58,174 nt of DNA from Akkermansia muciniphila (GTDB lineage: Bacteria; Verrucomicrobiota; Verrucomicrobiia; Verrucomicrobiales; Akkermansiaceae), in the NCBI GenBank assembly GCA_945883695.1, contig CAMCYK010000007.1, positions 1 through 58,174 of the forward strand. The letters are read 5' to 3'. How positions within the stretch are numbered: position 1 is the stretch's first letter; every line of letters begins with the position of its first letter. Below the pieces are notes generated by a model. The model saw only the letters and a list, made by a program, of their open reading frames with translations, was not told the DNA's origin and did not search any database. The position numbers and the translations under genes were made by a program. Positions 1 through 58,174 of this stretch are shown in pieces.

Positions 1-190
1 CGATGACGATCCGTCGCTGGCCTGGTGTCATCCGCCCATCGCCCACATGCGCTGGGATCCCAAGCCCGTGATCCGCCGGGTGGTACGCTGGGTGGACGCG
101 GTTAGAAAGTTCAAGGCCGACCGCAAGATCATCAATTTCCCGGCGGAATTCATCCCCGGCGGCAGCATCGGGCCGGTGTGGAAGGGGTGA
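1..190 (+). CDS. C-terminal end of an unknown protein (partial)
   Basis: An open frame enters from the left edge (first full codon at base 2) and stops at TGA 188-190, leaving about 62 residues. The end is polar and rich in Trp, Arg and Pro, with a WCHPPIAHMRWDPKPVIRR stretch and a PAEFIPGGSIGPV tail. It might be the end of an exported hydrolase, but nothing visible proves a family. The gene continues outside the window. Confidence 0.5.
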   Translation, partial: DDDPSLAWCHPPIAHMRWDPKPVIRRVVRWVDAVRKFKADRKIINFPAEFIPGGSIGPVWKG

Positions 191-207
191 GGATTTTCAC
201 TTTATCT

Positions 208-235
208 CAATTCTGAGGGACCAATTCTGAGGGAC
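208..235. repeat. Perfect 14-bp tandem duplication
   Basis: The 14-mer CAATTCTGAGGGAC occurs twice back to back (208-221 and 222-235) in the short gap before the PQQ-like propeller gene. It is directly visible. It sits where a promoter, leader or signal-peptide start would be expected and may be a small replication-slippage scar. Confidence 0.85.
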
Positions 236-283
236 GGACCGCCGACATGTCTGCTCATTTTTCAGGTCTTTTCCGGAAGCGTT

Positions 284-1495
284 TTGTTCGGGGCTGAGAA
301 CTGGCCGGAGTGGCGCGGCGCGAAGGGAGATGGGATCGTTGAAGGGGGCCCCTACCCGTTGAAGTGGTCGGCTGAGGACCAGATACTCTGGAAAGCACCG
401 CTGCCCGCACCGGGAAATTCCTCCCCTGTCATCTTTGGAAATCATGTCTTCGTGACGTGTGCCAGTGTGGATGGCGACGAACGCTCGCTGCTGGCCTTCG
501 AACGCCGAAGCGGCGAACTCCTTTGGAAGCGCACCGTTCCTTTTGCCGGAACCGATCCCACCCACGCCACCAGCCCCGGGTGCGCCCCCAGCCCGGCCAC
601 CGATGGAACGAGCGTCTTTGTGTGGAATGGATCGGCCGGAGCCACCGCCTATGATTTCGATGGCAAACAGCTGTGGCATCGTGATCTCGGCGTGTTCGTG
701 CACCAGTGGGGCCATGCCTCCAGCCCGCGGATCCACAAGGACACCGTCATCGATTTCGGCAGTCCGGGGCCCCGTGTCCTGCTGACCGCCCTCGATAAAA
801 AATCCGGTGAAACCGTTTGGGAAAAGAGATTGGACGAGGTTGCCACGCCGCCCGAGGAGCTGCACGGGTCTTTCGTCACTCCCTTCATCTGGCAGAACGG
901 CCCACGGACGGAATTGCTGATCCCCCTGCCAGGATATCGAGCGAGTTTCGATCCCGACAGCGGCGAGGAATTCTGGCGGTGCGACGGCTTGGGATCACTT
1001 ACCTACACCGACGCATTGCTCGGCGATGGGGTGATCCTGGCATTCAGCGGATACCGCGGACCCTCGATCGGAATGCGCAAGCCGGCTCCCGACGCGACCG
1101 GAAATCTGACCAAATCCCACCGGATCTGGAAAAACGAAGCGATTCCCCAGCGGGTGGGCTCCGGCGTGATTGTCGGAAACCGCTTCTTCCTCTGTGGACG
1201 GAACGGGGAGCTGCAATGTGGCGATATCAACACCGGTGAAGTGTTGTGGACCGAACCCATCCGCCAGCAGGCATGGAGCGCGATCAGCCTGGCAAACAAC
1301 AAGCTCTTTATAACTGACCAGACTTCCCGGACGCTGGTTTTCGAACCGGAGGACACCTACAAACTGGTTCACGAGAACCGGATGGCTCCCGGCGAACGCT
1401 CGAATTCGACCCTCTCGTTTTCAAACGGCCAACTGTTCCTGCGGACCTTTGACAACCTGTATGCAATCGCCTCTGAAGCGGCTCCCGGAGAATAG
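284..1495 (+). CDS. PQQ-binding-like beta-propeller repeat protein
   Basis: This is probably a periplasmic or exported beta-propeller of the BamB/PQQ-like type, for which no enzymatic activity should be assumed. The protein opens with ENWPEWRGAKGDG, the usual first blade of verrucomicrobial and planctomycetal PQQ-like proteins, and then repeats blades with LLAFERRSGELLWKR- and LTALDKKSGETVWEKR-type strands. Length is 403 aa from the TTG at 284. No ATG is in frame. The frame is open back to 188 and the codons from 251 on (LLIFQVFSGSVLFGA) look like the core of a signal peptide, so the true start is probably upstream at a non-ATG codon or has been lost. A homologous propeller lies at 14656-15951. 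The 14-bp duplication at 208-235 lies just upstream. Confidence 0.8.
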   Translation: MFGAENWPEWRGAKGDGIVEGGPYPLKWSAEDQILWKAPLPAPGNSSPVIFGNHVFVTCASVDGDERSLLAFERRSGELLWKRTVPFAGTDPTHATSPGCAPSPATDGTSVFVWNGSAGATAYDFDGKQLWHRDLGVFVHQWGHASSPRIHKDTVIDFGSPGPRVLLTALDKKSGETVWEKRLDEVATPPEELHGSFVTPFIWQNGPRTELLIPLPGYRASFDPDSGEEFWRCDGLGSLTYTDALLGDGVILAFSGYRGPSIGMRKPAPDATGNLTKSHRIWKNEAIPQRVGSGVIVGNRFFLCGRNGELQCGDINTGEVLWTEPIRQQAWSAISLANNKLFITDQTSRTLVFEPEDTYKLVHENRMAPGERSNSTLSFSNGQLFLRTFDNLYAIASEAAPGE

Positions 1496-1610
1496 CGTGA
1501 ATGGAGCGATTCGGGTCAGGTCGAGCGCGCTAACATTCTCGGACAAGGCGCCGGGCATCCGGCTTGCTTCCCTGAGATCGGGCGGGGTTCCCATCGGGTG
1601 ATCGGAAACC

Positions 1611-2516
1611 TCATTTCCCCGTCAGCATCCGGATCAGATAGTCGGTGGGGGTTTGGTGCTTCGCATCCGGCGTGCCCGGATGAACGAACTCGCATCCGAT
1701 GCCCAGTTCCTTGCAACGTTGTTGAAGGCCCACGCCGAAATTCGCCGAGTGGGTGGGGTCGGCCTCTTCCTTCCCCATGGCGGGCGGCTTCGCATAGAAG
1801 AGGGCCACCGGCGGGTCGTCCTTGCTGGCAAGCGCGTAGGGCGAGTATTCGGCGATCCACGGCAGGATGCTGTCGCGGTCGGCGAGCGCTTCCGCGAAGC
1901 TCTTCTTGCCGAAGGCGTGCCCGCCGTAGCGGCTGTTAGGGGTCCACTCCTTCGCCTGCCGGGGATCGATGGAGGTCTGCGCGCCGATGACCGCGGCGCA
2001 GAGCAGGCGGGTGGACTGGCGGGCGATGGGATCCGCGCTTTCAGGATCGGCAAGATCGTCGTGGTAGGCGAGCCAGAGGCTGGTGCAGGCCCCGGCGGAG
2101 CTGCCCGCGGCGGCGACGCGCGCGGGATCGATGTTCCACCCGGCGGCCTTGCCGCGGAGGAATTGCAAGGCGCGCGCGGAGTCGTCCATCGGGGCCTTTA
2201 CCGGCGGCGTGACGCCTTCCAGCATGGCTTGCGGGACGTAGCGGTAGTTGTTGGCCGCGACCGAAATACCGGCATCGAGCAGCGCCTTGACGTTGGCGAT
2301 GCGGTTGACGCTCTCCTTGCTGCCGGAATTCCATCCGCCACCGTGGATGACCAGCACCAGCGGAGTCGGCTGGTCGGACTTGGCCTGCCAGAAGTCGAGC
2401 ACGTTGCGCGCGTGCGGGCTACCTCCGACAGCGGACGAGGGATTGCTGCATGATTTTTTGTCTGCAGCGCCCCTTTGTTGGTTACGGCAGGACGGAATCT
2501 CAGCCGCCCTGGCCAT
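1611..2516 (-). CDS. Alpha/beta hydrolase (esterase/lipase type), N-terminus aberrant
   Basis: The protein has the hormone-sensitive-lipase-like pattern: oxyanion motif HGGGW (residues 58-62), nucleophile elbow GSSAG (138-142, Ser140) and a C-terminal region with His residues (HPGTPDAKHQTPTDYL) that can supply the catalytic His. It probably hydrolyses acyl esters, perhaps acetyl groups on polysaccharides; the substrate is unknown. Family-like sequence begins only at about residue 36 (ARNVLDFWQAK). The first 35 residues are Cys/Ser/Arg-rich, lack a signal peptide and do not resemble a hydrolase N-terminus, so the 5' end looks replaced or lost. The ATG at 2516 is only the longest possible start. 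It lies downstream of the metallophosphoesterase on the same strand (39-bp gap). Confidence 0.75.
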   Translation of the reverse strand: MARAAEIPSCRNQQRGAADKKSCSNPSSAVGGSPHARNVLDFWQAKSDQPTPLVLVIHGGGWNSGSKESVNRIANVKALLDAGISVAANNYRYVPQAMLEGVTPPVKAPMDDSARALQFLRGKAAGWNIDPARVAAAGSSAGACTSLWLAYHDDLADPESADPIARQSTRLLCAAVIGAQTSIDPRQAKEWTPNSRYGGHAFGKKSFAEALADRDSILPWIAEYSPYALASKDDPPVALFYAKPPAMGKEEADPTHSANFGVGLQQRCKELGIGCEFVHPGTPDAKHQTPTDYLIRMLTGK

Positions 2517-2555
2517 CCGCCGGCGAAGTGGGGAAATGCCGGAGCGCGGAACGGG

Positions 2556-3461
2556 TCAAGCCCTGACCAACGATCGATCCGGCTCCAGTCCGCGGCCCTC
2601 GATCTCCAGGCGGTCGGGGAAACATTTCACCACCGCGTAAGCCGTCTCCTTCTCGGTCTCGACCATGCCCTTGAGGTTCACGTAATGGCAATGCCCCTGC
2701 CTGCCGTAGTTCCCCCTGTGGTTGTGGCCGTTCATGTAGGCGGCGACGTGCGGGTGCTTTGCGATGAGGGAGACGATATCCGCCGCATCGAGGAGGTTGG
2801 GCGGGACGGCGGGGAAAACAGGGTAATGGTTGAGGACAATCACCCTCTGGCTTGCCCGCGCGGCGGCATCGAGTTCCTTCTCCAACCAAGCCATCTGTTC
2901 CGCGCCGATGGCGGTGTCGCCCGCGGGTTCGAAGCGGCGCCCGGTGCGCACCGCCATTTCCATCAGAGCTGCCTTCGCGGCGGCAGCGCGGGGATCCCCG
3001 GCGGGGTGTCGCCACGCGGCGCCGTCCGTGCCGTCGAGGAAGACGAAGCGCCAGCCTTTCACGACCATGGAGTAATAGGGCTCCTTCATGCCGAGGGCCG
3101 CGAGCACCTCGCCCTTGTCCGCATCGGCGACCGAAAAATCGTGGTTGCCGAGGATCGGGTGGTGGGGCGATACCAGCTTTGCGTAGATTTCCATGACGGG
3201 ACGGAAACTCGCGAAATCGAGGTCGATCAGATCGCCAAGTGTGGCGGTGAAATCCACCGGGCGCGTGTTGAGGTCGGCCACCGCAGCCTCAAGCTTGGCG
3301 AGCGAGTTGCGATAGAAACGGGTGGCAATGGTTTCCGCGTCTGCGTATTGCGGGTCCGCGATGACCCCGAAGGTGAGATCCGGTTCGGCGGCGGGGGCGG
3401 CGGAGGCTTTCCCCGCGAGGACGAGGGGCAGCGTAAACCTGATGAAAGTCCTGCGGTTCAT
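2556..3461 (-). CDS. Calcineurin-like metallophosphoesterase, ADPRM-like
   Basis: This is a dinuclear metal phosphoesterase. The start at 3461 gives MNRRTFIRFTLPLVLAGKASA, a twin-arginine-like export signal; an upstream in-frame Met at 3482 would bury it. Metal-site motifs appear in the order of the fold: DPQYAD (36-41, the usual DxH with Gln for His), GDLID (76-80), GNHD (105-108), NHYP (211-214) and GHNH (245-248). The FGVIADPQYAD block resembles manganese-dependent ADP-ribose/CDP-alcohol diphosphatases, so a nucleotide-diphosphate substrate is a reasonable guess. Length 301 aa fits. It lies upstream of the esterase on the same strand, and the two could be co-transcribed. Confidence 0.85.
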   Translation of the reverse strand: MNRRTFIRFTLPLVLAGKASAAPAAEPDLTFGVIADPQYADAETIATRFYRNSLAKLEAAVADLNTRPVDFTATLGDLIDLDFASFRPVMEIYAKLVSPHHPILGNHDFSVADADKGEVLAALGMKEPYYSMVVKGWRFVFLDGTDGAAWRHPAGDPRAAAAKAALMEMAVRTGRRFEPAGDTAIGAEQMAWLEKELDAAARASQRVIVLNHYPVFPAVPPNLLDAADIVSLIAKHPHVAAYMNGHNHRGNYGRQGHCHYVNLKGMVETEKETAYAVVKCFPDRLEIEGRGLEPDRSLVRA

Positions 3462-3944
3462 GTCCGCATGATATGCCGACAAAACCCGTCTGAAAGCTGA
3501 AAAGCGATGCAGGTTCGTCCGCCAGATCGGCGATCACGCCGAGATCGCTCGATTTCCGGGCGCAAGGCGGCGTCGGCGCAAGCGCTGCGACGCGGACGGC
3601 GAATCGATGGCTCCGGGCCGGACATGAAGTGAGAATGCGCCAGCCCCCCCAACCCGGGGCAAGTCGCGATGCGGGGCCCGCGGCGACGGCCGGAACCGCA
3701 GCTTGCGGAACCGCCGGGGAGTTCCGAAACTCCGGGGGTGATCCGCCGCGCCGTGGCCGCCGCGGGGTTGCGGAGTGTGGTTCGCCAGCTCCCATTTCCC
3801 CCGTGCCCGCCCGTCTTCGCCGGCTCCATTTTCGCGGGGTCTGGTGCCGCGCGGTCGGCACGCTCCGCGGGGGCTCCGGCAACAACTCGTCACCGGGAAA
3901 TCCTTGGAACGCGTGCGCCCGAACTGCTTTACTCCCCCGATCCC
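3462..3944. repeat. Gene gap with REP-like hairpins
   Basis: This 483-bp gap separates two divergent genes (metallophosphoesterase and PhoD). It contains short perfect inverted repeats, for example CCGCA-gct-TGCGG at 3696-3708 and GGAGTT-(4 nt)-AACTCC at 3718-3733, in very GC-rich sequence. Similar hairpin-dense gaps occur at 9700-9900 and 51650-51800. Open frames on both strands here give low-complexity Arg/Pro/Ala translations and are not credible genes. The promoters of both neighbours must lie here, but I cannot point to them. Confidence 0.5.
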
Positions 3945-5768
3945 ATGAAACGCCCGCGCCGGATTCCAGCCATCACCCTCCTCCTCGCTTCCCTCTCCCA
4001 TGCCAAGCCGCCACCGGTCGCGAGCGGCGACGTGACGGCCGGCTCGGCGGTGGTCTGGGGCCGCGGCGAGCGGACGTCCCGGATGATCGTGGAGACCGAC
4101 CTCGATCCGGCCTTTCCCAACCCGACCCGGCACGCCGAGGTGGCCACCGACGCCCCGCGCGACTTCACCGCGAAGGCGATGCTGGCCGGGCTCCCGGCGG
4201 GGACCCGCATCCACTACCGCGTGCGCTTTGCCGACGACCGCTCCCCCGGGGAGTCCGCCACCGGGAGCTTCATGACCGCGCCGCGGGAATCGCGCGACCT
4301 CCGCTTCGTCTGGTCGGGCGACACCGCGGGCCAGGGCTGGGGCATCGACCCCGCGCGCGGCGGCATGCTGACCTACGAGTCGATGCGCCGCTTCAAGCCG
4401 GATTTCTTCATCCACAGCAGCGACATGATCTACGCCGACAATCCGATCCTGCCGGAGGTGAAACTCGACGACGGGACGGTCTGGAAGAACCTGGTCACGC
4501 CGGAGAAATCCAAGGTCGCCGAATCGCTCGACGAGTTCCGCGGCGCCTACCGCTACAACTGGCTCGACGAGCACTTCCGCCGCTTCCACGCCGAGATTCC
4601 GGTGGTCGTGCAATGGGACGACCACGAGGTGACCAACAACTGGTACCCCGGCGAAACACTCGACGCCGATGCCCGCTACCGCGAGAAGAGCGTGTCGACG
4701 CTGGCACAGCGCGCCCGCCAGGCCTTCCTCGAGTTTCATCCGATCGCCTCCCGGCCGGCGGATTCGGGGCGGATCTACCGGCAGGTCTCGTACGGACCGG
4801 ATCTCGATATCTTCCTGATCGATCTCCGCAGTTATCGGGGCGAGAACTCTCCGAACAACCAAGCGGAAGAATCGCCGGGCACCGCGCTTTTGGGGACGGC
4901 ACAGTGGGAATGGCTCGCGCGGGGCCTCGAGGATTCGAAGGCACGATGGAAGATCATCGCGAGCGACATGCCGATCGGCCTGGTCGTGCGGGACGACGGG
5001 CATCAGGAAGGGATCGCCAACGGCGACGGTCCGCCCCGCGGCCGCGAACTGGAACTCGCCCGGTTGTTCTCCCGCCTGAAGGAGAAGAACGTGCGCAACA
5101 CCGTCTGGCTCACCGCCGACGTCCACTACGCCGCCGCCCATCGCTACGACCCGGAGCGTGCCGTCTTCAAGGATTTCCTGCCCTTCTGGGAGTTCGTCAG
5201 CGGCCCGCTCCACGCCGGCAACTTCGGGCCCAACCCGGCTGACAATACCTTCGGCATCGACGTGAGGTTCCAGACCGCGGGCAAGGATCTCAAAGTCAAC
5301 CGCCCGCCGTCCGAAGGCCACCAGTATTTCGGTGCGGTCGAACTGGATGCGGAGACCGGAAAGCTCAAGCTGATACCTTTGGCCGATCTCGCCCATGACA
5401 GAGATCACGTGCTTGCCTCCGATCCCGGTCAGCTTGAGCTTGGCGGGCAGAGGCTCGTGGGCCTGGCCGAGCTGGACCGTATCGATGCCGGTGACGTACA
5501 ACCGGCCGACCGGCCCGAGCGCGATGGCGCTTGCCGCGTTGCCGCTACCCAGGAACAACCAGCCATCGCTGCCGTCGTGATTGACCTTGCAGACCGCCAT
5601 TTGGAACAGGGTTCCGGCGGCGGGATACGCATTGTTCCGGTTGTCGAGCAGGAGTTGGGAATGAAGCAACAAGTTCTGGCTGCCATCGGCGTCCAGGTTC
5701 TGCCAGATCACAACGCCTTCACTCGTGTGACCAGACCCTTGGGTCCCATTCCCAGACCCAGCACATAG
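3945..5768 (+). CDS. phoD: PhoD-family alkaline phosphatase with lost, antisense-extended C-terminus
   Basis: This is an exported Ca/Fe-type PhoD phosphatase or phosphodiesterase that releases phosphate from organic esters. The start at ATG 3945 gives MKRPRRIPAITLLLASLSHA, a signal peptide. Family motifs are an N-terminal Ig-like domain (about residues 20-110), HSSDMIYAD (about 157), WDDHEVTNNW (about 224), SDMPIGL and LTADVHYAAAHRYDPERA (about 388). Homology holds to VELDAETGKLKL (about residue 475). The remaining 130 codons are the antisense of a propeller gene on the other strand and are Asp/Arg/Leu-rich filler. A normal PhoD would end about 25 residues past the junction, so the 3' end was probably lost in a deletion near 5360-5375. 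The catalytic core is complete. Confidence 0.85.
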   Translation: MKRPRRIPAITLLLASLSHAKPPPVASGDVTAGSAVVWGRGERTSRMIVETDLDPAFPNPTRHAEVATDAPRDFTAKAMLAGLPAGTRIHYRVRFADDRSPGESATGSFMTAPRESRDLRFVWSGDTAGQGWGIDPARGGMLTYESMRRFKPDFFIHSSDMIYADNPILPEVKLDDGTVWKNLVTPEKSKVAESLDEFRGAYRYNWLDEHFRRFHAEIPVVVQWDDHEVTNNWYPGETLDADARYREKSVSTLAQRARQAFLEFHPIASRPADSGRIYRQVSYGPDLDIFLIDLRSYRGENSPNNQAEESPGTALLGTAQWEWLARGLEDSKARWKIIASDMPIGLVVRDDGHQEGIANGDGPPRGRELELARLFSRLKEKNVRNTVWLTADVHYAAAHRYDPERAVFKDFLPFWEFVSGPLHAGNFGPNPADNTFGIDVRFQTAGKDLKVNRPPSEGHQYFGAVELDAETGKLKLIPLADLAHDRDHVLASDPGQLELGGQRLVGLAELDRIDAGDVQPADRPERDGACRVAATQEQPAIAAVVIDLADRHLEQGSGGGIRIVPVVEQELGMKQQVLAAIGVQVLPDHNAFTRVTRPLGPIPRPST

Positions 5769-6289
5769 ATGACGCCATCCCCGTCGACCAGGCAGCGCCG
5801 CGTGCTCGATCCGTCGAAGTTCCCGTCATACACCACCCGCCAGAGCAGATTCCCGGCCGGCCCGAATTTCATCAGGATGCTGGCCGCGTTGACAGGATTG
5901 GATTGTCCGGACTTCAAGGTACCGCAGACCACGACGTTTCCCGACGGATCGCAGGCAATCGACATCGCCTGTTCCCACTTTGCCATGTCGGTCTGGTCGA
6001 AGCTTGCCCGCCACCGTTCGACGCCTTCAGGGTCATGCTTGATGATCAGGATGTCACCGGCCGGATTCGAGTCGTTGCGAGCGGTGTAGAAATTTCCCAG
6101 CCCATCCCCCGCCACGGTGACCCCTCCCGGACCTCGTGCCCAATCGACCGACACCTGGGCGCTTGCCGGAAGCGGCAGCAGCAGCAGCCAGCAGAGGCGT
6201 TTCGCGAAAAATCCTGCCTTGCGGTGGCGGATTCGGCTCGAAGCCGCGGTTGAACGCAAGCTGGGGTGAGACATGGTAGGCTGCGTCAT
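5363..6289 (-). pseudogene. Exported beta-propeller (SBBP-like) gene, frameshifted and 3'-truncated
   Basis: The 5' part (6289 down to about 5708) encodes a signal peptide (FFAKRLCWLLLLPLPASAQ) and propeller-type repeats such as GDGLGNFYTARNDSNPAGD and GDGVIYVLGLGMGPKG, then stops after GLVTRVKAL. The following codons in another frame (VIWQNLDADGSQ, then GPVGRLYVTGIDTVQ) continue the same kind of repeat, so a frameshift sits near 5710. The second piece ends in ISVMGEIGQRYQLELS, which looks like the start of the C-terminal module seen in many verrucomicrobial secreted proteins. It then runs into the antisense of phoD near 5365. The gene therefore carries two lesions: a frameshift and a lost 3' end. 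A sequencing error could explain the first but not the second. Confidence 0.7.
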
Positions 6290-6605
6290 GGCAATGGTTT
6301 GAGCCCTGCTGAATGATTGTCTCCCTGGAGCAAAGCTTCAGCTATGCATTTCCTACCAATCGCGTGGCACTTTGTCGCGCGGTTGGTGGTCGTGAGCGCG
6401 CGCGGCATTCGAGCCGCTTTCTCTCAAGCTCCACAAGGAGGGACCGGGCCATCCTCGCCGCGCCCCGACAGCGGATGCATGAGGAAGCGAGGAACCACGC
6501 GAAGCGGATTCTCGCGCATTCCCTCCTCCCCGCTTGGCAGACGGCGCAAGGCGTGGCAGTTCAGGGTCGACATTCCGCTTTCCGCGATGCTCCCGATTCC
6601 CGCCC
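6290..6605. other. Gap between divergent genes, nothing recognised
   Basis: These 316 bp lie between the broken propeller gene and the MetE-like gene. I see no gene, strong hairpin or repeat that I can name. Short open frames give Arg/Pro-rich noise. Promoters for both neighbours are expected here but cannot be assigned. Confidence 0.4.
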
Positions 6606-7631
6606 ATGAAACCCAACACCGCCCTGCCCTCCCCGCCGGCCATCCTCACCACCACGGTCGGTTCCTATCCGGTGCCCGACTGGCTCAGCGCGCTGCCTTC
6701 CGGCCAGGCGGTGCTTGATGCCACGCGGGTCGTCTTCAACACCCAGCGCGAGGCGGGGATCGACCTGCCGACCGACGGCGAACTCTACCGCTTCGACGTC
6801 AACCACCCGGACACCAACGGGATGATCGAATACTTCACGGGATCGATGGGCGGCTGCGACGCCCGCATCGGCCGGCACGATGCCGAGGCCTTCCGGGCGA
6901 AGCAGGAAATGGGCTTCCGCTCCCGTCCGGCGGCGGTGATCCGCGAGGCGCTGCACGGCGGCGCGCTCAACCTGATCGACGACTGCCGGCGCGCCGCCTC
7001 GGTGGCCGGCGGGCCTTTCACGGTCACCCTGACCAGCCCCTACATGCTGGCGCGGACCTTGCTCGACGACCACTACCGCGACTTCGAGGCGATGACGCTG
7101 GCGATCGCCGACGTGCTGGCAGAGCAGGTGAAGGGACTGCCCTGCGCCTGCGTCCAGGTGGACGAGGCGAATATCCCGGGCAGCCCGCAGCACGCGCCGC
7201 TCGCGGCGGAGGCGATCAACCGTATCCTGGATGCCGCCGAAGTGACGACCGCCGTCCATTTCTGCTTCGGCAACTACGGCGGTCAGACGATCCAGAGCGG
7301 GAACTGGAAGGCGTTGATTGATTTCCTCAACAGCCTGCGCTGCGATCACCTGGTGCTCGAACTCGCCCACCGCCCCGACAGCGACCTCGACGCGCTGGCC
7401 GACATCGACCCGCGGATCGGACTCGGGCTGGGCGTGGTGGACATCAAGATCAACCATGTCGAGACGCCCGACGAGATCGCGGCTTCGATCGAAAAGGCCG
7501 CCCGCCGGCTGGGTGCCGAGCGGATCAAGTTCGTGCATCCCGATTGCGGCTTCTGGATGCTCAAGCGCTCGGTGGCCGACCGAAAGATCGAAGCGCTGGC
7601 CCTCGGGCGCGACAAGTTCCTCGGACGATGA
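6606..7631 (+). CDS. MetE-like (cobalamin-independent methionine synthase II family) protein
   Basis: This is a single (beta/alpha)8 barrel of 341 aa corresponding to the C-terminal half of MetE. It starts at ATG 6606; upstream in-frame codons are not protein-like. The opening ILTTTVGSYPVPDWL is the family signature. Zinc ligands expected of MetE barrels are present: His and Cys in HFCFGNY, Glu in LELAHRPDSD and Cys in VHPDCGFWML. Lone barrels of this type often act on methylthio compounds or unknown methyl donors rather than folate, so methionine synthesis is not proven. The stop overlaps the start of the enolase-like gene by ATGA, so the two are translated together and probably share a pathway. 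Confidence 0.85.
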   Translation: MKPNTALPSPPAILTTTVGSYPVPDWLSALPSGQAVLDATRVVFNTQREAGIDLPTDGELYRFDVNHPDTNGMIEYFTGSMGGCDARIGRHDAEAFRAKQEMGFRSRPAAVIREALHGGALNLIDDCRRAASVAGGPFTVTLTSPYMLARTLLDDHYRDFEAMTLAIADVLAEQVKGLPCACVQVDEANIPGSPQHAPLAAEAINRILDAAEVTTAVHFCFGNYGGQTIQSGNWKALIDFLNSLRCDHLVLELAHRPDSDLDALADIDPRIGLGLGVVDIKINHVETPDEIAASIEKAARRLGAERIKFVHPDCGFWMLKRSVADRKIEALALGRDKFLGR

Positions 7632-9073
7632 GTGCGTGTCCCTCGATCGAAGTCCGGCGGGTGGAGTTCCGGGTGCTGCCGATGCGCACCCGCTTTCCCT
7701 TCAAATACGGCATCGCCAGCATGACGGAGCTGCCGCATCTCTTTGTCGCGGTCTCGTGCCTCCGCGACGGACGTGAGACGGCGGGACTGGCTGCGGAAGG
7801 CTTGCCGCCGAAATGGTTCACCAAGGATCCGGCGACCACTTTCGATCAGGATCTTCCCGCGATGCTGGAAGTCATCCGACACGCCGCGGACCTCGCCACG
7901 GCGGCGGGGAAATGCGCGTCGTACTTCGATTTCTGGAAAGCGCTGTATTTCCCCCAATCCGAGTGGGCGGCCGTCCGGGGCCTGCCGCCGCTGCTGGCGA
8001 ACCTGGGTGTCAGCCTGTTGGAGCGCGCGGTGCTCGACGCCCTGTGCCGCGGCATTGGGATACCGGCGGGAAAAGTCCTGCGCGATGGAAGCCTCGGCAT
8101 CCGGCTGGGTGAGATCCGGCCGGAGCTTGACGGCTGCGAGGTCGCGGAGCTGCTGCCATCGTCGCCCCTCGACCGGATCCAGGTGCGCCACACCGTCGGC
8201 CTCGGCGACCCGCTGACCGCGGAGGACATCGCGGAGCCGCTCGACGACGGCCTGCCGCTGGCGCTCGACGAGTGCATCCGCAGTTATGGCTTGAGTTATT
8301 TCAAAGTGAAGGTCTGCGGGAACCCGGATATCGACCGGGCGCGACTGGCCAAGCTCGCGGCGATCTTCGGGCGGGAGACGGGAGGCAACTACCGGATCAC
8401 GCTCGATGGCAACGAACAGTTCGCCGACATCGCGTCCTTCGCCGCCGGGTGGCAGGCGTGGCGCGACGATCCGGCGATCCGTCCGATGCTGGCCCGTTTG
8501 ATCTTCGTCGAGCAGCCGCTCCACCGCGACCGGGCGCTGGAGCCCGCGGTGGGCGAGGCGCTGAAGGCCTGGGGGAGCGAGGCGCCGCCGCTGGTGATCG
8601 ATGAATCGGAAGCCACGCTCGAATCCTTGCCCGCCGCGCTGGCGCTCGGCTACCGCGGGACCAGCCACAAGAACTGCAAGGGCATCGTCAAGGGCATCGC
8701 GAACGCCTGCCTGCTCGAGCACCGGCGGCGGCGCGATGGCACGGACCTGCTGTTGAGCGGAGAGGATCTGGCGAACGTCGGGCCGGTGGCCTTGCTGCAG
8801 GACCTGGCGATGATGGCGAGCTTCGGTATCGGCCACGTCGAGCGCAACGGCCATCACTACTTCAAAGGTCTTTCGATGTATCCTGAGTCGCTGCAACAGC
8901 AAGTCCTCGCGGACCACGGCGACCTTTACCGGCGGCATCCGGACGGCTTTCCCACCCTGGCGATCGATGGCGGCGAGATTCATCTCAGCAGCGTGATCGA
9001 ATCGCCGTTTGGCTGCCGCGGCATCCCGGACCTCCGCGCATTCCCAACCCTCGACGAGTGGCGCGGGACGTGA
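7628..9073 (+). CDS. Enolase-superfamily (mandelate racemase/muconate lactonizing-like) protein
   Basis: The protein has 481 aa from the ATG at 7628, which overlaps the previous stop (ATGA coupling). An N-terminal capping domain (VEFRVLPMRTRFPFKYGIASM) is followed by the barrel. The barrel has a KVKVCG strand that may supply the base Lys, ITLDGNEQF (first metal Asp), FVEQPL (metal Glu) and VIDESEATLESL (third acidic ligand). This is the ligand order of mandelate-racemase-type enzymes, which abstract the proton alpha to a carboxylate. The protein is longer than the usual 370-400 aa, with insertions between the cap and the barrel. The substrate is unknown. The pairing with a MetE-like barrel suggests one catabolic or demethylation step series. 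Confidence 0.75.
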   Translation: MSACPSIEVRRVEFRVLPMRTRFPFKYGIASMTELPHLFVAVSCLRDGRETAGLAAEGLPPKWFTKDPATTFDQDLPAMLEVIRHAADLATAAGKCASYFDFWKALYFPQSEWAAVRGLPPLLANLGVSLLERAVLDALCRGIGIPAGKVLRDGSLGIRLGEIRPELDGCEVAELLPSSPLDRIQVRHTVGLGDPLTAEDIAEPLDDGLPLALDECIRSYGLSYFKVKVCGNPDIDRARLAKLAAIFGRETGGNYRITLDGNEQFADIASFAAGWQAWRDDPAIRPMLARLIFVEQPLHRDRALEPAVGEALKAWGSEAPPLVIDESEATLESLPAALALGYRGTSHKNCKGIVKGIANACLLEHRRRRDGTDLLLSGEDLANVGPVALLQDLAMMASFGIGHVERNGHHYFKGLSMYPESLQQQVLADHGDLYRRHPDGFPTLAIDGGEIHLSSVIESPFGCRGIPDLRAFPTLDEWRGT

Positions 9074-9119
9074 GGCCGGCCGAATGCCGCGGGGTCGGGC
9101 CACGGAGGATGGGGTCAAG

Positions 9120-9614
9120 CTATCCCCGGCTGCGCTCCAGCAGCACGAGCATGAGGAAACTGAGGAACAGGTTCAGCTCCTCGCGCGGGTTGAGTTCGCC
9201 GAGTTTGTCGATCTGGAAGCGGCCTTCCCAGAATGCGGGCTGCTTGGTGAGGCGCATGGCCGGGGTGCCGTCGGTGCGGGTGGCGGCGTAGCGGGCGGAC
9301 CAATCGATCACCTTGTTGGCCTTGATTTCGGCGAGGAGGGTCGCGCGGGAGTTGTCGGTGAAGATTTCGACGTGTTCGCGGAACTTGAGCAGCTTCTGCT
9401 TGGTGTGGAGCACGACGCGGCCGTTGGCGTCGGTGACGGTCGCCTGGCTGGCGAGGGCGATGATCTTGAAACTGAGCATGAGAGGATACTGGATCCCCTC
9501 GATCTGGCGGGCGATATTGTCCTTGGGAAGCGGCGGGGCGATGGACGAGGCGGGAGGGGCGTAGGGATTACTACGGTCATGGCGGCGATTCCAACGGGAA
9601 TAACGGAATCTCAT
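9120..9614 (-). CDS. LURP-one-related/scramblase-like protein, probably internally shortened
   Basis: This is a 164-aa protein from the ATG at 9614. An N-terminal NPYAPPAS-type Pro-rich segment precedes a beta-rich LURP-one-like core (FPLMLSFK-like strand at 44-51, KQKLLKFREHVEIFTD, AEIKANKVIDWSARY). The C-terminal end has FWEGRFQIDKLGELNPREE and a hydrophobic tail. From memory, homologues carry a further 60-90 residues between the DWSARY and ATRTDGTPAMRL blocks (junction about residue 110). Here the two are joined directly and in frame, so an internal deletion is likely. Function in bacteria is unknown. The opposite-strand frame over the same bases is not protein-like. Confidence 0.6.
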   Translation of the reverse strand: MRFRYSRWNRRHDRSNPYAPPASSIAPPLPKDNIARQIEGIQYPLMLSFKIIALASQATVTDANGRVVLHTKQKLLKFREHVEIFTDNSRATLLAEIKANKVIDWSARYAATRTDGTPAMRLTKQPAFWEGRFQIDKLGELNPREELNLFLSFLMLVLLERSRG

Positions 9615-10020
9615 GCATTTGACACGGGTGTGCCAAGGTGGAAGGCGTGCGTCTCTCCATTTTTCGTCCCGGCAGCCCGCCCTGCCGAAGGAGATGATCC
9701 GACCCATCCGCTCCGATTCGAGGAACCGCATCGCGGCGGGTCTTCCCGCGATCCGCCGCAGGCCTTGGACTGCGGGGACTGGTCGCTTTCCCGGAGAAGC
9801 TTGCTGAGCCGGACCCGCACCCCCGGCAAGCCTCGGGTGGAAAGCGGAGGCAAGCCTCCGCACTCCAAGGCGGCTCGGCCGCATCATTCGTCCGGGCCGG
9901 GGGTTCCAAAAACGGCGCCAGGAAACGGGAAAACAATCGACGCACGACCCGTTTTTTGCGACCTCCAGTCTGTTATTCGTGATTCGTTGATAGGCGTCGA
10001 TTCCTCTCCCCTCCCGTACC
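9615..10020. repeat. Gene gap with REP-like hairpin cluster
   Basis: This gap holds several inverted repeats in a row: ATCGCGG/CCGCGAT near 9730, CCGCAG/CTGCGG around 9759-9778, GCTTGC/GCAAGC near 9800-9830, and the perfect GCGGAGG-caag-CCTCCGC at 9844-9861. The phrase CCTTGGACTGC recurs in the gap at 51498-51872, so the elements look dispersed. Promoters of both flanking divergent genes should lie at its ends. No credible gene is present. Confidence 0.55.
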
Positions 10021-13000
10021 ATGCGCTGGTTCCTCTCCCCTCTCCTCCTCACCCTGACTCTCGCCACGGTCTCCGCCGCCCCGGAAATCAGGGTCGAAGC
10101 CGGCGGTGTGGCCCGCGTGTCAGGCTCCACCCTGCGGCTCGCCAGCAGCTTGGTTTCCCAAGTGACCGATCCGATCGAATTCCCGGGACCATCCGCACCC
10201 CTCACCGTCGCGTTCCCGAACGTGGTTCCCGGCGACTATTTCGGACAGGTCTCGACCAATGGTGGCATCTACTCCGCGGCCACCCCTCTGATCGTGCATC
10301 CCGCGGCGGGGACCTTGACCTTCACCCACGATCCCGGACCCGTCTTGAAGGCCGACTACCGGCTCCTGCGGGTCATCGACTCCTGTGCGGAAATCACGAT
10401 CCGCAATACCGGCGACACCGCGCTGACCGGGCTCACGGCCACCGTGAACGGCGCGGGATTCACTCTCGATGCCAGCGGCCTGGCCACCGGCCTTGCTCCC
10501 GCCGGGACGACGACCCTGACCGTCTGCTTCGCCACCACCGGGACGGGCCCGCACCCCGGCTCGCTGAATATCACGAGCGCTGCCGGTTCCTTCACGCTCG
10601 CCCTGGTCGGCGACAACGCTCCGGGCCCGATCATCGTCGTGCCGCCGGTGCCCGCCATCACCGTGATCGGCAATCGGACCTCCTTTGAAACCGCGGTCGG
10701 CCCCGAGCGGATCACCGACGACTTTTCCGGCTCGACTCCAACGTTCCCCGTCACCACCGCGCGCGGCGCGATCGCCGGCGGACTCTGGACTGACATCGCG
10801 CGCAACCCCGAGCCATCCACGGTCTGGCAGGTCCCGTTCGGAATGACCGGCTGGGGCGGCACCTGGGATTTAACCACGGCGGGCACCGGCGGCGGGCTGG
10901 CCTTCGAAGTCGACTTCGGTGGCGGCAACATCGTCATGGTCCCGGCCCATCTCCCCCCCGGTTCGGCGGCCGGTACCTTCTTCGGTTTCACCGCCAGCGT
11001 GCCCTTCTACGGGGTCCGCGTCCGTCAGTTCGACTCGCAGAACAACACGCTGCAGGAGACGCATACCTTCGACGACCTGACGGTGGCGATCTCCATCAGC
11101 GGCGAGATCGCGGTGCACGACGGCGCCAACACCGCGGCCCCGCAGGTCGCCGACGGCCAGCTTGCGCCGCTCGGCTTTGGCACCGTGGCCCGCAACAGCC
11201 CGGCCAGCCGCACCCTGACCCTCGCCAACAGCGGCGCCCAAGCGCTGGAAGTGGTGGGCATCGGCACCAGCGGGAAGTTCCAGATCGCGAACGCCCCGGC
11301 TCTCCCCTTCACCGTCGCCCCCGGGGGAAGCGCGAATTTCGATGTCATCTTCACCTCGGCCAACGGCGGCACCTTCCAAAGCCGGGTGGATATCCTGAGT
11401 TCGGACGCCGACGAAACCCGCTTCGATTTCCCCGTCTCCGCCACCGTCACGACCGACACCCGGCTCCGGCTCGTCAACAGCCAGAACAATGCCGAAGTGA
11501 CCGACGGGCAAACGACGGTCATCGCCATCCAGCCCAACGCCTTCGGCGGCGGGTCCTCGGTTTCGCTCAACCTCAACAACATCGGGCTCGACCCGCTCGT
11601 GCTCAGCAGCGTGTCGCTTCCCGCCGGATTCCAGATTTTCAAGACCCTGCCCCTCACCATTCAACCGGGGCAGTCCGATTTCCTCAGCTTCACGAGCGTC
11701 GGACCCGCCGCGGGCTACTACGAGGGAAACGTCACGCTCACGACCAACGACAGCGTGAAGACGACCCTCACCTTCCCCCTCGGCGCCCTTTTCAACATGC
11801 CGGAGATCCAGGTGCTGCAGAATTTCAGCCTCGACCGCGCTTCGGGCTCGGCGGTGGACTACGGAACGACACGGCTCGGCCAGAAGAAGGTGACGTCCTT
11901 CCTCGTCAAGAACCTCCACGCCGGTCCCTTGACCGTCACCGGCGTCACCCTTCCGCCGGGCTACGCGCTGGGTACTTCCACGCCGGCCTTCCCCTTCACG
12001 CTGATCCGCAACCAGACGCGCGAGATTCCGGTGGAACTCGTCGGCACTTCCCCCGGCACCTACACCGGCACCTTGTCCATCGCGAACAACGATCATGACG
12101 AAGGTCCGTTCGAGTTGATGCTAACCGGCATCGTGTCGCCGGAGTCGATCCTGTTCTTCGGTTTCAACACCTTCATCAACGAAGGCGAATCCGTCGGGGC
12201 CTTCGCCACCGGCAGCGGACCGGTGGCCTATGCCTGGGACCTTGACGGCGACGGCGAGTTCGACGACGCGACCGGCTCGACGATCCAACTGCCGGACAGC
12301 GACGGTCCCGGCACTTTCCCCGCCTCCGTCCGCATGACCGACAGCCTGACGTCGATGACCCGCAGCGGGAGCGTTCCGATTGTCAACCGGACGCCCTTTG
12401 CCCAGGCAAACGCCCCGCAAAGCATCATCGCCGGCACCAGCCTGGTCCTCAATGTCACGACGAACGATGCCCCGGCGGACCTGGCGGCGGGGATGGCGTG
12501 GCGGATCGACTGGGGCGGCGGCAGCCTCGAGACCACGCCCGCCGGCCATCCCGGAGCCATGATGTTCAGCCGCGTCCTCACCCAGCCCGGCCGGGCCAAC
12601 ATTGGCATTGAAGTCACCGACAAGGACGGCGCGACCGGCAGCAACGGCGTGTCGGTGTGGGTGAATAGCGCGGTCGTCGGTGTCTTCGACGGCGCGAACA
12701 CCGGCAGCCCGGAACTGCGGGATGGCGAGAGTAGCCTGTCGTTTGCCACGCTTGCCGGCGGCACGCTGGACCGCCCGCTCACCGTGCTCAACCGCGGCGC
12801 CAGCCCCGCCACCATCGGGCCGGTGACCCTGCCGGCCGGCTTTTCACTGGTCGCACCGCCCGCCTTTCCCGCCGTCCTCGCCCCCGGTGCCACGCTCGCG
12901 CTGACGCTCCGCTTCGCCCCGCCCGTCGGCGGCAGCTACGGCGGGCCGATGACGGTGGCGACCAGCGACCCCTTGATGCCCTCCTTCGATCTCAATCTGA

Positions 13001-13971
13001 GCGGTTCCGCCGCCGCGCCGGACATCGAGGTGAACGAATCCCAATCCGAGCGATTCGACTTCGCGAGCGGCGAGGCAAGCTTCAGCGTTTTTCCCGGAAC
13101 CGAACCGTTCTTCGGCCTTTCCATCAATATCAGGAGCGATAATTCGGAAGCCCCGCTGGTCATCTCCGCCATCGACCTTCCGCCGAATTTCCAGCTCGAG
13201 AATCCTCCGGCCTTCCCCATCGATTTCACCTCGTCGCGCTCCCGAAACATTCGCATCCAGTGCACCGGGGCCTCGCCCGGTTTCTATAAGGGCTGGGTCA
13301 CCATCCACTCGAACGATCCCGATGAAAGCCCGTTCCGCTTCTTCGTCCGGTCCAATGTCGGCAACGTCGCCGACCTCCTCGTGAAATCCGACGGCAGCGA
13401 CACCTCCTCCGCGACCGGCATCATCCTCAACGGACAGGCGACCCCGCTCGCCTTGCCCCTCCAGCTCCGGCTCCGCAATCAGGGCAGCGGAACCATCAAT
13501 GTCAGCGCCATCAGCCTGCCGGCCGGTTTCGCCTTCGCCAGCCCGCCCGCGCTGCCGCTCAACCTTTCCGGATCGTCCACCCTGCCGGCGATCGTCCTGA
13601 CCGCCACCGCCCCCGGCACTTACAGCGGCCAGGTTGTCATCACCAGCAGCGATCCGGACGAGAACCCTTTCCAGTTCGCCCTCGGCGCCACCGTTCCCGG
13701 CGGGGAGCCCCAGGCACCGAAACTGACCGCTTTCAACCTCGTCCCGGCCACCGCCGGCGCCGGAGTCGCCTTTTCCGGCGGCATCAGCGGCCCGCCGAAC
13801 GCGACCGTCGTGGTCGAAGGATCCCGCGATCTCGGTAAAAATGATCCATGGACCGAAGTGACCCGCGTCATCCTCGACGGCGCGGGCCTCGGCACGATCC
13901 CGCCGGCCACCGCCCCGGACACTTTGGGCGTCCCCCGTTTCTTCGTGAGGTTGAAGCTGCTTTCCCCGTGA
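10021..13971 (+). CDS. Large secreted choice-of-anchor D (ASH-like repeat) protein
   Basis: The protein has 1316 aa with a signal peptide (MRWFLSPLLLTLTLATVSA). Repeats have the ASPM-SPD2-Hydin/choice-of-anchor D pattern, a VxxxxLPxGFxxxxPPxxPxxLxPG core, at roughly residues 100-195, 360-480, 490-600, 600-705, 885-1000, 1000-1115 and 1115-1235. A PKD-like section (about 720-870, with AYAWDLDGDGEFDD) sits in the middle, and another Ig-like piece at 215-350. The C-terminus (VVVEGSRDLGKNDPWTEVT through FFVRLKLLSP) is the strand-rich tail common in verrucomicrobial exported proteins. No catalytic motif is visible. It is probably an outer-surface or extracellular scaffold or adhesin. It stands alone as a transcription unit. 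Confidence 0.85.
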   Translation: MRWFLSPLLLTLTLATVSAAPEIRVEAGGVARVSGSTLRLASSLVSQVTDPIEFPGPSAPLTVAFPNVVPGDYFGQVSTNGGIYSAATPLIVHPAAGTLTFTHDPGPVLKADYRLLRVIDSCAEITIRNTGDTALTGLTATVNGAGFTLDASGLATGLAPAGTTTLTVCFATTGTGPHPGSLNITSAAGSFTLALVGDNAPGPIIVVPPVPAITVIGNRTSFETAVGPERITDDFSGSTPTFPVTTARGAIAGGLWTDIARNPEPSTVWQVPFGMTGWGGTWDLTTAGTGGGLAFEVDFGGGNIVMVPAHLPPGSAAGTFFGFTASVPFYGVRVRQFDSQNNTLQETHTFDDLTVAISISGEIAVHDGANTAAPQVADGQLAPLGFGTVARNSPASRTLTLANSGAQALEVVGIGTSGKFQIANAPALPFTVAPGGSANFDVIFTSANGGTFQSRVDILSSDADETRFDFPVSATVTTDTRLRLVNSQNNAEVTDGQTTVIAIQPNAFGGGSSVSLNLNNIGLDPLVLSSVSLPAGFQIFKTLPLTIQPGQSDFLSFTSVGPAAGYYEGNVTLTTNDSVKTTLTFPLGALFNMPEIQVLQNFSLDRASGSAVDYGTTRLGQKKVTSFLVKNLHAGPLTVTGVTLPPGYALGTSTPAFPFTLIRNQTREIPVELVGTSPGTYTGTLSIANNDHDEGPFELMLTGIVSPESILFFGFNTFINEGESVGAFATGSGPVAYAWDLDGDGEFDDATGSTIQLPDSDGPGTFPASVRMTDSLTSMTRSGSVPIVNRTPFAQANAPQSIIAGTSLVLNVTTNDAPADLAAGMAWRIDWGGGSLETTPAGHPGAMMFSRVLTQPGRANIGIEVTDKDGATGSNGVSVWVNSAVVGVFDGANTGSPELRDGESSLSFATLAGGTLDRPLTVLNRGASPATIGPVTLPAGFSLVAPPAFPAVLAPGATLALTLRFAPPVGGSYGGPMTVATSDPLMPSFDLNLSGSAAAPDIEVNESQSERFDFASGEASFSVFPGTEPFFGLSINIRSDNSEAPLVISAIDLPPNFQLENPPAFPIDFTSSRSRNIRIQCTGASPGFYKGWVTIHSNDPDESPFRFFVRSNVGNVADLLVKSDGSDTSSATGIILNGQATPLALPLQLRLRNQGSGTINVSAISLPAGFAFASPPALPLNLSGSSTLPAIVLTATAPGTYSGQVVITSSDPDENPFQFALGATVPGGEPQAPKLTAFNLVPATAGAGVAFSGGISGPPNATVVVEGSRDLGKNDPWTEVTRVILDGAGLGTIPPATAPDTLGVPRFFVRLKLLSP

Positions 13972-13987
13972 CTTCCATCGTCCCGCC

Positions 13988-14626
13988 ATGCCGCCCGAGA
14001 TTCTCAGCGCCGCCCTGGTCCTCTGGGACTACCACCAGCTTGGCCACCAAGCCGCGCAGGCCGATGGCATCCTGGTCTTCGGCAGCAACGACCTTCGGGT
14101 CGCCCGCCATGCCGCCGAGCTCTTTCACGCCGGTCTCGCGCCGTGGATCCTCTTCTCCGGCGCGCGCGGCCGGATGACGGGGCACTGGCCGGAAACCGAG
14201 GCGGTCGCGATGGCCCGGGTCGCCCGTGAAAACGGAGTTCCACAGTCTTGCATCCGGGTCGAGGACCGCGCCACCCACACCGGGGAAAACATCCGCTTTT
14301 CGCGCGACCTGCTCGCCGCGGCGGGGATCGTCATTTCCTCCGCGATCGTCGTCCAGAAACCCTACATGGAACGCCGCACCATCGCCGCGCTCGACGTGCA
14401 ATGGCCCGACGCGAAGTTCCTCGCCAGTTCGCCCCGCCTGGGGTTCCTGCAATATATCACGCCCGAACTTCCCCCCGAACTCGTCATTCCCGCCATGGTG
14501 GGCGACTTCCGGCGCATCCTCGACTACCCCGCCCTCGGTTTCGCCTCGGCGCAGGAAGTCCCCGCACAGGTCCTCGCCGCCTATCACCTGCTGATGGCCG
14601 GCGGTTTCGGAGAGCGCCTTGTTTGA
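13988..14626 (+). CDS. ydcF: YdcF family (DUF218) protein
   Basis: This is a 212-aa DUF218/YdcF-type protein of the SanA/YdcF fold. Visible hallmarks are the early DGILVFGSNDLRVARHAAELF block, ILFSGARG after the second strand, ETEAVAMARVARENGVP and the conserved ATHTGENIRFSRDLL. No membrane anchor or signal peptide is present. Its biochemical role is not established; a nucleotide-binding pocket is proposed for the family. It lies 16 bp after the choice-of-anchor gene and could be read through from it. It converges with the PQQ-like propeller gene, with 29 bp between the stops. Confidence 0.85.
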   Translation: MPPEILSAALVLWDYHQLGHQAAQADGILVFGSNDLRVARHAAELFHAGLAPWILFSGARGRMTGHWPETEAVAMARVARENGVPQSCIRVEDRATHTGENIRFSRDLLAAAGIVISSAIVVQKPYMERRTIAALDVQWPDAKFLASSPRLGFLQYITPELPPELVIPAMVGDFRRILDYPALGFASAQEVPAQVLAAYHLLMAGGFGERLV

Positions 14627-14655
14627 CGGACCCGCTTGAAGCCGCGGATCACACC

Positions 14656-15951
14656 CTATGGCGTTTTGCCGATCCGATAGATATGGGACTTGGTTCGAAG
14701 ATAGAGTGAACTCCCGTCCAGCGCGGCGGACGCCATGAACCCGCCCGCGAGCGGATTGGTCGCCACCAGTTCCATCTTGTCGCCAGGTCGGACGACCTGG
14801 GTTTCGCCTTCCTCGCTGAGGAAAAACAGGTGGCCGTCGGCATGGACGCCGGAGGAAGAATAGCGGCCGCCAAGCGGAAGAGATTCCTCGATCCGGCCGC
14901 TGGCCCCGTCGATCCGGCTCAGGACCCCCAGCTCCGAGGTGATGTAGATCTTGCCATCGACCACCAGCGGCGACGGCAGCGTGGGAATCCGCTTCATCTC
15001 GTCCCACTCGACGTGGGTGCGGGTGACATCGCCCTTCATCTCGCCGTCAAGCCGGACGCCCAGGAGATGGGCCTTGCCGAAGCCGGTGTTGATGATGGCC
15101 ATCTTGTCGTCCACGAAGACCGGGCTCGCGGCGTTGGAGTATCCGTCGTAGGTGATTTTCCAGAGTTCCTTGCCGGTGTCGGCGTCGTAGCCGTAGCATG
15201 CCTTGGCACCGGGGCTGACCAGCTGGACCCGGCCCCCGACGGTAACGAATCCGGGGGTCGTGTAGGCTTTCCGGAAATCCCCGTCGCCGCGGATCTTCCC
15301 TCCCGCCTCGACGTCGCCGAAGTCGGTCGTCCGGTCCGTTTTCCACACCGTTTTTCCCGTCTTGCGGTCGAGCGCCACCAGGTACTGCACGTCCACGCCA
15401 TCCATCGTGAGGATCACGGTGTTGCCATGGAGCACCACCGACGATCCCGGCCCGCGGAAGTGGCGGCACGGGAGATCGCGGCGCTGCCAGACCACCTTGC
15501 CCGTCGCGCGGTCGAGCGCGGCGGTGCCATAACTGCCGAAATGGACATAGACCCGCTCCCCGTCGATCGCCGGCGAGCAGGAGCCGTAACAGTTCACGGC
15601 GTTGGCGAGCGGCTCCGGATCCGGGTTCTCGAACAGCAGCAGGTCGTGGACCTTGCGCCCGCTCGCCTTGTCGAGGCAGACCGCGGACATTTTCTTGCCG
15701 TCCTCGGTGGCGGTCGTCAGCCAGACCTGGTCGCCCATCACGACCGGCGTCGACCAGGCCCGGCCGGGCACCGGAGTCTTCCACACGACGTTTTTCGATT
15801 CGCTCCATTCGAGCGGGAATCCGTGGAGGGCCCCGTCTTCCCGCGGCGGATACACCCCGTCGCCACCCGGCCCGCGGAACTGCGGCCATTCCGCGAGGAC
15901 GGGAGGCGTCCCCGCCATCATGACTCCCACCAGCATCCATCGCTTCAGCAT
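14656..15951 (-). CDS. PQQ-binding-like beta-propeller repeat protein
   Basis: This is a 431-aa exported propeller. The start at 15951 gives MLKRWMLVGVMMAGTPPVLA, a clean signal peptide; the frame is open further upstream but with non-protein-like codons. Blades are marked by WPQFRGPGGDGVYP, VCLDKASGRKVHDLLL, AALDRATGKVVWQRRD, VALDRKTGKTVWKTDR and YDADTGKELWKITYDG, a regular A-D-x-x-T-G-K-x-x-W spacing. It is homologous to the gene at 284-1495, with a more regular repeat. It is probably a periplasmic structural or assembly propeller, with no evidence of PQQ-dependent dehydrogenase activity. Its promoter region (15952 onward) carries a hairpin and a LacI-type palindrome shared with the divergent gene at 16270. 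Confidence 0.85.
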   Translation of the reverse strand: MLKRWMLVGVMMAGTPPVLAEWPQFRGPGGDGVYPPREDGALHGFPLEWSESKNVVWKTPVPGRAWSTPVVMGDQVWLTTATEDGKKMSAVCLDKASGRKVHDLLLFENPDPEPLANAVNCYGSCSPAIDGERVYVHFGSYGTAALDRATGKVVWQRRDLPCRHFRGPGSSVVLHGNTVILTMDGVDVQYLVALDRKTGKTVWKTDRTTDFGDVEAGGKIRGDGDFRKAYTTPGFVTVGGRVQLVSPGAKACYGYDADTGKELWKITYDGYSNAASPVFVDDKMAIINTGFGKAHLLGVRLDGEMKGDVTRTHVEWDEMKRIPTLPSPLVVDGKIYITSELGVLSRIDGASGRIEESLPLGGRYSSSGVHADGHLFFLSEEGETQVVRPGDKMELVATNPLAGGFMASAALDGSSLYLRTKSHIYRIGKTP

Positions 15952-16052
15952 CCGCGCAGGCTCTCGTCCCGACTCCGGGCCCGCAAGCCGGAACTTGCCG
16001 GGGTGGCCGGGTCGCAGACCGAATGCCGCACCGACCTTGGGTCGATGTCCGG

Positions 16053-16073
16053 GTGTTGACCACAGGTCAACAC
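16053..16073. repeat. Perfect hairpin GTGTTGACC/GGTCAACAC, copy 1 of a dispersed element
   Basis: A 9-bp perfect stem with a 3-nt loop (16053-16061 and 16065-16073) is followed by TCCTTAA. The same right arm in variant form (CCACAGGTCGACACTCCTTAA-type) recurs at 44263-44284, directly after another gene. The recurrence suggests a mobile or REP-type intergenic element rather than a site specific to this gene. It has no U-tract, so it is a poor intrinsic terminator. Confidence 0.7.
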
Positions 16074-16117
16074 TCCTTAACCGCGCTGCCTCGAGACGGT
16101 TCACGAAGACGCTGATT

Positions 16118-16127
16118 CAAGCGCTTG
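16118..16127. promoter_or_regulatory. LacI/GalR-type operator-like palindrome
   Basis: CAAGCGCTTG is a perfect 10-bp palindrome centred on CG, the classical core of LacI/GalR-family operators. It lies between the divergent PQQ-like propeller (start 15951) and the exported protein gene (start 16270), which already has a second, different site at 16204. Which regulator binds it is unknown. Confidence 0.45.
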
Positions 16128-16203
16128 CATGCACGGCAACCCGCTTCGAGGCTCTTTAAATTTGACCTTGCCACCCGCGGCCCGGCCGGGCGATGGTCGT
16201 TTG

Positions 16204-16219
16204 TTGCATAAAATTCCAT
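16204..16219. promoter_or_regulatory. Candidate LacI operator, TTGCA-N6-T half-decayed
   Basis: TTGCATAAAATTCCAT shares the left half TTGCA and the TAAAAT spacer with the better site at 23485-23500. It lies 51 bp before the GTG start of the exported protein gene. The right half-site is degenerate (TCCAT), so binding may be weak. Confidence 0.45.
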
Positions 16220-16269
16220 TCTCTGGTTTTTCTCCGGAGCCGCTCCCAAGCCGTGCAAACCCAACGCCC

Positions 16270-16950
16270 GTGAAATCCATCCCCGTCGTCATCCTCGCCA
16301 CCGTAACCTTTGTCTTGTTCGGACTCGTCGCGTCGCTCCAAGCCGCCTCGATCCGATTCCTCTGCTTGAACGAGGAGCTCGCTGCCCGCGACCTCGGCGT
16401 TCAGGATACCAAAGGTACTACCAAACTCAAAGATCTCAGCGCCTTGAAACGCTCCGACGCCCATACCTGCGCCACCGGTGACTCGCCGCTCTTGCTGGTT
16501 GCGAGGGACCGCAAAGGCGCCGACGGCAAGTCCGCGTCGGTGGAGATCGCGCTGCCGGCAGGTCTCAAAGCGCCGTTGGTACTGATTCTCCCGGATCCCG
16601 ACCACGCCTCCGGCTTGCGCGCGCTCGCCGTCGATGACAGCGAGACCGGCTTCCCCTGGGGTTCCCTGCGCTTCATCAATATCACGGACCAGCTGCTGGT
16701 GATCCGCTACGAGCAGGAGACCAAACCCTTTCCCGCGTCGCCGGCCGTGGTCGATGTCGCGCTTGCGGGCGAGGCCCGCAACATGGGCGTGCAACTTTCC
16801 AGGGAAGACGATCCGGAAGCGGTGCTCTACTCCGCGGTGTGGGAATACGATCCGGCCGTGAGAAAGCTGGTCTTTGTCCTGCCCGGCAACGACCCGGCGA
16901 CAGCCGCCGTCGACCTCAAGGTCATCCCCGACCAGCGCCCGGCGAAATAA
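16270..16950 (+). CDS. Small exported protein, paralogue of the Verru_Chthon-associated protein at 27055
   Basis: The protein has 226 aa from GTG 16270, chosen because it begins exactly at a signal peptide (VKSIPVVILATVTFVLFGLVASLQA); upstream codons are not protein-like. The mature part matches the protein at 27055-27777 throughout: IRFL-CLNEELAAR, a KRSDA block, LVLILPDP, RFIN followed by a conserved strand, EARN-GVQL and YSAVWEYDPAVRKLVFVLPG. No known catalytic or binding motif is visible. The paralogue is linked to a Verru_Chthon A-like gene, so this copy may assist the same envelope structure. A candidate LacI site at 16204-16219 puts it under the same predicted control. Confidence 0.75.
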   Translation: MKSIPVVILATVTFVLFGLVASLQAASIRFLCLNEELAARDLGVQDTKGTTKLKDLSALKRSDAHTCATGDSPLLLVARDRKGADGKSASVEIALPAGLKAPLVLILPDPDHASGLRALAVDDSETGFPWGSLRFINITDQLLVIRYEQETKPFPASPAVVDVALAGEARNMGVQLSREDDPEAVLYSAVWEYDPAVRKLVFVLPGNDPATAAVDLKVIPDQRPAK

Positions 16951-17028
16951 CACGGCGAAGTTCAGATGCCAGGCCGGGATTCCCCGGCTCCGGTCCCGGC
17001 GCAGGATTCCTACACCAAGGAAGAACCC

Positions 17029-17061
17029 AACCACAGATGAACGGGATAAACGCAGATAAAC
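17029..17061. repeat. Period-10 intergenic repeat of the CCACAGATGAAC type
   Basis: The stretch AACCACAGATGAAC, then GGATAAAC and GCAGATAAAC, repeats about every ten bases. It belongs to a loose class of short-period intergenic repeats I know from several environmental phyla. Related classes occur at 39781-39862 and 53106-53352. Its function is unknown. Confidence 0.5.
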
Positions 17062-17104
17062 CGAAACTGCGACCGATCGGACGTCCCGGCCGCGGCGCGT
17101 CATC

Positions 17105-18472
17105 TCAACGGTTTGATGACGCGAGCCGGCGGGCGGCCAGTTCCTCGCGCATGGTCAAGCACAGTCGCTCGTTGAGCCCGTAGAAGGTGAAAAGGGCCGC
17201 GAGAAAGAGCAGCCCGCCGGCGGGGATCAGGCTGTTGAGAAGGAGGATCCCGTGGATCGACCCCGCCGACTGCTCGGCGTTGGCCACGTAGCCGAAATAG
17301 GTGAGCAAGGCACCGGCGAAAGCGGCGCCGATCCCCATCCCCGCCTTCTGCGACGAGGTGGTGGCGGAAAAGATGATCCCGGTGGTGCGGACCTTGAATT
17401 TCCACTCGGCGTAGTCCGCCGTGTCGGCGACCAAGGCCCAGTAGAGCGTCGCGTTGATTCCCGCGAAAATCATGCCGAGGATCTGGAAGGTGAAGACGAG
17501 CGCGGTCTGCTCCGGCTGGATCCAGTAAAAGGGGATCGCGGTCAGCGCGACCAGCACCATGCTTGCGATGAAGGAATACTTCTTGCCGATCGCCCGGACG
17601 GCGAACTTGGTCAGGGTCGCTCCGAAAATCATCGCCAGGCCGCCGACCAGGAAGAAGGTGGCGATCCGGCCGTCGTCCCATTTCAAGTAGCTCTTGAGAT
17701 AGTAGATCCCCGCCGTTCCGCGGACCACGGCGAACGTGATGTTCACGATTCCGGCGACGAACATCATGATCCAGTGGCGGTTCGCCAGCAGGGTTTTGAC
17801 GTCCTCCCGCAATTTGGTTTTCTGCTCGGGCGGCGGCTGGATCCGTTCGCGGGTGGTGTAAAAGGAGATCAGGAAGAAGACCACCGCCACCGCGCTGAAA
17901 AGCATCACGGTGCGCTGGGCTCCGAGCTGTTGGTTGCCGTCCCCCAGCTCTTTGATCAGCAGCAGGAAACTCGAGTTCGCGATGATCCCGCCAATCTGCG
18001 CGAGCACCATCCGGTAGCTGTTGACGCTGGTGCGCTCGAGCGGGTCGTCGGTCATCACCCCGGACAGCGCGCCGTAGGGAATGTTGATCGCGGAATAGAG
18101 CAGCATCAGCAGGTTGTAGGTGGTCCACGCCCAGACCAGCTTGCCCCAGGCGCTGAAGTTGGGGGTGGTGAAGGCCAGCACGAAGACCACCGCGAGGGGC
18201 AGGCAAAGCCACAGGAGATAGGGACGAAACCGCCCCCATTTCGATTTCGTGCGGTCGGCCACCGCACCGACGAAGAAATCCCATACCCCGTCGGTGCAGC
18301 GCGCGACCAACAGCATGGTGCCCGCCGCCGCCGCGGTGATGCCGAAGATGTCCGTGTAGAAGAACATGATGAAGTTCATCATGAGCGCCCACACGAAGTT
18401 GCTGGCCGTGTCGCCCAGGCCGTAGCCGACCTTTTCCTTGATGGAGAGTTTGGTGGTTCCGGCCGGGTTCAT
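17105..18472 (-). CDS. GPH-family (MelB-like) sugar:cation symporter
   Basis: This is a 455-aa MFS protein with twelve hydrophobic segments, starting at ATG 18472. The start EKVGYGLGDTASNFVWALMMNFIMFFYTDIFGI and the DFFVGAVADRTKSKWGRFRPYLLW loop (D-x-x-x-D-R-T-x-x-x-x-G-x-x-R-P-Y) are diagnostic of glycoside-pentoside-hexuronide:cation symporters. The second loop has INIPYGALSGVMTDDPLERT. It should import an oligosaccharide or glycoside into the cytoplasm with a cation. Its ATG overlaps the stop of the 1162-aa upstream gene (ATGA), so the two are one operon. The pairing with a large cytoplasm-like six-hairpin protein suggests uptake followed by intracellular cleavage. Confidence 0.9.
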   Translation of the reverse strand: MNPAGTTKLSIKEKVGYGLGDTASNFVWALMMNFIMFFYTDIFGITAAAAGTMLLVARCTDGVWDFFVGAVADRTKSKWGRFRPYLLWLCLPLAVVFVLAFTTPNFSAWGKLVWAWTTYNLLMLLYSAINIPYGALSGVMTDDPLERTSVNSYRMVLAQIGGIIANSSFLLLIKELGDGNQQLGAQRTVMLFSAVAVVFFLISFYTTRERIQPPPEQKTKLREDVKTLLANRHWIMMFVAGIVNITFAVVRGTAGIYYLKSYLKWDDGRIATFFLVGGLAMIFGATLTKFAVRAIGKKYSFIASMVLVALTAIPFYWIQPEQTALVFTFQILGMIFAGINATLYWALVADTADYAEWKFKVRTTGIIFSATTSSQKAGMGIGAAFAGALLTYFGYVANAEQSAGSIHGILLLNSLIPAGGLLFLAALFTFYGLNERLCLTMREELAARRLASSNR

Positions 18473-21400
18473 GGGAGGGAGTCGGGGATGATGACGGTGA
18501 TGGAACGGAAGAAACCGTCGCGATCGAACAAATGACGGCTTTCGGCTTTGGGCAGGCGGCAACCGTCGATGGCGGTGGATCCCCCGTCGGCGTGCTCGAG
18601 GGTGATCGACGGACGCTCGCCGAGCAAATAGCAAACCGGAACCTGGAACGCGGTGAAGGCGAGGGACGCCGGGCCGAGGTGCCAGGACCGGGCGCGGCCT
18701 TCGAGGTCGATGAACTCGAAAACCTGGGGCGAGGTGAAGAACTCGCGGCGCTCGAGCAGAACCGGCGCGAAGCTGAGGCAGCCGTTTTCGACGCGGATGC
18801 CCAGTTCGCCGGTGCGGGTGAGGATCTCCTCCTTGACCTGGCCGGTCATGCCCGGTTGCTGGGCGCCGCGGCCACGGGGTGAGTGGGAATAGGGATCGGT
18901 GGGAAAGGCGCCGTAGGTCGCGGCGTCCTTGGAGAACCCCAGGCCGTCGCGGACCTCCGAGTAGCGCCGGGCAAGCTGGCGGGTTTCCTCGCCGTCCGGG
19001 TTTTCAAGATGGGCCGTGGCGTGGAGTTCCTGAACAGCGAGCAGGAGTTTGGCCACCATGTGCCAGTAGATGCTGCCCAGTCCCTCGAAGCCGAACATCG
19101 TGGCGCTGCGTCCCGTGAAATACCGGTGACGGAAAACTTCCTCCCACAATTCCAACATGCCCTCGCGCTCCGCCGCGACCGCTTCCCGCCACGCCGGCTC
19201 GGCGGCGCGCTGGTCGAGCCGCTCCCGCAAATCGCGGGCGCTGGTGAAATCGGGATGGAAGCGCGCCCGCTGGCCGCTGTCGGGACGGATCAATTCGCGG
19301 TCGCCCGCGTCGATCAGCGCGGCGAGCCGGGGAACCCTCGCCTTCCAGCCGGCGGGCAGGAGGTTGCGCTCGAGGAAGGGGGTGACCGTCCGGTCGGGGT
19401 AGAGCATGTAACTGTTCTGGTCCTGCCGGTAGAGCGGACCTTGCCGCATCGCCTCCAGCAGGCGGAGCGCTTCAAGCGGCCGGAGGGCACCACTGCTGAG
19501 GGCGGCGACCTGGCCCTCCAGCATCAGGTCGAGACGGTGGACGGACGCCTTTCGACCGCGGATCTCCAGCAGGTTGTAGCTGTGGACCAGGTGGTCGTCG
19601 CGATGGTTCGCCGCCAGGGTGGTGTCGATCGCCGCAAGGGCCGCCGCGAGGAATTCGCGGATCGCGGGACGGTCGACCGCGGAGAAAACCAGCGGCTGCC
19701 GCGCGTACACCGCCTTGCGGTGGTCTTCTCCCGCCCGTCCGAGTTCTTCGGCGATCCCGTAGCGGGCGGCATCGTCCAGCCCGGCGGCCGCGGCCCGGGG
19801 CAGGATCCCGGTCACGCGGGCGAGCAATTCGGCGACCGGCCGCGAGAGGTGGAAGGTGTCGCCGGCGCGGTCGTCGAACAGCGTGCCAAGAAACACCGCG
19901 TAGCGCCGCATGTAACCCACCGTGACGACGGAGAGCCCCCAGCCGGCGAGCGCGTTGTTGGCATCGTTCCATTCGGGGCGCTGGGTGTTGAGCCAGATCC
20001 CGCCGCCGGGAATCAGGTTGGCAAGTTTGACCAGCAAGGGCAGCAGCAGCTTCTCGGCGAGGGAAACGAGGACGACCTCGCCCGCCCCGCCGGCGAGCAG
20101 CTTGGCGTCGCCGCCGAGTTGGAGGGCACGCTCCAGCCGCCGCGCGTGCAGCATCTCATTGAAATCAATCGAATGCTTGGGGTCCGCCAGCAGGTCGTCG
20201 AAGCCGCGGATCTGGTAGGGCACGTCGGCATAGGCGTGGCTTCGCGTGTCAAGGCGGGCGCTCAGCCGGCCGGGATGGAAGCGCTCCTGGCCTTCGAGCA
20301 GGCGGAGCAGGTAGATGATCTGGTGGTCGCCCCAATAGCCGATGTGGCTCCACGGGTCGGTGGCGTCGAAGACCTCCCAGTCGATACCCTCCCGGGTGAT
20401 CCGGTAGGGATTGTAGCCATCCGCGGTGGAGGCGTTGAGAAAGATCGCGATCATCGGCTCGAAGCAGGCCGGATAGTTATAGGCGAGGCTTTCCCAGTTC
20501 TGGAAAATGTCACGCCAGTTCCCCGCGTAGCCGAACAAGGGCCGGCCGTCGCCGTCCTTGGTGTGGATTTCAAAGCGGTTCCACGGCCGGCTGGGGTCGC
20601 CGTGGCGGCGGCTGAAACAGAGCGGCAGGTATTCGCCGGCAAGCCGCGCGAGTTGCGGGTCGTCCGCGGTGGCGGCCAGCTCCGCGAGGTCGGCCAGCGT
20701 GCATGGATCGGGCAAGCCCGCCACCCGGTCCCGGTGCCGGGCCGACACGTCGGCATTCCGGCTCCCGAGGAAGGCGTGGAAATCGCCGCGCGGGAAGCGG
20801 TAGTTGTCATGCAAGGTGCCGCCGCGCATGCAGTTGAAGAGGACATTCGCGAAATGGTGGATGCCCGCCCGCGGGTCGGCCGTCCGCTGGATGGCTCCGG
20901 CCCCGGCGATCCGCCATTTGAGGGCGAGCACGCCGGCGGACCGCTCGTTGGCGACCTCCAACGCGAGCGTTCCCGGCTCGCGCAGCCGCTCGCTCAGCCG
21001 GGACACCGCACCATGGTCGAGGCCGGTGTCGGCGACGGCGAACCATTCCCGGGTGGCATGGCGATCGAGGTCGATCGTGGCGGCCAGCAGGTGGGCACCG
21101 AACACGCCGCGGGCCTCGCATTCGCCCGCGGGTGCCGCGCCGCGACGGAAGTCGTCCACCTGGCGGTCCGACAACAGCAGGGCCGTCGGGTCGAGGCCGA
21201 GCGACCAGGCACAGGACACCCGGAGGGATTCGCAAGGTTCCGCCCGGTCGGTGATGCCGGAGTTGAGGGTGTAGATGCCAAGTCCGGCGACCGCCTCGTG
21301 GCGCATGTAGGCGGCTGCCAGATAACTGTATCTGGAGTAAGTTTCCTGCGCCACCCCGACGGGAAGGATATGTTTCCATCCGTCGAGCATGCGGACGGCG

Positions 21401-21957
21401 CGCGGTTGGCCCCCGCTGTTGTGCAGACGGCAGGCACGGATCAGTCCGAAGCGCTCGCTGGCGCTCAGTTCCCAGCGGAAGGTCAAGCCGAGCGGACCAT
21501 GGATTTCCTCGAAGATGACACTGGTGCCGGCGACATGCTTGTAGAGGTTCCGGGAAATTCCCGGCGCGGGACAATCGCCGCTCCACGGTTCCCAGGTGAC
21601 GCCGTCGCAGATCAGGATGCTGAGCACCCCGCTGGCCCGCGGCTGGTTGAGGATCTTGTCGGCGGTCTGGTAGGGAAAGACCGCGTGGTCGGGATCGACC
21701 CGGCCCGCGGTGAACCCGCCGTTGCTGCCGACGAACAGCCAGAAATCCGAGGCCGACGCCACGCTCATCAGGAACGGCGGCATCCGGTCCACGTCGCGGA
21801 TCCGGAGGTATTCCTCGCCGTCCAACACCACGGGCAGGTCTTCCGGATGATCCGGGTGCGGGGCGGGCGGGTCGATCTCGCCCGATCCGCGCCGTCTGCC
21901 TCCCGCGGAAATCAGGGTCGGGCCGACGGGGTCCGGCAGGACATGAGGTGGTTGCAT
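18469..21957 (-). CDS. 1162-aa uncharacterised protein, six-hairpin glycosidase/phosphorylase-like
   Basis: The start is ATG 21957 (MQPPHVLPDPVGPT); upstream in-frame codons are not protein-like. No signal peptide is visible, so it is probably cytoplasmic. The N-terminal third is beta-rich with a carbohydrate-enzyme look (FRWELSASERFGLIRACRLHN, RMLDGWKHILP). The centre (about 500-560) has NPYRITREGIDWE and a GYWGDHQIIYLLRLLE helix. The C-terminal third (about 940-1000) has MFGFEGLGSIYWHMVAKLL, resembling alpha/alpha toroid phosphorylases and glycosidases such as GH94. I cannot name a CAZy family or assign catalytic acids. It is coupled by ATGA to the GPH symporter, with a candidate LacI operator 171 bp upstream. 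Intracellular degradation of an imported beta-glucan oligosaccharide is an inference. Confidence 0.65.
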   Translation of the reverse strand: MQPPHVLPDPVGPTLISAGGRRRGSGEIDPPAPHPDHPEDLPVVLDGEEYLRIRDVDRMPPFLMSVASASDFWLFVGSNGGFTAGRVDPDHAVFPYQTADKILNQPRASGVLSILICDGVTWEPWSGDCPAPGISRNLYKHVAGTSVIFEEIHGPLGLTFRWELSASERFGLIRACRLHNSGGQPRAVRMLDGWKHILPVGVAQETYSRYSYLAAAYMRHEAVAGLGIYTLNSGITDRAEPCESLRVSCAWSLGLDPTALLLSDRQVDDFRRGAAPAGECEARGVFGAHLLAATIDLDRHATREWFAVADTGLDHGAVSRLSERLREPGTLALEVANERSAGVLALKWRIAGAGAIQRTADPRAGIHHFANVLFNCMRGGTLHDNYRFPRGDFHAFLGSRNADVSARHRDRVAGLPDPCTLADLAELAATADDPQLARLAGEYLPLCFSRRHGDPSRPWNRFEIHTKDGDGRPLFGYAGNWRDIFQNWESLAYNYPACFEPMIAIFLNASTADGYNPYRITREGIDWEVFDATDPWSHIGYWGDHQIIYLLRLLEGQERFHPGRLSARLDTRSHAYADVPYQIRGFDDLLADPKHSIDFNEMLHARRLERALQLGGDAKLLAGGAGEVVLVSLAEKLLLPLLVKLANLIPGGGIWLNTQRPEWNDANNALAGWGLSVVTVGYMRRYAVFLGTLFDDRAGDTFHLSRPVAELLARVTGILPRAAAAGLDDAARYGIAEELGRAGEDHRKAVYARQPLVFSAVDRPAIREFLAAALAAIDTTLAANHRDDHLVHSYNLLEIRGRKASVHRLDLMLEGQVAALSSGALRPLEALRLLEAMRQGPLYRQDQNSYMLYPDRTVTPFLERNLLPAGWKARVPRLAALIDAGDRELIRPDSGQRARFHPDFTSARDLRERLDQRAAEPAWREAVAAEREGMLELWEEVFRHRYFTGRSATMFGFEGLGSIYWHMVAKLLLAVQELHATAHLENPDGEETRQLARRYSEVRDGLGFSKDAATYGAFPTDPYSHSPRGRGAQQPGMTGQVKEEILTRTGELGIRVENGCLSFAPVLLERREFFTSPQVFEFIDLEGRARSWHLGPASLAFTAFQVPVCYLLGERPSITLEHADGGSTAIDGCRLPKAESRHLFDRDGFFRSITVIIPDSLP

Positions 21958-22256
21958 GGGTGGACGGAAGATTGGGGTTGCCGTGGCTTGCGCGGTGGCG
22001 GCGCGGGACTTGGGATTCCTGCCGCCGGGCACCTCCGGCAGGGCGGGACCGGGAACCAGCGGCCCTGCGGAGCGCGGCCGCCGCGTGACCTTCGATACGC
22101 GGCCGCGAAGGGTCCCGCAAGAGAAAATTGCATGATTTTGCAATGGACCTCGGGACCCGCTTCCACCCCACGAAGCTGCGGTGCCGGGGCGGCCGGAGGC
22201 CGGCGATCGCGGCTCCGCTCGGGCGGGCGAGCCGGCAGCCGCGGGTGGTCCGCGGG
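21958..22256. promoter_or_regulatory. Control region of the glycosidase-symporter operon
   Basis: These 299 bp lie between the lacI-type gene stop and the ATG of the 1162-aa protein, all read leftwards. The only AT-rich island in the gap is at 22121-22144 and contains the palindromic operator candidate. The rest is GC-rich with no recognisable gene. Confidence 0.45.
22128..22143. promoter_or_regulatory. Palindromic operator candidate TTGCA-N6-TGCAA
   Basis: TTGCA-TGATTT-TGCAA is a perfect 5+5 palindrome, 16 bp long, the best copy of the motif in the window. It lies upstream of the leftward glycosidase-symporter operon and just past the end of the LacI-family gene. Half-matching sites lie upstream of three further genes in this block. 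Repression of the operon by the neighbouring LacI-family protein is the simplest reading. Confidence 0.6.
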
Positions 22257-23303
22257 CTATTTCCGAACCGGCCCGACGGTCGCCCCGGCGCGCAGCCGGC
22301 AGTCGATCAGGACATGTTGGGCGGAGCCGAAGCGCTTCCGCGCGCGCTCGACCAGGCGCTGGGTTCCGGTCATCCCGATCTCCCGGAAGGGCACCAGGAT
22401 GGTGCTCAACAATGGCGAGCCCGCGGGGGTCTCGATCCCGTCGAAACCGGTGACCGAGACCTCGCCGGGCACCCGGATCCCCCGCTTGGCGAGGCCGCGC
22501 ACCAGATCGTAGGCCTGATGGTCGGCCGCGCAGACCCACGCGGTCACACCTTTGCGGATCCGTTCGGCCGCATAATCGGCGCTGGCCTCGTCATCCGTCT
22601 CGCGGGACGGGAAAACATTGACGATATCCTTGGCCGCGACCGGCAGCCGGAGGCGGACCATCGCTTCCATGAAGGCCGCGTAGCGCCGCAACGACCAGCT
22701 CGCCTCCACCTCGTAGCGCCGCGTGAAGAAGCCGATCCGCCGGTGGCCGTGTTCGACCAGGTGCTCGATCGCCGACGAGATGCCCTTGTAATGATCGACG
22801 TCGACGCAATCGATCCCGGAATGATCGAACTGCTCCACCAGCGAGACCAGCGGCACCCGTGGCGCCAGATGGTCCAGCACCGGGTTGGGGAAAGGATAGA
22901 CCAGCAGCAGGCCGTCCCAGCGGTCGCACAGCTTCTCGACGCGCAGGAAAGCCGGGTCATCCAGGGCGCAGGCCTTGGGGTCGATCAGCTGGACCTCCAC
23001 GTCGGCGCCGTTGAGCAAGGCGCACTCGGTCACCCCGGCGAGGATTTGCTCGCTGGGGTTCTGATAGTCGGTCCGGTTGTGTTCCTCTTCGGCCGAGCAG
23101 ATCAACACCCCGAAAATCTTCCGGCTGTCCTTCTTCTTGCCCGCGCGGGGTTGGCGCATCTGGAGATGAACGTAGCCGAGTTCGGCCGCCAACTGGAAGA
23201 CCCGGGCCCGTGTCACGGGATTGATGCCGGGATGATTGGTGAAGCAACGTGAGACCGTCGCCCGCGAGATTTGCAGGCGCTCGGCGATGAGCTGCTGGTT
23301 CAT
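22257..23303 (-). CDS. LacI-family transcriptional regulator
   Basis: The protein has 348 aa from ATG 23303. The N-terminus MNQQLIAERLQISRATVSRCFTNHPGINP is a LacI helix-turn-helix (the TVSR turn plus the helix after it), followed by a hinge and a Lys/Arg-rich linker (RAGKKKDSRK). The rest is a periplasmic-binding-protein-like effector domain (IFGVLICSAEEE, GLLLVYPFPNP, HRRIGFFTRR, VTAWVCAADHQAY, VSVTGFDG, TTILVPF-like end). Codons further upstream are not protein-like. Its position between two target operons, with TTGCA-N6-TGCAA-type sites on both sides, marks it as the local regulator. The effector is probably a sugar released from the substrate. It is divergent from the Verru_Chthon A-like gene. 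Confidence 0.9.
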   Translation of the reverse strand: MNQQLIAERLQISRATVSRCFTNHPGINPVTRARVFQLAAELGYVHLQMRQPRAGKKKDSRKIFGVLICSAEEEHNRTDYQNPSEQILAGVTECALLNGADVEVQLIDPKACALDDPAFLRVEKLCDRWDGLLLVYPFPNPVLDHLAPRVPLVSLVEQFDHSGIDCVDVDHYKGISSAIEHLVEHGHRRIGFFTRRYEVEASWSLRRYAAFMEAMVRLRLPVAAKDIVNVFPSRETDDEASADYAAERIRKGVTAWVCAADHQAYDLVRGLAKRGIRVPGEVSVTGFDGIETPAGSPLLSTILVPFREIGMTGTQRLVERARKRFGSAQHVLIDCRLRAGATVGPVRK

Positions 23304-23475
23304 GGCAGGGCTTGTTTTTTTCTTACCGATGGGCGGGAGCATTCCGCTTTCCGCCCGCATGACAAGTCTCAATCGGGGGCCGCGGTTGGAGACTCCCGCA
23401 TCGGGAGGAGTGCCGCGCCGGGTCCGGAACGGAATGCCTTCCGGTCGCCGCCGGAACCGGCCGAAAAGCGATCGC

Positions 23476-23500
23476 TTGCACAAAATTGCATAAAATTGCT
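23476..23500. promoter_or_regulatory. Double operator candidate in the lacI/Verru_Chthon divergent gap
   Basis: Three TTGC-type half-sites are spaced every ten bases: TTGCA at 23476, then TTGCA at 23486 and TTGCT at 23496, separated by CAAAAT and TAAAAT. Each neighbouring pair forms a TTGCA-N6-TGCA-type site. The 10-bp phase puts all half-sites on one face of the helix, fitting binding of adjacent dimers. It lies 95 bp before the Verru_Chthon A-like ATG and 172 bp from the lacI start, so it could control both directions. Confidence 0.6.
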
Positions 23501-23594
23501 GGACACCTCCGGCGGGCGGTACAGATTCCGCGGGTAGAAACGGAAGTCCATCGCCGCGACCCAACGCCGCGGGACTTGCACCCGGATCAAACCC

Positions 23595-26500
23595 ATGAAA
23601 CCGAGCATCCGCCACCCGTCCCGAAGCCGGGGCTTCGCACTCGTCATCTCGCTCAGCTTGATGGTTCTCCTTACGGTGCTTTCGGTCGGGTTGCTGACGC
23701 TCGGCACGATCTCGCTGCGCGCGGCGTCCCGCGGCGAAGCCGACGCGAGGGCGCTGGCCAACGCCCGGCTGGCGGTCACACTGGCCATCGGACAACTCCA
23801 GAAGGAAGCGGGCGACGACCGGCGGATCACCGCGGATGCCTCGATCCGCGAGGGTGCCAAGCAGCCGAACTTGCTCGGGATCTGGTCGTCCTGGTCACCG
23901 GGCCTGGCCGCCAAGCCGGATCAAAGCGCGCCCGATTACAACAAGGAGAAGACCGACCGGTTCCGCGGCTGGCTGGTTTCGCAGCCGGTTCCCGCGCTGT
24001 CCGGCGACCGCGCGTGGCCGGAGACCGCGGCCGATCCGAAGTGGCCCCGGCTGTTCTCCGTTTCCCGCGACGGATTCGATCTCGGCGCGGCTCCGGTGCC
24101 GTCCGGGGAAGGGGCCTACGCGTGGGCGATCACGCAAGAGGCGTCGAAAGCGAAGGTCAACGTCGCGGGGCCCGAAGCCGTCGATCCCACCAACGCGCCG
24201 CTGCAGGCGCAGCGCCGGCCCTCGCTGGCGCTCTCCACGGTCCTCCAGCAGCCGCAGGACGGCTGGGATCTGCGCGCCGCGCGCTTGCTCTCGTCCAACC
24301 AGATCCGGCTCGACGCGGCTCTGGCGGGGGATGCCACGGCGGCCGCGGCCGGAAGCTACACGGCCCATTCCCAAGGACTGCTGACCGACGTGGTCAAGGG
24401 CGGGCTCAAGACCGACCTGAATCTCGGTTTTGAAATGAGCGACGCGGACTTCGCCAAGTCCGCGTGGGAGGGTGTTGCCAATCCGTTCCGGTCGGGCGGC
24501 GACCCGGCCGCCCCGGCGTCGCCGGACTCCTACCGGGGTGAGCGGGCGCTGTTCAAGCCGCTGGTGGAGAATCCCATCGTGTCGATCACGACGGACTACT
24601 CGCCGGCCTCCGTCGCCCATCGCTTCTTTGCCGCCGCGGTTCCGACCTTCGACCACCTGCGTTCGTTCTACCGGATCCCTCACCACCTTTACGGCGGTGA
24701 CACCCCGGTGGTCGCCGGGCGCGGGGCGGATCATTCCGCGATCAGGCTGGCGGCGGCACCCGGCGGCACGCTGCCGCCCCCGAGCACCCCGCCGGCCGGC
24801 CTGAAGTCGAGCCTGAGCGTCCGTCCGGTGCTCAACCGCTTGGTCTACCTGCTGAGCGCCACCCTGGGCGGCGACGGCCAGGTCCAGCTCGCCCTCACTC
24901 CGATCATCTCCTTGTGGAATCCCTACAACGTCACGCTCGAGATCGACGGCGCGGTGGCCTATCCATGGATGGACCTGCCGTTCCAGCTGGCGTGGGAATT
25001 CCGGCTCGAATCGGGAACGATCGGACGGCGGGAAGTCAACATGTCGATGATGATGGGCAAGCAGTTCGAAGGCCTGGCCCACGGCCGCTCGGTCAACCCG
25101 TACTTCCTGTGCGAGATGACCGCCAACGGCGATGGCGATCTCAAGAATCCGATCCGCTTCAAGCCGGGCGAAGTCCGGGTCTTCGCGCCCGCCTCGAAGG
25201 TCCCCGTCCAGTTCAACCGGACCGGGAGCAACGCGGAGCGGACCGTCCGCCTGCGGCCGATCGATGACATCTCGCAGATGAACACCAAGGGCGGCCTGGC
25301 GATCCCGATGAAGGAGGGAGTTAAGACCGGCGGCACGCCCCACGGCTTCACTTATGTGGTGAAGCAAACCGACAAGGTGAGTCTTAAAGTCAGGCCGTCG
25401 CAGCAGGGAGCCTACCATTACTTCGTCTCGCTCGAGGATTCCACCCGCATCCGGGACAAATCCGACGACGCCCGCGGCGAGGCGATCTCCGAAGTCCAGA
25501 TGCTCGGTTTCGCCTCGGCGGTGGCGGAAGTCAGCTCGCCCAGCTGGTCCTATTCGGAACTCAACGGCACCTCCCAGCCTTTCGCGGTGATCGAAACCTT
25601 CCATCGCACGGCGCTGCAGAATGTCGGCGGACTGGCGGTCGCCGACCTCATCTACACCACCAATCCGCGGCAGCCGGCGATCAACCACCAGCTCGCCGCC
25701 GGAACCTTCACCGTGGCGCCCCACTATCTTTCCACGCTGCGCTCGGTCTCCTCCTTCGACGGGGCGATCCAGACCACCTTTGACGGCCGGCGGTCCTTCT
25801 GGGGGCCGAACCACAGCGCCTCGGGGGAGGATCAGCTGCCGTTCTTCGAGATTCCGCGCCAGCCGCCGCTGTCGCTCGCGGCCTTGCAGCACGCCGACCT
25901 CTCCTCGTCCACTTTTTCGCCCGCCAACCAGTTCGCCAACAGTTGGGCCTCACCCTATCTCGCCCGCACTAGAACCGGGTCCATCAACACCCGGCACGCC
26001 AGCTCCGGAGTGCCGGTCTATGACACCTCCTATCTCGCCAACGAGGCGCTGTGGGACGGATTTTTCTTCAGCGGGGCCGCGCCCTTGCTCAAGCCCGCCT
26101 CCGGCGGCAGTGCCGCGACCGCCTGGGACGCTCAGATCGCCGCCGTCACCTCGCCGCTTGCCAAGGTGCTCGCCGACTTCGTCGCAGATCCCTCCGGCAA
26201 ACCGCTGGCCAACCCCCGCATGCGGCTCGACAAGCGCGGCCTTGCCGACGAGGCGCTGGTCCAGCGCTTGAGCGAACCCGCCGGCTGCACCCGCATCGCC
26301 GCCCACCTCACGGTCGACGGGGCTTTCAATGTCAACTCGACCGACCTCGACGCGTGGATCGCCCAGCTCGCCGGCCTGCGCGGCGAGTCGTTCACGGTGG
26401 AAGGCGGCAAGCCGCCGCCACCGGACGTCTCGCCGTTCCCGCGCTTCCGCCACCCCACCGGTGACAAGAACAACAACTGGAACGGCTACCGGGCTCTCGA

Positions 26501-27032
26501 CGACGCGGAAATCCGCACCCTCGCCGAAAACCTGGTCAAGGAAGTCCGCCGGCGCGGGCCGTTCCTGTCGCTCGGCGAGTTCGTCAACCGGCGGGTGGAG
26601 GGCGGGGAACTCGGACTCAACGGGGCCATCCAGGCCGCGATCGAGGCCGGCAAGCTCAACGCCCTGGCCAAGCAGGCACCCTTCTCCACCGACAAATACC
26701 CCAGCGAGGCCCGTGAAAACATCATCCCGGATACCGGCGTGGGCATTCCCGGCTTCCTCACCCAGGCGGATGTCCTCCAATCGCTGGCCCCGGTGATCAC
26801 CTGCCGTTCCGACACCTTCACCGTCCGTGGTTATGGTGAAGCGAAGGATGGCGAAGGGAAGGTCATCGCCCGCCGCTGGTGCGAGGCCATCGTGCAGCGG
26901 ACCCCCGGCTTCGTCGATCCGGCCGATCCGGCGGACGCGGCCATCACCTCGGTCTCGCCGGTCAACCAAGCCTTCGGCCGGCGTTATGAAATCGTCTTTT
27001 TCCGGGTGATTCCCGCTGCCGAAATCCGATAA
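23595..27032 (+). CDS. Verru_Chthon cassette protein A-like, type IV pilin-like N-terminus
   Basis: The protein has 1145 aa from ATG 23595. The N-terminus SRSRGFALVISLSLMVLLTVLSVGLLTLGTISLR (about 10-43) is a pilin/pseudopilin-like helix with a G-F junction after basic residues. It is followed by the ARALANARLAVTLAIGQLQKEAG helix typical of the family I know as Verru_Chthon cassette protein A. The remaining thousand residues are a large, mostly extracytoplasmic region with Gly/Pro/Tyr-rich stretches and C-terminal FLSLGEFVNRRV, PGFLTQADVLQSLAPVI and DTFTVRGYGEA blocks, reminiscent of GspK-like minor pseudopilins. Partners B, C and D of the cassette are absent. Instead a small exported protein, GH81 and a mutarotase follow with short or no gaps. 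It is possibly a surface assembly for polysaccharide capture. Confidence 0.75.
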   Translation: MKPSIRHPSRSRGFALVISLSLMVLLTVLSVGLLTLGTISLRAASRGEADARALANARLAVTLAIGQLQKEAGDDRRITADASIREGAKQPNLLGIWSSWSPGLAAKPDQSAPDYNKEKTDRFRGWLVSQPVPALSGDRAWPETAADPKWPRLFSVSRDGFDLGAAPVPSGEGAYAWAITQEASKAKVNVAGPEAVDPTNAPLQAQRRPSLALSTVLQQPQDGWDLRAARLLSSNQIRLDAALAGDATAAAAGSYTAHSQGLLTDVVKGGLKTDLNLGFEMSDADFAKSAWEGVANPFRSGGDPAAPASPDSYRGERALFKPLVENPIVSITTDYSPASVAHRFFAAAVPTFDHLRSFYRIPHHLYGGDTPVVAGRGADHSAIRLAAAPGGTLPPPSTPPAGLKSSLSVRPVLNRLVYLLSATLGGDGQVQLALTPIISLWNPYNVTLEIDGAVAYPWMDLPFQLAWEFRLESGTIGRREVNMSMMMGKQFEGLAHGRSVNPYFLCEMTANGDGDLKNPIRFKPGEVRVFAPASKVPVQFNRTGSNAERTVRLRPIDDISQMNTKGGLAIPMKEGVKTGGTPHGFTYVVKQTDKVSLKVRPSQQGAYHYFVSLEDSTRIRDKSDDARGEAISEVQMLGFASAVAEVSSPSWSYSELNGTSQPFAVIETFHRTALQNVGGLAVADLIYTTNPRQPAINHQLAAGTFTVAPHYLSTLRSVSSFDGAIQTTFDGRRSFWGPNHSASGEDQLPFFEIPRQPPLSLAALQHADLSSSTFSPANQFANSWASPYLARTRTGSINTRHASSGVPVYDTSYLANEALWDGFFFSGAAPLLKPASGGSAATAWDAQIAAVTSPLAKVLADFVADPSGKPLANPRMRLDKRGLADEALVQRLSEPAGCTRIAAHLTVDGAFNVNSTDLDAWIAQLAGLRGESFTVEGGKPPPPDVSPFPRFRHPTGDKNNNWNGYRALDDAEIRTLAENLVKEVRRRGPFLSLGEFVNRRVEGGELGLNGAIQAAIEAGKLNALAKQAPFSTDKYPSEARENIIPDTGVGIPGFLTQADVLQSLAPVITCRSDTFTVRGYGEAKDGEGKVIARRWCEAIVQRTPGFVDPADPADAAITSVSPVNQAFGRRYEIVFFRVIPAAEIR

Positions 27033-27054
27033 TACTTTTCCCCGCTCCCAACCC

Positions 27055-27777
27055 ATGAACCCCAAGCCCCGCCATCCCCTGGTTTTCCTGTTCCTCGCGT
27101 TGCTCTCGCTGCAAGGAACCCTGTTCGCGATCCCGGTCCGTTTCCTGGCGTGGGATGACGCGGTGGCCGCACGCAAGATCGCGATCCAGAACGGCACCAC
27201 GGTTACCCCGGTCGCGGACCTGCACCCGAACAAGCGCTCCGACGCACTCGACGGCGGGGCCGGCGGGCCGCCGCTGCAATTGGTCGCGCTCGACCGCGAC
27301 AGCAAGGACGGCAAGCCGGTGACGATCGAGATCAAACTCGCCGCCGGAATCCAGAAACCGCTGGTCCTGATCCTGCCCGACCCGAAGCACGTGACCGGCC
27401 TGCGGACCTTCGTGATCGAGGACGATGCCACGAACTTCGGCTGGGGCACCATCCGCTTCATCAACGCGACCGGCAAGGCCCTGCTGGTGCGCCATGACAA
27501 GGCGATCAAGAAGCTGCCCGCCGCGTGGACCCCGGTGGACGTCGATCCGGGCGGCGAAGCCCGCAACACCGGCGTCCAGGTGGCGTTGCCGGAGGACACC
27601 AAATCGATCCTCTATTCGGCGGTCTGGGAGCACGATCCCGCGGTCCGCAAGCTGGTCTTCATCATCCCCGGCCGCGAGGTGCGGACCGGGGCCGTCGAGT
27701 TCAAGATCATCCCCGAGGACCGCCGGACCCTGGCCCCGGCCGCTCCGCCGGCAACCGTCGCCCCCACTGCCGAATGA
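27055..27777 (+). CDS. Small exported protein following Verru_Chthon A (paralogue of 16270)
   Basis: The protein has 240 aa with a signal peptide (MNPKPRHPLVFLFLALLSLQGTLFA). It aligns along its whole length with the protein at 16270-16950: IPVRFLAWDDAVAARKIAIQ, KRSDAL, PLVLILPDPKHVTGLR, TIRFINATGKALLV, GGEARNTGVQVALP and YSAVWEHDPAVRKLVFIIPG. It adds a Pro/Ala tail. The function is unknown; it looks like two similar beta-domains. It starts 22 bp after the Verru_Chthon A stop, and its own stop overlaps an in-frame ATG (27774) of the GH81 frame, so these genes form one transcription unit. Confidence 0.75.
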   Translation: MNPKPRHPLVFLFLALLSLQGTLFAIPVRFLAWDDAVAARKIAIQNGTTVTPVADLHPNKRSDALDGGAGGPPLQLVALDRDSKDGKPVTIEIKLAAGIQKPLVLILPDPKHVTGLRTFVIEDDATNFGWGTIRFINATGKALLVRHDKAIKKLPAAWTPVDVDPGGEARNTGVQVALPEDTKSILYSAVWEHDPAVRKLVFIIPGREVRTGAVEFKIIPEDRRTLAPAAPPATVAPTAE

Positions 27778-27848
27778 ACCCCGGCGGCCGCCGGCCCGCA
27801 ACCGCGCCGCGGACCGTCGGATCCGTGCCACCCGATCCCCTTTTCACC

Positions 27849-30134
27849 ATGCAATTCCCACTGCAATCCTCGCCCCAATCCTCCGCCCACCGTTCCCGCG
27901 CGGCGCTCGCCGCCGCCCTGGCAACCCTGATCTCACAAGCGCCCATGGCGACGGCCGCGGAGCCCGCGCCGGAGATCGTGGCGGTCGGAGCCGGAAGTTA
28001 TACCACCCGTTTGCCGGAAGGCTTCAAAGCGCTGCCGGAGCAGATCTACAGGACGGCGGATGTCACGGGTCCGACCATCACCGGCCAGTGGTGGAGTTCG
28101 CTGCTGTGGCAGCAGTTTTCCAGCAACACGTTCGCCCACCCGCTGGCCATGGTGTGCACGCCGGAAGGGCTGGCGATCACCTACCCCGGCGCGGCGATCG
28201 TCGCCAGCGAGGCGGCGATCATGGGCGGCGGCGTCACCCCCGACGGGGATTTCAAGATCAGCCACTCGAAGGCCGAAACCTTCCCTGCCGCCAATTGCGG
28301 GGGATACTCGGATTGGTTCGTCACCGCGTCCTTCGCGGCGGGCGAGTCGACGTTGGACGCCAGCTTCGGGCATGGCAGTCCCTTCGTCTACTGCACGCTC
28401 GGCGGCGGTGATCCGGTGCTGCGCTTCAACGGCGCTCCCCGGATCTGGGCCGGCACCGAAAAGGACGCGGTGCTCGGAGTCACCGCGAAGGGCCACCACT
28501 ACGGCTTGTTCGGCGCGACCGGCACGACCTGGAGCGGACTCGACGGAACGGTGTTCACCAACCAGGCCGGCGGCAAACCCTACTTCGCCATCGCCCTGCT
28601 GCCCGACGACAAGCCGGAAACCTTGGAGCTGTTCAAACGCCACGCCTACAACCATGTGATCGACACCCGCGTCGAGCATCAGGAGAAGGGCGGCCAATTG
28701 ACGACCACCTACCGCTTCAAAACCAAAGCCTGGGAGGGCAGCGAGGCCGGGACGATCTTCGCGCTCTATCCCCACCAGTGGAAATACTCATCCACCAAGC
28801 TCACGGGAAAATCCTACGCCTCGGTGCGCGGCGAGATGAAGCTCGCGGTGGGAACTGGGTTCGTCACTGAAGTGCCGGTCCAGGGAGTGCTTCCGATGTT
28901 TCCCGCGGAAGGAATCACGAACCGGCCCCGGATGCTCGGCCACCTGCGGGCGGAAGCCGCCAAGGAGCGTCCCCCGTTCGCCGACACCTATTGGGAAGGC
29001 AAGCATCTGGGGCGGCTGGCGACGCTCAGCGGCATCGCCGAGGCGGCCGGCGAACCCGAACTCCAGAAAGGATTCATCGACGAGATCAAGCGGCGCCTCG
29101 AAGACTGGTTCACCGCCTCGCCCGGCGAGACCGCCCCCCTGTTCCACTACAACGCGACCTGGGGCACGCTGATCGGAAGCAAGCCGTCCTACGGCAGCGA
29201 CATGCCGCTCAACGACCACCACTTCCACTACGGCTATTTCATCCGGGCGGCGGCGGAAGTGGCGCGGCTCGATCCCGCCTGGGCGAAAAAATGGGAGCCG
29301 ATGGTCATGCTGCTCATCCGCGACATCGCCTCGCCGCGGCGCGACGATCCGATGTTTCCGTTCATCCGCTGCTTCGACAAGTATGCCGGCCATTCGTGGG
29401 CGTCGGGCGACGCGAATTTCGCCGACGGCAACAACCAGGAATCCTCGTCCGAATCGTTGAACGCGTGGTATGGCATGATGCTGTGGGGGGAGGCGACCGC
29501 CAACCGGGAGATCCGCGACACCGGCCTGTTCCTGTTCAACACCGAACGGATCGCGGTCGAGGAATACTGGTTCGATGTCTCCGGCACGAACTTCCCGAAG
29601 GATTTCCCCAACGTGGCGCTCGGCATGGTTTGGGGCGGCAAGGGTGCCTTCGCCACCTGGTTTTCGCCGGACATCGATTGCATCCACGGCATCAACTGGC
29701 TGCCCTTCACCCCGGCCTCGATCTACATGGGCCGCCACCCCGAATACGTGAAGAAGAACCATGCCCGGATCGTCGAGAAGCGGCTCAACGGCAACGACTA
29801 CAACAACGGCTGGGGTGACCTGGTCGTGATGTTCAACGCGCTCGCCGATCCGGCTTCGGCGGCCGCCTACCTGGATGCCACGCCCGATTGCCTGATCGAA
29901 GGGGGCAACACCCGTGCGTTCATGGATCATTGGATCGGAACCCTCCACACGCTGGGGCTCAATGCCGCGGCGGTGACCGCGGACCATCCCTTCTGCAATG
30001 TCTTCGACAAGGGCGGCCGCAAGACCTATGTCGCCTACAACTTCGGAGCGGAACCGCTGGCCGTCGCATTCTCCGACGGCACCAAACTGACCGCCGCGCC
30101 CGGGAAACTCACCGTCCGGAAAGGACAACGCTGA
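27849..30134 (+). CDS. GH81 endo-1,3-beta-glucanase, secreted
   Basis: This enzyme hydrolyses beta-1,3-glucans such as laminarin, callose or curdlan. The start at ATG 27849 (MQFPLQSSPQ) gives a signal peptide with hydrophobic core AALAAALATLISQ. An in-frame ATG at 27774, overlapping the previous stop, would add 25 residues and remains possible. GH81 hallmarks are an N-terminal beta-sandwich (GQWWSSLLWQQFSSNTFAHPLA), LNDHHFHYGYFIRAAA (His/Asp region near residue 456) and the GNNQESSSES motif (about 527-536) that contains the catalytic Glu region. Length 761 aa fits. It sits in the operon with the Verru_Chthon A-like gene under the double operator. This gene anchors the inference that the block handles beta-1,3-glucan. 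Confidence 0.92.
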   Translation: MQFPLQSSPQSSAHRSRAALAAALATLISQAPMATAAEPAPEIVAVGAGSYTTRLPEGFKALPEQIYRTADVTGPTITGQWWSSLLWQQFSSNTFAHPLAMVCTPEGLAITYPGAAIVASEAAIMGGGVTPDGDFKISHSKAETFPAANCGGYSDWFVTASFAAGESTLDASFGHGSPFVYCTLGGGDPVLRFNGAPRIWAGTEKDAVLGVTAKGHHYGLFGATGTTWSGLDGTVFTNQAGGKPYFAIALLPDDKPETLELFKRHAYNHVIDTRVEHQEKGGQLTTTYRFKTKAWEGSEAGTIFALYPHQWKYSSTKLTGKSYASVRGEMKLAVGTGFVTEVPVQGVLPMFPAEGITNRPRMLGHLRAEAAKERPPFADTYWEGKHLGRLATLSGIAEAAGEPELQKGFIDEIKRRLEDWFTASPGETAPLFHYNATWGTLIGSKPSYGSDMPLNDHHFHYGYFIRAAAEVARLDPAWAKKWEPMVMLLIRDIASPRRDDPMFPFIRCFDKYAGHSWASGDANFADGNNQESSSESLNAWYGMMLWGEATANREIRDTGLFLFNTERIAVEEYWFDVSGTNFPKDFPNVALGMVWGGKGAFATWFSPDIDCIHGINWLPFTPASIYMGRHPEYVKKNHARIVEKRLNGNDYNNGWGDLVVMFNALADPASAAAYLDATPDCLIEGGNTRAFMDHWIGTLHTLGLNAAAVTADHPFCNVFDKGGRKTYVAYNFGAEPLAVAFSDGTKLTAAPGKLTVRKGQR

Positions 30135-30138
30135 CCCG

Positions 30139-31059
30139 ATGACGCTTCGCCATTCGCGGAGAATCGTCCAGGGCTTCGCCATCCACTCGCTGGCCAACGA
30201 CCGGGTGGCCGTGTCGATCGCTCCGGAACTCGGCGGGCGGATCGTCTCATTGAAGGACCGCGTCTCCGGCCGCGAGTGGCTCGACGGATGGGCACCGGCC
30301 GGCCGGCGCCGGATCTGGCAACCGCCCGATCCCGCCGACTACGCGACGGGTCCCGGCGCCGGCATCGACGAGTGCCTGCCGACGGTGCTTCCCTGCCGCC
30401 ACCGGGGCAAGACCCTGCCGGATCACGGGGAGTTATGGAACCGCGCCCCGGCGTTCGATCCGGCAGCGGCGAAAGCCGGCGTCTTCGAATGCCGCTGGAG
30501 CCTCCGCTCGCTGCCGCTTGACTTCGAACGCCGGATCTCGCTGGACGGGCAGCGGGTCCGCTTTGAATACCGGATCGTGAACCGGGCGGACCAACCCACC
30601 CCGTTCCTGTGGGCCTGGCATCCGCTGTTCAGTTGGCGGCAGGGTGACGAGATCCGCTTCCCGCGCGCGGTGAAATCGTGTGTCAGCCCCGGCGGCGAAC
30701 CGCTGCCGTGGCCGATCGCCGCCAACGGGGCCGACCTGTCCCGCGCCCGCTTTCCCAAGGGAGCGATCCCCGCCGCGAAGGTGTTCGCCGGTCCCCTGTC
30801 CAAGGGCGCGGCGGAGATCCGTTCGAAGAGGGGCGCGCGGATCTCGATCACCTGGCCCGCGGAGTTCCTCCCGTATGCCGGCATCTGGATCACCCGCGGC
30901 TTCTGGCAGGGACTGCACCATTGGGCGATCGAGCCGACCAACGCGCCGGTCGATCGCCTCGCCGATCTGAATCATCGCGATCCGCGATCCGAATGGATGT
31001 TGATGCCCCGTGAAACGCGCGAATGGACCCTTCTCGTCGGCGTCTTGCCGGCGGTTTGA
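30139..31059 (+). CDS. Galactose mutarotase-like (aldose 1-epimerase superfamily) protein
   Basis: The protein has 306 aa and starts four bases after the GH81 stop, so it is co-transcribed and probably co-translated. The beta-rich fold shows APELGGRIVSLKDRVSGREWL (the opening strands of the mutarotase-like superfamily), GIDECLPTVLPC, a LPDHGELWNR motif, FEYRIVNRADQP and WAWHPLF (a His typical of the active site). It lacks a signal peptide. It may interconvert anomers of the released sugar or bind an oligosaccharide; the exact reaction is not known. Loss of the operon's other genes would leave it without obvious substrate, which supports a role in glucan use. Confidence 0.75.
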   Translation: MTLRHSRRIVQGFAIHSLANDRVAVSIAPELGGRIVSLKDRVSGREWLDGWAPAGRRRIWQPPDPADYATGPGAGIDECLPTVLPCRHRGKTLPDHGELWNRAPAFDPAAAKAGVFECRWSLRSLPLDFERRISLDGQRVRFEYRIVNRADQPTPFLWAWHPLFSWRQGDEIRFPRAVKSCVSPGGEPLPWPIAANGADLSRARFPKGAIPAAKVFAGPLSKGAAEIRSKRGARISITWPAEFLPYAGIWITRGFWQGLHHWAIEPTNAPVDRLADLNHRDPRSEWMLMPRETREWTLLVGVLPAV

Positions 31060-31491
31060 AGTTGTCGGTCAGGATCCTCCTCTCACGGCGGAATAGATAA
31101 AGGATTCCGTTCGTGCCGGGACCCGCCACGGGTAGGAGACGCCGCGCGGATGGATCGCCCCGCGATCACCCGCCGGAGGTCCCGGAACGGCGATTCCCGC
31201 AGGATGAGATCCCCGACATCCCGGCTCCCTCGATTCCTTCCATCACTGATCGTTTGCGTTCTACGAGTTCACAGATCGGAATCTCTGGGATCCTTCGAAA
31301 AAATGTGCATAAAATTTCTCGACACGAGGGAATCTGTGGAGTTCCTTGCGGCTGATCCTCCGCCTCTGCTTTGCAAACCCACTTTTCCTCGCGGGAGTTT
31401 CGGCAGGATCATCATGCCCCGAGCATGATTTAATAACCCGAGATTCGCCAAGAACCCCGATCAAGCCCGACTTGAACCCAAACCGACTCCT
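31060..31491. promoter_or_regulatory. Leader region of the secreted carbohydrate-binding-like protein
   Basis: This 432-bp gap has no credible gene. Its central part is distinctly AT-richer than the surroundings and contains the operator-like site at 31305-31320. The right end before the ATG has no Shine-Dalgarno sequence. I see no terminator for the upstream operon. Confidence 0.4.
31305..31320. promoter_or_regulatory. Candidate LacI operator, decayed copy
   Basis: GTGCATAAAATTTCTC shares TGCATAAAATT with the sites at 16205 and 23487. Its downstream bases (CTCGACAC) also match those after the 23485 site (CTGGACAC). It is 172 bp upstream of the ATG at 31492. The shared extra GACAC may be part of a promoter rather than of the operator. 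Confidence 0.45.
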
Positions 31492-33516
31492 ATGAAATCC
31501 GTCTTTAAAAACCTGGCTTTCTGCGCCGTCCTTGGCGCTTCCGGAAGTGCCTTCGCGGCCGTCGTGCCGTTCCCCAACGGGGATTTTGAAACCCCCGGTG
31601 GAGCCAGCTGGGATAAAAACTCCTTTGCCGGCAACCAAGTCATCTCTTTTCCCAGCACCGGAGGAAACACCGGGGGCTACGGAAGCATCGTCAGCAACGA
31701 GCTCGGCGGCTATGCCGTGCTGGTAACCAACGGCGGTCTGCCCTACCCTCTGGCATCCCTCAATCTCGTCGCCGGGAAGACCTATACCTTCTCTTATGAC
31801 ATGATCACCTCCGTCGCGGGGCCGAACAAAGGCGGGATCAAGATCGAGTCGTGGAGCTCAACCGCGGGGATCTCCGATTCCAAGGATCAGCGTGTCACCA
31901 GCGCCTCCACCGGATGGGCGACCTACTCGTATGCTTACACCATCGATCCAGCCGCCACCCACATCAAGGTGGTGCCGCTGTGGACGCCGGGCGAAACGGT
32001 CGGGTTTGACAACGTCCGGGTCGACAACACCCCGATCGTGCCCCCTCCGGTGGTGCCGGTCATTCCCAACTCGGGCTTCGAAATCCCCGGGGGACCCTTC
32101 AATGTCGGCGCCGACTGGGCCTACTTCGCGGGCGGCTTCACCGGCACCCACTTCACCACCGGCGGCAACCCCGGAGGGAACACGGTCATCGACGCGACCG
32201 TGCCGGGCACTTACGGCGTTCTGGTCGCCAAGGGCAACGCCTACTTTTCGCTTGCAGAGCTGGGTCTCACCGCGGGCGGAACTTATATCTTCCAGATGGA
32301 CATGAAGCTTCTTGCCGGCCAGGACCTCGGAGGACTCAAGCTGGAGTTGTCGGGTGCCGACTTCGTGGAGAAGAAACCCACCGCGCAGCAGATCGCGGCG
32401 CTGCCGAATCCGATCACCGAATGGAACACCTACTCGTTCGAATTCACGATCCCCGCGGGATGGACCCAGTTCAAGGTGGTGCCGGTCTGGGGCGTGGCTT
32501 CGCGGGTCGCCTATGACAACGTCAAGATCCTCCCGCCGCCGCCGCTCGCGGCGCAGATCCAAGCGGGCACCACGGTGAGTTGGAACGCGGCCAATCCGCT
32601 GAATTCCTACCAACCCCAGGAATCGCCGACGGGACTTCCCGGATCGTTCACGAATCTGGGACCGAAGATCAGCGGCAACGCGGTCACGACCGTCTTCGCC
32701 GCCGTGCCGGCGCCGTTCTACCAAGTGCTGGAGACCACTCCGGATCTCTTCGCCAACGCGGTGCTCAACCCCGGCTTCGAGACTTCGGCCGTTTCGTCCG
32801 CGCCGGCCGACAACTGGAGCATTCCGGTCCCGGCGAATAACCCGAATGCCGTGATGACGGTCGTCGGCAGCTACCCCGAGGTGGCGCTTGCCCCGTTTGC
32901 CGGCACCAAGATGCTTGTCATCGACTCCACCACTCCGGCGACAGGTCCGGTGACGCCTCCCGACACCAACGTCCGCTCCGACTCGTGGACGGTCACCGGA
33001 AACACGGTTTACACCCTCTCGTTCCAAGCAGCCCATCTGTTCAAGATCGGCGGTGCCAATCCGCAGTTCTATTTCCAATTCTTCGGATCCGACCCGATCT
33101 TCGGCGACCCCGTCTTCCTGGGTGACTCCTTCACGAGCTTCCAATCCCTTGGCGGAAGTTGGACGAAGGTCGAGAGGACCTTCACCACCCCGGCCGCCGC
33201 GACGTCGATGACAATCGGCTTCATCCAGGCGATGGGTGCCGGCAACGGCTGGCGCTGGGTGACCTTGATCGACGACGTGTCGCTGCTGACCCCGTCCACT
33301 CCCGGCGTCACCACGGTGATCCCCGCCACCCCGGCGGCGGGCGTCCAGATCAGCTGGAACTCGAAGTCCGGCAAGACCTACCAGGTGAAATCTTCCATCG
33401 GCTTGCTCGACTGGGAAAATTTCGGAACCGCCGCGGCCGGCACCGGTGGGACGATGTCGGTGAGCGCCCCGCTCACTCCTCCCAACAAGTTCTACCGGGT
33501 CGAGGAAACCCCTTAA
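31492..33516 (+). CDS. Secreted protein with three carbohydrate-binding-like domains
   Basis: The protein has 674 aa with a signal peptide ending SGSAFA. Two related beta-sandwich units at about 24-180 (PFPNGDFETPGGASW through GFDNVRVD) and 185-350 (IPNSGFEIPGGPFN through AYDNVKI) have the CBM4/9-like GFE...F/Y-DN-V frame. A third, more distant one lies at about 425-600 (LNPGFETS through LIDDVSLL). The C-terminal module (VQISWNSKSGKTYQVKSSIGLLDW through FYRVEETP) is a common tail of verrucomicrobial exported proteins. No catalytic domain is visible. With a LacI-type site upstream and GH81 nearby, it is probably a glucan-binding surface or extracellular protein. A strong terminator follows. 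Confidence 0.75.
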   Translation: MKSVFKNLAFCAVLGASGSAFAAVVPFPNGDFETPGGASWDKNSFAGNQVISFPSTGGNTGGYGSIVSNELGGYAVLVTNGGLPYPLASLNLVAGKTYTFSYDMITSVAGPNKGGIKIESWSSTAGISDSKDQRVTSASTGWATYSYAYTIDPAATHIKVVPLWTPGETVGFDNVRVDNTPIVPPPVVPVIPNSGFEIPGGPFNVGADWAYFAGGFTGTHFTTGGNPGGNTVIDATVPGTYGVLVAKGNAYFSLAELGLTAGGTYIFQMDMKLLAGQDLGGLKLELSGADFVEKKPTAQQIAALPNPITEWNTYSFEFTIPAGWTQFKVVPVWGVASRVAYDNVKILPPPPLAAQIQAGTTVSWNAANPLNSYQPQESPTGLPGSFTNLGPKISGNAVTTVFAAVPAPFYQVLETTPDLFANAVLNPGFETSAVSSAPADNWSIPVPANNPNAVMTVVGSYPEVALAPFAGTKMLVIDSTTPATGPVTPPDTNVRSDSWTVTGNTVYTLSFQAAHLFKIGGANPQFYFQFFGSDPIFGDPVFLGDSFTSFQSLGGSWTKVERTFTTPAAATSMTIGFIQAMGAGNGWRWVTLIDDVSLLTPSTPGVTTVIPATPAAGVQISWNSKSGKTYQVKSSIGLLDWENFGTAAAGTGGTMSVSAPLTPPNKFYRVEETP

Positions 33517-33547
33517 AGGGCCCGCCCGCCAGCCGTCCTCGGATTGG

Positions 33548-33578
33548 AAATGCCCGGCCGTCATGGCCGGGCATTTTT
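33548..33578 (+). terminator. Rho-independent terminator
   Basis: The stem TGCCCGGCC (33551-33559) pairs perfectly with GGCCGGGCA (33565-33573) around the loop GTCAT and runs into TTTTT. It lies 35 bp past the stop of the carbohydrate-binding-like gene and also faces the end of the convergent PH-domain gene, so it may serve both directions. Confidence 0.9.
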
Positions 33579-33681
33579 CGCGCCCGCGGGCAGATATCAG
33601 CGTCGCAGCATGCCCCGGCAAGCCCACGTTGCCCCCATGGCGGGACCGCCCTCCCGCTTCGCGAGGTGACAGCGGGCGAAC

Positions 33682-36318
33682 TCACCGCGAGCGCTCGCGG
33701 ATCATCTCGCAGAGGGCGAGATAGGCCGGGGTGTCGGCGAGCACCAGGTCGGGCTTGCTGCTGCCGGCGGTCATGATGCTGACCGTACCGTTCCTGAACA
33801 TCTTGTTGAGCGGCCCCTGGCTCTGCTGGAGGCTGTCGACGCGGTCGAGGAGGATGCTCGTCTCGCTGCGATAGAAGATCCCCCGGCTCAGCACGACGCG
33901 GGCTTCCTCGACCCGGTAGCGCCAGCGTTTCACCCGCATCACCGTGACGGGCAGGGTGAACGGCAGCAGCACGAGCAGGGGGAACAGGACGATGCTCAGC
34001 AGCACGAGGCGCACGACGGCATTGCCCGCAGCACGGGGGGCTTCCAACAGCACCTCGGCCGCTCCGGCGGCGACCGCCCGCGGGGCGGGCTCGACCCGGC
34101 CGCAAAGGATGTCGTCGAGCAACATCCCCTGGCCGGCGACTGCGGGCAGGAAGCGGGTGGTGAAGGAGCAGGGTTTGAGGATTCCCTGCCGGCCCTTTCT
34201 TTGCTGGACGCCCTGCCCGAACTCCTCCTCGCCCGCCACGAAGATTTCCAGCGATCCTTCGTCGCCGCCCGGGTAGCGGGTGACCGTGCTCCGTTTGACG
34301 TTGCCGTAGCGGGCGTGGTAGCTGCGGCGGCTGAAGATGCCCTGCTCGGCCTCGATGTGATGGTCGTGGAAGAGGAGTCGCTGGCGGGAATGATAGAGCT
34401 TGGACCAAAGGCAGGCGGCGATGCCGGCAAGCACCGGTGCCGGCAGGAGCCAGTAGAAGAGCGGGTCGACCTCGAGCGCGGCGAAAACGGTTCCGGCGGC
34501 GAAGACCAGCAGCAGGGGCAGATATTTCAAGAGCGAGCGCAGCCAGGTGAAAACCCCGAACGCGGCAGCCGCCTGATAGGGCGCGGCCGAGGCGGCGGGA
34601 ATGCCGGCCTGCCGGAGCAAGGCGGGCAAGTCGAACCGGCCGGCGTGCACGTGGGCGAACTCGAGCGGCTGTCCGGAACCGATCGACCAGAATCTCACCG
34701 TCATCGTGTCGAACAGGCCGTCCCAAAGGTTCCGCTTGATCACCACCCCGGTGATCTTGTCGTAGGCGAACTCGCGGTCGTGCAAGGTCAGGAACCGGTA
34801 GGAATGCCGGACGGATCCCGGTCGCACCGAGTAGCGGGTGGACATCAGCCGGATGCCGGACTGGATCATCGCCGCGATCCAGATGGGAACGAGCGGCAGC
34901 CACAACAGCAATGGGACCAGCGTCCGACCCGCATGCATCCCCAGTTCGGCCACCATCGCCTCGCCGGCCGGAATCGCCGGAGGCTCGCCGCGGCGGCCGC
35001 GGCCGGGCGCGGCCAGCGGGGTGTCCGCCGCCGCGGCGCGGGCGGCCGGCTTCTTCTTCTGGCTGGCAACGACGACCAGATGATCGATCGCCGCCGAAAG
35101 CGCGATGCCGTTCCGGAGACGCCTGAACTTGATATCCGAGCCGCTCCCCTGGCAGCTCACCTGCACGTCATAGAGGCCGAACAGCCGGTCGAAGAAGGAG
35201 GACGTGGTATTCGCGTCGGCGATGTTCTCGTACGGGATGAAGGCGTTGTGGCGGGTGAGGAATCCCTCCTCATAGACCACGACATCATTGTAGACCCGGT
35301 AGGTCCGGCGCCGGAGGTCGAGAAAGCGCACGATGATGAACGCGACGAGCCCGCAGACCGCGAGCGCGGTCAGTCCTGTTAGAGCGGGACCGGGCCCGGA
35401 TGACCCCGGCTTCCCGAGGGACTCGAGGATGCCGGGGGCGACCACCAGGCCGGCCATGACCGCGCCCACCAGCAAGCCGAAGCACTCCCCGACGATACCG
35501 ATGACGGCCGGTTGTTCCTCGTGGAAGAGCTGCTGCTGGGTCAGATCGTAGCCGTTCCGTTTCATCCGCTCGCGCAAGCCGTCATAGACCGACTCCGGCT
35601 CGCGGATGGAATGGAGCACCACCGGCCGCGAGTTTCCCGCGGATTCCACGATCACATCCCCCACCCTGAAGAACTTGTAGCGCAACCACGGCAGCTTGAT
35701 CTTCACGTGGGTGATGTTGCGCACTTCGAGTTCGGTCGTTTCGTCGCTCACCAGGCCGCCGCGATGACAGACGACGCGCGACTCGTGGATCTGGTAGCGT
35801 TCCTTGCGGTAGGCCGCGAGACTGGCGACGATCGAAAGGATGCCCCCCCCGGCGATCACCGCCAATCCGGGCCACGGCGACTGCTCCAGGGAGACCAGCA
35901 GGCCGGTGGTCGCTCCGCCGACCAGGGTGGCGAGCAGGATTCCCAGGAGGATGCGCCGGAAGGTGAAGGAACCTTTTCGCGGTCTCAGCTCCAGGGGCGG
36001 TTCGGACGACGACGGGATCGCGGCCGTGGCGACGACCGGTGCCGGGATTGATTTCTCTTGGGGAACGGGCGGCGGGCCGGAGCTTGGCGGTTCGGTTGCA
36101 GCGGCCGGCACCGGGGGCACGGTCGTTCTCGCCGCGCTGAGGAGATCCGCGATTCGATCGGCGGGGATCCACTCCGGCAATCCCTGGCTCCACACGAGAG
36201 TCGAGGGGCCCAGCTTTCCCTGCCCGGCCAAGGCGCTCAGTTCCCGGATCGAAACCGGCCCCAGCCGCTCGTTGTTCTCCGATGCGTAGTACCAGTCGGG
36301 TTGCTCTTGCGCGGACAT
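33682..36318 (-). CDS. GYF-like plus multiple bacterial PH (DUF304/YdbT-like) domain membrane protein
   Basis: The protein has 878 aa from ATG 36318. Residues 1-65 form a GYF_2-like domain (DWYYASENNERLGPVSIRELSALAGQG, TLVWSQGLPEW), then a Pro-rich linker. The rest alternates pairs of membrane helices with bPH_2-type beta-domains. First: YQIHESRVVCHRGGLVSDETTELEVRNIT. Second: YRVYNDVVVYEEGFLTRHNAFIPYENI. Third: YSVRPGSVRHSYRFLTLHDREFAYDKIT. Fourth: LLFHDHHIEAEQGIFSRRSYHARY. Fifth: WRYRVEEARVVLSRGIFYRSETSILLDRVDSL. This repeats the YdbS/YdbT architecture several times in one chain. Its job is unknown; YdbS/T-type proteins act at the membrane. A palindrome AGTTAAC/GTTAACT abuts the start codon. 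Confidence 0.85.
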   Translation of the reverse strand: MSAQEQPDWYYASENNERLGPVSIRELSALAGQGKLGPSTLVWSQGLPEWIPADRIADLLSAARTTVPPVPAAATEPPSSGPPPVPQEKSIPAPVVATAAIPSSSEPPLELRPRKGSFTFRRILLGILLATLVGGATTGLLVSLEQSPWPGLAVIAGGGILSIVASLAAYRKERYQIHESRVVCHRGGLVSDETTELEVRNITHVKIKLPWLRYKFFRVGDVIVESAGNSRPVVLHSIREPESVYDGLRERMKRNGYDLTQQQLFHEEQPAVIGIVGECFGLLVGAVMAGLVVAPGILESLGKPGSSGPGPALTGLTALAVCGLVAFIIVRFLDLRRRTYRVYNDVVVYEEGFLTRHNAFIPYENIADANTTSSFFDRLFGLYDVQVSCQGSGSDIKFRRLRNGIALSAAIDHLVVVASQKKKPAARAAAADTPLAAPGRGRRGEPPAIPAGEAMVAELGMHAGRTLVPLLLWLPLVPIWIAAMIQSGIRLMSTRYSVRPGSVRHSYRFLTLHDREFAYDKITGVVIKRNLWDGLFDTMTVRFWSIGSGQPLEFAHVHAGRFDLPALLRQAGIPAASAAPYQAAAAFGVFTWLRSLLKYLPLLLVFAAGTVFAALEVDPLFYWLLPAPVLAGIAACLWSKLYHSRQRLLFHDHHIEAEQGIFSRRSYHARYGNVKRSTVTRYPGGDEGSLEIFVAGEEEFGQGVQQRKGRQGILKPCSFTTRFLPAVAGQGMLLDDILCGRVEPAPRAVAAGAAEVLLEAPRAAGNAVVRLVLLSIVLFPLLVLLPFTLPVTVMRVKRWRYRVEEARVVLSRGIFYRSETSILLDRVDSLQQSQGPLNKMFRNGTVSIMTAGSSKPDLVLADTPAYLALCEMIRERSR

Positions 36319-36337
36319 AGTTAACCTCTGTTAACTA
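36318..36337. promoter_or_regulatory. Inverted repeat TAGTTAAC/GTTAACTA at the start codon
   Basis: TAGTTAAC-ctct-GTTAACTA is an 8-bp perfect inverted repeat with a 4-nt centre, immediately in front of and overlapping by one base the ATG of the GYF-PH gene. It is AT-rich in GC-rich surroundings. It could be an operator or a translation-blocking hairpin. Confidence 0.5.
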
Positions 36338-36390
36338 TCCCGCCGGGGTGCACGTGGCACGAAAATTCGCACGGCGAGGCTCCGGGGCGG

Positions 36391-36438
36391 CCAGCCCGCT
36401 TCAGCCCGCTTCAGCCCGCTTCAGCCCGCTTCAGCCCG
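36391..36438. repeat. Tandem 10-bp repeat, about five copies
   Basis: TCAGCCCGCT is repeated head to tail from 36401 to 36430, with a near copy before (CCAGCCCGCT) and a partial one after (TCAGCCCG). The array lies between the GYF-PH gene and the next gene on the left-reading strand. It is a short-period slippage-prone array and may vary between strains. Confidence 0.85.
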
Positions 36439-36502
36439 ACAAGGGCCTCCGGAGTCCGTCCAGTAGGCGGGGGATCGAACCGCCGGCGGACCGCCGGGAC
36501 GA

Positions 36503-37102
36503 TCAGCCCTGATTCAGCTCGCGCGCGGCGATCAGCAGGGTTTCCCGCACTCCGGGAGCGAAGGTTCCGTCGACCTGCACCAGGAACAGGACCTTGCCCT
36601 CGCGGATGAAATGGACCGGCCGGTCGCCGCAGACGAGTTTCATCGCTTCACCACCGAAGCCCATCGGGGCAAGGAAACGCCGGGCGCAATCCGCCCCCTC
36701 GACCTCGTGATCCGGCACGCGGTTCAACTGGAGGACTCCCGGCAGCGCGCGCGCGCGCTCCAGGATCTCGCCCTCGCTCAGTTCACGGTCGATTCCGAAG
36801 ATCGCGCGCAGCGCGAGCTGCCGGACGGGGCCCGTTTCAGAGCCATCCGGGCAAGCGGCTGAGGTCTCTTCCATTGCCGGCTCGCTCCGCAACCATCCGC
36901 CTTCTTCGACCGGCGGATGATTCCGCGCCCAGTCGGCGAGAAAAGGTTTGGCGACCTCCCGTCCGTCTCCGGTCCGGGATTCCGCCGGACGGTCCGCGGC
37001 GGGATTCCACCGTGAACCGGTTTCGAGGGGACGGGGGGCGCGGGCGCCCGGACCGGACGTGGATTCTTTCCGGGGGGTGATGGCAGCGGCTTCGAGGATC
37101 AT
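36503..37102 (-). CDS. Uncharacterised 199-aa protein
   Basis: The start is ATG 37102 (MILEAAAITPRKEST); the frame continues upstream without protein-like codons. The first 90 residues are low-complexity and charged and probably disordered. The C-terminal half is a compact alpha/beta domain: LALRAIFGIDRELSEGEILERARALPGVLQLNRV, an extended FGGEAMKLVCGDRPVHFIREGKVLFLVQVD strand pair and a final helix (GVRETLLIAARELN). The helix-strand order with paired strands suggests a Roadblock/LC7-like fold, but this is only a resemblance. It reads in the same direction as the LuxR-type gene upstream. Confidence 0.5.
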   Translation of the reverse strand: MILEAAAITPRKESTSGPGARAPRPLETGSRWNPAADRPAESRTGDGREVAKPFLADWARNHPPVEEGGWLRSEPAMEETSAACPDGSETGPVRQLALRAIFGIDRELSEGEILERARALPGVLQLNRVPDHEVEGADCARRFLAPMGFGGEAMKLVCGDRPVHFIREGKVLFLVQVDGTFAPGVRETLLIAARELNQG

Positions 37103-37276
37103 GGGAGGGTGGTGGTGGGTGTTCGGTGTGGGAGGGAGGACGTGTTTCGTGGCGGAGCATGCCCCTTCCCGGCATGGTCCGCCATCACGCGATCGGTGGA
37201 GACGCGATCGCGGGAGGCCGCCGACAACCTGCCAGGCCCGTTCCGCGGGCATGCTCGCGGACCCTTGCCGGTCTTT

Positions 37277-37594
37277 TCAGAGAAAGGTGTTCCGCACGGT
37301 GCATTGGATCACCCCGGTGGCCACGGCGTGACGGGTGAGCCCGGCGGTGTCGTGGATCCCCAGCTTCGCCATCAGGCTCCCGCGGTGCTTCTCGACCGTC
37401 TTGATGCTGATCCCGAGCTCCGCGGCGGTCTCCTTGTTGGCCTTGCCCTCGGCGATCAGTTGCAGGACCTCCCGTTCGCGCGGGCTGAGCGGGCCCCGCG
37501 CATCCGGCACCTTCACCGCGCAATCTCCCCCGACCAGAGCGCGGACGGCGGCGCGGGACAAGGAATCGCGGAGACTCCGGGGAACCCCGTCCAC
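37277..37594 (-). CDS. LuxR/GerE-type DNA-binding protein lacking a receiver domain
   Basis: The 105-aa frame starts at a GTG (37594), only 10 bp after the LpxR-like stop. Residues 35-92 are a textbook GerE helix-turn-helix: LSPREREVLQLIAEGKANKETAAELGISIKTVEKHRGSLMAKLGI, as in NarL/FixJ response regulators. The N-terminal 30 residues do not form a receiver; the phosphoacceptor domain of about 120 residues is absent. Either this is a solo DNA-binding protein or the 5' part of a response regulator gene was deleted. The abrupt junction with the shortened LpxR-like gene favours deletion. Confidence 0.7.
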   Translation of the reverse strand: MDGVPRSLRDSLSRAAVRALVGGDCAVKVPDARGPLSPREREVLQLIAEGKANKETAAELGISIKTVEKHRGSLMAKLGIHDTAGLTRHAVATGVIQCTVRNTFL

Positions 37595-37604
37595 CGATCG
37601 TCTG

Positions 37605-38144
37605 TTAGAACGTCCAGTTCAGCGAGACCGTGCCGAAGGTCTGCCCTTCCTCCTGGCCTTTGAACTCCTTGGTGCGGTAAGCTTCCTCGCCGTAAGACCA
37701 CGGACCGACCACGCCGACGTCGAGCACCAGCGAGTTGCGGACATCGTCGTTTTTCCTAACCACGCCGATCCCGAGGTAGAGCCAGCCGGCATAGGGCCGA
37801 TCGTCGGGAATCAGCGCCCGGGTGTCGGTATTGACCGGAGTGTAGATGTTCTGTCCCAGCGCGAGGACCAGATTTTTCTGATAGTTCGTCTCGTTGATGT
37901 AGGGCAGCAGATTGAAGATCGGCAGGAACGGGCTGGCATAGCTCGAATCGCTGTACTGCTCGAGGTCGCGTGAGCTCCAGCTCATCTTCAGGCCGCTGGT
38001 GTAATGCTGGTCGGTGCCGGCGAAGAGGTCGTTCTCGAGATAAAGTCCGAAGGTGCCGCCGGCCTCGTCCTTCCCCGCTCCCAAGGCGCAGGAAATGGCG
38101 GCGATCGCGAGGGAAAGGCAGGTGAAAGGTCGGATCAGGGTCAT
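37605..38144 (-). CDS. LpxR-like (DUF2219) outer membrane protein, middle missing
   Basis: The protein has 179 aa from ATG 38144 with a signal peptide (MTLIRPFTCLSLAIAAISCALG). LpxR-family 3'-O-deacylases of lipid A are beta-barrels of about 300-350 aa starting with the motifs seen here: LYLENDLFAGTDQHYTSGLKMSW (34-56) and DDRPYAGWLYLGIGV (114-128), then LDVGVVGPWSYGEE. Normally about 140 residues of barrel follow. Here the text passes at about residue 155 directly to YRTKEFKGQEEGQTFGTVSLNWTF, the usual C-terminal strand ending in Phe. The reading frame is preserved. The product could not form a full barrel unless it oligomerises, so activity is doubtful. Confidence 0.7.
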   Translation of the reverse strand: MTLIRPFTCLSLAIAAISCALGAGKDEAGGTFGLYLENDLFAGTDQHYTSGLKMSWSSRDLEQYSDSSYASPFLPIFNLLPYINETNYQKNLVLALGQNIYTPVNTDTRALIPDDRPYAGWLYLGIGVVRKNDDVRNSLVLDVGVVGPWSYGEEAYRTKEFKGQEEGQTFGTVSLNWTF

Positions 38145-38484
38145 GGATGAACTCCGCGCGTTTTCGGCGGAGCGGAACCTAGCCGCGACCCCGGGCCTTC
38201 GCCATGGGGTGAAACCCTACCTGGAACCCCGGCAGCGGGAGGTCTCCCCGGATTCCAATCTACCCGCCAAGGCCCGCCCCCGCCCCCGCTCTTCGACCCC
38301 AAGGGGGTCAGATGAGACAGCCCCGGGCAAGGCCCGGGGTTCCGGCATCGCCGGTCCGGCACCCCAACGGGGTGCGATGGGGCGCGAGACGCACCCTCTC
38401 CGTTTTGCCACCCCGTCCTGCCCCGGGTTCTCCCCGGGGCTGATTTTCATCAAAACCGCGCTTCGGGACGCGCCCCCCCTCTCC
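38145..38484. repeat. Gene gap with an array of four short GC hairpins
   Basis: Four perfect hairpins are strung along the gap: GACCCC/GGGGTC (38295-38309), CCCCGGGC/GCCCGGGG (38321-38339), GCACCCC/GGGGTGC (38359-38375) and GCCCCGG/CCGGGGC (38420-38440). All share an A-C-C-C-C / G-G-G-G-T flavour and 2-7 nt loops. No protein-like frame covers the gap. This resembles composite intergenic hairpin elements. Confidence 0.65.
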
Positions 38485-39753
38485 TCACACCTCGATCTTC
38501 CACGGCCCGCGCATCGGCTGGTCGATCAGCGCGTTGGCGGCGGGATCGTCGAACTTCAAGGTCTTCGGATCGAACTTCAGGCTCTTGTTCAAGCGGTGCG
38601 CGGTGACACCCATGTTCACCATGGTGCACGACCAGAAGCCGTTCTGCTCGTTCAACGCGAACTTCTTGCGGGTCCGGATGCTCTCGTGGAAATCCGTCAA
38701 CTGCGGCTCCGGATCCGGCAGGCCCGCCAGCTTCTTCTCGAGGTCCGGGATGTCGGACTTGAAGCCCTTGTGGATCTTCCCTTTCGGCCCCTCGATGTAG
38801 GCGGCGTCCTTGTCGGTGTTCGCCCCGTCGAGGATGATCTTGCAGCCGTCGGCATAGGTGAACTCGATCCGCCGCCAGGTCCCGATCGCGTCGGCGTCCT
38901 GCGGGTCGGCGTCGATCTCCACCGAGATCGGCGCGGTGTCGTCCTTGCCGAGGATGTACTGCGCGGGATCGAGGTAATGCTGGCCCATGTCGCCGAGGCC
39001 GCCGCCATCGTAGTCCCAGTAACCGCGGAACGAGCCGTGGGTGCGGTGGGCGCTGTACGGCTTCTTCGGCGCGGGCCCGAGCCAGAAGTCGTAGTCGAAG
39101 CCTTCCGGCACCGGCTGCTCCGGCAGGTTGGTCTTGCCGACCCAGGTGCCGAGCTTCCAGTCGAAGCCGGTGTGGCCGGACACGGTGATCTTCAAGGGCC
39201 AGCCGAGCACGTCGTGCATCGCCGCCTTCTTGATCTGCTTCACCGGCACGCCCATCCCGTAGAAATTGTCCTGGAAGCGGAACCACGTGTTGAGGCGGAA
39301 CATCCGCCCGTGCTTCTCGACCGCCTTCACCATCGCGATGCCCTCGCCGATCGTCCGGCTCATCGGCTTCTCGCACCACACGTCCTTGCCGGCCTTGGCG
39401 GCCTCGATGCTCATCAGAGCGTGCCAGTGCGGCGGGGTGGCGACGTGGATGACGTCGATGTCCTCGCGCTGCAGGACCTCGCGGAAATCGTGGTAACCCT
39501 TGATCCCCTTCGCCTCGCCGCCGGTCTGCTGCATCCGCTGGGCAAGGTGGCCCTTGTCGACGTCGCACAGCGCGAGCAGCTTGCCCGGCATCCCGAGGTG
39601 CGACGAGGAAATCCCGCCGCAGCCGAGGATGGCGCGGGTGATTTCCCCGGAGGGCGGCGTCTGGCCGTTGAGCCCGAGCACGCGGCTCGGGACAATCTGG
39701 ATGGTCGCCAGGGCGGCGAGTGACTTGAGCGTTTGGCGTCGGGTCAGGTTCAT
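38485..39753 (-). CDS. Gfo/Idh/MocA family oxidoreductase, twin-arginine exported
   Basis: The protein has 422 aa from ATG 39753, chosen because MNLTRRQTLKSLAALATIQIVPSRVLG is a twin-arginine signal. The NAD(P)-binding Rossmann motif is ILGCGGISSSH, followed by ALCDVDKGHLAQ, HVATPPHWHALMSIEAAKAGKDVWCEKPM (the E-K-P of the family) and a C-terminal beta-sheet domain (GFDYDFWLGPAPKKPYSAHRTHGSFRGYWDYDGGGLGDMGQH). Secreted Gfo/Idh proteins of this type are very abundant in Verrucomicrobiota and act on sugars or glycosides by transient oxidation with bound cofactor. It probably forms an operon with the MFS gene upstream (125-bp gap). Confidence 0.88.
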   Translation of the reverse strand: MNLTRRQTLKSLAALATIQIVPSRVLGLNGQTPPSGEITRAILGCGGISSSHLGMPGKLLALCDVDKGHLAQRMQQTGGEAKGIKGYHDFREVLQREDIDVIHVATPPHWHALMSIEAAKAGKDVWCEKPMSRTIGEGIAMVKAVEKHGRMFRLNTWFRFQDNFYGMGVPVKQIKKAAMHDVLGWPLKITVSGHTGFDWKLGTWVGKTNLPEQPVPEGFDYDFWLGPAPKKPYSAHRTHGSFRGYWDYDGGGLGDMGQHYLDPAQYILGKDDTAPISVEIDADPQDADAIGTWRRIEFTYADGCKIILDGANTDKDAAYIEGPKGKIHKGFKSDIPDLEKKLAGLPDPEPQLTDFHESIRTRKKFALNEQNGFWSCTMVNMGVTAHRLNKSLKFDPKTLKFDDPAANALIDQPMRGPWKIEV

Positions 39754-39780
39754 GAGTGGATTTGGAGGTTGGAAGAAAGA

Positions 39781-39862
39781 GAACCGCCAGGACGCCAAGA
39801 ACGCCGGATTTCAGGACGGTTTTGCAAAGAACTTGGCGAACTTGGCGGCTTGGCGGTGAAAC
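39781..39862. repeat. Inverted pair of CGCCAAG-type short-period repeats
   Basis: The left arm (39781-39807) reads ACCGCCAGGACGCCAAGAAC and on. The right arm (39826-39862) on the other strand reads ACCGCCAAGCCGCCAAGTTC and on. Each arm is a degenerate 9-10-bp repeat of CGCCAAG. Together they form an imperfect long hairpin filling the gap between the MFS and Gfo/Idh genes. A similar arrangement with other repeat words is at 53106-53352. Confidence 0.65.
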
Positions 39863-39877
39863 TTTCCGGAGAAACGG

Positions 39878-41269
39878 TCACTGCTTCGAATCCCCGTCGG
39901 CGGACTTGTCCCAGAACGCGAGGAAGAAGATCACGGCGATCACCGCGGCCATTCCGGCGGGGAAGAACCAGTAATTCTTCCAATCCGCGCCGGCGGCGGC
40001 CACCAGCGCGGGGTCGAGACCGTCGGGGAAACCCTGGCCGAACATGCCACCCAGGCTTTCGAAAAAGGACGGGGCGGGTTTCCCCTCGTTCAGCGTTTTG
40101 ATCCCGTCCATCAGCGGCGCGTGTCCGGCGGGTGCCGCGCCGATGGTGCCGAAGGTGTTCGGCAGCGGCGTCGTTGTGAAAGGCCAGTTCCCGCCGAAGG
40201 CCATCCGGAAGCCGAAGAACATCCCCAGGCCCTGGGTCAGGAAGACCAGCAGCGACTGCGCCTGCCCGCGGATCTCGGGCGGGGCTTTGCGGTCGGTGTA
40301 GATGAAGCCGGTGACGAAAAAGAAATCGTAGCAGATGCCGTGGAGGGCCACGCCGAGCAGCAGCATCCAGGCGACCTGGTCCGGCGCGCCGAAGGCGAAC
40401 AGGACGTAGCGCGCCACCCAGCACAGCATTCCGATCAGCAGCATCCACTTCACCCCGAGCTTCCGGAAAAAGAACGGGATCAGCAGCATGAACACGATCT
40501 CCGACATCTGGCCCAGCGTCATCGTCGCGGCGGCCTGCTTGAAACCGGCGGCCCCGAGGAACTCCGAGGTCTGGCCGTAATAGTAAGCGAGCGGGATGCA
40601 AATCAGCATCGAGCACACCGCGAAGACCAGGAAAGCCGGGTTCTTGAACAGCTTCAGCGCGTCCACCATCAGCAAGGAACCCAGGTCGAGCGGCTTGCCC
40701 TTCGCCGGCGGCGGGGTGTGCGGCAGCGTGAAGCTGTAGATGCCGAGCAAAAGACTGGAAATGGAACCCAGCCAGAAAATCCCCAGCGAGGCCGACCAGC
40801 CGGCCGCACCCACCGCCAGCCCGGCGGCGATCCAGCCAATGGTGCCCCAGACCCGCGCTTTCGGGAATTCCTCCTGCTTGAGGTGGGTGAAGGTGATCGT
40901 GTTGCCGAGGCCCAGCGTCGGCATGTAGCAGAGCATGTAGGCGACCATCAGCCAGACGATCAGTCCGCCCTTCTCCGCCCCCTGGGGCGCCAGAACGGCG
41001 ATCCCCGCCATGATCGCACCGCCGAGAAGCATCAGCACGCCCATGACCCGCTCCGAAGAGAACAAGCGGTCCGCCACCAGCCCGAGGAAGAGCGGCGCGA
41101 AAATCGCACCGATCGGGGCGCTCTCGAAGGCACCCCCGATGAAGTCCCTGAGGCCGTTGCTGCCCATCGCCAGCGCGAGGGTCGCGAACCACGATCCCCA
41201 GGCGAAGAATTGCAGGAACATCATCACCGACAAGCGGGGCAGCACGGAAGACGGGGCGGCTTTTTCCAT
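39878..41269 (-). CDS. MFS transporter, nucleoside/sugar symporter-like (NupG-type)
   Basis: The protein has 463 aa from ATG 41269 (MEKAAPSSVLPRLSVMMFLQFFAWGSWFATLALAM). That opening and the NTITFTHLKQEEFPKARVWGTIGWIAAGLAV segment are characteristic of NupG/XapB-like major facilitators. Twelve hydrophobic segments can be counted, with an extra loop near residues 375-425 (FGTIGAAPAGHAPLM through GFPDGL). The real substrate in Verrucomicrobiota is unknown; homologues often sit beside Gfo/Idh/MocA genes as here, so a sugar derivative is as likely as a nucleoside. It is divergent from the second Gfo/Idh gene across a 179-bp gap. Confidence 0.85.
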   Translation of the reverse strand: MEKAAPSSVLPRLSVMMFLQFFAWGSWFATLALAMGSNGLRDFIGGAFESAPIGAIFAPLFLGLVADRLFSSERVMGVLMLLGGAIMAGIAVLAPQGAEKGGLIVWLMVAYMLCYMPTLGLGNTITFTHLKQEEFPKARVWGTIGWIAAGLAVGAAGWSASLGIFWLGSISSLLLGIYSFTLPHTPPPAKGKPLDLGSLLMVDALKLFKNPAFLVFAVCSMLICIPLAYYYGQTSEFLGAAGFKQAAATMTLGQMSEIVFMLLIPFFFRKLGVKWMLLIGMLCWVARYVLFAFGAPDQVAWMLLLGVALHGICYDFFFVTGFIYTDRKAPPEIRGQAQSLLVFLTQGLGMFFGFRMAFGGNWPFTTTPLPNTFGTIGAAPAGHAPLMDGIKTLNEGKPAPSFFESLGGMFGQGFPDGLDPALVAAAGADWKNYWFFPAGMAAVIAVIFFLAFWDKSADGDSKQ

Positions 41270-41392
41270 AACGCCGGTTAGACTCCACGAAAGGCCCGCC
41301 CTCGGGCAAGCAGGATCGCGACCCAATTCGGCGCGAATCGTCCGGTTCTCTCCCAAAAAGCGCGCATCGCTGAAATTGGATTCCTTTTTCCT

Positions 41393-41412
41393 GAAAGCCC
41401 GGCTTGGCTTTC
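41393..41412. promoter_or_regulatory. Inverted repeat GAAAGCC/GGCTTTC in a divergent promoter region
   Basis: A 7-bp perfect inverted repeat with a 6-nt centre lies 37 bp before the ATG of the second Gfo/Idh gene and 124 bp from the start of the divergent MFS gene. It could be an operator shared by both or a leader hairpin. No regulator gene is adjacent. Confidence 0.35.
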
Positions 41413-41448
41413 CGCCGTAAACAGTGTCTGTTCTCGCTTAGCATTTCC

Positions 41449-42738
41449 ATGAACCCGCCATCCGTATCCCGTCGCCAAGTCCTCGTGGGCACCGCCGCCA
41501 CCGCGGCCATCGCCGGCTTTCCCAATCTGCTGCTCGCCCAAGGCAACACCGCAAAACTCAAGATCGGCCTGATCGGCTGCGGCGGCCGCGGCACCGGTGC
41601 CGCGGAACAGGCGCTCAATGCCGACCCGAACCTGGTGCTGTGGGCCGTCGGCGACGCCTTTCCGGAGTCGGTCAAAAGCAGCCTCGCCGGCCTCCAGCGG
41701 TTCGGAGCCAAGGTCGATGTCCCGGCCGAACGCCAGTTCAGCGGGCTGGACAGCTACCAGAAGGTGATCGACAGCGGCGTCGACGTCGTCCTGCTCGCCG
41801 CCCCTCCCGGCTTCCGCCCGCAGCACCTCCGCGCGGCGGTCGAGGCCGGCAAGCACGTCTTCGCCGAGAAGCCGATGGCGGTCGACGTGGCCGGCGTGAA
41901 GTCGGTCATGGAGTCCGCCAAGCTCGCCAAGCAGAAGGGCGTGGCGATCCAGCACGGCTATTGCTGGCGCTTCGCGCCCGGCGTCCGCGAACTTTACGGC
42001 AAGATCACCTCCGGCGAACTCGGCCGGATTTTCTCGGTCTACGGCACCTACATGGGCAGCGCGCCGAAGCCGCTGCAGGCCGGCATGACCAAGCCCGAGG
42101 GGATGAGCGACGTCGAGTGGCAGCTCCGCTGGTGGAACAACTTCGAGTGGACCAGCGGCGGCCCGCTGCTGGAACAGGCGGTGCACACCATCGACAAGAT
42201 CGCCTGGGCGATGGGTGACGTCGCGCCGCTCTCCGCCGTTGCCAACGGCGGCCGGGCGATCCGCCAGGACGCCGGCAATGTTTACGACCACTACAACATC
42301 GCCTACGAATACCCGGGCGGGGTGATCTGCCACCTCGGCGAGCGCCAGTTCAACGGCTGCCACACCGAGGTCGTCGACCGCATCTACTGCGAGAAAGGCA
42401 CCGCGGTCGCGCCGAACAGCCCGATGGTCCTCGGGCCCGACGGCAAGCGGAGCTGGATGTACCGCTCGCCGGCCGGCATGGAGCAGAACATGTATCAGGT
42501 CTGCCACAACGAGTTCTTCGCCGCCCTGCGCAAGGGCGAGATCATCAACACCGGCGAATACATGGCCAACAGCACCATGCTCGGCCTGCTCGGCCGCGAG
42601 GCCGCCCACACCGGCCAGCGCGTCACCTGGGAGCAGATGTGGGCCGCCAGCCAGGATCACGCGCCGGATACCCTGAAAATGGGCGACAGTTTCCCGGTCG
42701 CCCCGGTTCCGGTCCCCGGCACCCACAAGCTGGCCTGA
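41449..42738 (+). CDS. Gfo/Idh/MocA family oxidoreductase, twin-arginine exported
   Basis: The protein has 429 aa from ATG 41449. The signal region MNPPSVSRRQVLVGTAATAAIAGF has the twin arginines. The Rossmann motif is GLIGCGGRGTGAAEQAL, then AVGDAFPESV, VLLAAPPGFRPQHLRAAVEAGKHVFAEKPMAVD (family E-K-P), GYCWRFAPGVREL and WNNFEWTSGGPLLEQAVHTIDKIAWAM in the C-terminal domain. It belongs to a different subfamily from the one at 38485, being closer to the glycosidase-like secreted dehydrogenases. The pair flank an MFS transporter on the opposite strand. An oxidoreductive glycoside-processing unit is an inference. Confidence 0.88.
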   Translation: MNPPSVSRRQVLVGTAATAAIAGFPNLLLAQGNTAKLKIGLIGCGGRGTGAAEQALNADPNLVLWAVGDAFPESVKSSLAGLQRFGAKVDVPAERQFSGLDSYQKVIDSGVDVVLLAAPPGFRPQHLRAAVEAGKHVFAEKPMAVDVAGVKSVMESAKLAKQKGVAIQHGYCWRFAPGVRELYGKITSGELGRIFSVYGTYMGSAPKPLQAGMTKPEGMSDVEWQLRWWNNFEWTSGGPLLEQAVHTIDKIAWAMGDVAPLSAVANGGRAIRQDAGNVYDHYNIAYEYPGGVICHLGERQFNGCHTEVVDRIYCEKGTAVAPNSPMVLGPDGKRSWMYRSPAGMEQNMYQVCHNEFFAALRKGEIINTGEYMANSTMLGLLGREAAHTGQRVTWEQMWAASQDHAPDTLKMGDSFPVAPVPVPGTHKLA

Positions 42739-42803
42739 TTCCCCGACACTTCCTGCGAGGCGCGGGCTGGACCTAGTCCGGTTCGCGCCTCATACTTTCC
42801 GTC

Positions 42804-44231
42804 ATGAAGCGACTTCCTCTTCTCGCCCTCGCCCTGTTCACCGGCTGCGACAAGCAACCCTACCCGCCGAACCCGCGCGGCCTCGAAATCCTCGCACCCG
42901 GTGCTTATCCGAAACCCGCGGCAGCGGCGCCGGAAGCAACCCCGGCCGCGGAAGCTGGCGCGGCCGCAACACCCGCGGCTCCGGCGGCGCCCGCAACCCC
43001 GGCGGCTCCAGCCCCTCCGGCAACCCCGCCCGCCCCGGCAACCCCGCCCGCCCCGGCAACCCCACCGGCTCCGGCGACCCCACCCGCTCCGGCGACCCCA
43101 CCCGCTCCGGCGACCCCACCGGTTCCTTCCTCCGCCACCACGCCGCCGATCGAGGCCACCGCGGCCACCGGCGAACTCCCAAGCCCGCAGTACTTGCCGG
43201 TCACCGAACAGATTCACGCCCGGGTGCTGGAAAAGTCCGGCACCCCGCCCGACGCTGCGGCGATGGCGGCCTACACCGAGACCGTCCCCGCCGCCAAGGA
43301 CGCCCCCTTCGACCTCGTCCCGCTCCCCGGCGGCGAGGTCACCCTCGGCTCCCCCGCGACGGAAGCCGGCCGCCAGGAAAACGAAAGCCCGCAGGTCAAG
43401 GTCAGCGTCGACCCCTTCTGGATCGGCAAGTGCGAGATGACGTGGGACGTTTACCGCGCCTTCATGGAGAACGGCAAGGCCCGCAACAAGGACGGCACCC
43501 TCAACCGCGACTCCGACAACCGGACCCCGGAACCGCCCGTGGCGCTGGAAGGCGAAACCCTGGTCGATGTCGTCAGCCAGCCGACCCCGCCCTACGTGCC
43601 GATGCATTTCGAGATGGGCGAGGGCTACGGCGCCGGCTGGCCGGCCATCGCGATGACCCACCACGCCGCCAGCAAGTTCTGCGAATGGCTCAGCGCCCAG
43701 ACCGGCCACTACTACCGCCTGCCGACCGAAGCCGAGTGGGAATACGCCTGCCGCGCCGGCACCACCACCGCCTGGTCCTTCGGCGACGATCCCGCGCAAC
43801 TCGCCGACCACGCCTGGTTCATGGTCAACGCCGAATACACCTATCAGCAGGTCGGCCAGAAAAAGCCGAATCCCTGGGGCCTCCATGACATGCACGGCAA
43901 CGTCGCCGAATGGTGTCTCGACGCCTATCTGCCCGACGCCTTCGCGAAGTGGGAAAACGGCGCGAAAAACCCCTGGCATCCGGCGCTCAGCCGCTACCCG
44001 CACGTCACCCGCGGCGGCCACTTTTACGAAGGCGGTCCGGAGACCCTGCGCTCCGCCGCCCGCGTGCCGTCGGACCCGGCGTGGAAGGCCATCGACCCGC
44101 AGAACCCGAAGTCAATCTGGTATCTCACCAGTTGCCAGTTCATCGGCTTCCGCGTCGTCCGCCCGCTCGCCGTGCCCGACGTGAAGGAGATGCACCGGAC
44201 GTGGAACACCGGCCCCGGGCCGACCGAATAA
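42804..44231 (+). CDS. FGE/SUMF1-like lipoprotein with Pro-Ala-Thr repeat linker
   Basis: The protein has 475 aa. MKRLPLLALALFTGC carries a lipobox (Cys15), so it is lipid-anchored. Residues 35-110 are a low-complexity Ala/Pro/Thr linker. The C-terminal 300 residues are a formylglycine-generating-enzyme-like domain: VPLPGGEVTLGSPATEAGRQENESPQVKVSVDPFWIGKCEMTWDVYRAFM, LPTEAEWEYACRAGTTTAWSFGDD, NPWGLHDMHGNVAEWCLD and FIGFRVVRPLA. Most bacterial proteins of this family do not modify sulfatases, and no sulfatase gene is in the window, so an activating or structural role is possible. The linker probably spans periplasm or peptidoglycan. A hairpin element abuts the stop codon. Confidence 0.88.
   Translation: MKRLPLLALALFTGCDKQPYPPNPRGLEILAPGAYPKPAAAAPEATPAAEAGAAATPAAPAAPATPAAPAPPATPPAPATPPAPATPPAPATPPAPATPPAPATPPVPSSATTPPIEATAATGELPSPQYLPVTEQIHARVLEKSGTPPDAAAMAAYTETVPAAKDAPFDLVPLPGGEVTLGSPATEAGRQENESPQVKVSVDPFWIGKCEMTWDVYRAFMENGKARNKDGTLNRDSDNRTPEPPVALEGETLVDVVSQPTPPYVPMHFEMGEGYGAGWPAIAMTHHAASKFCEWLSAQTGHYYRLPTEAEWEYACRAGTTTAWSFGDDPAQLADHAWFMVNAEYTYQQVGQKKPNPWGLHDMHGNVAEWCLDAYLPDAFAKWENGAKNPWHPALSRYPHVTRGGHFYEGGPETLRSAARVPSDPAWKAIDPQNPKSIWYLTSCQFIGFRVVRPLAVPDVKEMHRTWNTGPGPTE
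43013..43128 (+). repeat. In-gene 18-bp tandem repeats encoding PPAPAT units
   Basis: About six copies of an 18-bp unit encode (P-P-A-P-A-T)n in the FGE-like lipoprotein linker. Two sub-variants, GCCCCGGCAACCCCG and GCTCCGGCGACCCCA, form separate blocks, which points to stepwise local duplication. Confidence 0.8.
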
Positions 44232-44286
44232 GGAGTGTCGATGTGCCGTCGACACCGTGGCGACCACAGGTCGACACTCCTTAACG
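44232..44286. repeat. Hairpin element GGAGTGTCGA/TCGACACTCC, copy 2 of the dispersed element
   Basis: A 10-bp perfect stem (44232-44241 with 44271-44280) encloses an alternative inner hairpin (GTGTCGA 44235-44241 with TCGACAC 44249-44255) and is followed by TTAA. The right arm matches the element at 16053-16080 (CCACAGGTC-ACACTCCTTAA, one substitution). It starts one base after the stop of the FGE-like gene, so it may end transcription or protect mRNA, although no T-run follows. Confidence 0.7.
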
Positions 44287-44362
44287 CGGCGCGATCCCCC
44301 CTCCCCCGTCCCCTCGCGAATCCGGTTGCCCCCGCTCGATTGCCTGCTCTGGTTTGCTCCCG

Positions 44363-44905
44363 ATGGCGATCCTTCTACTGGTCGGGGCGACGGGCCTGGT
44401 GGGACGCGAGGTGCTCCGCCTCGCGCTGGCAGATCCGCGGGTCAAGCACCTCACCGCCCCCACCCGCCGCCCGCTGCCGCCGCATTCCCATCTGTCCAAT
44501 CCCCGGATCGACTTCGACGCGCTTCCGCCGGACAACCTGTGGTGGAAGGCCGCCGCGGTGATCTGCACCCTCGGCACCACCCTCCGCAAAGCCGGCTCGA
44601 AAGAAGAATTCCGCCGCATCGATCACGACCTCCCGCTCCAGATCGCAAGCCTCGCCCGCGACCACGGCACCCGCGCCTTCGCCCTCACCTCCTCGACCGG
44701 CGCCGATCCCCGCGCCAAAAGTTTCTACCTGCGGACTCAAGTCCGAAGGAATCCGGGCGGCCGAACCGATGAATCGCCATTCGCCGAAATAGCGACGGTT
44801 GATCCTGCCTTCGCGGGGATTCGCAACGCCTCGGAACGCCCCCTCGCCCGCGGGGAAACACCGGCTCGGCACGAGTCCGGAATCATCCGCGAACGGGGGA
44901 CTTGA
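44363..44905 (+). CDS. NAD(P)-binding Rossmann oxidoreductase, C-terminal part scrambled
   Basis: ATG 44363 gives MAILLLVGATGLVGREVLRLAL, a GxxGxxG dinucleotide-binding motif of the atypical SDR/NAD(P)H-binding type. The protein then follows the family through CTLGTTLRKAGSKEEFRRIDHDLPLQIASLARDHG and ALTSSTGADPRAKSFYLRT (Tyr122). Relatives continue from YLRT with a Lys (the YxxxK pair) and about 90 more residues. Here Gln126 and an Arg/Gly/Glu-rich tail follow up to residue 180, which is not protein-like. I infer a deletion or substitution near 44740 that removed the catalytic Lys and the C-terminal half. The product is probably inactive. Confidence 0.65.
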   Translation: MAILLLVGATGLVGREVLRLALADPRVKHLTAPTRRPLPPHSHLSNPRIDFDALPPDNLWWKAAAVICTLGTTLRKAGSKEEFRRIDHDLPLQIASLARDHGTRAFALTSSTGADPRAKSFYLRTQVRRNPGGRTDESPFAEIATVDPAFAGIRNASERPLARGETPARHESGIIRERGT

Positions 44906-44988
44906 TTACAGCGCAGATAATTCTTGCCCCCGCGATCAGACTTGATTGGCTAACAAACGCTACAGCCTTCAACCCAAGGCTCCAACCC

Positions 44989-47900
44989 ATGAACCCAGAA
45001 AACCTACCCCTCGGGGCAGCGTTCAAGCGCCGTGCGCTTGGCCTGCTGACCGCCCTCGCCGCCTTTGCCGGCGCGACTCCGGTGATCGCCAACACGATCA
45101 CTTACAACTTCAACGACGGCACCCTGCAAGGGTGGAGCAACCGGGTCTGGGACCTCGCCGCGAACGGCGGGTCCGGCGGCTGGGTCAACCTGTCGCCCAA
45201 TGTCTCGGCGATCCCGGGCTCGATCAACGGCGGTGCCCTCCAGCCCCCTTCGGGCGAAAACGGCATGTTCTCCCCCGCCAACAGCGCGGTCTGGGTCAAC
45301 GGCCAAACCGACAATCACCTCAACACCTTGTGGTTGAGCTCTCCTGAATTCTACCTCGACGGCTCCGGCGACCTGACCGCGCAGTTGAACCACGGCATCG
45401 CAAACGCCCCCGATCCGGCCTCCGAGTCGGCAGTTCCCTTCGCCGCGGTGACCGGCGGCGGCTGGAAAGGCGTGGTCCTGCGCCGCTCGAGCGACGGCGC
45501 TTTCCTGCTGACGAAACCGCGGACCGGCGCCAATGGCGGCGAGTGGCGGACGGTCACCTTCTCCGCCGCCGAACTGGCACCGTATGTCGGCGTGAAATGC
45601 ACCGTGGATTTGATCAACTCCGACCGCGGCGGCTGGGGCTGGATCGTCATGGACAACGTCTCGATCCCCGGCAACGACATCGAACCGCCCGCGCCGACCG
45701 CCGTCGCGGTGACCGCGGGTGCCAACCGCCTGGTCCTCAGCTGGACCGCCGCGCCGCGAGCCACGAGCTACAAGGTGCTGCGTTCCACCGTGTCCGGCTC
45801 CGGCTACGTCGAGGTGGCTAACACCGCCACCCTCTCGTTCACCGACACCACGGTCGCGATCGGCACGCCTTACTACTATGTGGTGAGAGGCACCAATCTT
45901 GGCGGCGACAGCCCCGTGTCCGCTCCGGAAGCCACCGGGACCGCCACCGGCGGCACCGCGGACAGCGCCAAGGAGCTCCTCACCCTCAGCTTCGGCAGCC
46001 TCGGCAATGCCGTGATCTCGGGCACCACGATCAACAAGTATCTCCCGGCCGGCACCAATCTGAGCACGCTGGCACCGACCTACACGACCTCGTTCTTCGC
46101 CACCGGCAGCCCGGCCAGCGCCACCCCGCGCGACTTCCGCTTCCCGCAGACCTACACCATCACCGCCGAGGATGGCAGCACCAAGAATTACACCGTCACC
46201 GTCACCCTGATCAGCCCGATCACCTATGATTTCACCGGCGGTCTCCAGAACTGGACCCAGACCTGGCCCACTCCGCCCGGCGTCTTGTGGGAAAACAACG
46301 CCCTGGGTTCCGGTTACGACGACGGAGAAACCCGCTTCGCCCGCTCGCCCGCGTTCTATCTTCTGGATTCGGGGCCGCTGACCTTCGCCCTCGACGGCGG
46401 CCAGTCGCCGCTCGCCGCGCCGGCCGTCGGCCCGGCCGCGATTCCCGAACTGGCCATCAATGGCGGCGGCTTCGCCGGGGTCGCCCTGCGCGATGTCGCG
46501 ACCAACACCTATGTCCTGAGCCGCCGCAAAACCGGCAACGGAGGCGGGTTCCAACAGAACCAGTTCACCGCCGCCGAGCTGGTGCCCTTCGCCAACGACG
46601 GCAAGCAGTACACCCTCGACTACATCGACTACAACAAGGGCGGCTGGGGCTGGACCTATCTCGACAACGTCTCGATTCCCGGCGTCTCGCAGGAGCCCGG
46701 CACCGAAGCGCTGCTCACCTCGTTCAGCATCGCCCCATACGGCGTCACCGAGATCGACGGCACCAACATCACGGTGTGGCTGCCCGCCGGCACCAATGTC
46801 ACCGCGCTCAACCCGGCCATCGCGGTCTCGCCAAAAGCCACGCTTGCCCCGGCAGCCGGCACCCCGCGCAATTTCACGACGCCGCAAACCTACACCGTCA
46901 CCTCGGGCGACACCCTCGCCACCGAGACCTACACGGTCACCGTGATCGCCGCCGGCTCGCTCACCGTCAAAACCTACGACACGCTCGAAGGACCCGCCTT
47001 CCTCGCCCCAATCTCCAATTTGCAAGCGGCTCCCATTACCGCCACCGGCATCCAGGTCGACGACATTTTCTACGGCAACTTCGTCGCCGGCTTGCCCGGC
47101 CTGACCAGCCCCGAATCGTTTTCGGTGCTGTGGGAAGGCTGGTTCAACGTCGGCCTTGACGGTCCCGGCGCTTACACCTTCGGCACCCAGAGCGACGACG
47201 GCAGCATGATCTACCTCGACCTCAACGACGACGGCGACTTCAACGACGCCGGCGAGCTGATCGTCGACAACAACGGCTTCCACGGGTACGACATCCGCAC
47301 CGGCTCGATCAACCTGCCGATGGATACGGTCCGCATCGCCATCGGCTTCTTCGAGGCCGGCGGCGGCGAAGGGATGGACGCCCGCTTCCAGCAGGGCAAC
47401 GGCGTCGCCTTCGGCTCCTTGCAACGGATTGGCGGCAAGACCGGGCACTTCACCATCGACCGCCCGGTCGCCAATCCCGCCTCGGCGGCCCTGTGGAACC
47501 TGGCATTCGCCGGCAACACCGCCAAGGCCAAGGGCACCGCGTTGTTCCTCAGCCTGCCCACCGGAACCGATTTGACCACGGTGGCGCCCACCTTCCTCCT
47601 CTCGCCCGGTGCCACCTGCGTGCCGCCCTCCGGCACTCCGCGCGACTTCACCACTCCGCAAACCTACACGGTCACCTCGCAGGACCTCTCCACCACCACG
47701 GTCTACACCGTCACCGCGCGGGCGGTCGGGGCGCTCGACGTCAAGACCTACGACACCGTGAGCGGCACGGGGAATCTCGCTCCGCTCTCCAACTTGCAAG
47801 GACTGACTCCGACTGCCTCCTTCGCCGCCCCGAACGACATCTCGTTCGCGGCCTTCGACCCGACCATCCCCGGCCTCACCGGACCCGACACCTTCTCGGT

Positions 47901-49530
47901 CCTCTGGGAAGGCTGGCTGAATGTCGCCGCCGACGGCCCGGGATTCTACACCTTCGGCACCCGCAGCGATGACGGCAGCGTGATCTACCTCGACTTGAAC
48001 AACGACGGGGATTTCGGCGACACGGGCGAATTGATCGTCAGCAACAACCAGCTCCAAGCTCCCACCACGGTCACCAACACGGTCTGGCTGCCGATGGACT
48101 CGGTACGGATCGCGATCGCCTACTTCGAAGAGGGCGGCGGCGAAACCATGGAGGCCCGCTACGGCAAGGGCCAGGGCCTCGCCTACCCCGACATGGACCT
48201 GATCGGCGGAGCCATCGGGACCTTCACAACCACCCCGCCTGCGGCCAAGCCCGGTTCAGCCGCCCTGTGGTATCTGACCTACCTCGACAACCTCGCGACC
48301 GGCAGCGGCACCAACCTCGTGCTGGCGGTTCCGGAGGAAACCGACATCACGACCTTGGATCCCGACTTCCTGGTCTCGCCGGGTGCCAGCAGCGTGCCGC
48401 CTTCCGGCACCCCGCGCAACTTCACGACCCCGCAAACCTACACGGTCACCTCGCAGGACCTCTCCACCACCACGGTCTACACCGTGACGGTCTATCGGAC
48501 CCTCCGCTATGACTTCAACAACGCCACCCTCCAAGGCTGGCGCAACCGGGTCTGGGATCTCGCCGCGAACAGCGGCGCCGGCGGCTGGATCGAACTGGCT
48601 CCCAACGCGACCAGCCTCCCGTCTCACGTCAACGGCGGCGCGCTGCAGCCCCCTTCGGCCGCCAACGGGATCTTCGCCCCGCTCAACAGCCAGGTGCGGG
48701 TGAACGGCGACATCGACGCCCACCTCAACACCCAGTGGCTGCGCTCCCCGGCGTTCTACCTCGACGCGGTGGCAGACCTGACGGTCGATCTGGGCATGGG
48801 AACCGCCAAAGCGCCGGATCCGGTGAACGAATCGGAGATCTCCCACGTGGCGACGCCCGGCGGTGGCTGGAAGGGCGTGGTACTCCGCCGCGACAGCGAC
48901 GGTGCCTTCCTGCTCGTGAAACCGCGGACCGGTGCCGACGGGGATGTCTTCCGGACCATCACCTTCACCAAGGAAGAACTCGAACCCTTCGACGGCGTGG
49001 CCTGCACCTTGGATCTGATCAACTCCGACCGCGGCAGCTGGGGTTGGCTGGCCATGGACAACGTGGTCATTCCAACGACCGACCTGGTGCCGCTCTCGCC
49101 CTACGACGCATGGCGGGCCAACTATCCCGCCCTCGTCGGCTCCGAAGCCGGTCCGAATGGCGACGGCGACCGCGACGGCAACAGCAACCTGGAAGAATAC
49201 GCCTTCGGCACCAATCCGGGCGACGGAAAATCCGGGGTCATCGAGTTCTCCCTGGGCAATGTCACCGCCTACGGCCAGCCGCTGCTCGACAGCAACGGCG
49301 GCTACTCCCTGGTCTTCGGCCGCCAGGTCGATTACGTGGCCTTGGGCCTTACCTACACGGTGCAGTTCAGCGCGGACTTGACCGAATGGGTGGACAACTC
49401 CACCCCACCCGTGGTCATCGCCGCGGACTCGGAGATCCAGGCCGTGCGGGTCCCCTATCCCGCCACCATCCCGACCACCGGCGGGCCCAAGGTCCCACGC
49501 TTCGCCCGCGTCGAGATCACCCTCGACTGA
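44989..49530 (+). CDS. 1513-aa modular secreted protein with PA14-like and nested duplicate modules
   Basis: ATG 44989 gives an export signal (FKRRALGLLTALAAFAGATPVIA). Modules in order: A1 (36-230, YNFNDGTLQGWSNRVWDLAANGG), a fibronectin type III domain (about 234-324), a cadherin-like/DUF5018-type sandwich (333-409), A2 (411-570, YDFTGGLQNWTQTW), sandwich (574-655), PA14-like P1 (657-830, VLWEGWFNVGLDGPGAYTFGTQSDDGSMIYLDLN), sandwich (834-914), P2 (916-1090, nearly the same as P1), sandwich (1092-1170), A3 (1172-1365, YDFNNATLQGWRNRVWDLAANSG). The end has a DGDRDGNSNLEEYAFGTNP calcium-type loop (about 1388-1410) and a C-terminal strand module. No enzyme is evident. Carbohydrate binding or adhesion is likely. 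Confidence 0.85.
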   Translation: MNPENLPLGAAFKRRALGLLTALAAFAGATPVIANTITYNFNDGTLQGWSNRVWDLAANGGSGGWVNLSPNVSAIPGSINGGALQPPSGENGMFSPANSAVWVNGQTDNHLNTLWLSSPEFYLDGSGDLTAQLNHGIANAPDPASESAVPFAAVTGGGWKGVVLRRSSDGAFLLTKPRTGANGGEWRTVTFSAAELAPYVGVKCTVDLINSDRGGWGWIVMDNVSIPGNDIEPPAPTAVAVTAGANRLVLSWTAAPRATSYKVLRSTVSGSGYVEVANTATLSFTDTTVAIGTPYYYVVRGTNLGGDSPVSAPEATGTATGGTADSAKELLTLSFGSLGNAVISGTTINKYLPAGTNLSTLAPTYTTSFFATGSPASATPRDFRFPQTYTITAEDGSTKNYTVTVTLISPITYDFTGGLQNWTQTWPTPPGVLWENNALGSGYDDGETRFARSPAFYLLDSGPLTFALDGGQSPLAAPAVGPAAIPELAINGGGFAGVALRDVATNTYVLSRRKTGNGGGFQQNQFTAAELVPFANDGKQYTLDYIDYNKGGWGWTYLDNVSIPGVSQEPGTEALLTSFSIAPYGVTEIDGTNITVWLPAGTNVTALNPAIAVSPKATLAPAAGTPRNFTTPQTYTVTSGDTLATETYTVTVIAAGSLTVKTYDTLEGPAFLAPISNLQAAPITATGIQVDDIFYGNFVAGLPGLTSPESFSVLWEGWFNVGLDGPGAYTFGTQSDDGSMIYLDLNDDGDFNDAGELIVDNNGFHGYDIRTGSINLPMDTVRIAIGFFEAGGGEGMDARFQQGNGVAFGSLQRIGGKTGHFTIDRPVANPASAALWNLAFAGNTAKAKGTALFLSLPTGTDLTTVAPTFLLSPGATCVPPSGTPRDFTTPQTYTVTSQDLSTTTVYTVTARAVGALDVKTYDTVSGTGNLAPLSNLQGLTPTASFAAPNDISFAAFDPTIPGLTGPDTFSVLWEGWLNVAADGPGFYTFGTRSDDGSVIYLDLNNDGDFGDTGELIVSNNQLQAPTTVTNTVWLPMDSVRIAIAYFEEGGGETMEARYGKGQGLAYPDMDLIGGAIGTFTTTPPAAKPGSAALWYLTYLDNLATGSGTNLVLAVPEETDITTLDPDFLVSPGASSVPPSGTPRNFTTPQTYTVTSQDLSTTTVYTVTVYRTLRYDFNNATLQGWRNRVWDLAANSGAGGWIELAPNATSLPSHVNGGALQPPSAANGIFAPLNSQVRVNGDIDAHLNTQWLRSPAFYLDAVADLTVDLGMGTAKAPDPVNESEISHVATPGGGWKGVVLRRDSDGAFLLVKPRTGADGDVFRTITFTKEELEPFDGVACTLDLINSDRGSWGWLAMDNVVIPTTDLVPLSPYDAWRANYPALVGSEAGPNGDGDRDGNSNLEEYAFGTNPGDGKSGVIEFSLGNVTAYGQPLLDSNGGYSLVFGRQVDYVALGLTYTVQFSADLTEWVDNSTPPVVIAADSEIQAVRVPYPATIPTTGGPKVPRFARVEITLD

Positions 49531-49578
49531 GTCCTTTGCCGGGACGATGAGGATAAGTCCTTAAGCCATTGAACCAAA

Positions 49579-49619
49579 AGCGCCACGGCCTTCATCGGAG
49601 GCCGTGGCGCTGTTCTTTT
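49579..49619 (+). terminator. Rho-independent terminator
   Basis: A 13-bp perfect stem, AGCGCCACGGCCT (49579-49591) with AGGCCGTGGCGCT (49599-49611), encloses a 7-nt loop and leads into GTTCTTTT. It lies 49 bp past the stop of the modular secreted protein and also faces the end of the leftward FGE/SCO-like gene, so it can insulate both. Confidence 0.9.
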
Positions 49620-49635
49620 CTGGAAGCGGCCGGAA

Positions 49636-50325
49636 CTATTTGGAAACCGCCTTGCGGACCGCCTCCACCGAGGGCTCCGCCCCTTGGCCGGGCTCGGTCC
49701 ACTTGTGGAGCAGGGTGCCGTCGGAGCGCGATTCACCGCCGCTCATCGAGGCGACGAAGTCCCGCGGCCACTCCCAGACCAGCCCGTGCAGGCCGCGGAC
49801 GCCGTGGAAGTTCGCCGGCATCGTGGCGGCGGCCGGCAAAACGGCCGGCGTCGGCGTCGAATACCACGCGAGGATCTGCTTGCGGAACTCCGGGTCCTTG
49901 GTGGCGTCCGCCTGGCGTGCGTCGGCCCGTGCGGCGAACTCCCACTCGTCGAGCGAAGGCAACCGCTTGCCCAGCGACTTCAGATAAGCGCGCGCCGCGA
50001 ACCACGAGACATTCGTCACCGGCGCGTCGGGCGGAGCCAGCGGCCCGAGTTCGGTGTCGCCCGCCCAGTGCCGCAGGTAGCCGGCGTCGGCGAACAAGGG
50101 GTTCACCTGCGAACGCCGCCACTCGGGCCGGGCGGTGACGAAGGCGAGAAACTCCGCGTTGGTCACCTGCCGGACATCGAGTTCGAAGGGCGCGACCTGC
50201 CGGACCTGCCCGGCTTTCTCCAGCGGCCGGGTGTAGGGGCCGCCGTCGATCCGCACCATCGCGACCTCGCCGGCAAGCGGAACGACGGACAGCAGGGCGA
50301 GCAAGCCGGTGAGGAACGCGTTCAT
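49636..50325 (-). CDS. FGE/SUMF1-like exported protein fused to an SCO-like C-terminus
   Basis: The protein has 229 aa from ATG 50325 with a signal peptide (MNAFLTGLLALLSVVPLAGEVA). Residues 22-203 are an FGE-like domain: MVRIDGGPYTRPL, VTNAEFLAFVTARPEW (54-69), VTNVSWFAARAYLKSLGKRLPSLDEWEFAAR (103-133) and VRGLHGLVWEWPRDF (176-190). After SGGESRSDGT an FGE domain would end in an R-G-G/G-F-R-C block about 45 residues later. Instead the text is LLHKWTEPGQGAEPSVEAVRKAV, which reads like the last strand and helix of an SCO1/SenC copper chaperone. FGE and SCO genes often follow nirK in other phyla, so an in-frame deletion merging two genes is my inference. It lies 5 bp after nirK. Confidence 0.65.
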   Translation of the reverse strand: MNAFLTGLLALLSVVPLAGEVAMVRIDGGPYTRPLEKAGQVRQVAPFELDVRQVTNAEFLAFVTARPEWRRSQVNPLFADAGYLRHWAGDTELGPLAPPDAPVTNVSWFAARAYLKSLGKRLPSLDEWEFAARADARQADATKDPEFRKQILAWYSTPTPAVLPAAATMPANFHGVRGLHGLVWEWPRDFVASMSGGESRSDGTLLHKWTEPGQGAEPSVEAVRKAVSK

Positions 50326-50330
50326 CGGTT

Positions 50331-51497
50331 TCACTTCTTCACGGTGGCCGCGCGGACTTTGGCCACGTCGGCCGGCTTCACTTCGCCGCCCTGGTTGTCC
50401 CACGAGTTGAGGACGAAGGTCATCACGTTCGCGACATCCTCGTCATGGAGCGCCAGCGCCGGCATCACGCTGTTGTAGGTGTTGCCGTTGACGGTGACCT
50501 CGCCGGTCTGACCGTGGAGGATCGTCCCGATCGCGCCCTTGTTGAAGGCCCGCGTCAACGCGTGGTCGACCAGGATCAGCGTGCCGGGAGCCTCGCACTT
50601 GAACTCGAGGATCGCCGAACCGCCCGCCGGAACCATGGTGGTCTGGACGTTCTCGTTGATCGTCTTGGTCCCGCCTTCGACGTAGACCTTGTCGAAAATC
50701 TCACCGATGACGTGGCACGACGACGACAGGTTTGGTCCGCCGTTGCCGAAGAACACCCGAACGGTCTCGCCCTTGTTGGCGACCATCGACTTGTCGCCGG
50801 TGATCGCGCCGACCGAGCCGTTGAAGACCACGTAGTCCGGCCGCTCGTCGATCGCCTTCTCCATGTCGAAGGGCTGCAAGCCCTGCTCGCCGTTGCGGCC
50901 CTTGGTGTAGAAATCGCCCTGCACCACGTAATACTCCCGGTCGACCTTCTTCAGACCGCCCTCCGGCTCGACATAAATCAGGCCATACATCCCGTTCGCC
51001 ACGTGCATTCCGACCGGCGCGACCGCGCAGTGATAGATGTAGAGGCCGGGATTCAGCACGCGGAACGAGAAGGTCGAGCTGTGACCCGGTGCCGTGAACG
51101 AGGCCGCGGCACCGCCGCCCTGGCCGGTCACCGAGTGAAGGTCGATGTTGTGCGGCATCTTGCTGGTCGGGTGGTTCATCAGGTGGAACTCGACGAAGTC
51201 GCCCTGGCGGATCCGGATGAACTTGCCCGGCACGCAGCCGCCGAAGGTCCAGAAGTTGTAGTCGACCCCGTCCGACATCCGCATCGTCTTCTCGATCACT
51301 TCGAGCTTCACGATCACCTTGGTCGGGTACTTGCGTTTGATCGGCGGCGGAACGTTCGGCGGATCGGTCAGCACGGCGATCTCCTCGCCGCGGATTTCCG
51401 GCGGCAGTTTGATCGCGGCTTCAGCTTTCACTTCCGATGCCGCGTGGCATGGGATCAAGGCTCCCAGGAGGCTGAGAAGGATGGCGGTTTTTTTCAT
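50331..51497 (-). CDS. nirK: Copper nitrite reductase NirK with a truncated cytochrome c extension
   Basis: NirK reduces nitrite to nitric oxide in the periplasm. The protein has 388 aa with a signal peptide ([19 protein letters not shown]). All copper ligands can be placed: type 1 His116, Cys157, His165, Met170; type 2 His121, His156, His312; active-site Asp119 and His262. From about residue 320 (FNKGAIG) the text changes to [38 protein letters not shown], which is the C-terminal half of a class I cytochrome c carrying its Met ligand. The haem-binding CXXCH is absent from the whole protein. Known NirK-cytochrome fusions have a full haem domain, so an in-frame deletion of about 100 residues at the join is likely. 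Electron entry may be impaired. It heads an operon with the FGE/SCO-like gene. Confidence 0.85.
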
Positions 51498-51872
51498 GGT
51501 TCGGTTCAGGTTCCAGATTCAGCCGGAGAGTGGCAGCGGCCCGGGCCTATTACCCGAAATAACTTTCTCTTTTTCGTTTTTATGCATCCAGCGCTAAGAT
51601 GAAGGGAATCCGACGCGGCGAATCGCGGTGAATCGCGGCAGGCCCGGACTGCGGGCGGTCGCCAGCTGCGTTTTTCGATCCGCGAGCCTTGGACTGCTGG
51701 CAGCCTGCTGCCGCTTTCGTTTCGCCAGCCTGCTGGCGAGGATCCAGGTTATCCGCCTGGGAGCAGCCTTGCCAGACCGGCAAGCAATGACCCGCGTTGC
51801 GGTCCGCCCACCGCGACCGTTCGAAGCAAGCGGGAGAAGCCCGTCGCCCCCGGCGCAACTTGCAAAGTCGCG
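51498..51872. repeat. Gene gap with REP-like hairpins and the nirK promoter region
   Basis: Near the nirK start (51545-51595) the sequence is AT-rich and should hold its promoter, but I see no clear FNR- or NsrR-type site. The rest carries perfect hairpins GGCAGC-ct-GCTGCC (51699-51712) and GCCAGC-ct-GCTGGC (51724-51737) plus CTTGCC/GGCAAG near 51769-51785. The phrase CCTTGGACTGC is shared with the gap at 9615-10020. No credible gene is present. Confidence 0.6.
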
Positions 51873-53087
51873 CTACCCCGGCTTCCGCCGCGGGCAGCGG
51901 CGGCGGATCTCCGTTTCGCGGGCCTCCGGCAGGCGCAGTTCGCGCCGCAGCTTCCATCCCCAGAAGGCGAGGATCGCGACCCACAGGATGGCGGCGTAGA
52001 GGAAATGGGTGACGCGGACTTTCGGCACGAATTCCGGAGTCAGGCGGGTCGCGGCGGTCAACAGGACCAGCACCCAGACGACGTGGAACCAGCGCAACGG
52101 CGAGGCGAGGCGGTCGTGGCGGTCGGCGTGGCCGAGAGTCACCCGGCTCGCCACCGCCAGCATCAGCAGGCCGGCCCCGCCGATGAACATCAGGTGCAGC
52201 ATCCCGGTGCGCAGCGGCCCGAACCACGCCGCCAGCAGCCAGCCGCCGGCGGCGCAGGGCAGGAACCAGCGCAGCGCGAGGCCGAGGCCGTTGACCTTTC
52301 CCCAGCCGACCAAACCCGGTACCGAGCACGCGAGGTAAGGCACCACCACCGCAGTCCGGACGATCATCCCGGCGCGGCCGCCGAAGCGGACCTCGATCCA
52401 GAAGCTGCCGATCACCGCCAGCCCGGCCGCGAGCGACGTGAAAAAGGCCCGCCGCCAGCCGGGCGGGATGCCATCGCCGTCTTCGAAGGCGTGCGGCGAT
52501 TTCCTGCCGAAGAAGCGCGGCAGCAGGTAGGGCGCGACCCCGATCACCGGCAGCCAGAGCAACCCTTGGAAATAGAGCAGCCGCCAGAACAGCCGGACCG
52601 GCGCGGTGAAGCCGAGGATCGGATCCATGCTCAGCGCGAAGCCCGCGAGCGCGGCCCCACCGAGGCCGAGCACCGCCACCGGCAGACCGGGCGGCGGCAC
52701 GTCACCGTCGCCGGTCAGCACCCGGAACAGCAGGCTGAGCAGCACGCCTGACAACCACAGCCCGGCCATCAGGTCGGCGGCCGGGATTGGGTGGAACGCC
52801 AGGCAGGCCATCATCGCGACGGCCATCGCCACGTGCCACAGGATCTCGAAACGGCACCACGGGTCCGCCCCGAGCAAGCGCGGGCCCGCGGTGCCGAGGA
52901 AGCCGGTGACAAAGCAGCCGCCGAATCCGATCACCATCCAGCGCGCGTGCGCCTCCAGCGGCCAAACCGTCGCCCAGCCCTGGAAATACACCGGCCACAG
53001 CAGCACGCCGATCGCCGACGCGAGCACCCCGAGCGGGAAGAACACCCGGAACGGTTCGGCGGCGCAGCGGTCGAGAAAGGCACTCAT
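51873..53087 (-). CDS. nnrS: NnrS family protein
   Basis: The protein has 404 aa and twelve hydrophobic segments, starting at ATG 53087. NnrS hallmarks are an N-terminal EPFRVFFPLGVLASAIGVLLWPVYF, then HARWMVIGFGGCFVTGFLGTAGPRLLG, a later WLPVIGVAPYLLPRFFGRKS and the conserved GPLRTGMLHLMFIGGAGLLMLAVASRVTLGHADR. NnrS is a haem- and copper-containing membrane protein of denitrifiers linked to tolerance of nitric oxide and related metal-nitrosyl stress. Placement upstream of nirK on the same strand fits that role. The C-terminal tail is Arg-rich and cytoplasmic. Confidence 0.92.
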   Translation of the reverse strand: MSAFLDRCAAEPFRVFFPLGVLASAIGVLLWPVYFQGWATVWPLEAHARWMVIGFGGCFVTGFLGTAGPRLLGADPWCRFEILWHVAMAVAMMACLAFHPIPAADLMAGLWLSGVLLSLLFRVLTGDGDVPPPGLPVAVLGLGGAALAGFALSMDPILGFTAPVRLFWRLLYFQGLLWLPVIGVAPYLLPRFFGRKSPHAFEDGDGIPPGWRRAFFTSLAAGLAVIGSFWIEVRFGGRAGMIVRTAVVVPYLACSVPGLVGWGKVNGLGLALRWFLPCAAGGWLLAAWFGPLRTGMLHLMFIGGAGLLMLAVASRVTLGHADRHDRLASPLRWFHVVWVLVLLTAATRLTPEFVPKVRVTHFLYAAILWVAILAFWGWKLRRELRLPEARETEIRRRCPRRKPG

Positions 53088-53105
53088 CTTGGTTCAGCAG
53101 AGACT

Positions 53106-53352
53106 ACCGCAGAGGTCCGGAGGTCGCGGAGGATCGCAGAGCAAGAATCCATCAGGATGGAGCAATGAGAACCACGGAATACGCGGAACACACGGAACTG
53201 GAAATGTGATTGGATTCGCTTAGAAGACCTCTGAAAAGAGAGCCCAGGGCTCCCCGACTTGCAAAGATTCCGTGCCTTCCGTGGTTCTGATCTCTTTTTG
53301 GGGCGATCGAACGAATTCTCCGCGCTCCTCCGCGAACTCGGCGTCTCTGCGG
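53106..53352. repeat. Composite inverted repeat of CGCAGAG- and CCACGGAA-type modules
   Basis: The left half has a module reading ACCGCAGAGGTCCGGAGGTC and on (53106-53142), then ACCACGGAATACGCGGAACA and on (53171-53198). The right half is the mirror: on the other strand it reads ACCGCAGAGACGCCGAGTTC and on (53352-53316), then AACCACGGAAGGCACGGAAT (53287-53266). Each module is a degenerate repeat of about 9-10 bp. The whole fills the gap between nnrS and the radical SAM gene as an imperfect giant palindrome. Confidence 0.7.
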
Positions 53353-53365
53353 TCGAGGCATCGAT

Positions 53366-54580
53366 CTAACACGCTGCCAGCTCCGCACCGATCTCTTCCT
53401 CGGAGAGGTAACAGCCGGGATCGCTGCCCCACAGGTCGCCGTTGGCGAAGGCGGCGCGGGTGCGGAAGCCGCCGCCACAGAGCTTGAACCACTGGCAGCC
53501 GGCGCAGCGGCCGTGCATGCGGGCCTTGCGCTGGTCCGCCGACAGCAAGCCGACCGAGCGGATCTCGTCGAGCACCGGCGCGGCGAGTTCGTTGCCACCT
53601 TCCCAGATTTTCGAGAAGGCCATCCGCTTGACATTGCCGAGCTGCACGTCCTGCCAGAACTGGTCGGGGTGGACATTGCCCTGGGTGTCGATGTTCGCGA
53701 TCCCCCGCCCCGAGCTGTTCGCACCGCCGCCGTTCCAACCTAACAGCTGCCTGGCCTGCTCGAGGTTCGGGTGATTCTCGCGTTCCATCCGGACCAGCAG
53801 GTAGGCGCCGTCGGCCGGCTGGGTGACGGTCAGCACCTCGCGGTCGATCCCCTTCGCGTGCCAGTCCTCGACCCGTGCGAGCAGCGTGTCGATCGCCCCG
53901 CGCGCGGCTTCCGGCTCCAGCACCTGCATCAAGCTGCCGCGACCGGCGGGCACGAGATGATAAAAGCAGACGCGCTGGATTTCCTTCTCCTCGATGAAAT
54001 CGAGGATGCGTTCGATGTTCTCGACGTTGTGGCGGGTCAAGGTCAGCCGCAGGCCGGTCTTCTGGCCGACCTGGTGGCAGTTGCGGAAACCGCGCACGGC
54101 GGAGTCGAAGGCACCCGCCTTGCCGCGGAACTGGTCGTGGATTTCACCGATGCCATCGAGCGAGATCCCGACGTAGGCGACGTTCGCCGCTTTCAACAGC
54201 GCTGCCTTCTCCGGCGTGATCAGTGTGCCATTGGTGGAGATCGTCAATTTCAGCCCGTGCTCCGTCGCGAGATCGACCAGATCAAAAAAGCGAGGATGAA
54301 TCAGCGGCTCGCCGCCGGAAAGCAGCAGCGAGGGGATCTTGTAGCCCGCGAGGTCCTCCACCACGGCCTGCATCTGCTCCCAGTTCAGCTCGCCGGGATA
54401 CTGCATCGCCATCGAGTCGGAGTAGCAATGGACGCAGCGCAGGTTGCAGGTGCGGGTGATGTTCCAGACCACGATCGGCCGCCGTTCGCGGGCGCTGTTC
54501 GCGGCGGCGTGGCCGTGGCCGTAGCGGAGGTTGTCGGCGGGCTGGGCCTGGCCGGTCCAGAGGCGGGTGAGATTGATCAT
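53366..54580 (-). CDS. Radical SAM/SPASM protein of the AhbC/NirJ type
   Basis: The protein has 404 aa from ATG 54580. The radical SAM cluster is Cys45, Cys49, Cys52 in TRTCNLRCVHCYS, followed by SLLLSGGEPLIHP (SAM-binding GGEP) and STNGTLI. The C-terminal SPASM region has RCAGCQWFKLCGGGFRTRAAFANGDLWGSDPGCYL with further cluster Cys residues. The start MINLTRLWTGQAQPADNLRYG resembles AhbC (12,18-didecarboxysirohaem deacetylase) and NirJ-type enzymes of the sirohaem branch to haem or haem d1. The nitrite reductase here is copper-type, so haem d1 is not expected. A haem route for NnrS or cytochromes, or an unrelated peptide modification, remain open. Its neighbours are nnrS and nirK on the same strand. 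Confidence 0.8.
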   Translation of the reverse strand: MINLTRLWTGQAQPADNLRYGHGHAAANSARERRPIVVWNITRTCNLRCVHCYSDSMAMQYPGELNWEQMQAVVEDLAGYKIPSLLLSGGEPLIHPRFFDLVDLATEHGLKLTISTNGTLITPEKAALLKAANVAYVGISLDGIGEIHDQFRGKAGAFDSAVRGFRNCHQVGQKTGLRLTLTRHNVENIERILDFIEEKEIQRVCFYHLVPAGRGSLMQVLEPEAARGAIDTLLARVEDWHAKGIDREVLTVTQPADGAYLLVRMERENHPNLEQARQLLGWNGGGANSSGRGIANIDTQGNVHPDQFWQDVQLGNVKRMAFSKIWEGGNELAAPVLDEIRSVGLLSADQRKARMHGRCAGCQWFKLCGGGFRTRAAFANGDLWGSDPGCYLSEEEIGAELAAC

Positions 54581-54730
54581 GGGAAAAAGACGAGAAAGGG
54601 ACGCTTCGCGAAGGGATCGCGGAAAGACGGGAAGGCATCAAGAGGCGCGACCATGGCGTTGCAAGAGAGAACGCCAACTCCGGCATCGAAACCACGCCCC
54701 GCGACTCAGGCACTGCGCATATCCTGCTTT

Positions 54731-55267
54731 TCAGAAAATGCCGAGATCGTCCGCATCGTCGTCGTCCGCGGCTTGGGCGGGAATCGCGGGCTTGAGCTCG
54801 TCCAGCCAGGGCCGGATCGCGAGCAGGTCCGGGTCCTTCTTGGCCATCGCCAGCACGGGCGCGGGATCGACCTCGATCGCCTGCAAGATGAGCGCGCGGG
54901 CCTCTTCCGGGCGATCCTGGACACAGGCATAGCAGGCCAGGTTGTAGAGGATCAACCCGTGCCGCGGGTGGTGGCGCAGGGCCTTGCGCAGGATGGTTTC
55001 CGCCGACTCGATCGAACGTGCGCGGCGCTGCGCGAAGCCGGCCTGGATCCACCAGCCCGGGTCGGACGGCTCCTGCTCGGTCATCGGCAGGCAGATCGCC
55101 GAGGCCTCCTCCCAGTTCTTGAGACGGAACAAGGCGTCGACCCGCAGGTGCAGGGCAAGCGAGGAGCTGACCGACAGCTCGTCGAGCTCCGCGATCGCAT
55201 CCTCCGGCATCCCGAGTTCCAGGAAACCCAGGGCGCGGCGGCAGGCGGCATCGAGATCGTCGGTCAC
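54731..55267 (-). CDS. Tetratricopeptide-repeat protein
   Basis: The protein has 178 aa. The start is taken at GTG 55267 (VTDDLDAACRRALGFLELGMPEDAIAELDEL), where TPR helices begin; upstream codons are not protein-like. Four to five helical pairs follow, for example ALHLRVDALFRLKNWEEASAICLPMTEQEP, WWIQAGFAQRRARSIESAETILRKALRHHP and ILYNLACYACVQDRPEEARALILQAIEVDP. It ends in an acidic DDDDADD tail. There is no signal peptide. It is a cytoplasmic scaffold or adaptor of unknown partner, common as a lone small gene in Verrucomicrobiota. Confidence 0.8.
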   Translation of the reverse strand: MTDDLDAACRRALGFLELGMPEDAIAELDELSVSSSLALHLRVDALFRLKNWEEASAICLPMTEQEPSDPGWWIQAGFAQRRARSIESAETILRKALRHHPRHGLILYNLACYACVQDRPEEARALILQAIEVDPAPVLAMAKKDPDLLAIRPWLDELKPAIPAQAADDDDADDLGIF

Positions 55268-55431
55268 GGCGGCAGCATCACAGGATGCGGGGCTTTCGCA
55301 AGGCCACGCCCACCCACCCACCAGCACTTCCAGAAGTCCGATGACGGGAAGATTGACTGTGAGTAACGCGTGAATAACCTCTAATCGGTTCCGGACGAAA
55401 TTCGGGCTCATGCCGCGTGGTTCTATGAACC

Positions 55432-56013
55432 CTATACCCGGGGCCTTTTCTTTTTCGGAGGATCGAATCGTGCAAGCGTCGTGAGCGGATGTTGCTGATT
55501 CCAGAAGGTGGGCTTTCGCCCCTTGGTCGGGCTGATGAAATCCAAGTCGCTTATCTCGCCAAACTGGGGCCAGAGCACCGACAAAAAGCGCTCTTCCCGT
55601 CTCTCGAAGAAACGCTGGAGGGTCCACAAAAAATAATCGACCGCCTGTAGCCCCGCATCGCTGCGAGGGGTCGAGCAACTGACGGTGCGAGCAGGCAAGG
55701 GCAGGCCGTAGCTCGCTTCAAATTCGCGCCCGGCATGGTTGATCGCTTTCTCAAATGCCTTCGTCCGGTCACTGCTGCCGCGCTCGGAAAAGCTGATGTC
55801 CAGCGTGTCCGCGATCCGCTGGAACTTGTTGAAAAGCTGCCGGACGAGATCGTCGTAGAGCGATTTCTTCTGGTAGGCGTAAGCCTGTGCGCGGGCTTGC
55901 CGTTCCGCCACTTCCCGAGCGAGCGCCACTTTGTCCTTCACGACTGCGTAGAAGCGCAGGTTGTCGCCCTCGGATCGCAGGAGTTTCAGCACCTCGTAAC
56001 GCACTTCCGGCAA
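55432..56013 (-). CDS. DUF3800 protein, N-terminal part missing
   Basis: The frame runs from just after a TGA near 56058 and reads AGGKTALGFHAKDDLPEVRYEVLKLLRSEGDNLRFYAVVKDK. F-H-A-K-D-D/E is the mid-protein metal-type motif of DUF3800, a predicted RNase H-like nuclease. The later LYDDLVRQLFNKFQRIADTLDISFSERGSSDRT and STPRSDAGLQAVDYFLWTLQRFFE (D-AG-Q-A-D-Y) are the family's C-terminal motifs. The N-terminal F-I/V-D-E-S-G strand, with the first acidic residue, is absent, and no good start codon exists (TTG 56013 is only the longest ORF start). I judge it a 5'-deleted gene. DUF3800 genes often accompany defence systems. Confidence 0.7.
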   Translation of the reverse strand: MPEVRYEVLKLLRSEGDNLRFYAVVKDKVALAREVAERQARAQAYAYQKKSLYDDLVRQLFNKFQRIADTLDISFSERGSSDRTKAFEKAINHAGREFEASYGLPLPARTVSCSTPRSDAGLQAVDYFLWTLQRFFERREERFLSVLWPQFGEISDLDFISPTKGRKPTFWNQQHPLTTLARFDPPKKKRPRV

Positions 56014-56074
56014 ATCGTCCTTGGCGTGAAAGCCGAGCGCGGTCTTGCCACCAGCTCATCTGTCGACGCTCAAT

Positions 56075-56950
56075 TCAAAGAAGTTCACCGTCCATTTTCC
56101 GAAGAAAATCGGTCGCTTGCTTGTGCCAATACTCATTCGGCGAAGTGGTCGAGCAAATCCGCAACAGCCACTTCCGCGCTGTGGCCGGATCAGGCGTCCG
56201 CCCGTTCCCGCTTCGGGCGAGCTGAGCCAACGCCATCATCGCCCGGGGCGCGGAGATACCACCTAAATCGGCCATTTTTTCATACCATGCCGCCGCCTCG
56301 ATCGGATCGGAAACCGGGGTGCCGCGCCGCTCCAGAATGCTCCCGAGACGGCTGTAGCTGTCGGTGAGTCCGAGTTCCGCCGCCCGCCGCAGCAGGGGAA
56401 GCGCGCGCTCGGGCATTTTCAGGTGGTCGTCGTACACTCCCGCGGCACTGATCCATCCCGAGTGGTGCCCGGCCTCCGCCGCCTTCAAAAACCATGCGAT
56501 CGCCTGCTCGTAGTCTCGGTCGACACCTTGCCCTTCGCGATAGGCTGACCCTAGAAACCACATGGCCCCGCCGTCGCCCAATTTGGTTGCTTTCCGCAAC
56601 CATTCGACGCTTGCTTCCCGCTCCCTCGGGTTCTCCGATTGTTTCTTGCACAGGGCCAAACGCAGCATCGCCCGGGCGTAGCCGGCCGTCGCCGCCCGCT
56701 CGTACCAGGATTCTGCGGTCGCACGGTCGCGCTCGACGCCGCGGCCGCCTTCGAATGCAAAACCCAGTGCATACCAAAGTCGAGGTCCTCCCTCTTCGGC
56801 GTGTTCGAGCAGTGCGGCGACTCGCGGCTCCCAGCAACGGCGCACCTCGAAGGTCGCCAACATCCGCTCGTCGGAGTCCTCAATCCAGTGGAGGCCGTGC
56901 CAGCGCTGGACGAGAAGCTCGAAAGCTTTGAGAGCTTCTTCCAGGCTCAT
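56075..56950 (-). CDS. Sel1-like repeat protein
   Basis: The protein has 291 aa from ATG 56950, which overlaps the stop of the upstream restriction-modification gene (ATGA). Sel1/TPR-type repeats are clear: ALGFAFEGGRGVERDRATAESWYERAATAGYARAMLRLA, WFLGSAYREGQGVDRDYEQAIAWFLKAAEAGH, SAAGVYDDHLKMPERALPLLRRAAELG, RLGSILERRGTPVSDPIEAAAWYEKMADLG and ALAQLARSGNGRTPDPATARKWLLRI. There is no signal peptide, so it is a cytoplasmic interaction scaffold. Translational coupling to a type ISP enzyme suggests a functional link, which is not usual for this enzyme class. Confidence 0.88.
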   Translation of the reverse strand: MSLEEALKAFELLVQRWHGLHWIEDSDERMLATFEVRRCWEPRVAALLEHAEEGGPRLWYALGFAFEGGRGVERDRATAESWYERAATAGYARAMLRLALCKKQSENPREREASVEWLRKATKLGDGGAMWFLGSAYREGQGVDRDYEQAIAWFLKAAEAGHHSGWISAAGVYDDHLKMPERALPLLRRAAELGLTDSYSRLGSILERRGTPVSDPIEAAAWYEKMADLGGISAPRAMMALAQLARSGNGRTPDPATARKWLLRICSTTSPNEYWHKQATDFLRKMDGELL

Positions 56951-58174
56951 GACGCGGGGGCGGTGAAGGCACCCGGCCAGCCGCCGTGGGCTTCGATGAC
57001 CTGGTCGATCTCGGCCATCAGGCGGATGGTTTCGGAGAGGGCGACGACGATCTTGTGGTAGTGGGCGATGTCTTCGGTGGAGAGGGTGCGGCCCTTGCGG
57101 TCCTTCAGCCACTTCTCGCAGACCTGGTAGCCTCCGATATGGAAGTTCCAGACCTTCTCCGGCACGCCGCGGAAGCCGGAGCTGCCGGGCGTGGTCGCGC
57201 CCTTCTTGCCGGCGGAATCGAGCCAGACGGTGCCGTCGGCCCAGCCGGGCTTGGTGACGAGCTTGGAGGGGCCGGTGAATTCGGTGATCGGAGTGTCGAG
57301 CTTCGGCGATTCCAGCAGGTGCAAGGCGGTGAGTTCGCCGCCAAGCCAGGCCAGCGCGCGGAACAGCTCCAGGTTCCCGGTCAAGGGCAGGCGCGGGAAG
57401 TCGATCTTCAGGAACTCGGCGTAGCGGTTCCGGTAGCCGGGGCTGTGGAAAACGGCGTAGGCGTAGTGGAAGATGTCTTCGGGCGTCAAGCCGCGCGGAA
57501 CTCCGTCAGCGGCCTGCGGCATCTGAAGGTAGCTGGCGAAAGCCTTGAGAAAAGCCGGTGCGAAATTCGGATGCTGGTTGTTGTCGTCGAAAAGCAATGA
57601 CCGCTGCGCTCCACTGCTTGGCGCAGTTATTAGCGGGAAGACGTAATTCACGTCGTAGGCGCTGACGCTCTTGTGCGCGGGAGGCAGACGCGAAACGAAC
57701 ACCGAGAAAATATCTTGGGTAATCCGCGTGGTGATGAGTGCCTTGTTGCCTCGAACGTCGAGATGGCGCGTCAGTTCCGGTCGCGGCCAATCCACCATCC
57801 AGTCGGCCCAATAAACTTGGCGCTGATCAAACGGGCGATAAAGACAGCGTCGCACATGGTCGCATGAATGCTTGTCTGATTGAACACGCTTGCGTGCACT
57901 AGGAACCTTCCAACCCCGAGTATCTACATCCGGATACTTGGCGGAGCCGCTGCCATCAAAATACTTCGTGCGAATCTCAGAGTCGGAGAGCTTGGGGTTT
58001 GCGAAATCGGCGATGCGTGAGAGCAACGCCTCCTTGTCGAAGTCCACAACGAAGTGATCTCGCGCGGTGATGAACCCGGCGCTGTTCACCGGCATGGCTT
58101 CACTGATTTTCCAGCCTCCGTCGTATTCCGCGCGGCAGTCCGTATTCTGCGGTTCGAAGAAATAATAAGGAGAG
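56947..58174 (-). CDS. Type ISP restriction-modification enzyme, C-terminal part (partial)
   Basis: The frame is open to the right edge, so only the last 408 residues are seen. The text matches the C-terminal target-recognition region of LlaBIII-type single-chain restriction-modification enzymes: YRPFDQRQVYWADWMVDWPRPELTRHL, NKALITTRITQDIFSVFVSRLPPAHKSVS, LTPEDIFHYAYAVFHSPGYRNRYAEFLKIDFPRLPLTGNLELFRALAWLGGEL, YPDVDTRGWKVPSARK and VWNFHIGGYQVCEKWLKDRKGRTLS. The nuclease, ATPase and methyltransferase parts lie outside. Such enzymes protect against phage by cutting unmethylated DNA. Its stop overlaps the Sel1 gene start. Confidence 0.88.
   Translation of the reverse strand, partial: SPYYFFEPQNTDCRAEYDGGWKISEAMPVNSAGFITARDHFVVDFDKEALLSRIADFANPKLSDSEIRTKYFDGSGSAKYPDVDTRGWKVPSARKRVQSDKHSCDHVRRCLYRPFDQRQVYWADWMVDWPRPELTRHLDVRGNKALITTRITQDIFSVFVSRLPPAHKSVSAYDVNYVFPLITAPSSGAQRSLLFDDNNQHPNFAPAFLKAFASYLQMPQAADGVPRGLTPEDIFHYAYAVFHSPGYRNRYAEFLKIDFPRLPLTGNLELFRALAWLGGELTALHLLESPKLDTPITEFTGPSKLVTKPGWADGTVWLDSAGKKGATTPGSSGFRGVPEKVWNFHIGGYQVCEKWLKDRKGRTLSTEDIAHYHKIVVALSETIRLMAEIDQVIEAHGGWPGAFTAPAS

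Follow-up and report, generated by a model that had tools for sequence, protein, structure and literature searches.

A giant prepilin-type protein and its exported partner as candidates for a substrate-specific hook in a β-1,3-glucan utilisation locus of Akkermansia muciniphila

Analysis of a 58,174-nucleotide contig of Akkermansia muciniphila (CAMCYK010000007.1, in its whole length called the window) points to two adjacent genes, here named A and S, as a candidate substrate-specific hook for β-1,3-glucan at the cell surface. The pair lies in a gene cluster which, judged by its content (a GPH-family symporter, GH149, a LacI-family regulator, A, S, GH81, a mutarotase-like protein, and a CBM4_9 protein), is a β-1,3-glucan utilisation locus, and it shares with the glucanase genes of related loci an upstream operator-like palindrome. 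In Verrucomicrobiota, the uptake of large polysaccharides has been linked to a type IV-like pilus; the question is how one machine could serve many glycans. With a pseudopilin-type pair whose operator and gene order connect it to a single polymer, that question becomes directly testable, and the pair offers a starting point for work on an expanded giant-protein family that is unnamed in the family libraries searched.

The features of the locus are listed in Table 1. The original prediction had described a unit of four genes at 23476-31059, and both the positions of the genes and the gaps between them were confirmed; the same set of genes was obtained with a gene caller based on codon usage and trained on the genes of the window itself. 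A and S are separated by 22 bp, and S and GH81 either overlap in an ATGA (GH81 start at 27774) or are separated by 71 bp (start at 27849). The identity of the secreted GH81 is certain, and the pilin-like N-terminal helix of the 1145-aa protein A does carry a prepilin-type leader. For the mutarotase-like gene the position and the 4-bp gap to GH81 hold, but its PF01263 score just misses the cut-off; a mutarotase-like gene directly follows GH81 in several related loci, too. The genes identified in the window's glucan locus include none of the SusC/SusD type, and a scan of the four-gene unit for sigma-70 promoters gave no match. Elsewhere in the window, two very large secreted proteins are encoded at positions 10021-13971 and 44989-49530, one with Ig-like HYDIN/ASH-type repeats and one with DUF5018 and PA14 domains.

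Table 1. Features of the β-1,3-glucan locus in the window
Feature	Coordinates	Strand	Evidence or remark
S2, second S-family exported protein, without an A	16270..16950	+	47% identity to S; adjoins symporter
GPH-family sugar:cation symporter	17105..18472	-	TIGR00792 364.5 bits (cut-off 231); PF13347
GH149 β-1,3-glucan phosphorylase	18469..21903 (start uncertain, 21903 or 21957)	-	NF058639 1314 bits (cut-off 1150)
Operator-like palindrome TTGCATGATTTTGCAA, 5′ of GH149	22128..22143	.	TTGCA-N6-TGCAA with 0 mismatches
LacI-family regulator	22257..23303	-	PF00356 and PF13377
Operator-like site TTGCACAAAATTGCAT and overlapping second copy, 5′ of A	23476..23501	.	1 and 2 mismatches; 103 and 93 bp before the A start
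A, giant prepilin-type GspK/PilX-like protein, 1145 aa	23595..27032	+	leader MKPSIRHPSRSRG↓FALV
S, exported β-rich partner of A, 240 aa	27055..27777	+	S family; signal-peptide helix; model pLDDT 82.4
GH81 endo-β-1,3-glucanase with signal peptide	27849..30134 (alternative start 27774)	+	PF17652 228.8 bits (cut-off 25.6)
Aldose-1-epimerase (mutarotase)-like protein	30139..31059	+	PF01263 24.6 bits (cut-off 27)
Secreted CBM4_9 protein	31492..33516	+	PF02018 50.1 bits; frequent in related loci

Protein A had initially been assigned to the Verru_Chthon A family (TIGR02600). This label could not be upheld. The TIGR02600 profile scored 25.2 bits against A, far below the cut-off of 332.3 bits, and matched residues 13-75 only, i.e., the N-terminal helix; no protein of the whole genome exceeded the cut-off. 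Profile-profile comparison gave a probability of 95.7% for residues 9-205 and detected nothing beyond about residue 205. Genes for pilin-like B, C, and D proteins, the usual companions of Verru_Chthon A, were indeed absent among the window genes around A, as originally predicted, but the glycan genes do not take their place, the standard partner of the A family being S. Twenty genomes were tested for true TIGR02600 proteins, and these were present in G064 and in four genomes from another family of the order, where copy numbers ranged from a few to about 20. Pilin-type neighbours were clear at at least five (L261, L262, L263, L265, L269) of the eleven TIGR02600 loci read, gene calling being poor at some of the remaining ones. 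Verru_Chthon A and A resemble each other in being giant prepilin-type proteins with many copies per genome and homology over roughly the first 200 residues, whereas they differ in their partners, B/C/D pilins in the one case and S in the other. At L261 to L265, which belong to other genomes, large secreted repeat-type proteins adjoin the TIGR02600 genes, and several A-S pairs of the genome studied here adjoin large secreted PATR-repeat proteins in a similar arrangement. Two loci of this genome (L049, 4582-10921, and L071, 6263-11992) hold cassettes in which pilin-like genes precede genes for another giant A-like protein and for a small exported one; their matches to Verru_Chthon B, C, and D are weak and all below cut-off, and in this genome they possibly correspond to the Verru_Chthon cassette.

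The leaders of GspK and PilX proteins lack Glu5. This residue is also absent from the leader of A (G↓FALVI), and G↓FALV-like leaders were found in nearly all its relatives. As weak matches to GspK, PilX_N, and helix-hairpin-helix profiles recur across the members of the A family in addition, we describe A as giant GspK/PilX-like. Assignment to GspK itself was rejected: NF037980 gave 17.7 bits (cut-off 130), and a single GspK of E. coli aligned over the N-terminal helix only. In contrast to GspK/T2SSK proteins, which have about 330 residues, A is 1145 residues long, lies outside any gsp operon, and is paired with S; the likeness to GspK/T2SSK and PilX consists of the leader and of weak profile matches in the N-terminal helix. 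By these sequence features, A is placed in neither GspK nor PilX but in a separate family of giant GspK/PilX-like proteins. An AlphaFold model of A, calculated from an alignment of ten sequences, had a pLDDT of 32. Searches of PDB sequences with the A and S profiles returned no credible match, domain and profile searches detected no carbohydrate-binding domain in A or S, and a plasmid search with A as the query gave no match.

The A family is strongly expanded and widespread. The 6.3-Mb genome contains about 30 A paralogues, and the family was found in 65 of 289 genomes at E ≤ 1e-20, which covers much of the phylum. An iterated search yielded 51 S-family members in the loci read. S lies directly 3′ of A in 21 of the 31 A copies of at least 600 aa in this genome, mostly with a gap of 5 to 55 bp. 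The other ten copies end at a contig edge (four), precede another A fragment (one), or precede another gene (five), and in two of the last five an S-family gene is located elsewhere nearby. The usual partner of A is therefore S and not a set of B, C, and D proteins. At L043 (210-11225) two tandem A-S pairs were seen with two other genes between them. The fairly confident structural model of S is β-rich, and the best fold matches were the two-Ig-domain ectodomains of PepT1 and PepT2, with TM scores of at most about 0.56, which indicate a fold class only; according to the model, S probably consists of two Ig-like domains.

The neighbours of the A paralogues in the same genome are mixed and include secreted PATR-repeat proteins, DUF1501/PSD1 genes, sulfatases, and housekeeping genes; GH1 and GH43 genes were found beside A in single cases each. 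In a related MAG (L100), whose A protein is 67% identical, the order GPH-GH149-LacI is found divergent from A-S-S2, and the S2 protein of this glucan locus is the one most similar to S2 of the window. The 968-aa gene that follows A-S-S2 in L100 was considered as a glucanase, which was rejected as it encodes a di-haem oxidoreductase. GH149 and GH81 were also searched for independently, which yielded about 46 loci in the 195 genomes of the family that were covered. The A-S pair was present inside the GH149/GH81 cluster in the window, L100, L125 (G001), L195 (G061), and L237 (G064), the last three with the gene orders GH81-[gene]-A-S-GH149-GPH and GH81-A-S; L277 (G211) shows the order A-S-CBM-like-GH16, and in L101 a GH5-type gene is located upstream of A. 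In L277, the genes A-S-CBM-GH16 are followed on the same strand by a prepilin-type gene with an N_methyl motif (positions 1590-2333), so that a pilin gene lies within a glucanase cluster. In a tree of A proteins, the copies from glucan loci formed two clades (support 93 and 98) with copies from other contexts between them. Linkage to glucan genes thus extends beyond this genome: leaving chance neighbours aside, it was seen in at least five genomes, and it involves two separate clades and several gene orders. The expectation that TIGR02600-type genes would co-occur with glucanase genes was borne out for two A clades with β-1,3-glucan genes and failed for most paralogues, which have unrelated neighbours. 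The linkage is not general for the A family but is real for the subfamily of the window. As A-S is missing from about 40 of the 46 or so GH149/GH81 loci, it is not required there.

We also asked what proximity alone would give. A chance test counting all A copies that lie 10 kb or less from a glucan locus was not significant, and at the density of A in this genome the chance that some copy falls within 20 kb is about 10%, so that raw proximity carries no significance. The window-like S genes behaved differently by a rough estimate: 4 of 21 A-linked copies were in glucan loci compared to about 0.11 expected, and allowing for two independent events only, P was about 0.006, again as a rough figure.

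Further evidence came from palindromes in the intergenic gaps, which suggested the motif TTGCA-N6-TGCAA. Allowing one mismatch, its density was 0.086 per kb in glucan loci and 0.010 to 0.014 per kb in control loci, part of the glucan-locus sequence having served to notice the motif. Within 350 bp upstream, it was found for GH149 in 20 of 30 loci, for GH81 in 20 of 32, and for CBM4_9 in 9 of 18, but for neither GPH (0 of 33) nor the mutarotase genes (0 of 7), both of which are mostly internal to operons. Four of the five A copies in GH149/GH81 loci are preceded by the motif, with at most one mismatch in the window (103 bp before A), L125 (46 bp), and L237 (120 bp) and with two mismatches in L195 (44 bp); the sites in the last three loci lie outside the sequences that suggested the motif. 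L100 contains two sites 5′ of GH149 and none 5′ of A. Upstream of about 50 other A genes, no site with at most one mismatch was found (Fisher P about 3e-4 for 52 other A genes, among them a duplicate and a copy that lacks upstream sequence). In its stricter form, the motif matched the whole genome once, at position 22128 in the window, and the site in front of A starts exactly at 23476, the left boundary given in the original prediction. The LacI regulator encoded in the cluster would be the natural binder of this palindrome. Because an operator-like site precedes A just as it precedes GH149, GH81, and CBM genes and was found, at up to one mismatch, before none of the approximately 50 other A genes, A-S very probably belongs to the β-1,3-glucan regulon.

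The likeliest role of A-S, which we propose with moderate confidence, would be that of a substrate-specific minor-pseudopilin head which captures glucan on shared type IV filament machinery. According to this proposal, A-S is a two-gene module that was recruited into a LacI-controlled β-1,3-glucan utilisation locus. In the presence of glucan, the repressor would jointly release A-S and the genes for GH149, GH81, and the CBM protein; A would be processed and loaded as a GspK/PilX-like minor pseudopilin of the tip type onto the shared type II/IV filament machinery of the cell, and its large extracellular part, together with S, would bind the polymer at the outer surface. GH81 would then cut the polymer, the GPH symporter would import the oligosaccharides, and GH149 would phosphorolyse them, while the approximately 30 A-S paralogues would represent interchangeable heads for other surfaces or substrates. 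A type II/IV secretion ATPase was looked for elsewhere in the genome, as the original prediction had suggested, and PF00437 ATPases were found together with platform proteins, a secretin, and a GspG-like pseudopilin. The proposal is based on the prepilin leader, the recurrent A-S pair, its location in glucan loci in two clades and several gene orders, the operator, this machinery, and the lack of a SusC/SusD-type gene among those identified in the locus. Counted against it were the many glucan loci without A-S, the A gene of L100 without an operator, the lack of a detectable binding domain, the low pLDDT of the A model, the A-S pairs beside non-glycan genes such as PEPCK, and the fact that binding of LacI to the operator is assumed.

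Several known systems offer partial precedents. A type IV-like pilus glycan system is conserved in Akkermansiaceae, and substrate-specific proteins have been proposed to tune its attachment to glycans (PMC13174399). This MUL2 pilus resembles our proposal in being filament machinery with a proposed role in glycan attachment, but the four MUL2 genes do not include A-S, which is attached to the regulon of one substrate. In Verruconatronum alginivorum, a gene for a PulG-like pseudopilin with 67 homologues lies inside an alginate-induced cluster, and another pseudopilin was among the induced proteins in single-replicate proteomes (PMC13274419). The large paralogous set with one gene in a glycan-induced cluster is reminiscent of A; these proteins were described as PulG-like, however, and the likeness drawn here is one of genomic setting. 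PilA-PilC of Streptococcus sanguinis contains a glycan-binding, lectin-bearing modular minor pilin (PMC9934059) and is a two-protein complex, as A-S would be. Both of its proteins are pilins, whereas S is a signal-peptide protein and not a pilin, and no lectin domain was recognised in A. With the SusD/SGBP proteins of Bacteroidota, which are unrelated to A-S and have no SusC/SusD counterpart among the identified genes of the locus, the likeness lies solely in the proposed role of a substrate-specific surface protein co-regulated with the matching glycanases. As a tentative extension, A-S pairs might form a large set of interchangeable capture heads for one type IV-like filament, each under the matching glycan regulon, i.e., a pilin-based counterpart of SusD/SGBP in Verrucomicrobiota with the window pair as the β-1,3-glucan head.

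A different function would follow if A were a cargo-specific, GspK-like minor pseudopilin of the type II secretion system; A-S would then not bind glucan but assist in the export of GH81 or of the CBM protein. GspK belongs to the named families most similar to A, the genome encodes a type II-like ATPase, a platform protein, and GspG-like proteins, and the genes for GH81 and the CBM protein, both of which are exported, lie next to A-S. We nevertheless regard this as unlikely in view of the absence of A-S from most GH81/CBM loci, the presence of some pairs beside genes for cytoplasmic enzymes (PEPCK) or without any exported enzyme, and the score of A below the GspK cut-off. Next in order, and likewise improbable, is a role of A-S as variable surface adhesins that attach to particles or cells; they would be expressed along with glucan use, glucan being a mark of algal or fungal surfaces, and would not handle glucan itself. 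The number of paralogues with their mixed neighbours and the several pairs beside PATR-repeat proteins would fit such adhesins, but the shared operator and the linkage to β-1,3-glucan genes, which recurs in two separate clades, argue against them. That A-S is a multi-copy element which landed in the locus and is read from its promoters by chance, without a role in glucan use, agrees with its high copy number, the calculated chance proximity, and its conserved placement beside unrelated genes, PEPCK among them, but is very improbable given the two clades, the several gene orders, the operator directly 5′ of A, and the excess of window-like S genes in glucan loci.

Other A-S neighbourhoods were noted in the loci read. 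In three genomes (L115, L126, L127), A-S is located beside a gene for GTP-type PEPCK, confirmed by Pfam in L126 only, and at L270 (4007-5869, G064) a true TIGR02600 gene adjoins a PEPCK-like gene. The PEPCK-adjacent A subclades, like those beside GH13 and GH95, are related to the glucan ones and are a warning against readings based on adjacency only. At L281 (607-5912), A-S adjoins a GH95 gene, and the lineage of this A is sister to the second of the two clades from glucan loci. In three related genomes (L114, L117, L123), A-S is followed by a gene for a GH13-type α-amylase, which was confirmed by Pfam in L117 only; the A proteins concerned form a well-supported subclade, possibly an α-glucan counterpart of the glucan-locus pairs.

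What the first reader, a model, noticed from the sequence alone, without database searches (positions are those of the whole stretch)
53106..53352. Giant composite palindrome built of two kinds of short-period repeats
Seen: CGCAGAG-type and CCACGGAA-type modules in the order A-B, then B-A on the other strand, with about 30 bp between A and B in both halves and nothing else in the gap. Each module has a 9-10-bp period, near the helical repeat. Such words occur in many environmental genomes without an agreed explanation. The mirrored composite order suggests a defined element with ends, not random drift.
Basis: partly seen in the sequence, partly recalled or inferred. Interest (0 to 1): 0.58.

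Follow-up and report, generated by a model that had tools for sequence, protein, structure and literature searches.

The report
Nested gene-less repeats of nuclease elements
A mirrored pair of rhythmic DNA words in a Verrucomicrobia-type genome appears to be two nested, gene-less leftovers of small genetic elements that elsewhere enclose a Cas4-like nuclease gene, which could explain the puzzling short-period repeats seen in many environmental bacteria.

Summary
The palindrome is real: outer CGCAGAG/CGCGGAG arms around inner CACGGAA arms, beyond chance. It is not one composite element: six other inward CACGGAA pairs in the genome lack the outer arms, and A-then-B juxtaposition is not enriched in 57 genomes (20 matches, reversed control 21). 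In 5 of 5 wide-spaced pairs from relatives the inner type encloses a GxxExxY (PD-(D/E)XK) gene. Of 72 GxxExxY genes, 60 are flanked by inverted tandem-word arms, against 0-5% in shifted windows and ordinary genes; in a wider scan, 50 of 57. Words differ between elements, agree within one, and track protein similarity. Both window arm types best match GxxExxY arms. Orthologous empty sites exist. A sister family, four-helix-bundle genes, has 7-bp arms like cyanobacterial STRRs. Best reading: nested, non-autonomous, REPIN-like derivatives of an undescribed GxxExxY element. Mobilisation by the nuclease is inferred; no target-site duplication was resolved.

The parts
53106..53141 (+). outer (A) left arm: ACCGCAGAG, CCGGAG, CGCGGAG, CGCAGAG words
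   Evidence: best match among the GxxExxY and four-helix arm sets is L173 (G003 GxxExxY element), SW 56
53142..53169 (.). 28-bp gap between A and B arms
53170..53197 (+). inner (B) left arm AACCACGGAA-TACGCGGAA-CACACGGAA
   Evidence: best match is L143 (G003 GxxExxY element), SW 52
53198..53258 (.). B interior, no gene; interiors of other CACGGAA copies are shared between G000 and G010, the window's own interior is diverged
53259..53286 (-). inner (B) right arm; two intact words 53268-53286, third degenerate
53287..53317 (.). 31-bp gap between B and A arms
53318..53353 (-). outer (A) right arm
51873..53087 (-). flanking gene, NnrS family
53366..54580 (-). flanking gene, radical SAM / SPASM-like; the gap to its neighbour is short and element-free in four relatives' gene pairs

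Best explanation
The window holds two nested, gene-less (non-autonomous) derivatives of a so far undescribed element type. Shown: a full element is one small gene, GxxExxY (TIGR04256 / PF13366, PD-(D/E)XK fold closest to Cas4), between two inverted arms, each usually three or four copies of a short word at 9-10 bp spacing. The word differs from element to element but is the same in both arms of one element and tracks the protein subtype. Inner window arms are of the CACGGAA type; outer arms of the CGCAGAG/CGCGGAG type. Inferred: the element's own nuclease binds its word array in both arms and moves the element as DNA, and gene-less pairs are carried in trans, the way REPINs are thought to depend on RAYTs. 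In the window a B element then landed inside a gene-less A element, or inserted into A whose gene was later lost.
For: Gene inside 5 of 5 wide-spaced CACGGAA pairs. GxxExxY genes in related genomes: 60 of 72 with up/down inverted match SW>=34, versus 3/67, 0/65 and 1/65 in shifted windows, 7.2% of 5112 mismatched pairs and 2 of 70 ordinary genes. Genome collection: 50 of 57 versus 3 of 48. Protein-arm Mantel r 0.456 (0 of 5000), 0.452 without same-locus copies (0 of 2000), 0.547 in the second set (0 of 2000). Word core between arms 449/483 identical, spacers 61/92: the word is kept better than the pairing. Presence/absence: empty orthologous sites for the L013 pair in 4 genomes and the L011 pair in 1; window gap element-free in 4 relatives' gene pairs and holding a different gene-less pair in a fifth. 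At one SPFH-like/ATPase-like gap, three genomes with 93-97% identical flanks carry GxxExxY genes only 53-66% identical, with different words. Fold: pLDDT 93.5, best PDB match 4ic1 SSO0001, E 3.5e-5, Z 9.7; PADLOC Cas4 models E 3e-4 to 7e-4. Window arms assigned to GxxExxY arms.
Against: No target-site duplication could be read; flanks of the empty sites are too diverged. The window's genome (92.6% complete) has 4 GxxExxY genes, none with CACGGAA arms, so trans-mobilisation there has no visible partner. Only 9 of 25 best CACGGAA sites (one per genome) have an inward partner; the rest are solo or direct arms. One-orientation runs of half-arms do not fit a simple two-ended transposon. 12 of 72 genes lack arms at the threshold. 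Three of four plasmid-borne GxxExxY genes examined show no clear arms. Protein-word correlation can come from joint descent as well as from recognition. Some SW>=34 matches are long diffuse alignments rather than clean word arms (for example L243, L266).
Confidence: 0.6

Rival explanations
1. RNA-level element: the arms work as a transcribed stem (as in 23S rRNA intervening sequences) that shields or excises the insert from operon mRNA, with the protein acting on RNA; DNA mobility is by other means.
For: Genes sit in sense within operons: same strand as the upstream gene 63 of 73 and as the downstream gene 57 of 62 scorable flanks; with concordant flanks 37 sense to 1 antisense; four-helix 10 of 10. 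Window RNA fold z -4.75. The Coxiella IVS encodes an S23 protein and is excised by RNase III (PMC4990558, abstract).
Against: Between-arm identity is kept at word cores (449/483) more than at spacers (61/92), and copy number can differ between arms (5 versus 3 words in L011), which a stem would not favour. Sense bias can also reflect dependence on host promoters.
Confidence: 0.2
2. Regulatory repeats: arms are binding sites or mRNA-stability/translation-coupling elements (as proposed for cyanobacterial STRR and TAACTGA repeats) and the gene is an incidental neighbour.
For: Published proposals for 7-bp repeats (PMC2670836 passage; PMC4679880 abstract). Many solo arms.
Against: The specific gene association (60/72 versus 2/70), empty sites, and word-protein covariation. 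Words vary within one genome without a common sequence.
Confidence: 0.12
3. The window feature is a single composite element A-B-B-A with its own ends.
For: Symmetric 28/31-bp gaps; two one-sided A-then-B juxtapositions in G006.
Against: Six other B pairs in the genome have no A; no enrichment of A-B juxtaposition; A-type arms occur alone around GxxExxY genes, e.g. L173, L140.
Confidence: 0.04
4. Chance or low-complexity drift.
For: Short words, intergenic.
Against: Shuffles 0-1 of 1000; recurrence with reversed-pattern control near zero.
Confidence: 0.01

Closest known systems
REPIN-RAYT (Bertels and Rainey 2011, PMC3116915, abstract and outline read)
   Same: Dispersed inverted doublets with a spacer, singlets too, and a small gene family associated with the same sequences; gene-less copies look non-autonomous.
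   Different: The protein is PD-(D/E)XK (PF13366), not a RAYT tyrosine transposase; arms are tandem words at 9-10 bp; several gene copies per genome, each with its own word.
MITEs / insertion sequences
   Same: Inverted ends, presence/absence polymorphism, gene-less derivatives.
   Different: No transposase found; no target-site duplication resolved; each end is a tandem-word array.
23S rRNA intervening sequences and S23/four-helix-bundle proteins (PMC4990558 abstract; PMC3936711 passages)
   Same: The sister family found here (TIGR02436) uses this protein and also sits between inverted arms in operons, including cas operons.
   Different: The window is not in rRNA and its arm words are of the GxxExxY type; four-helix arms have period 7.
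Cyanobacterial STRR heptamers and Beggiatoaceae TAACTGA repeats (PMC2670836 passage; PMC4679880 abstract and passages)
   Same: Short-period intergenic word arrays without an accepted origin.
   Different: 7-bp period, matching the four-helix class, not the window's 9-bp words. TAACTGA itself was not tested against four-helix genes here.

Membership tests
GxxExxY element (defined in this report) | inverted tandem-word arms of a GxxExxY word class | tested here: met
   A best L173 SW 56, B best L143 SW 52; best four-helix arm 21 and 18
GxxExxY element (defined in this report) | GxxExxY gene between the arms | tested here: not met
   B interior is only 61 bp (53198-53258) while the matched gene part in full copies is about 340-350 bp; hence called a gene-less derivative
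REPIN-RAYT | inverted doublets dispersed in one genome | tested here: met
   seven inward CACGGAA pairs in G000 including the window's, plus two unpaired
REPIN-RAYT | associated protein is a RAYT tyrosine transposase | tested here: not met
   5 of 5 enclosed proteins hit only TIGR04256 / PF13366
IS / MITE | terminal inverted repeats | tested here: met
IS / MITE | target-site duplication | tested here: inconclusive
   empty sites found but flanks too diverged to read a duplication
IS / MITE | known transposase in the full-length partner | tested here: not met
   no transposase family in 5 enclosed proteins
23S rRNA intervening sequence | located in 23S rRNA | tested here: not met
   lies between NnrS and radical SAM genes; no Rfam match in 52900-53600
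STRR / TAACTGA heptamer repeats | 7-bp period | tested here: not met
   GxxExxY arms peak at 9 and 10; four-helix arms at 7 and 14
Cas4 nucleases (for the GxxExxY protein) | PD-(D/E)XK core with E, D and E-x-K residues | tested here: met
   E29 and K81 invariant, D69 and E79 at least 90% in 37 sequences; fold match 4ic1 Z 9.7; that these residues are catalytic is inference
Cas4 nucleases (for the GxxExxY protein) | Fe-S cluster cysteines (recalled feature) | not tested
   not examined
Integron attC sites | attC core boxes and linked integrase | not tested
   considered for the one-orientation runs in G025 only

The most novel reading that the evidence does not exclude
GxxExxY and four-helix-bundle proteins define two parallel classes of minimal mobile elements in which one protein of roughly 105-125 residues recognises a self-specific tandem word (9-10 bp and 7 bp period) in both inverted arms. 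Protein and word diversify together, and solo arms, gene-less pairs and nested copies of these elements account for much of the unexplained short-period repeat DNA (CACGGAA, CACGAATGGA, CGCAGAT, ACAGGATTA, STRR-like heptamers) in environmental bacteria.
Probability: 0.5. Interest if true: 0.92.

Novelty: new variant of a known kind. Interest (0 to 1): 0.78.

Why it matters
Short-period intergenic words (STRR, TAACTGA and the 9-bp words seen here) have been reported without an accepted origin; the TAACTGA paper states that no transmission mechanism is evident (PMC4679880 abstract). Tying such words to two specific, widespread but uncharacterised protein families makes the question directly testable by binding, cleavage and mobility assays. 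It would also add a Cas4-like nuclease as the sole protein of a mobile element and give a natural set of protein/DNA-word pairs that have diversified together.

Tried and rejected
Rejected: the single-composite reading; chance; a known RNA family (no match up to E 1 in 701 bases); a phage origin of the gene (0 of 50,697 phage records; 8 of 72,556 plasmids). The CGCAGAG tandem pattern itself is not enriched in the window's genome (125 matches versus 106 for the reversed control; none at the longer pattern), so A is rare there.

Led nowhere: target-site duplication. Sequence search of solved structures with alignment A1 gave 0 hits. Literature: GxxExxY is named in 2 papers (one passage of each read, neither on arms); six arm words occur in 0 papers; family accessions in 2 papers (listing only); other searches. 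The library is open-access PubMed Central only, so 'not in print' is limited to that.

Caveats on counts: and one search examined 72 GxxExxY loci, not every match. One of the 23 elements is a duplicate (L110 = L234). One search used 37 of 64 loci. Orientation counts use a longest-ORF rule that left many flanks ambiguous, and the window control is small (19 of 34 adjacent pairs on the same strand). One search holds up to ten elements of one locus; one search repeats the test without nine of them. In one search the minus-strand loci brought by search were not flipped, which does not change the symmetric score; later calls corrected it.

The idea to test TIGR02436 and TIGR04256 genes came from recall, before any call.

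Full report
What is there. The 278-bp gap between an NnrS gene (51873-53087, minus) and a radical SAM gene (53366-54580, minus) holds two nested inverted arm pairs. The outer pair (A, 53106-53141 / 53318-53353) is made of CGCAGAG/CGCGGAG words. The inner pair (B, 53170-53197 / 53259-53286) is made of CACGGAA words at 9 bp, the third right-hand word being degenerate. Against 1000 dinucleotide shuffles: outer 0, inner 1, whole 0.

The composite is not the unit. The same genome has six further inward CACGGAA pairs, on contigs C2, C16, C38, C45, C53 and C105, and unpaired arms on C4 and C103; none of the pairs has A arms. The C16, C105 and C103 copies share an interior with each other and with a copy in genome G010. 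A search for A-then-B juxtaposition in 57 genomes gave 20 matches and the reversed control 21; only the window and two one-sided places in G006 show A arms by eye. In relatives of the window's gene pair, four gaps are short and free of arms and one (G013) holds a different gene-less pair with CGCCAAG words.

The gene that belongs to the arms. In one search five CACGGAA pairs were about 440 bp apart. All 5 of 5 enclose one small gene, and all five proteins match only TIGR04256 GxxExxY and PF13366 PDDEXK_3. I then turned the test round. GxxExxY genes were found in 45 of 57 related genomes. In the 72 that I examined, the 300 bp before the gene and the reverse complement of the 300 bp after it match at SW>=34 in 60; shifted windows gave 3 of 67, 0 of 65 and 1 of 65, and up/down pairs from different genes 7.2% of 5112. 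At the looser cut of 28 the counts are 68 of 72 and 17 of 68. Seventy ordinary predicted genes of the window and ten other loci of its genome gave 2 at SW>=34. In a scan of a genome collection, 50 of 57 loci with enough flank had arms, against 3 of 48 shifted windows; the record titles name Verrucomicrobia, Kiritimatiellae, Lentisphaerae, Planctomycetes, desulfobacteria, Acidobacteria and others.

Word diversity. Arms are tandem words with mean autocorrelation peaks at 9 and 10 bp. The word differs between elements but both arms of one element agree: in 34 of 72 cases no other downstream arm matches as well as the own one. Protein similarity predicts word similarity: r 0.456, 0 of 5000 permutations; 0.452 without copies at one shared locus and 0.547 in the second set, 0 of 2000 each. 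In 23 period-9 elements the arms agree at 449 of 483 core positions and 61 of 92 spacer positions. Both window arm types find their best match among GxxExxY arms (L173 and L143, both genome G003), far above the best four-helix arm.

Mobility evidence. The CACGGAA pair between two genes on contig C53 is absent from G007, G008, G011 and G012, and the C38 pair is absent from G007; the C45 pair is shared with G010. At the gap between an SPFH-like gene and an ATPase-like gene (names from reading the translations, not from a family call), 10 of 14 genomes examined carry a GxxExxY element, of several protein and word types; in three genomes with flanks 93-97% identical the proteins are only 53-66% identical. 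No target-site duplication could be read. Genes lie in sense in operons: 63 of 73 upstream and 57 of 62 downstream scorable neighbours on the same strand, and 37 sense to 1 antisense where both neighbours agree.

The protein. A model (pLDDT 93.5) matches SSO0001 (4ic1; a Cas4 protein by recall) best, Foldseek E 3.5e-5, Z 9.7, then lambda exonuclease and many PD-(D/E)XK folds; Holliday junction resolvase Hjc is at Z 6.6. PADLOC Cas4 models match weakly. E29, D69, E79 and K81 are conserved.

A sister class. Four-helix-bundle genes (TIGR02436), the protein of 23S rRNA intervening sequences, show the same layout with period-7 words: 25 of 30 loci, control 1 of 30. On cyanobacterial plasmids, 10 examined copies of the 28 records found all show heptamer arms by eye (scores 30-80), three of them inside cas operons. 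STRR repeats are described as usually 7-bp repeats of unknown function able to form hairpins (PMC2670836, one passage), and 23S_rRNA_IVP genes in cas loci were noted before (PMC3936711, passages); I found no paper in this library joining the two.

Mechanism. Shown: the arms, their association with the gene, covariation with the protein, dispersal, empty sites. Inferred: the protein binds the words, cuts DNA, and moves gene-less pairs in trans. Not explained: solo arms (16 of 25 best sites), one-orientation runs of half-arms, and the lack of a CACGGAA-armed gene in the window's own 92.6% complete genome.

Verdict. The window palindrome is two nested gene-less derivatives of GxxExxY elements. 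It works like a REPIN, with an unrelated partner protein, and is not a member of that family.

Noticed in passing
L112, L113 (G025 C2:297801-337800), L114 (G012 C156), L119 (G009): Runs of half-arms of several word families, nearly all in one orientation, over up to about 100 kb (G025 21 forward, 3 reverse), mostly with no inverted partner. Unexplained.
   Followed up: partly
L128, L136, L170, L186, L286: Some GxxExxY genes have a complete gene-less hairpin on each side rather than a single arm, as if two gene-less copies bracket the gene.
   Followed up: no
L329, L333, L335: Four-helix-bundle genes with heptamer arms lie inside cas operons (cas10/cmr3 and twice cas6/cas4) on cyanobacterial plasmids.
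   Followed up: partly
L222 1290-1560: In the window's genome the right arm and the start of the ATPase-like gene are duplicated in tandem at the SPFH/ATPase gap; real or assembly.
   Followed up: no
L014 about 3330-3360 (contig C105): A separate repeat (around GCGGCGGTCATAGACGCGCCGCTACA) with dozens of matches in G010 and G007.
   Followed up: no
window 36392-36438 and 42916-43120: Perfect 10-bp tandem array (CAGCCCGCTT x4.7) and a long 18-bp tandem array inside an ORF.
   Followed up: no
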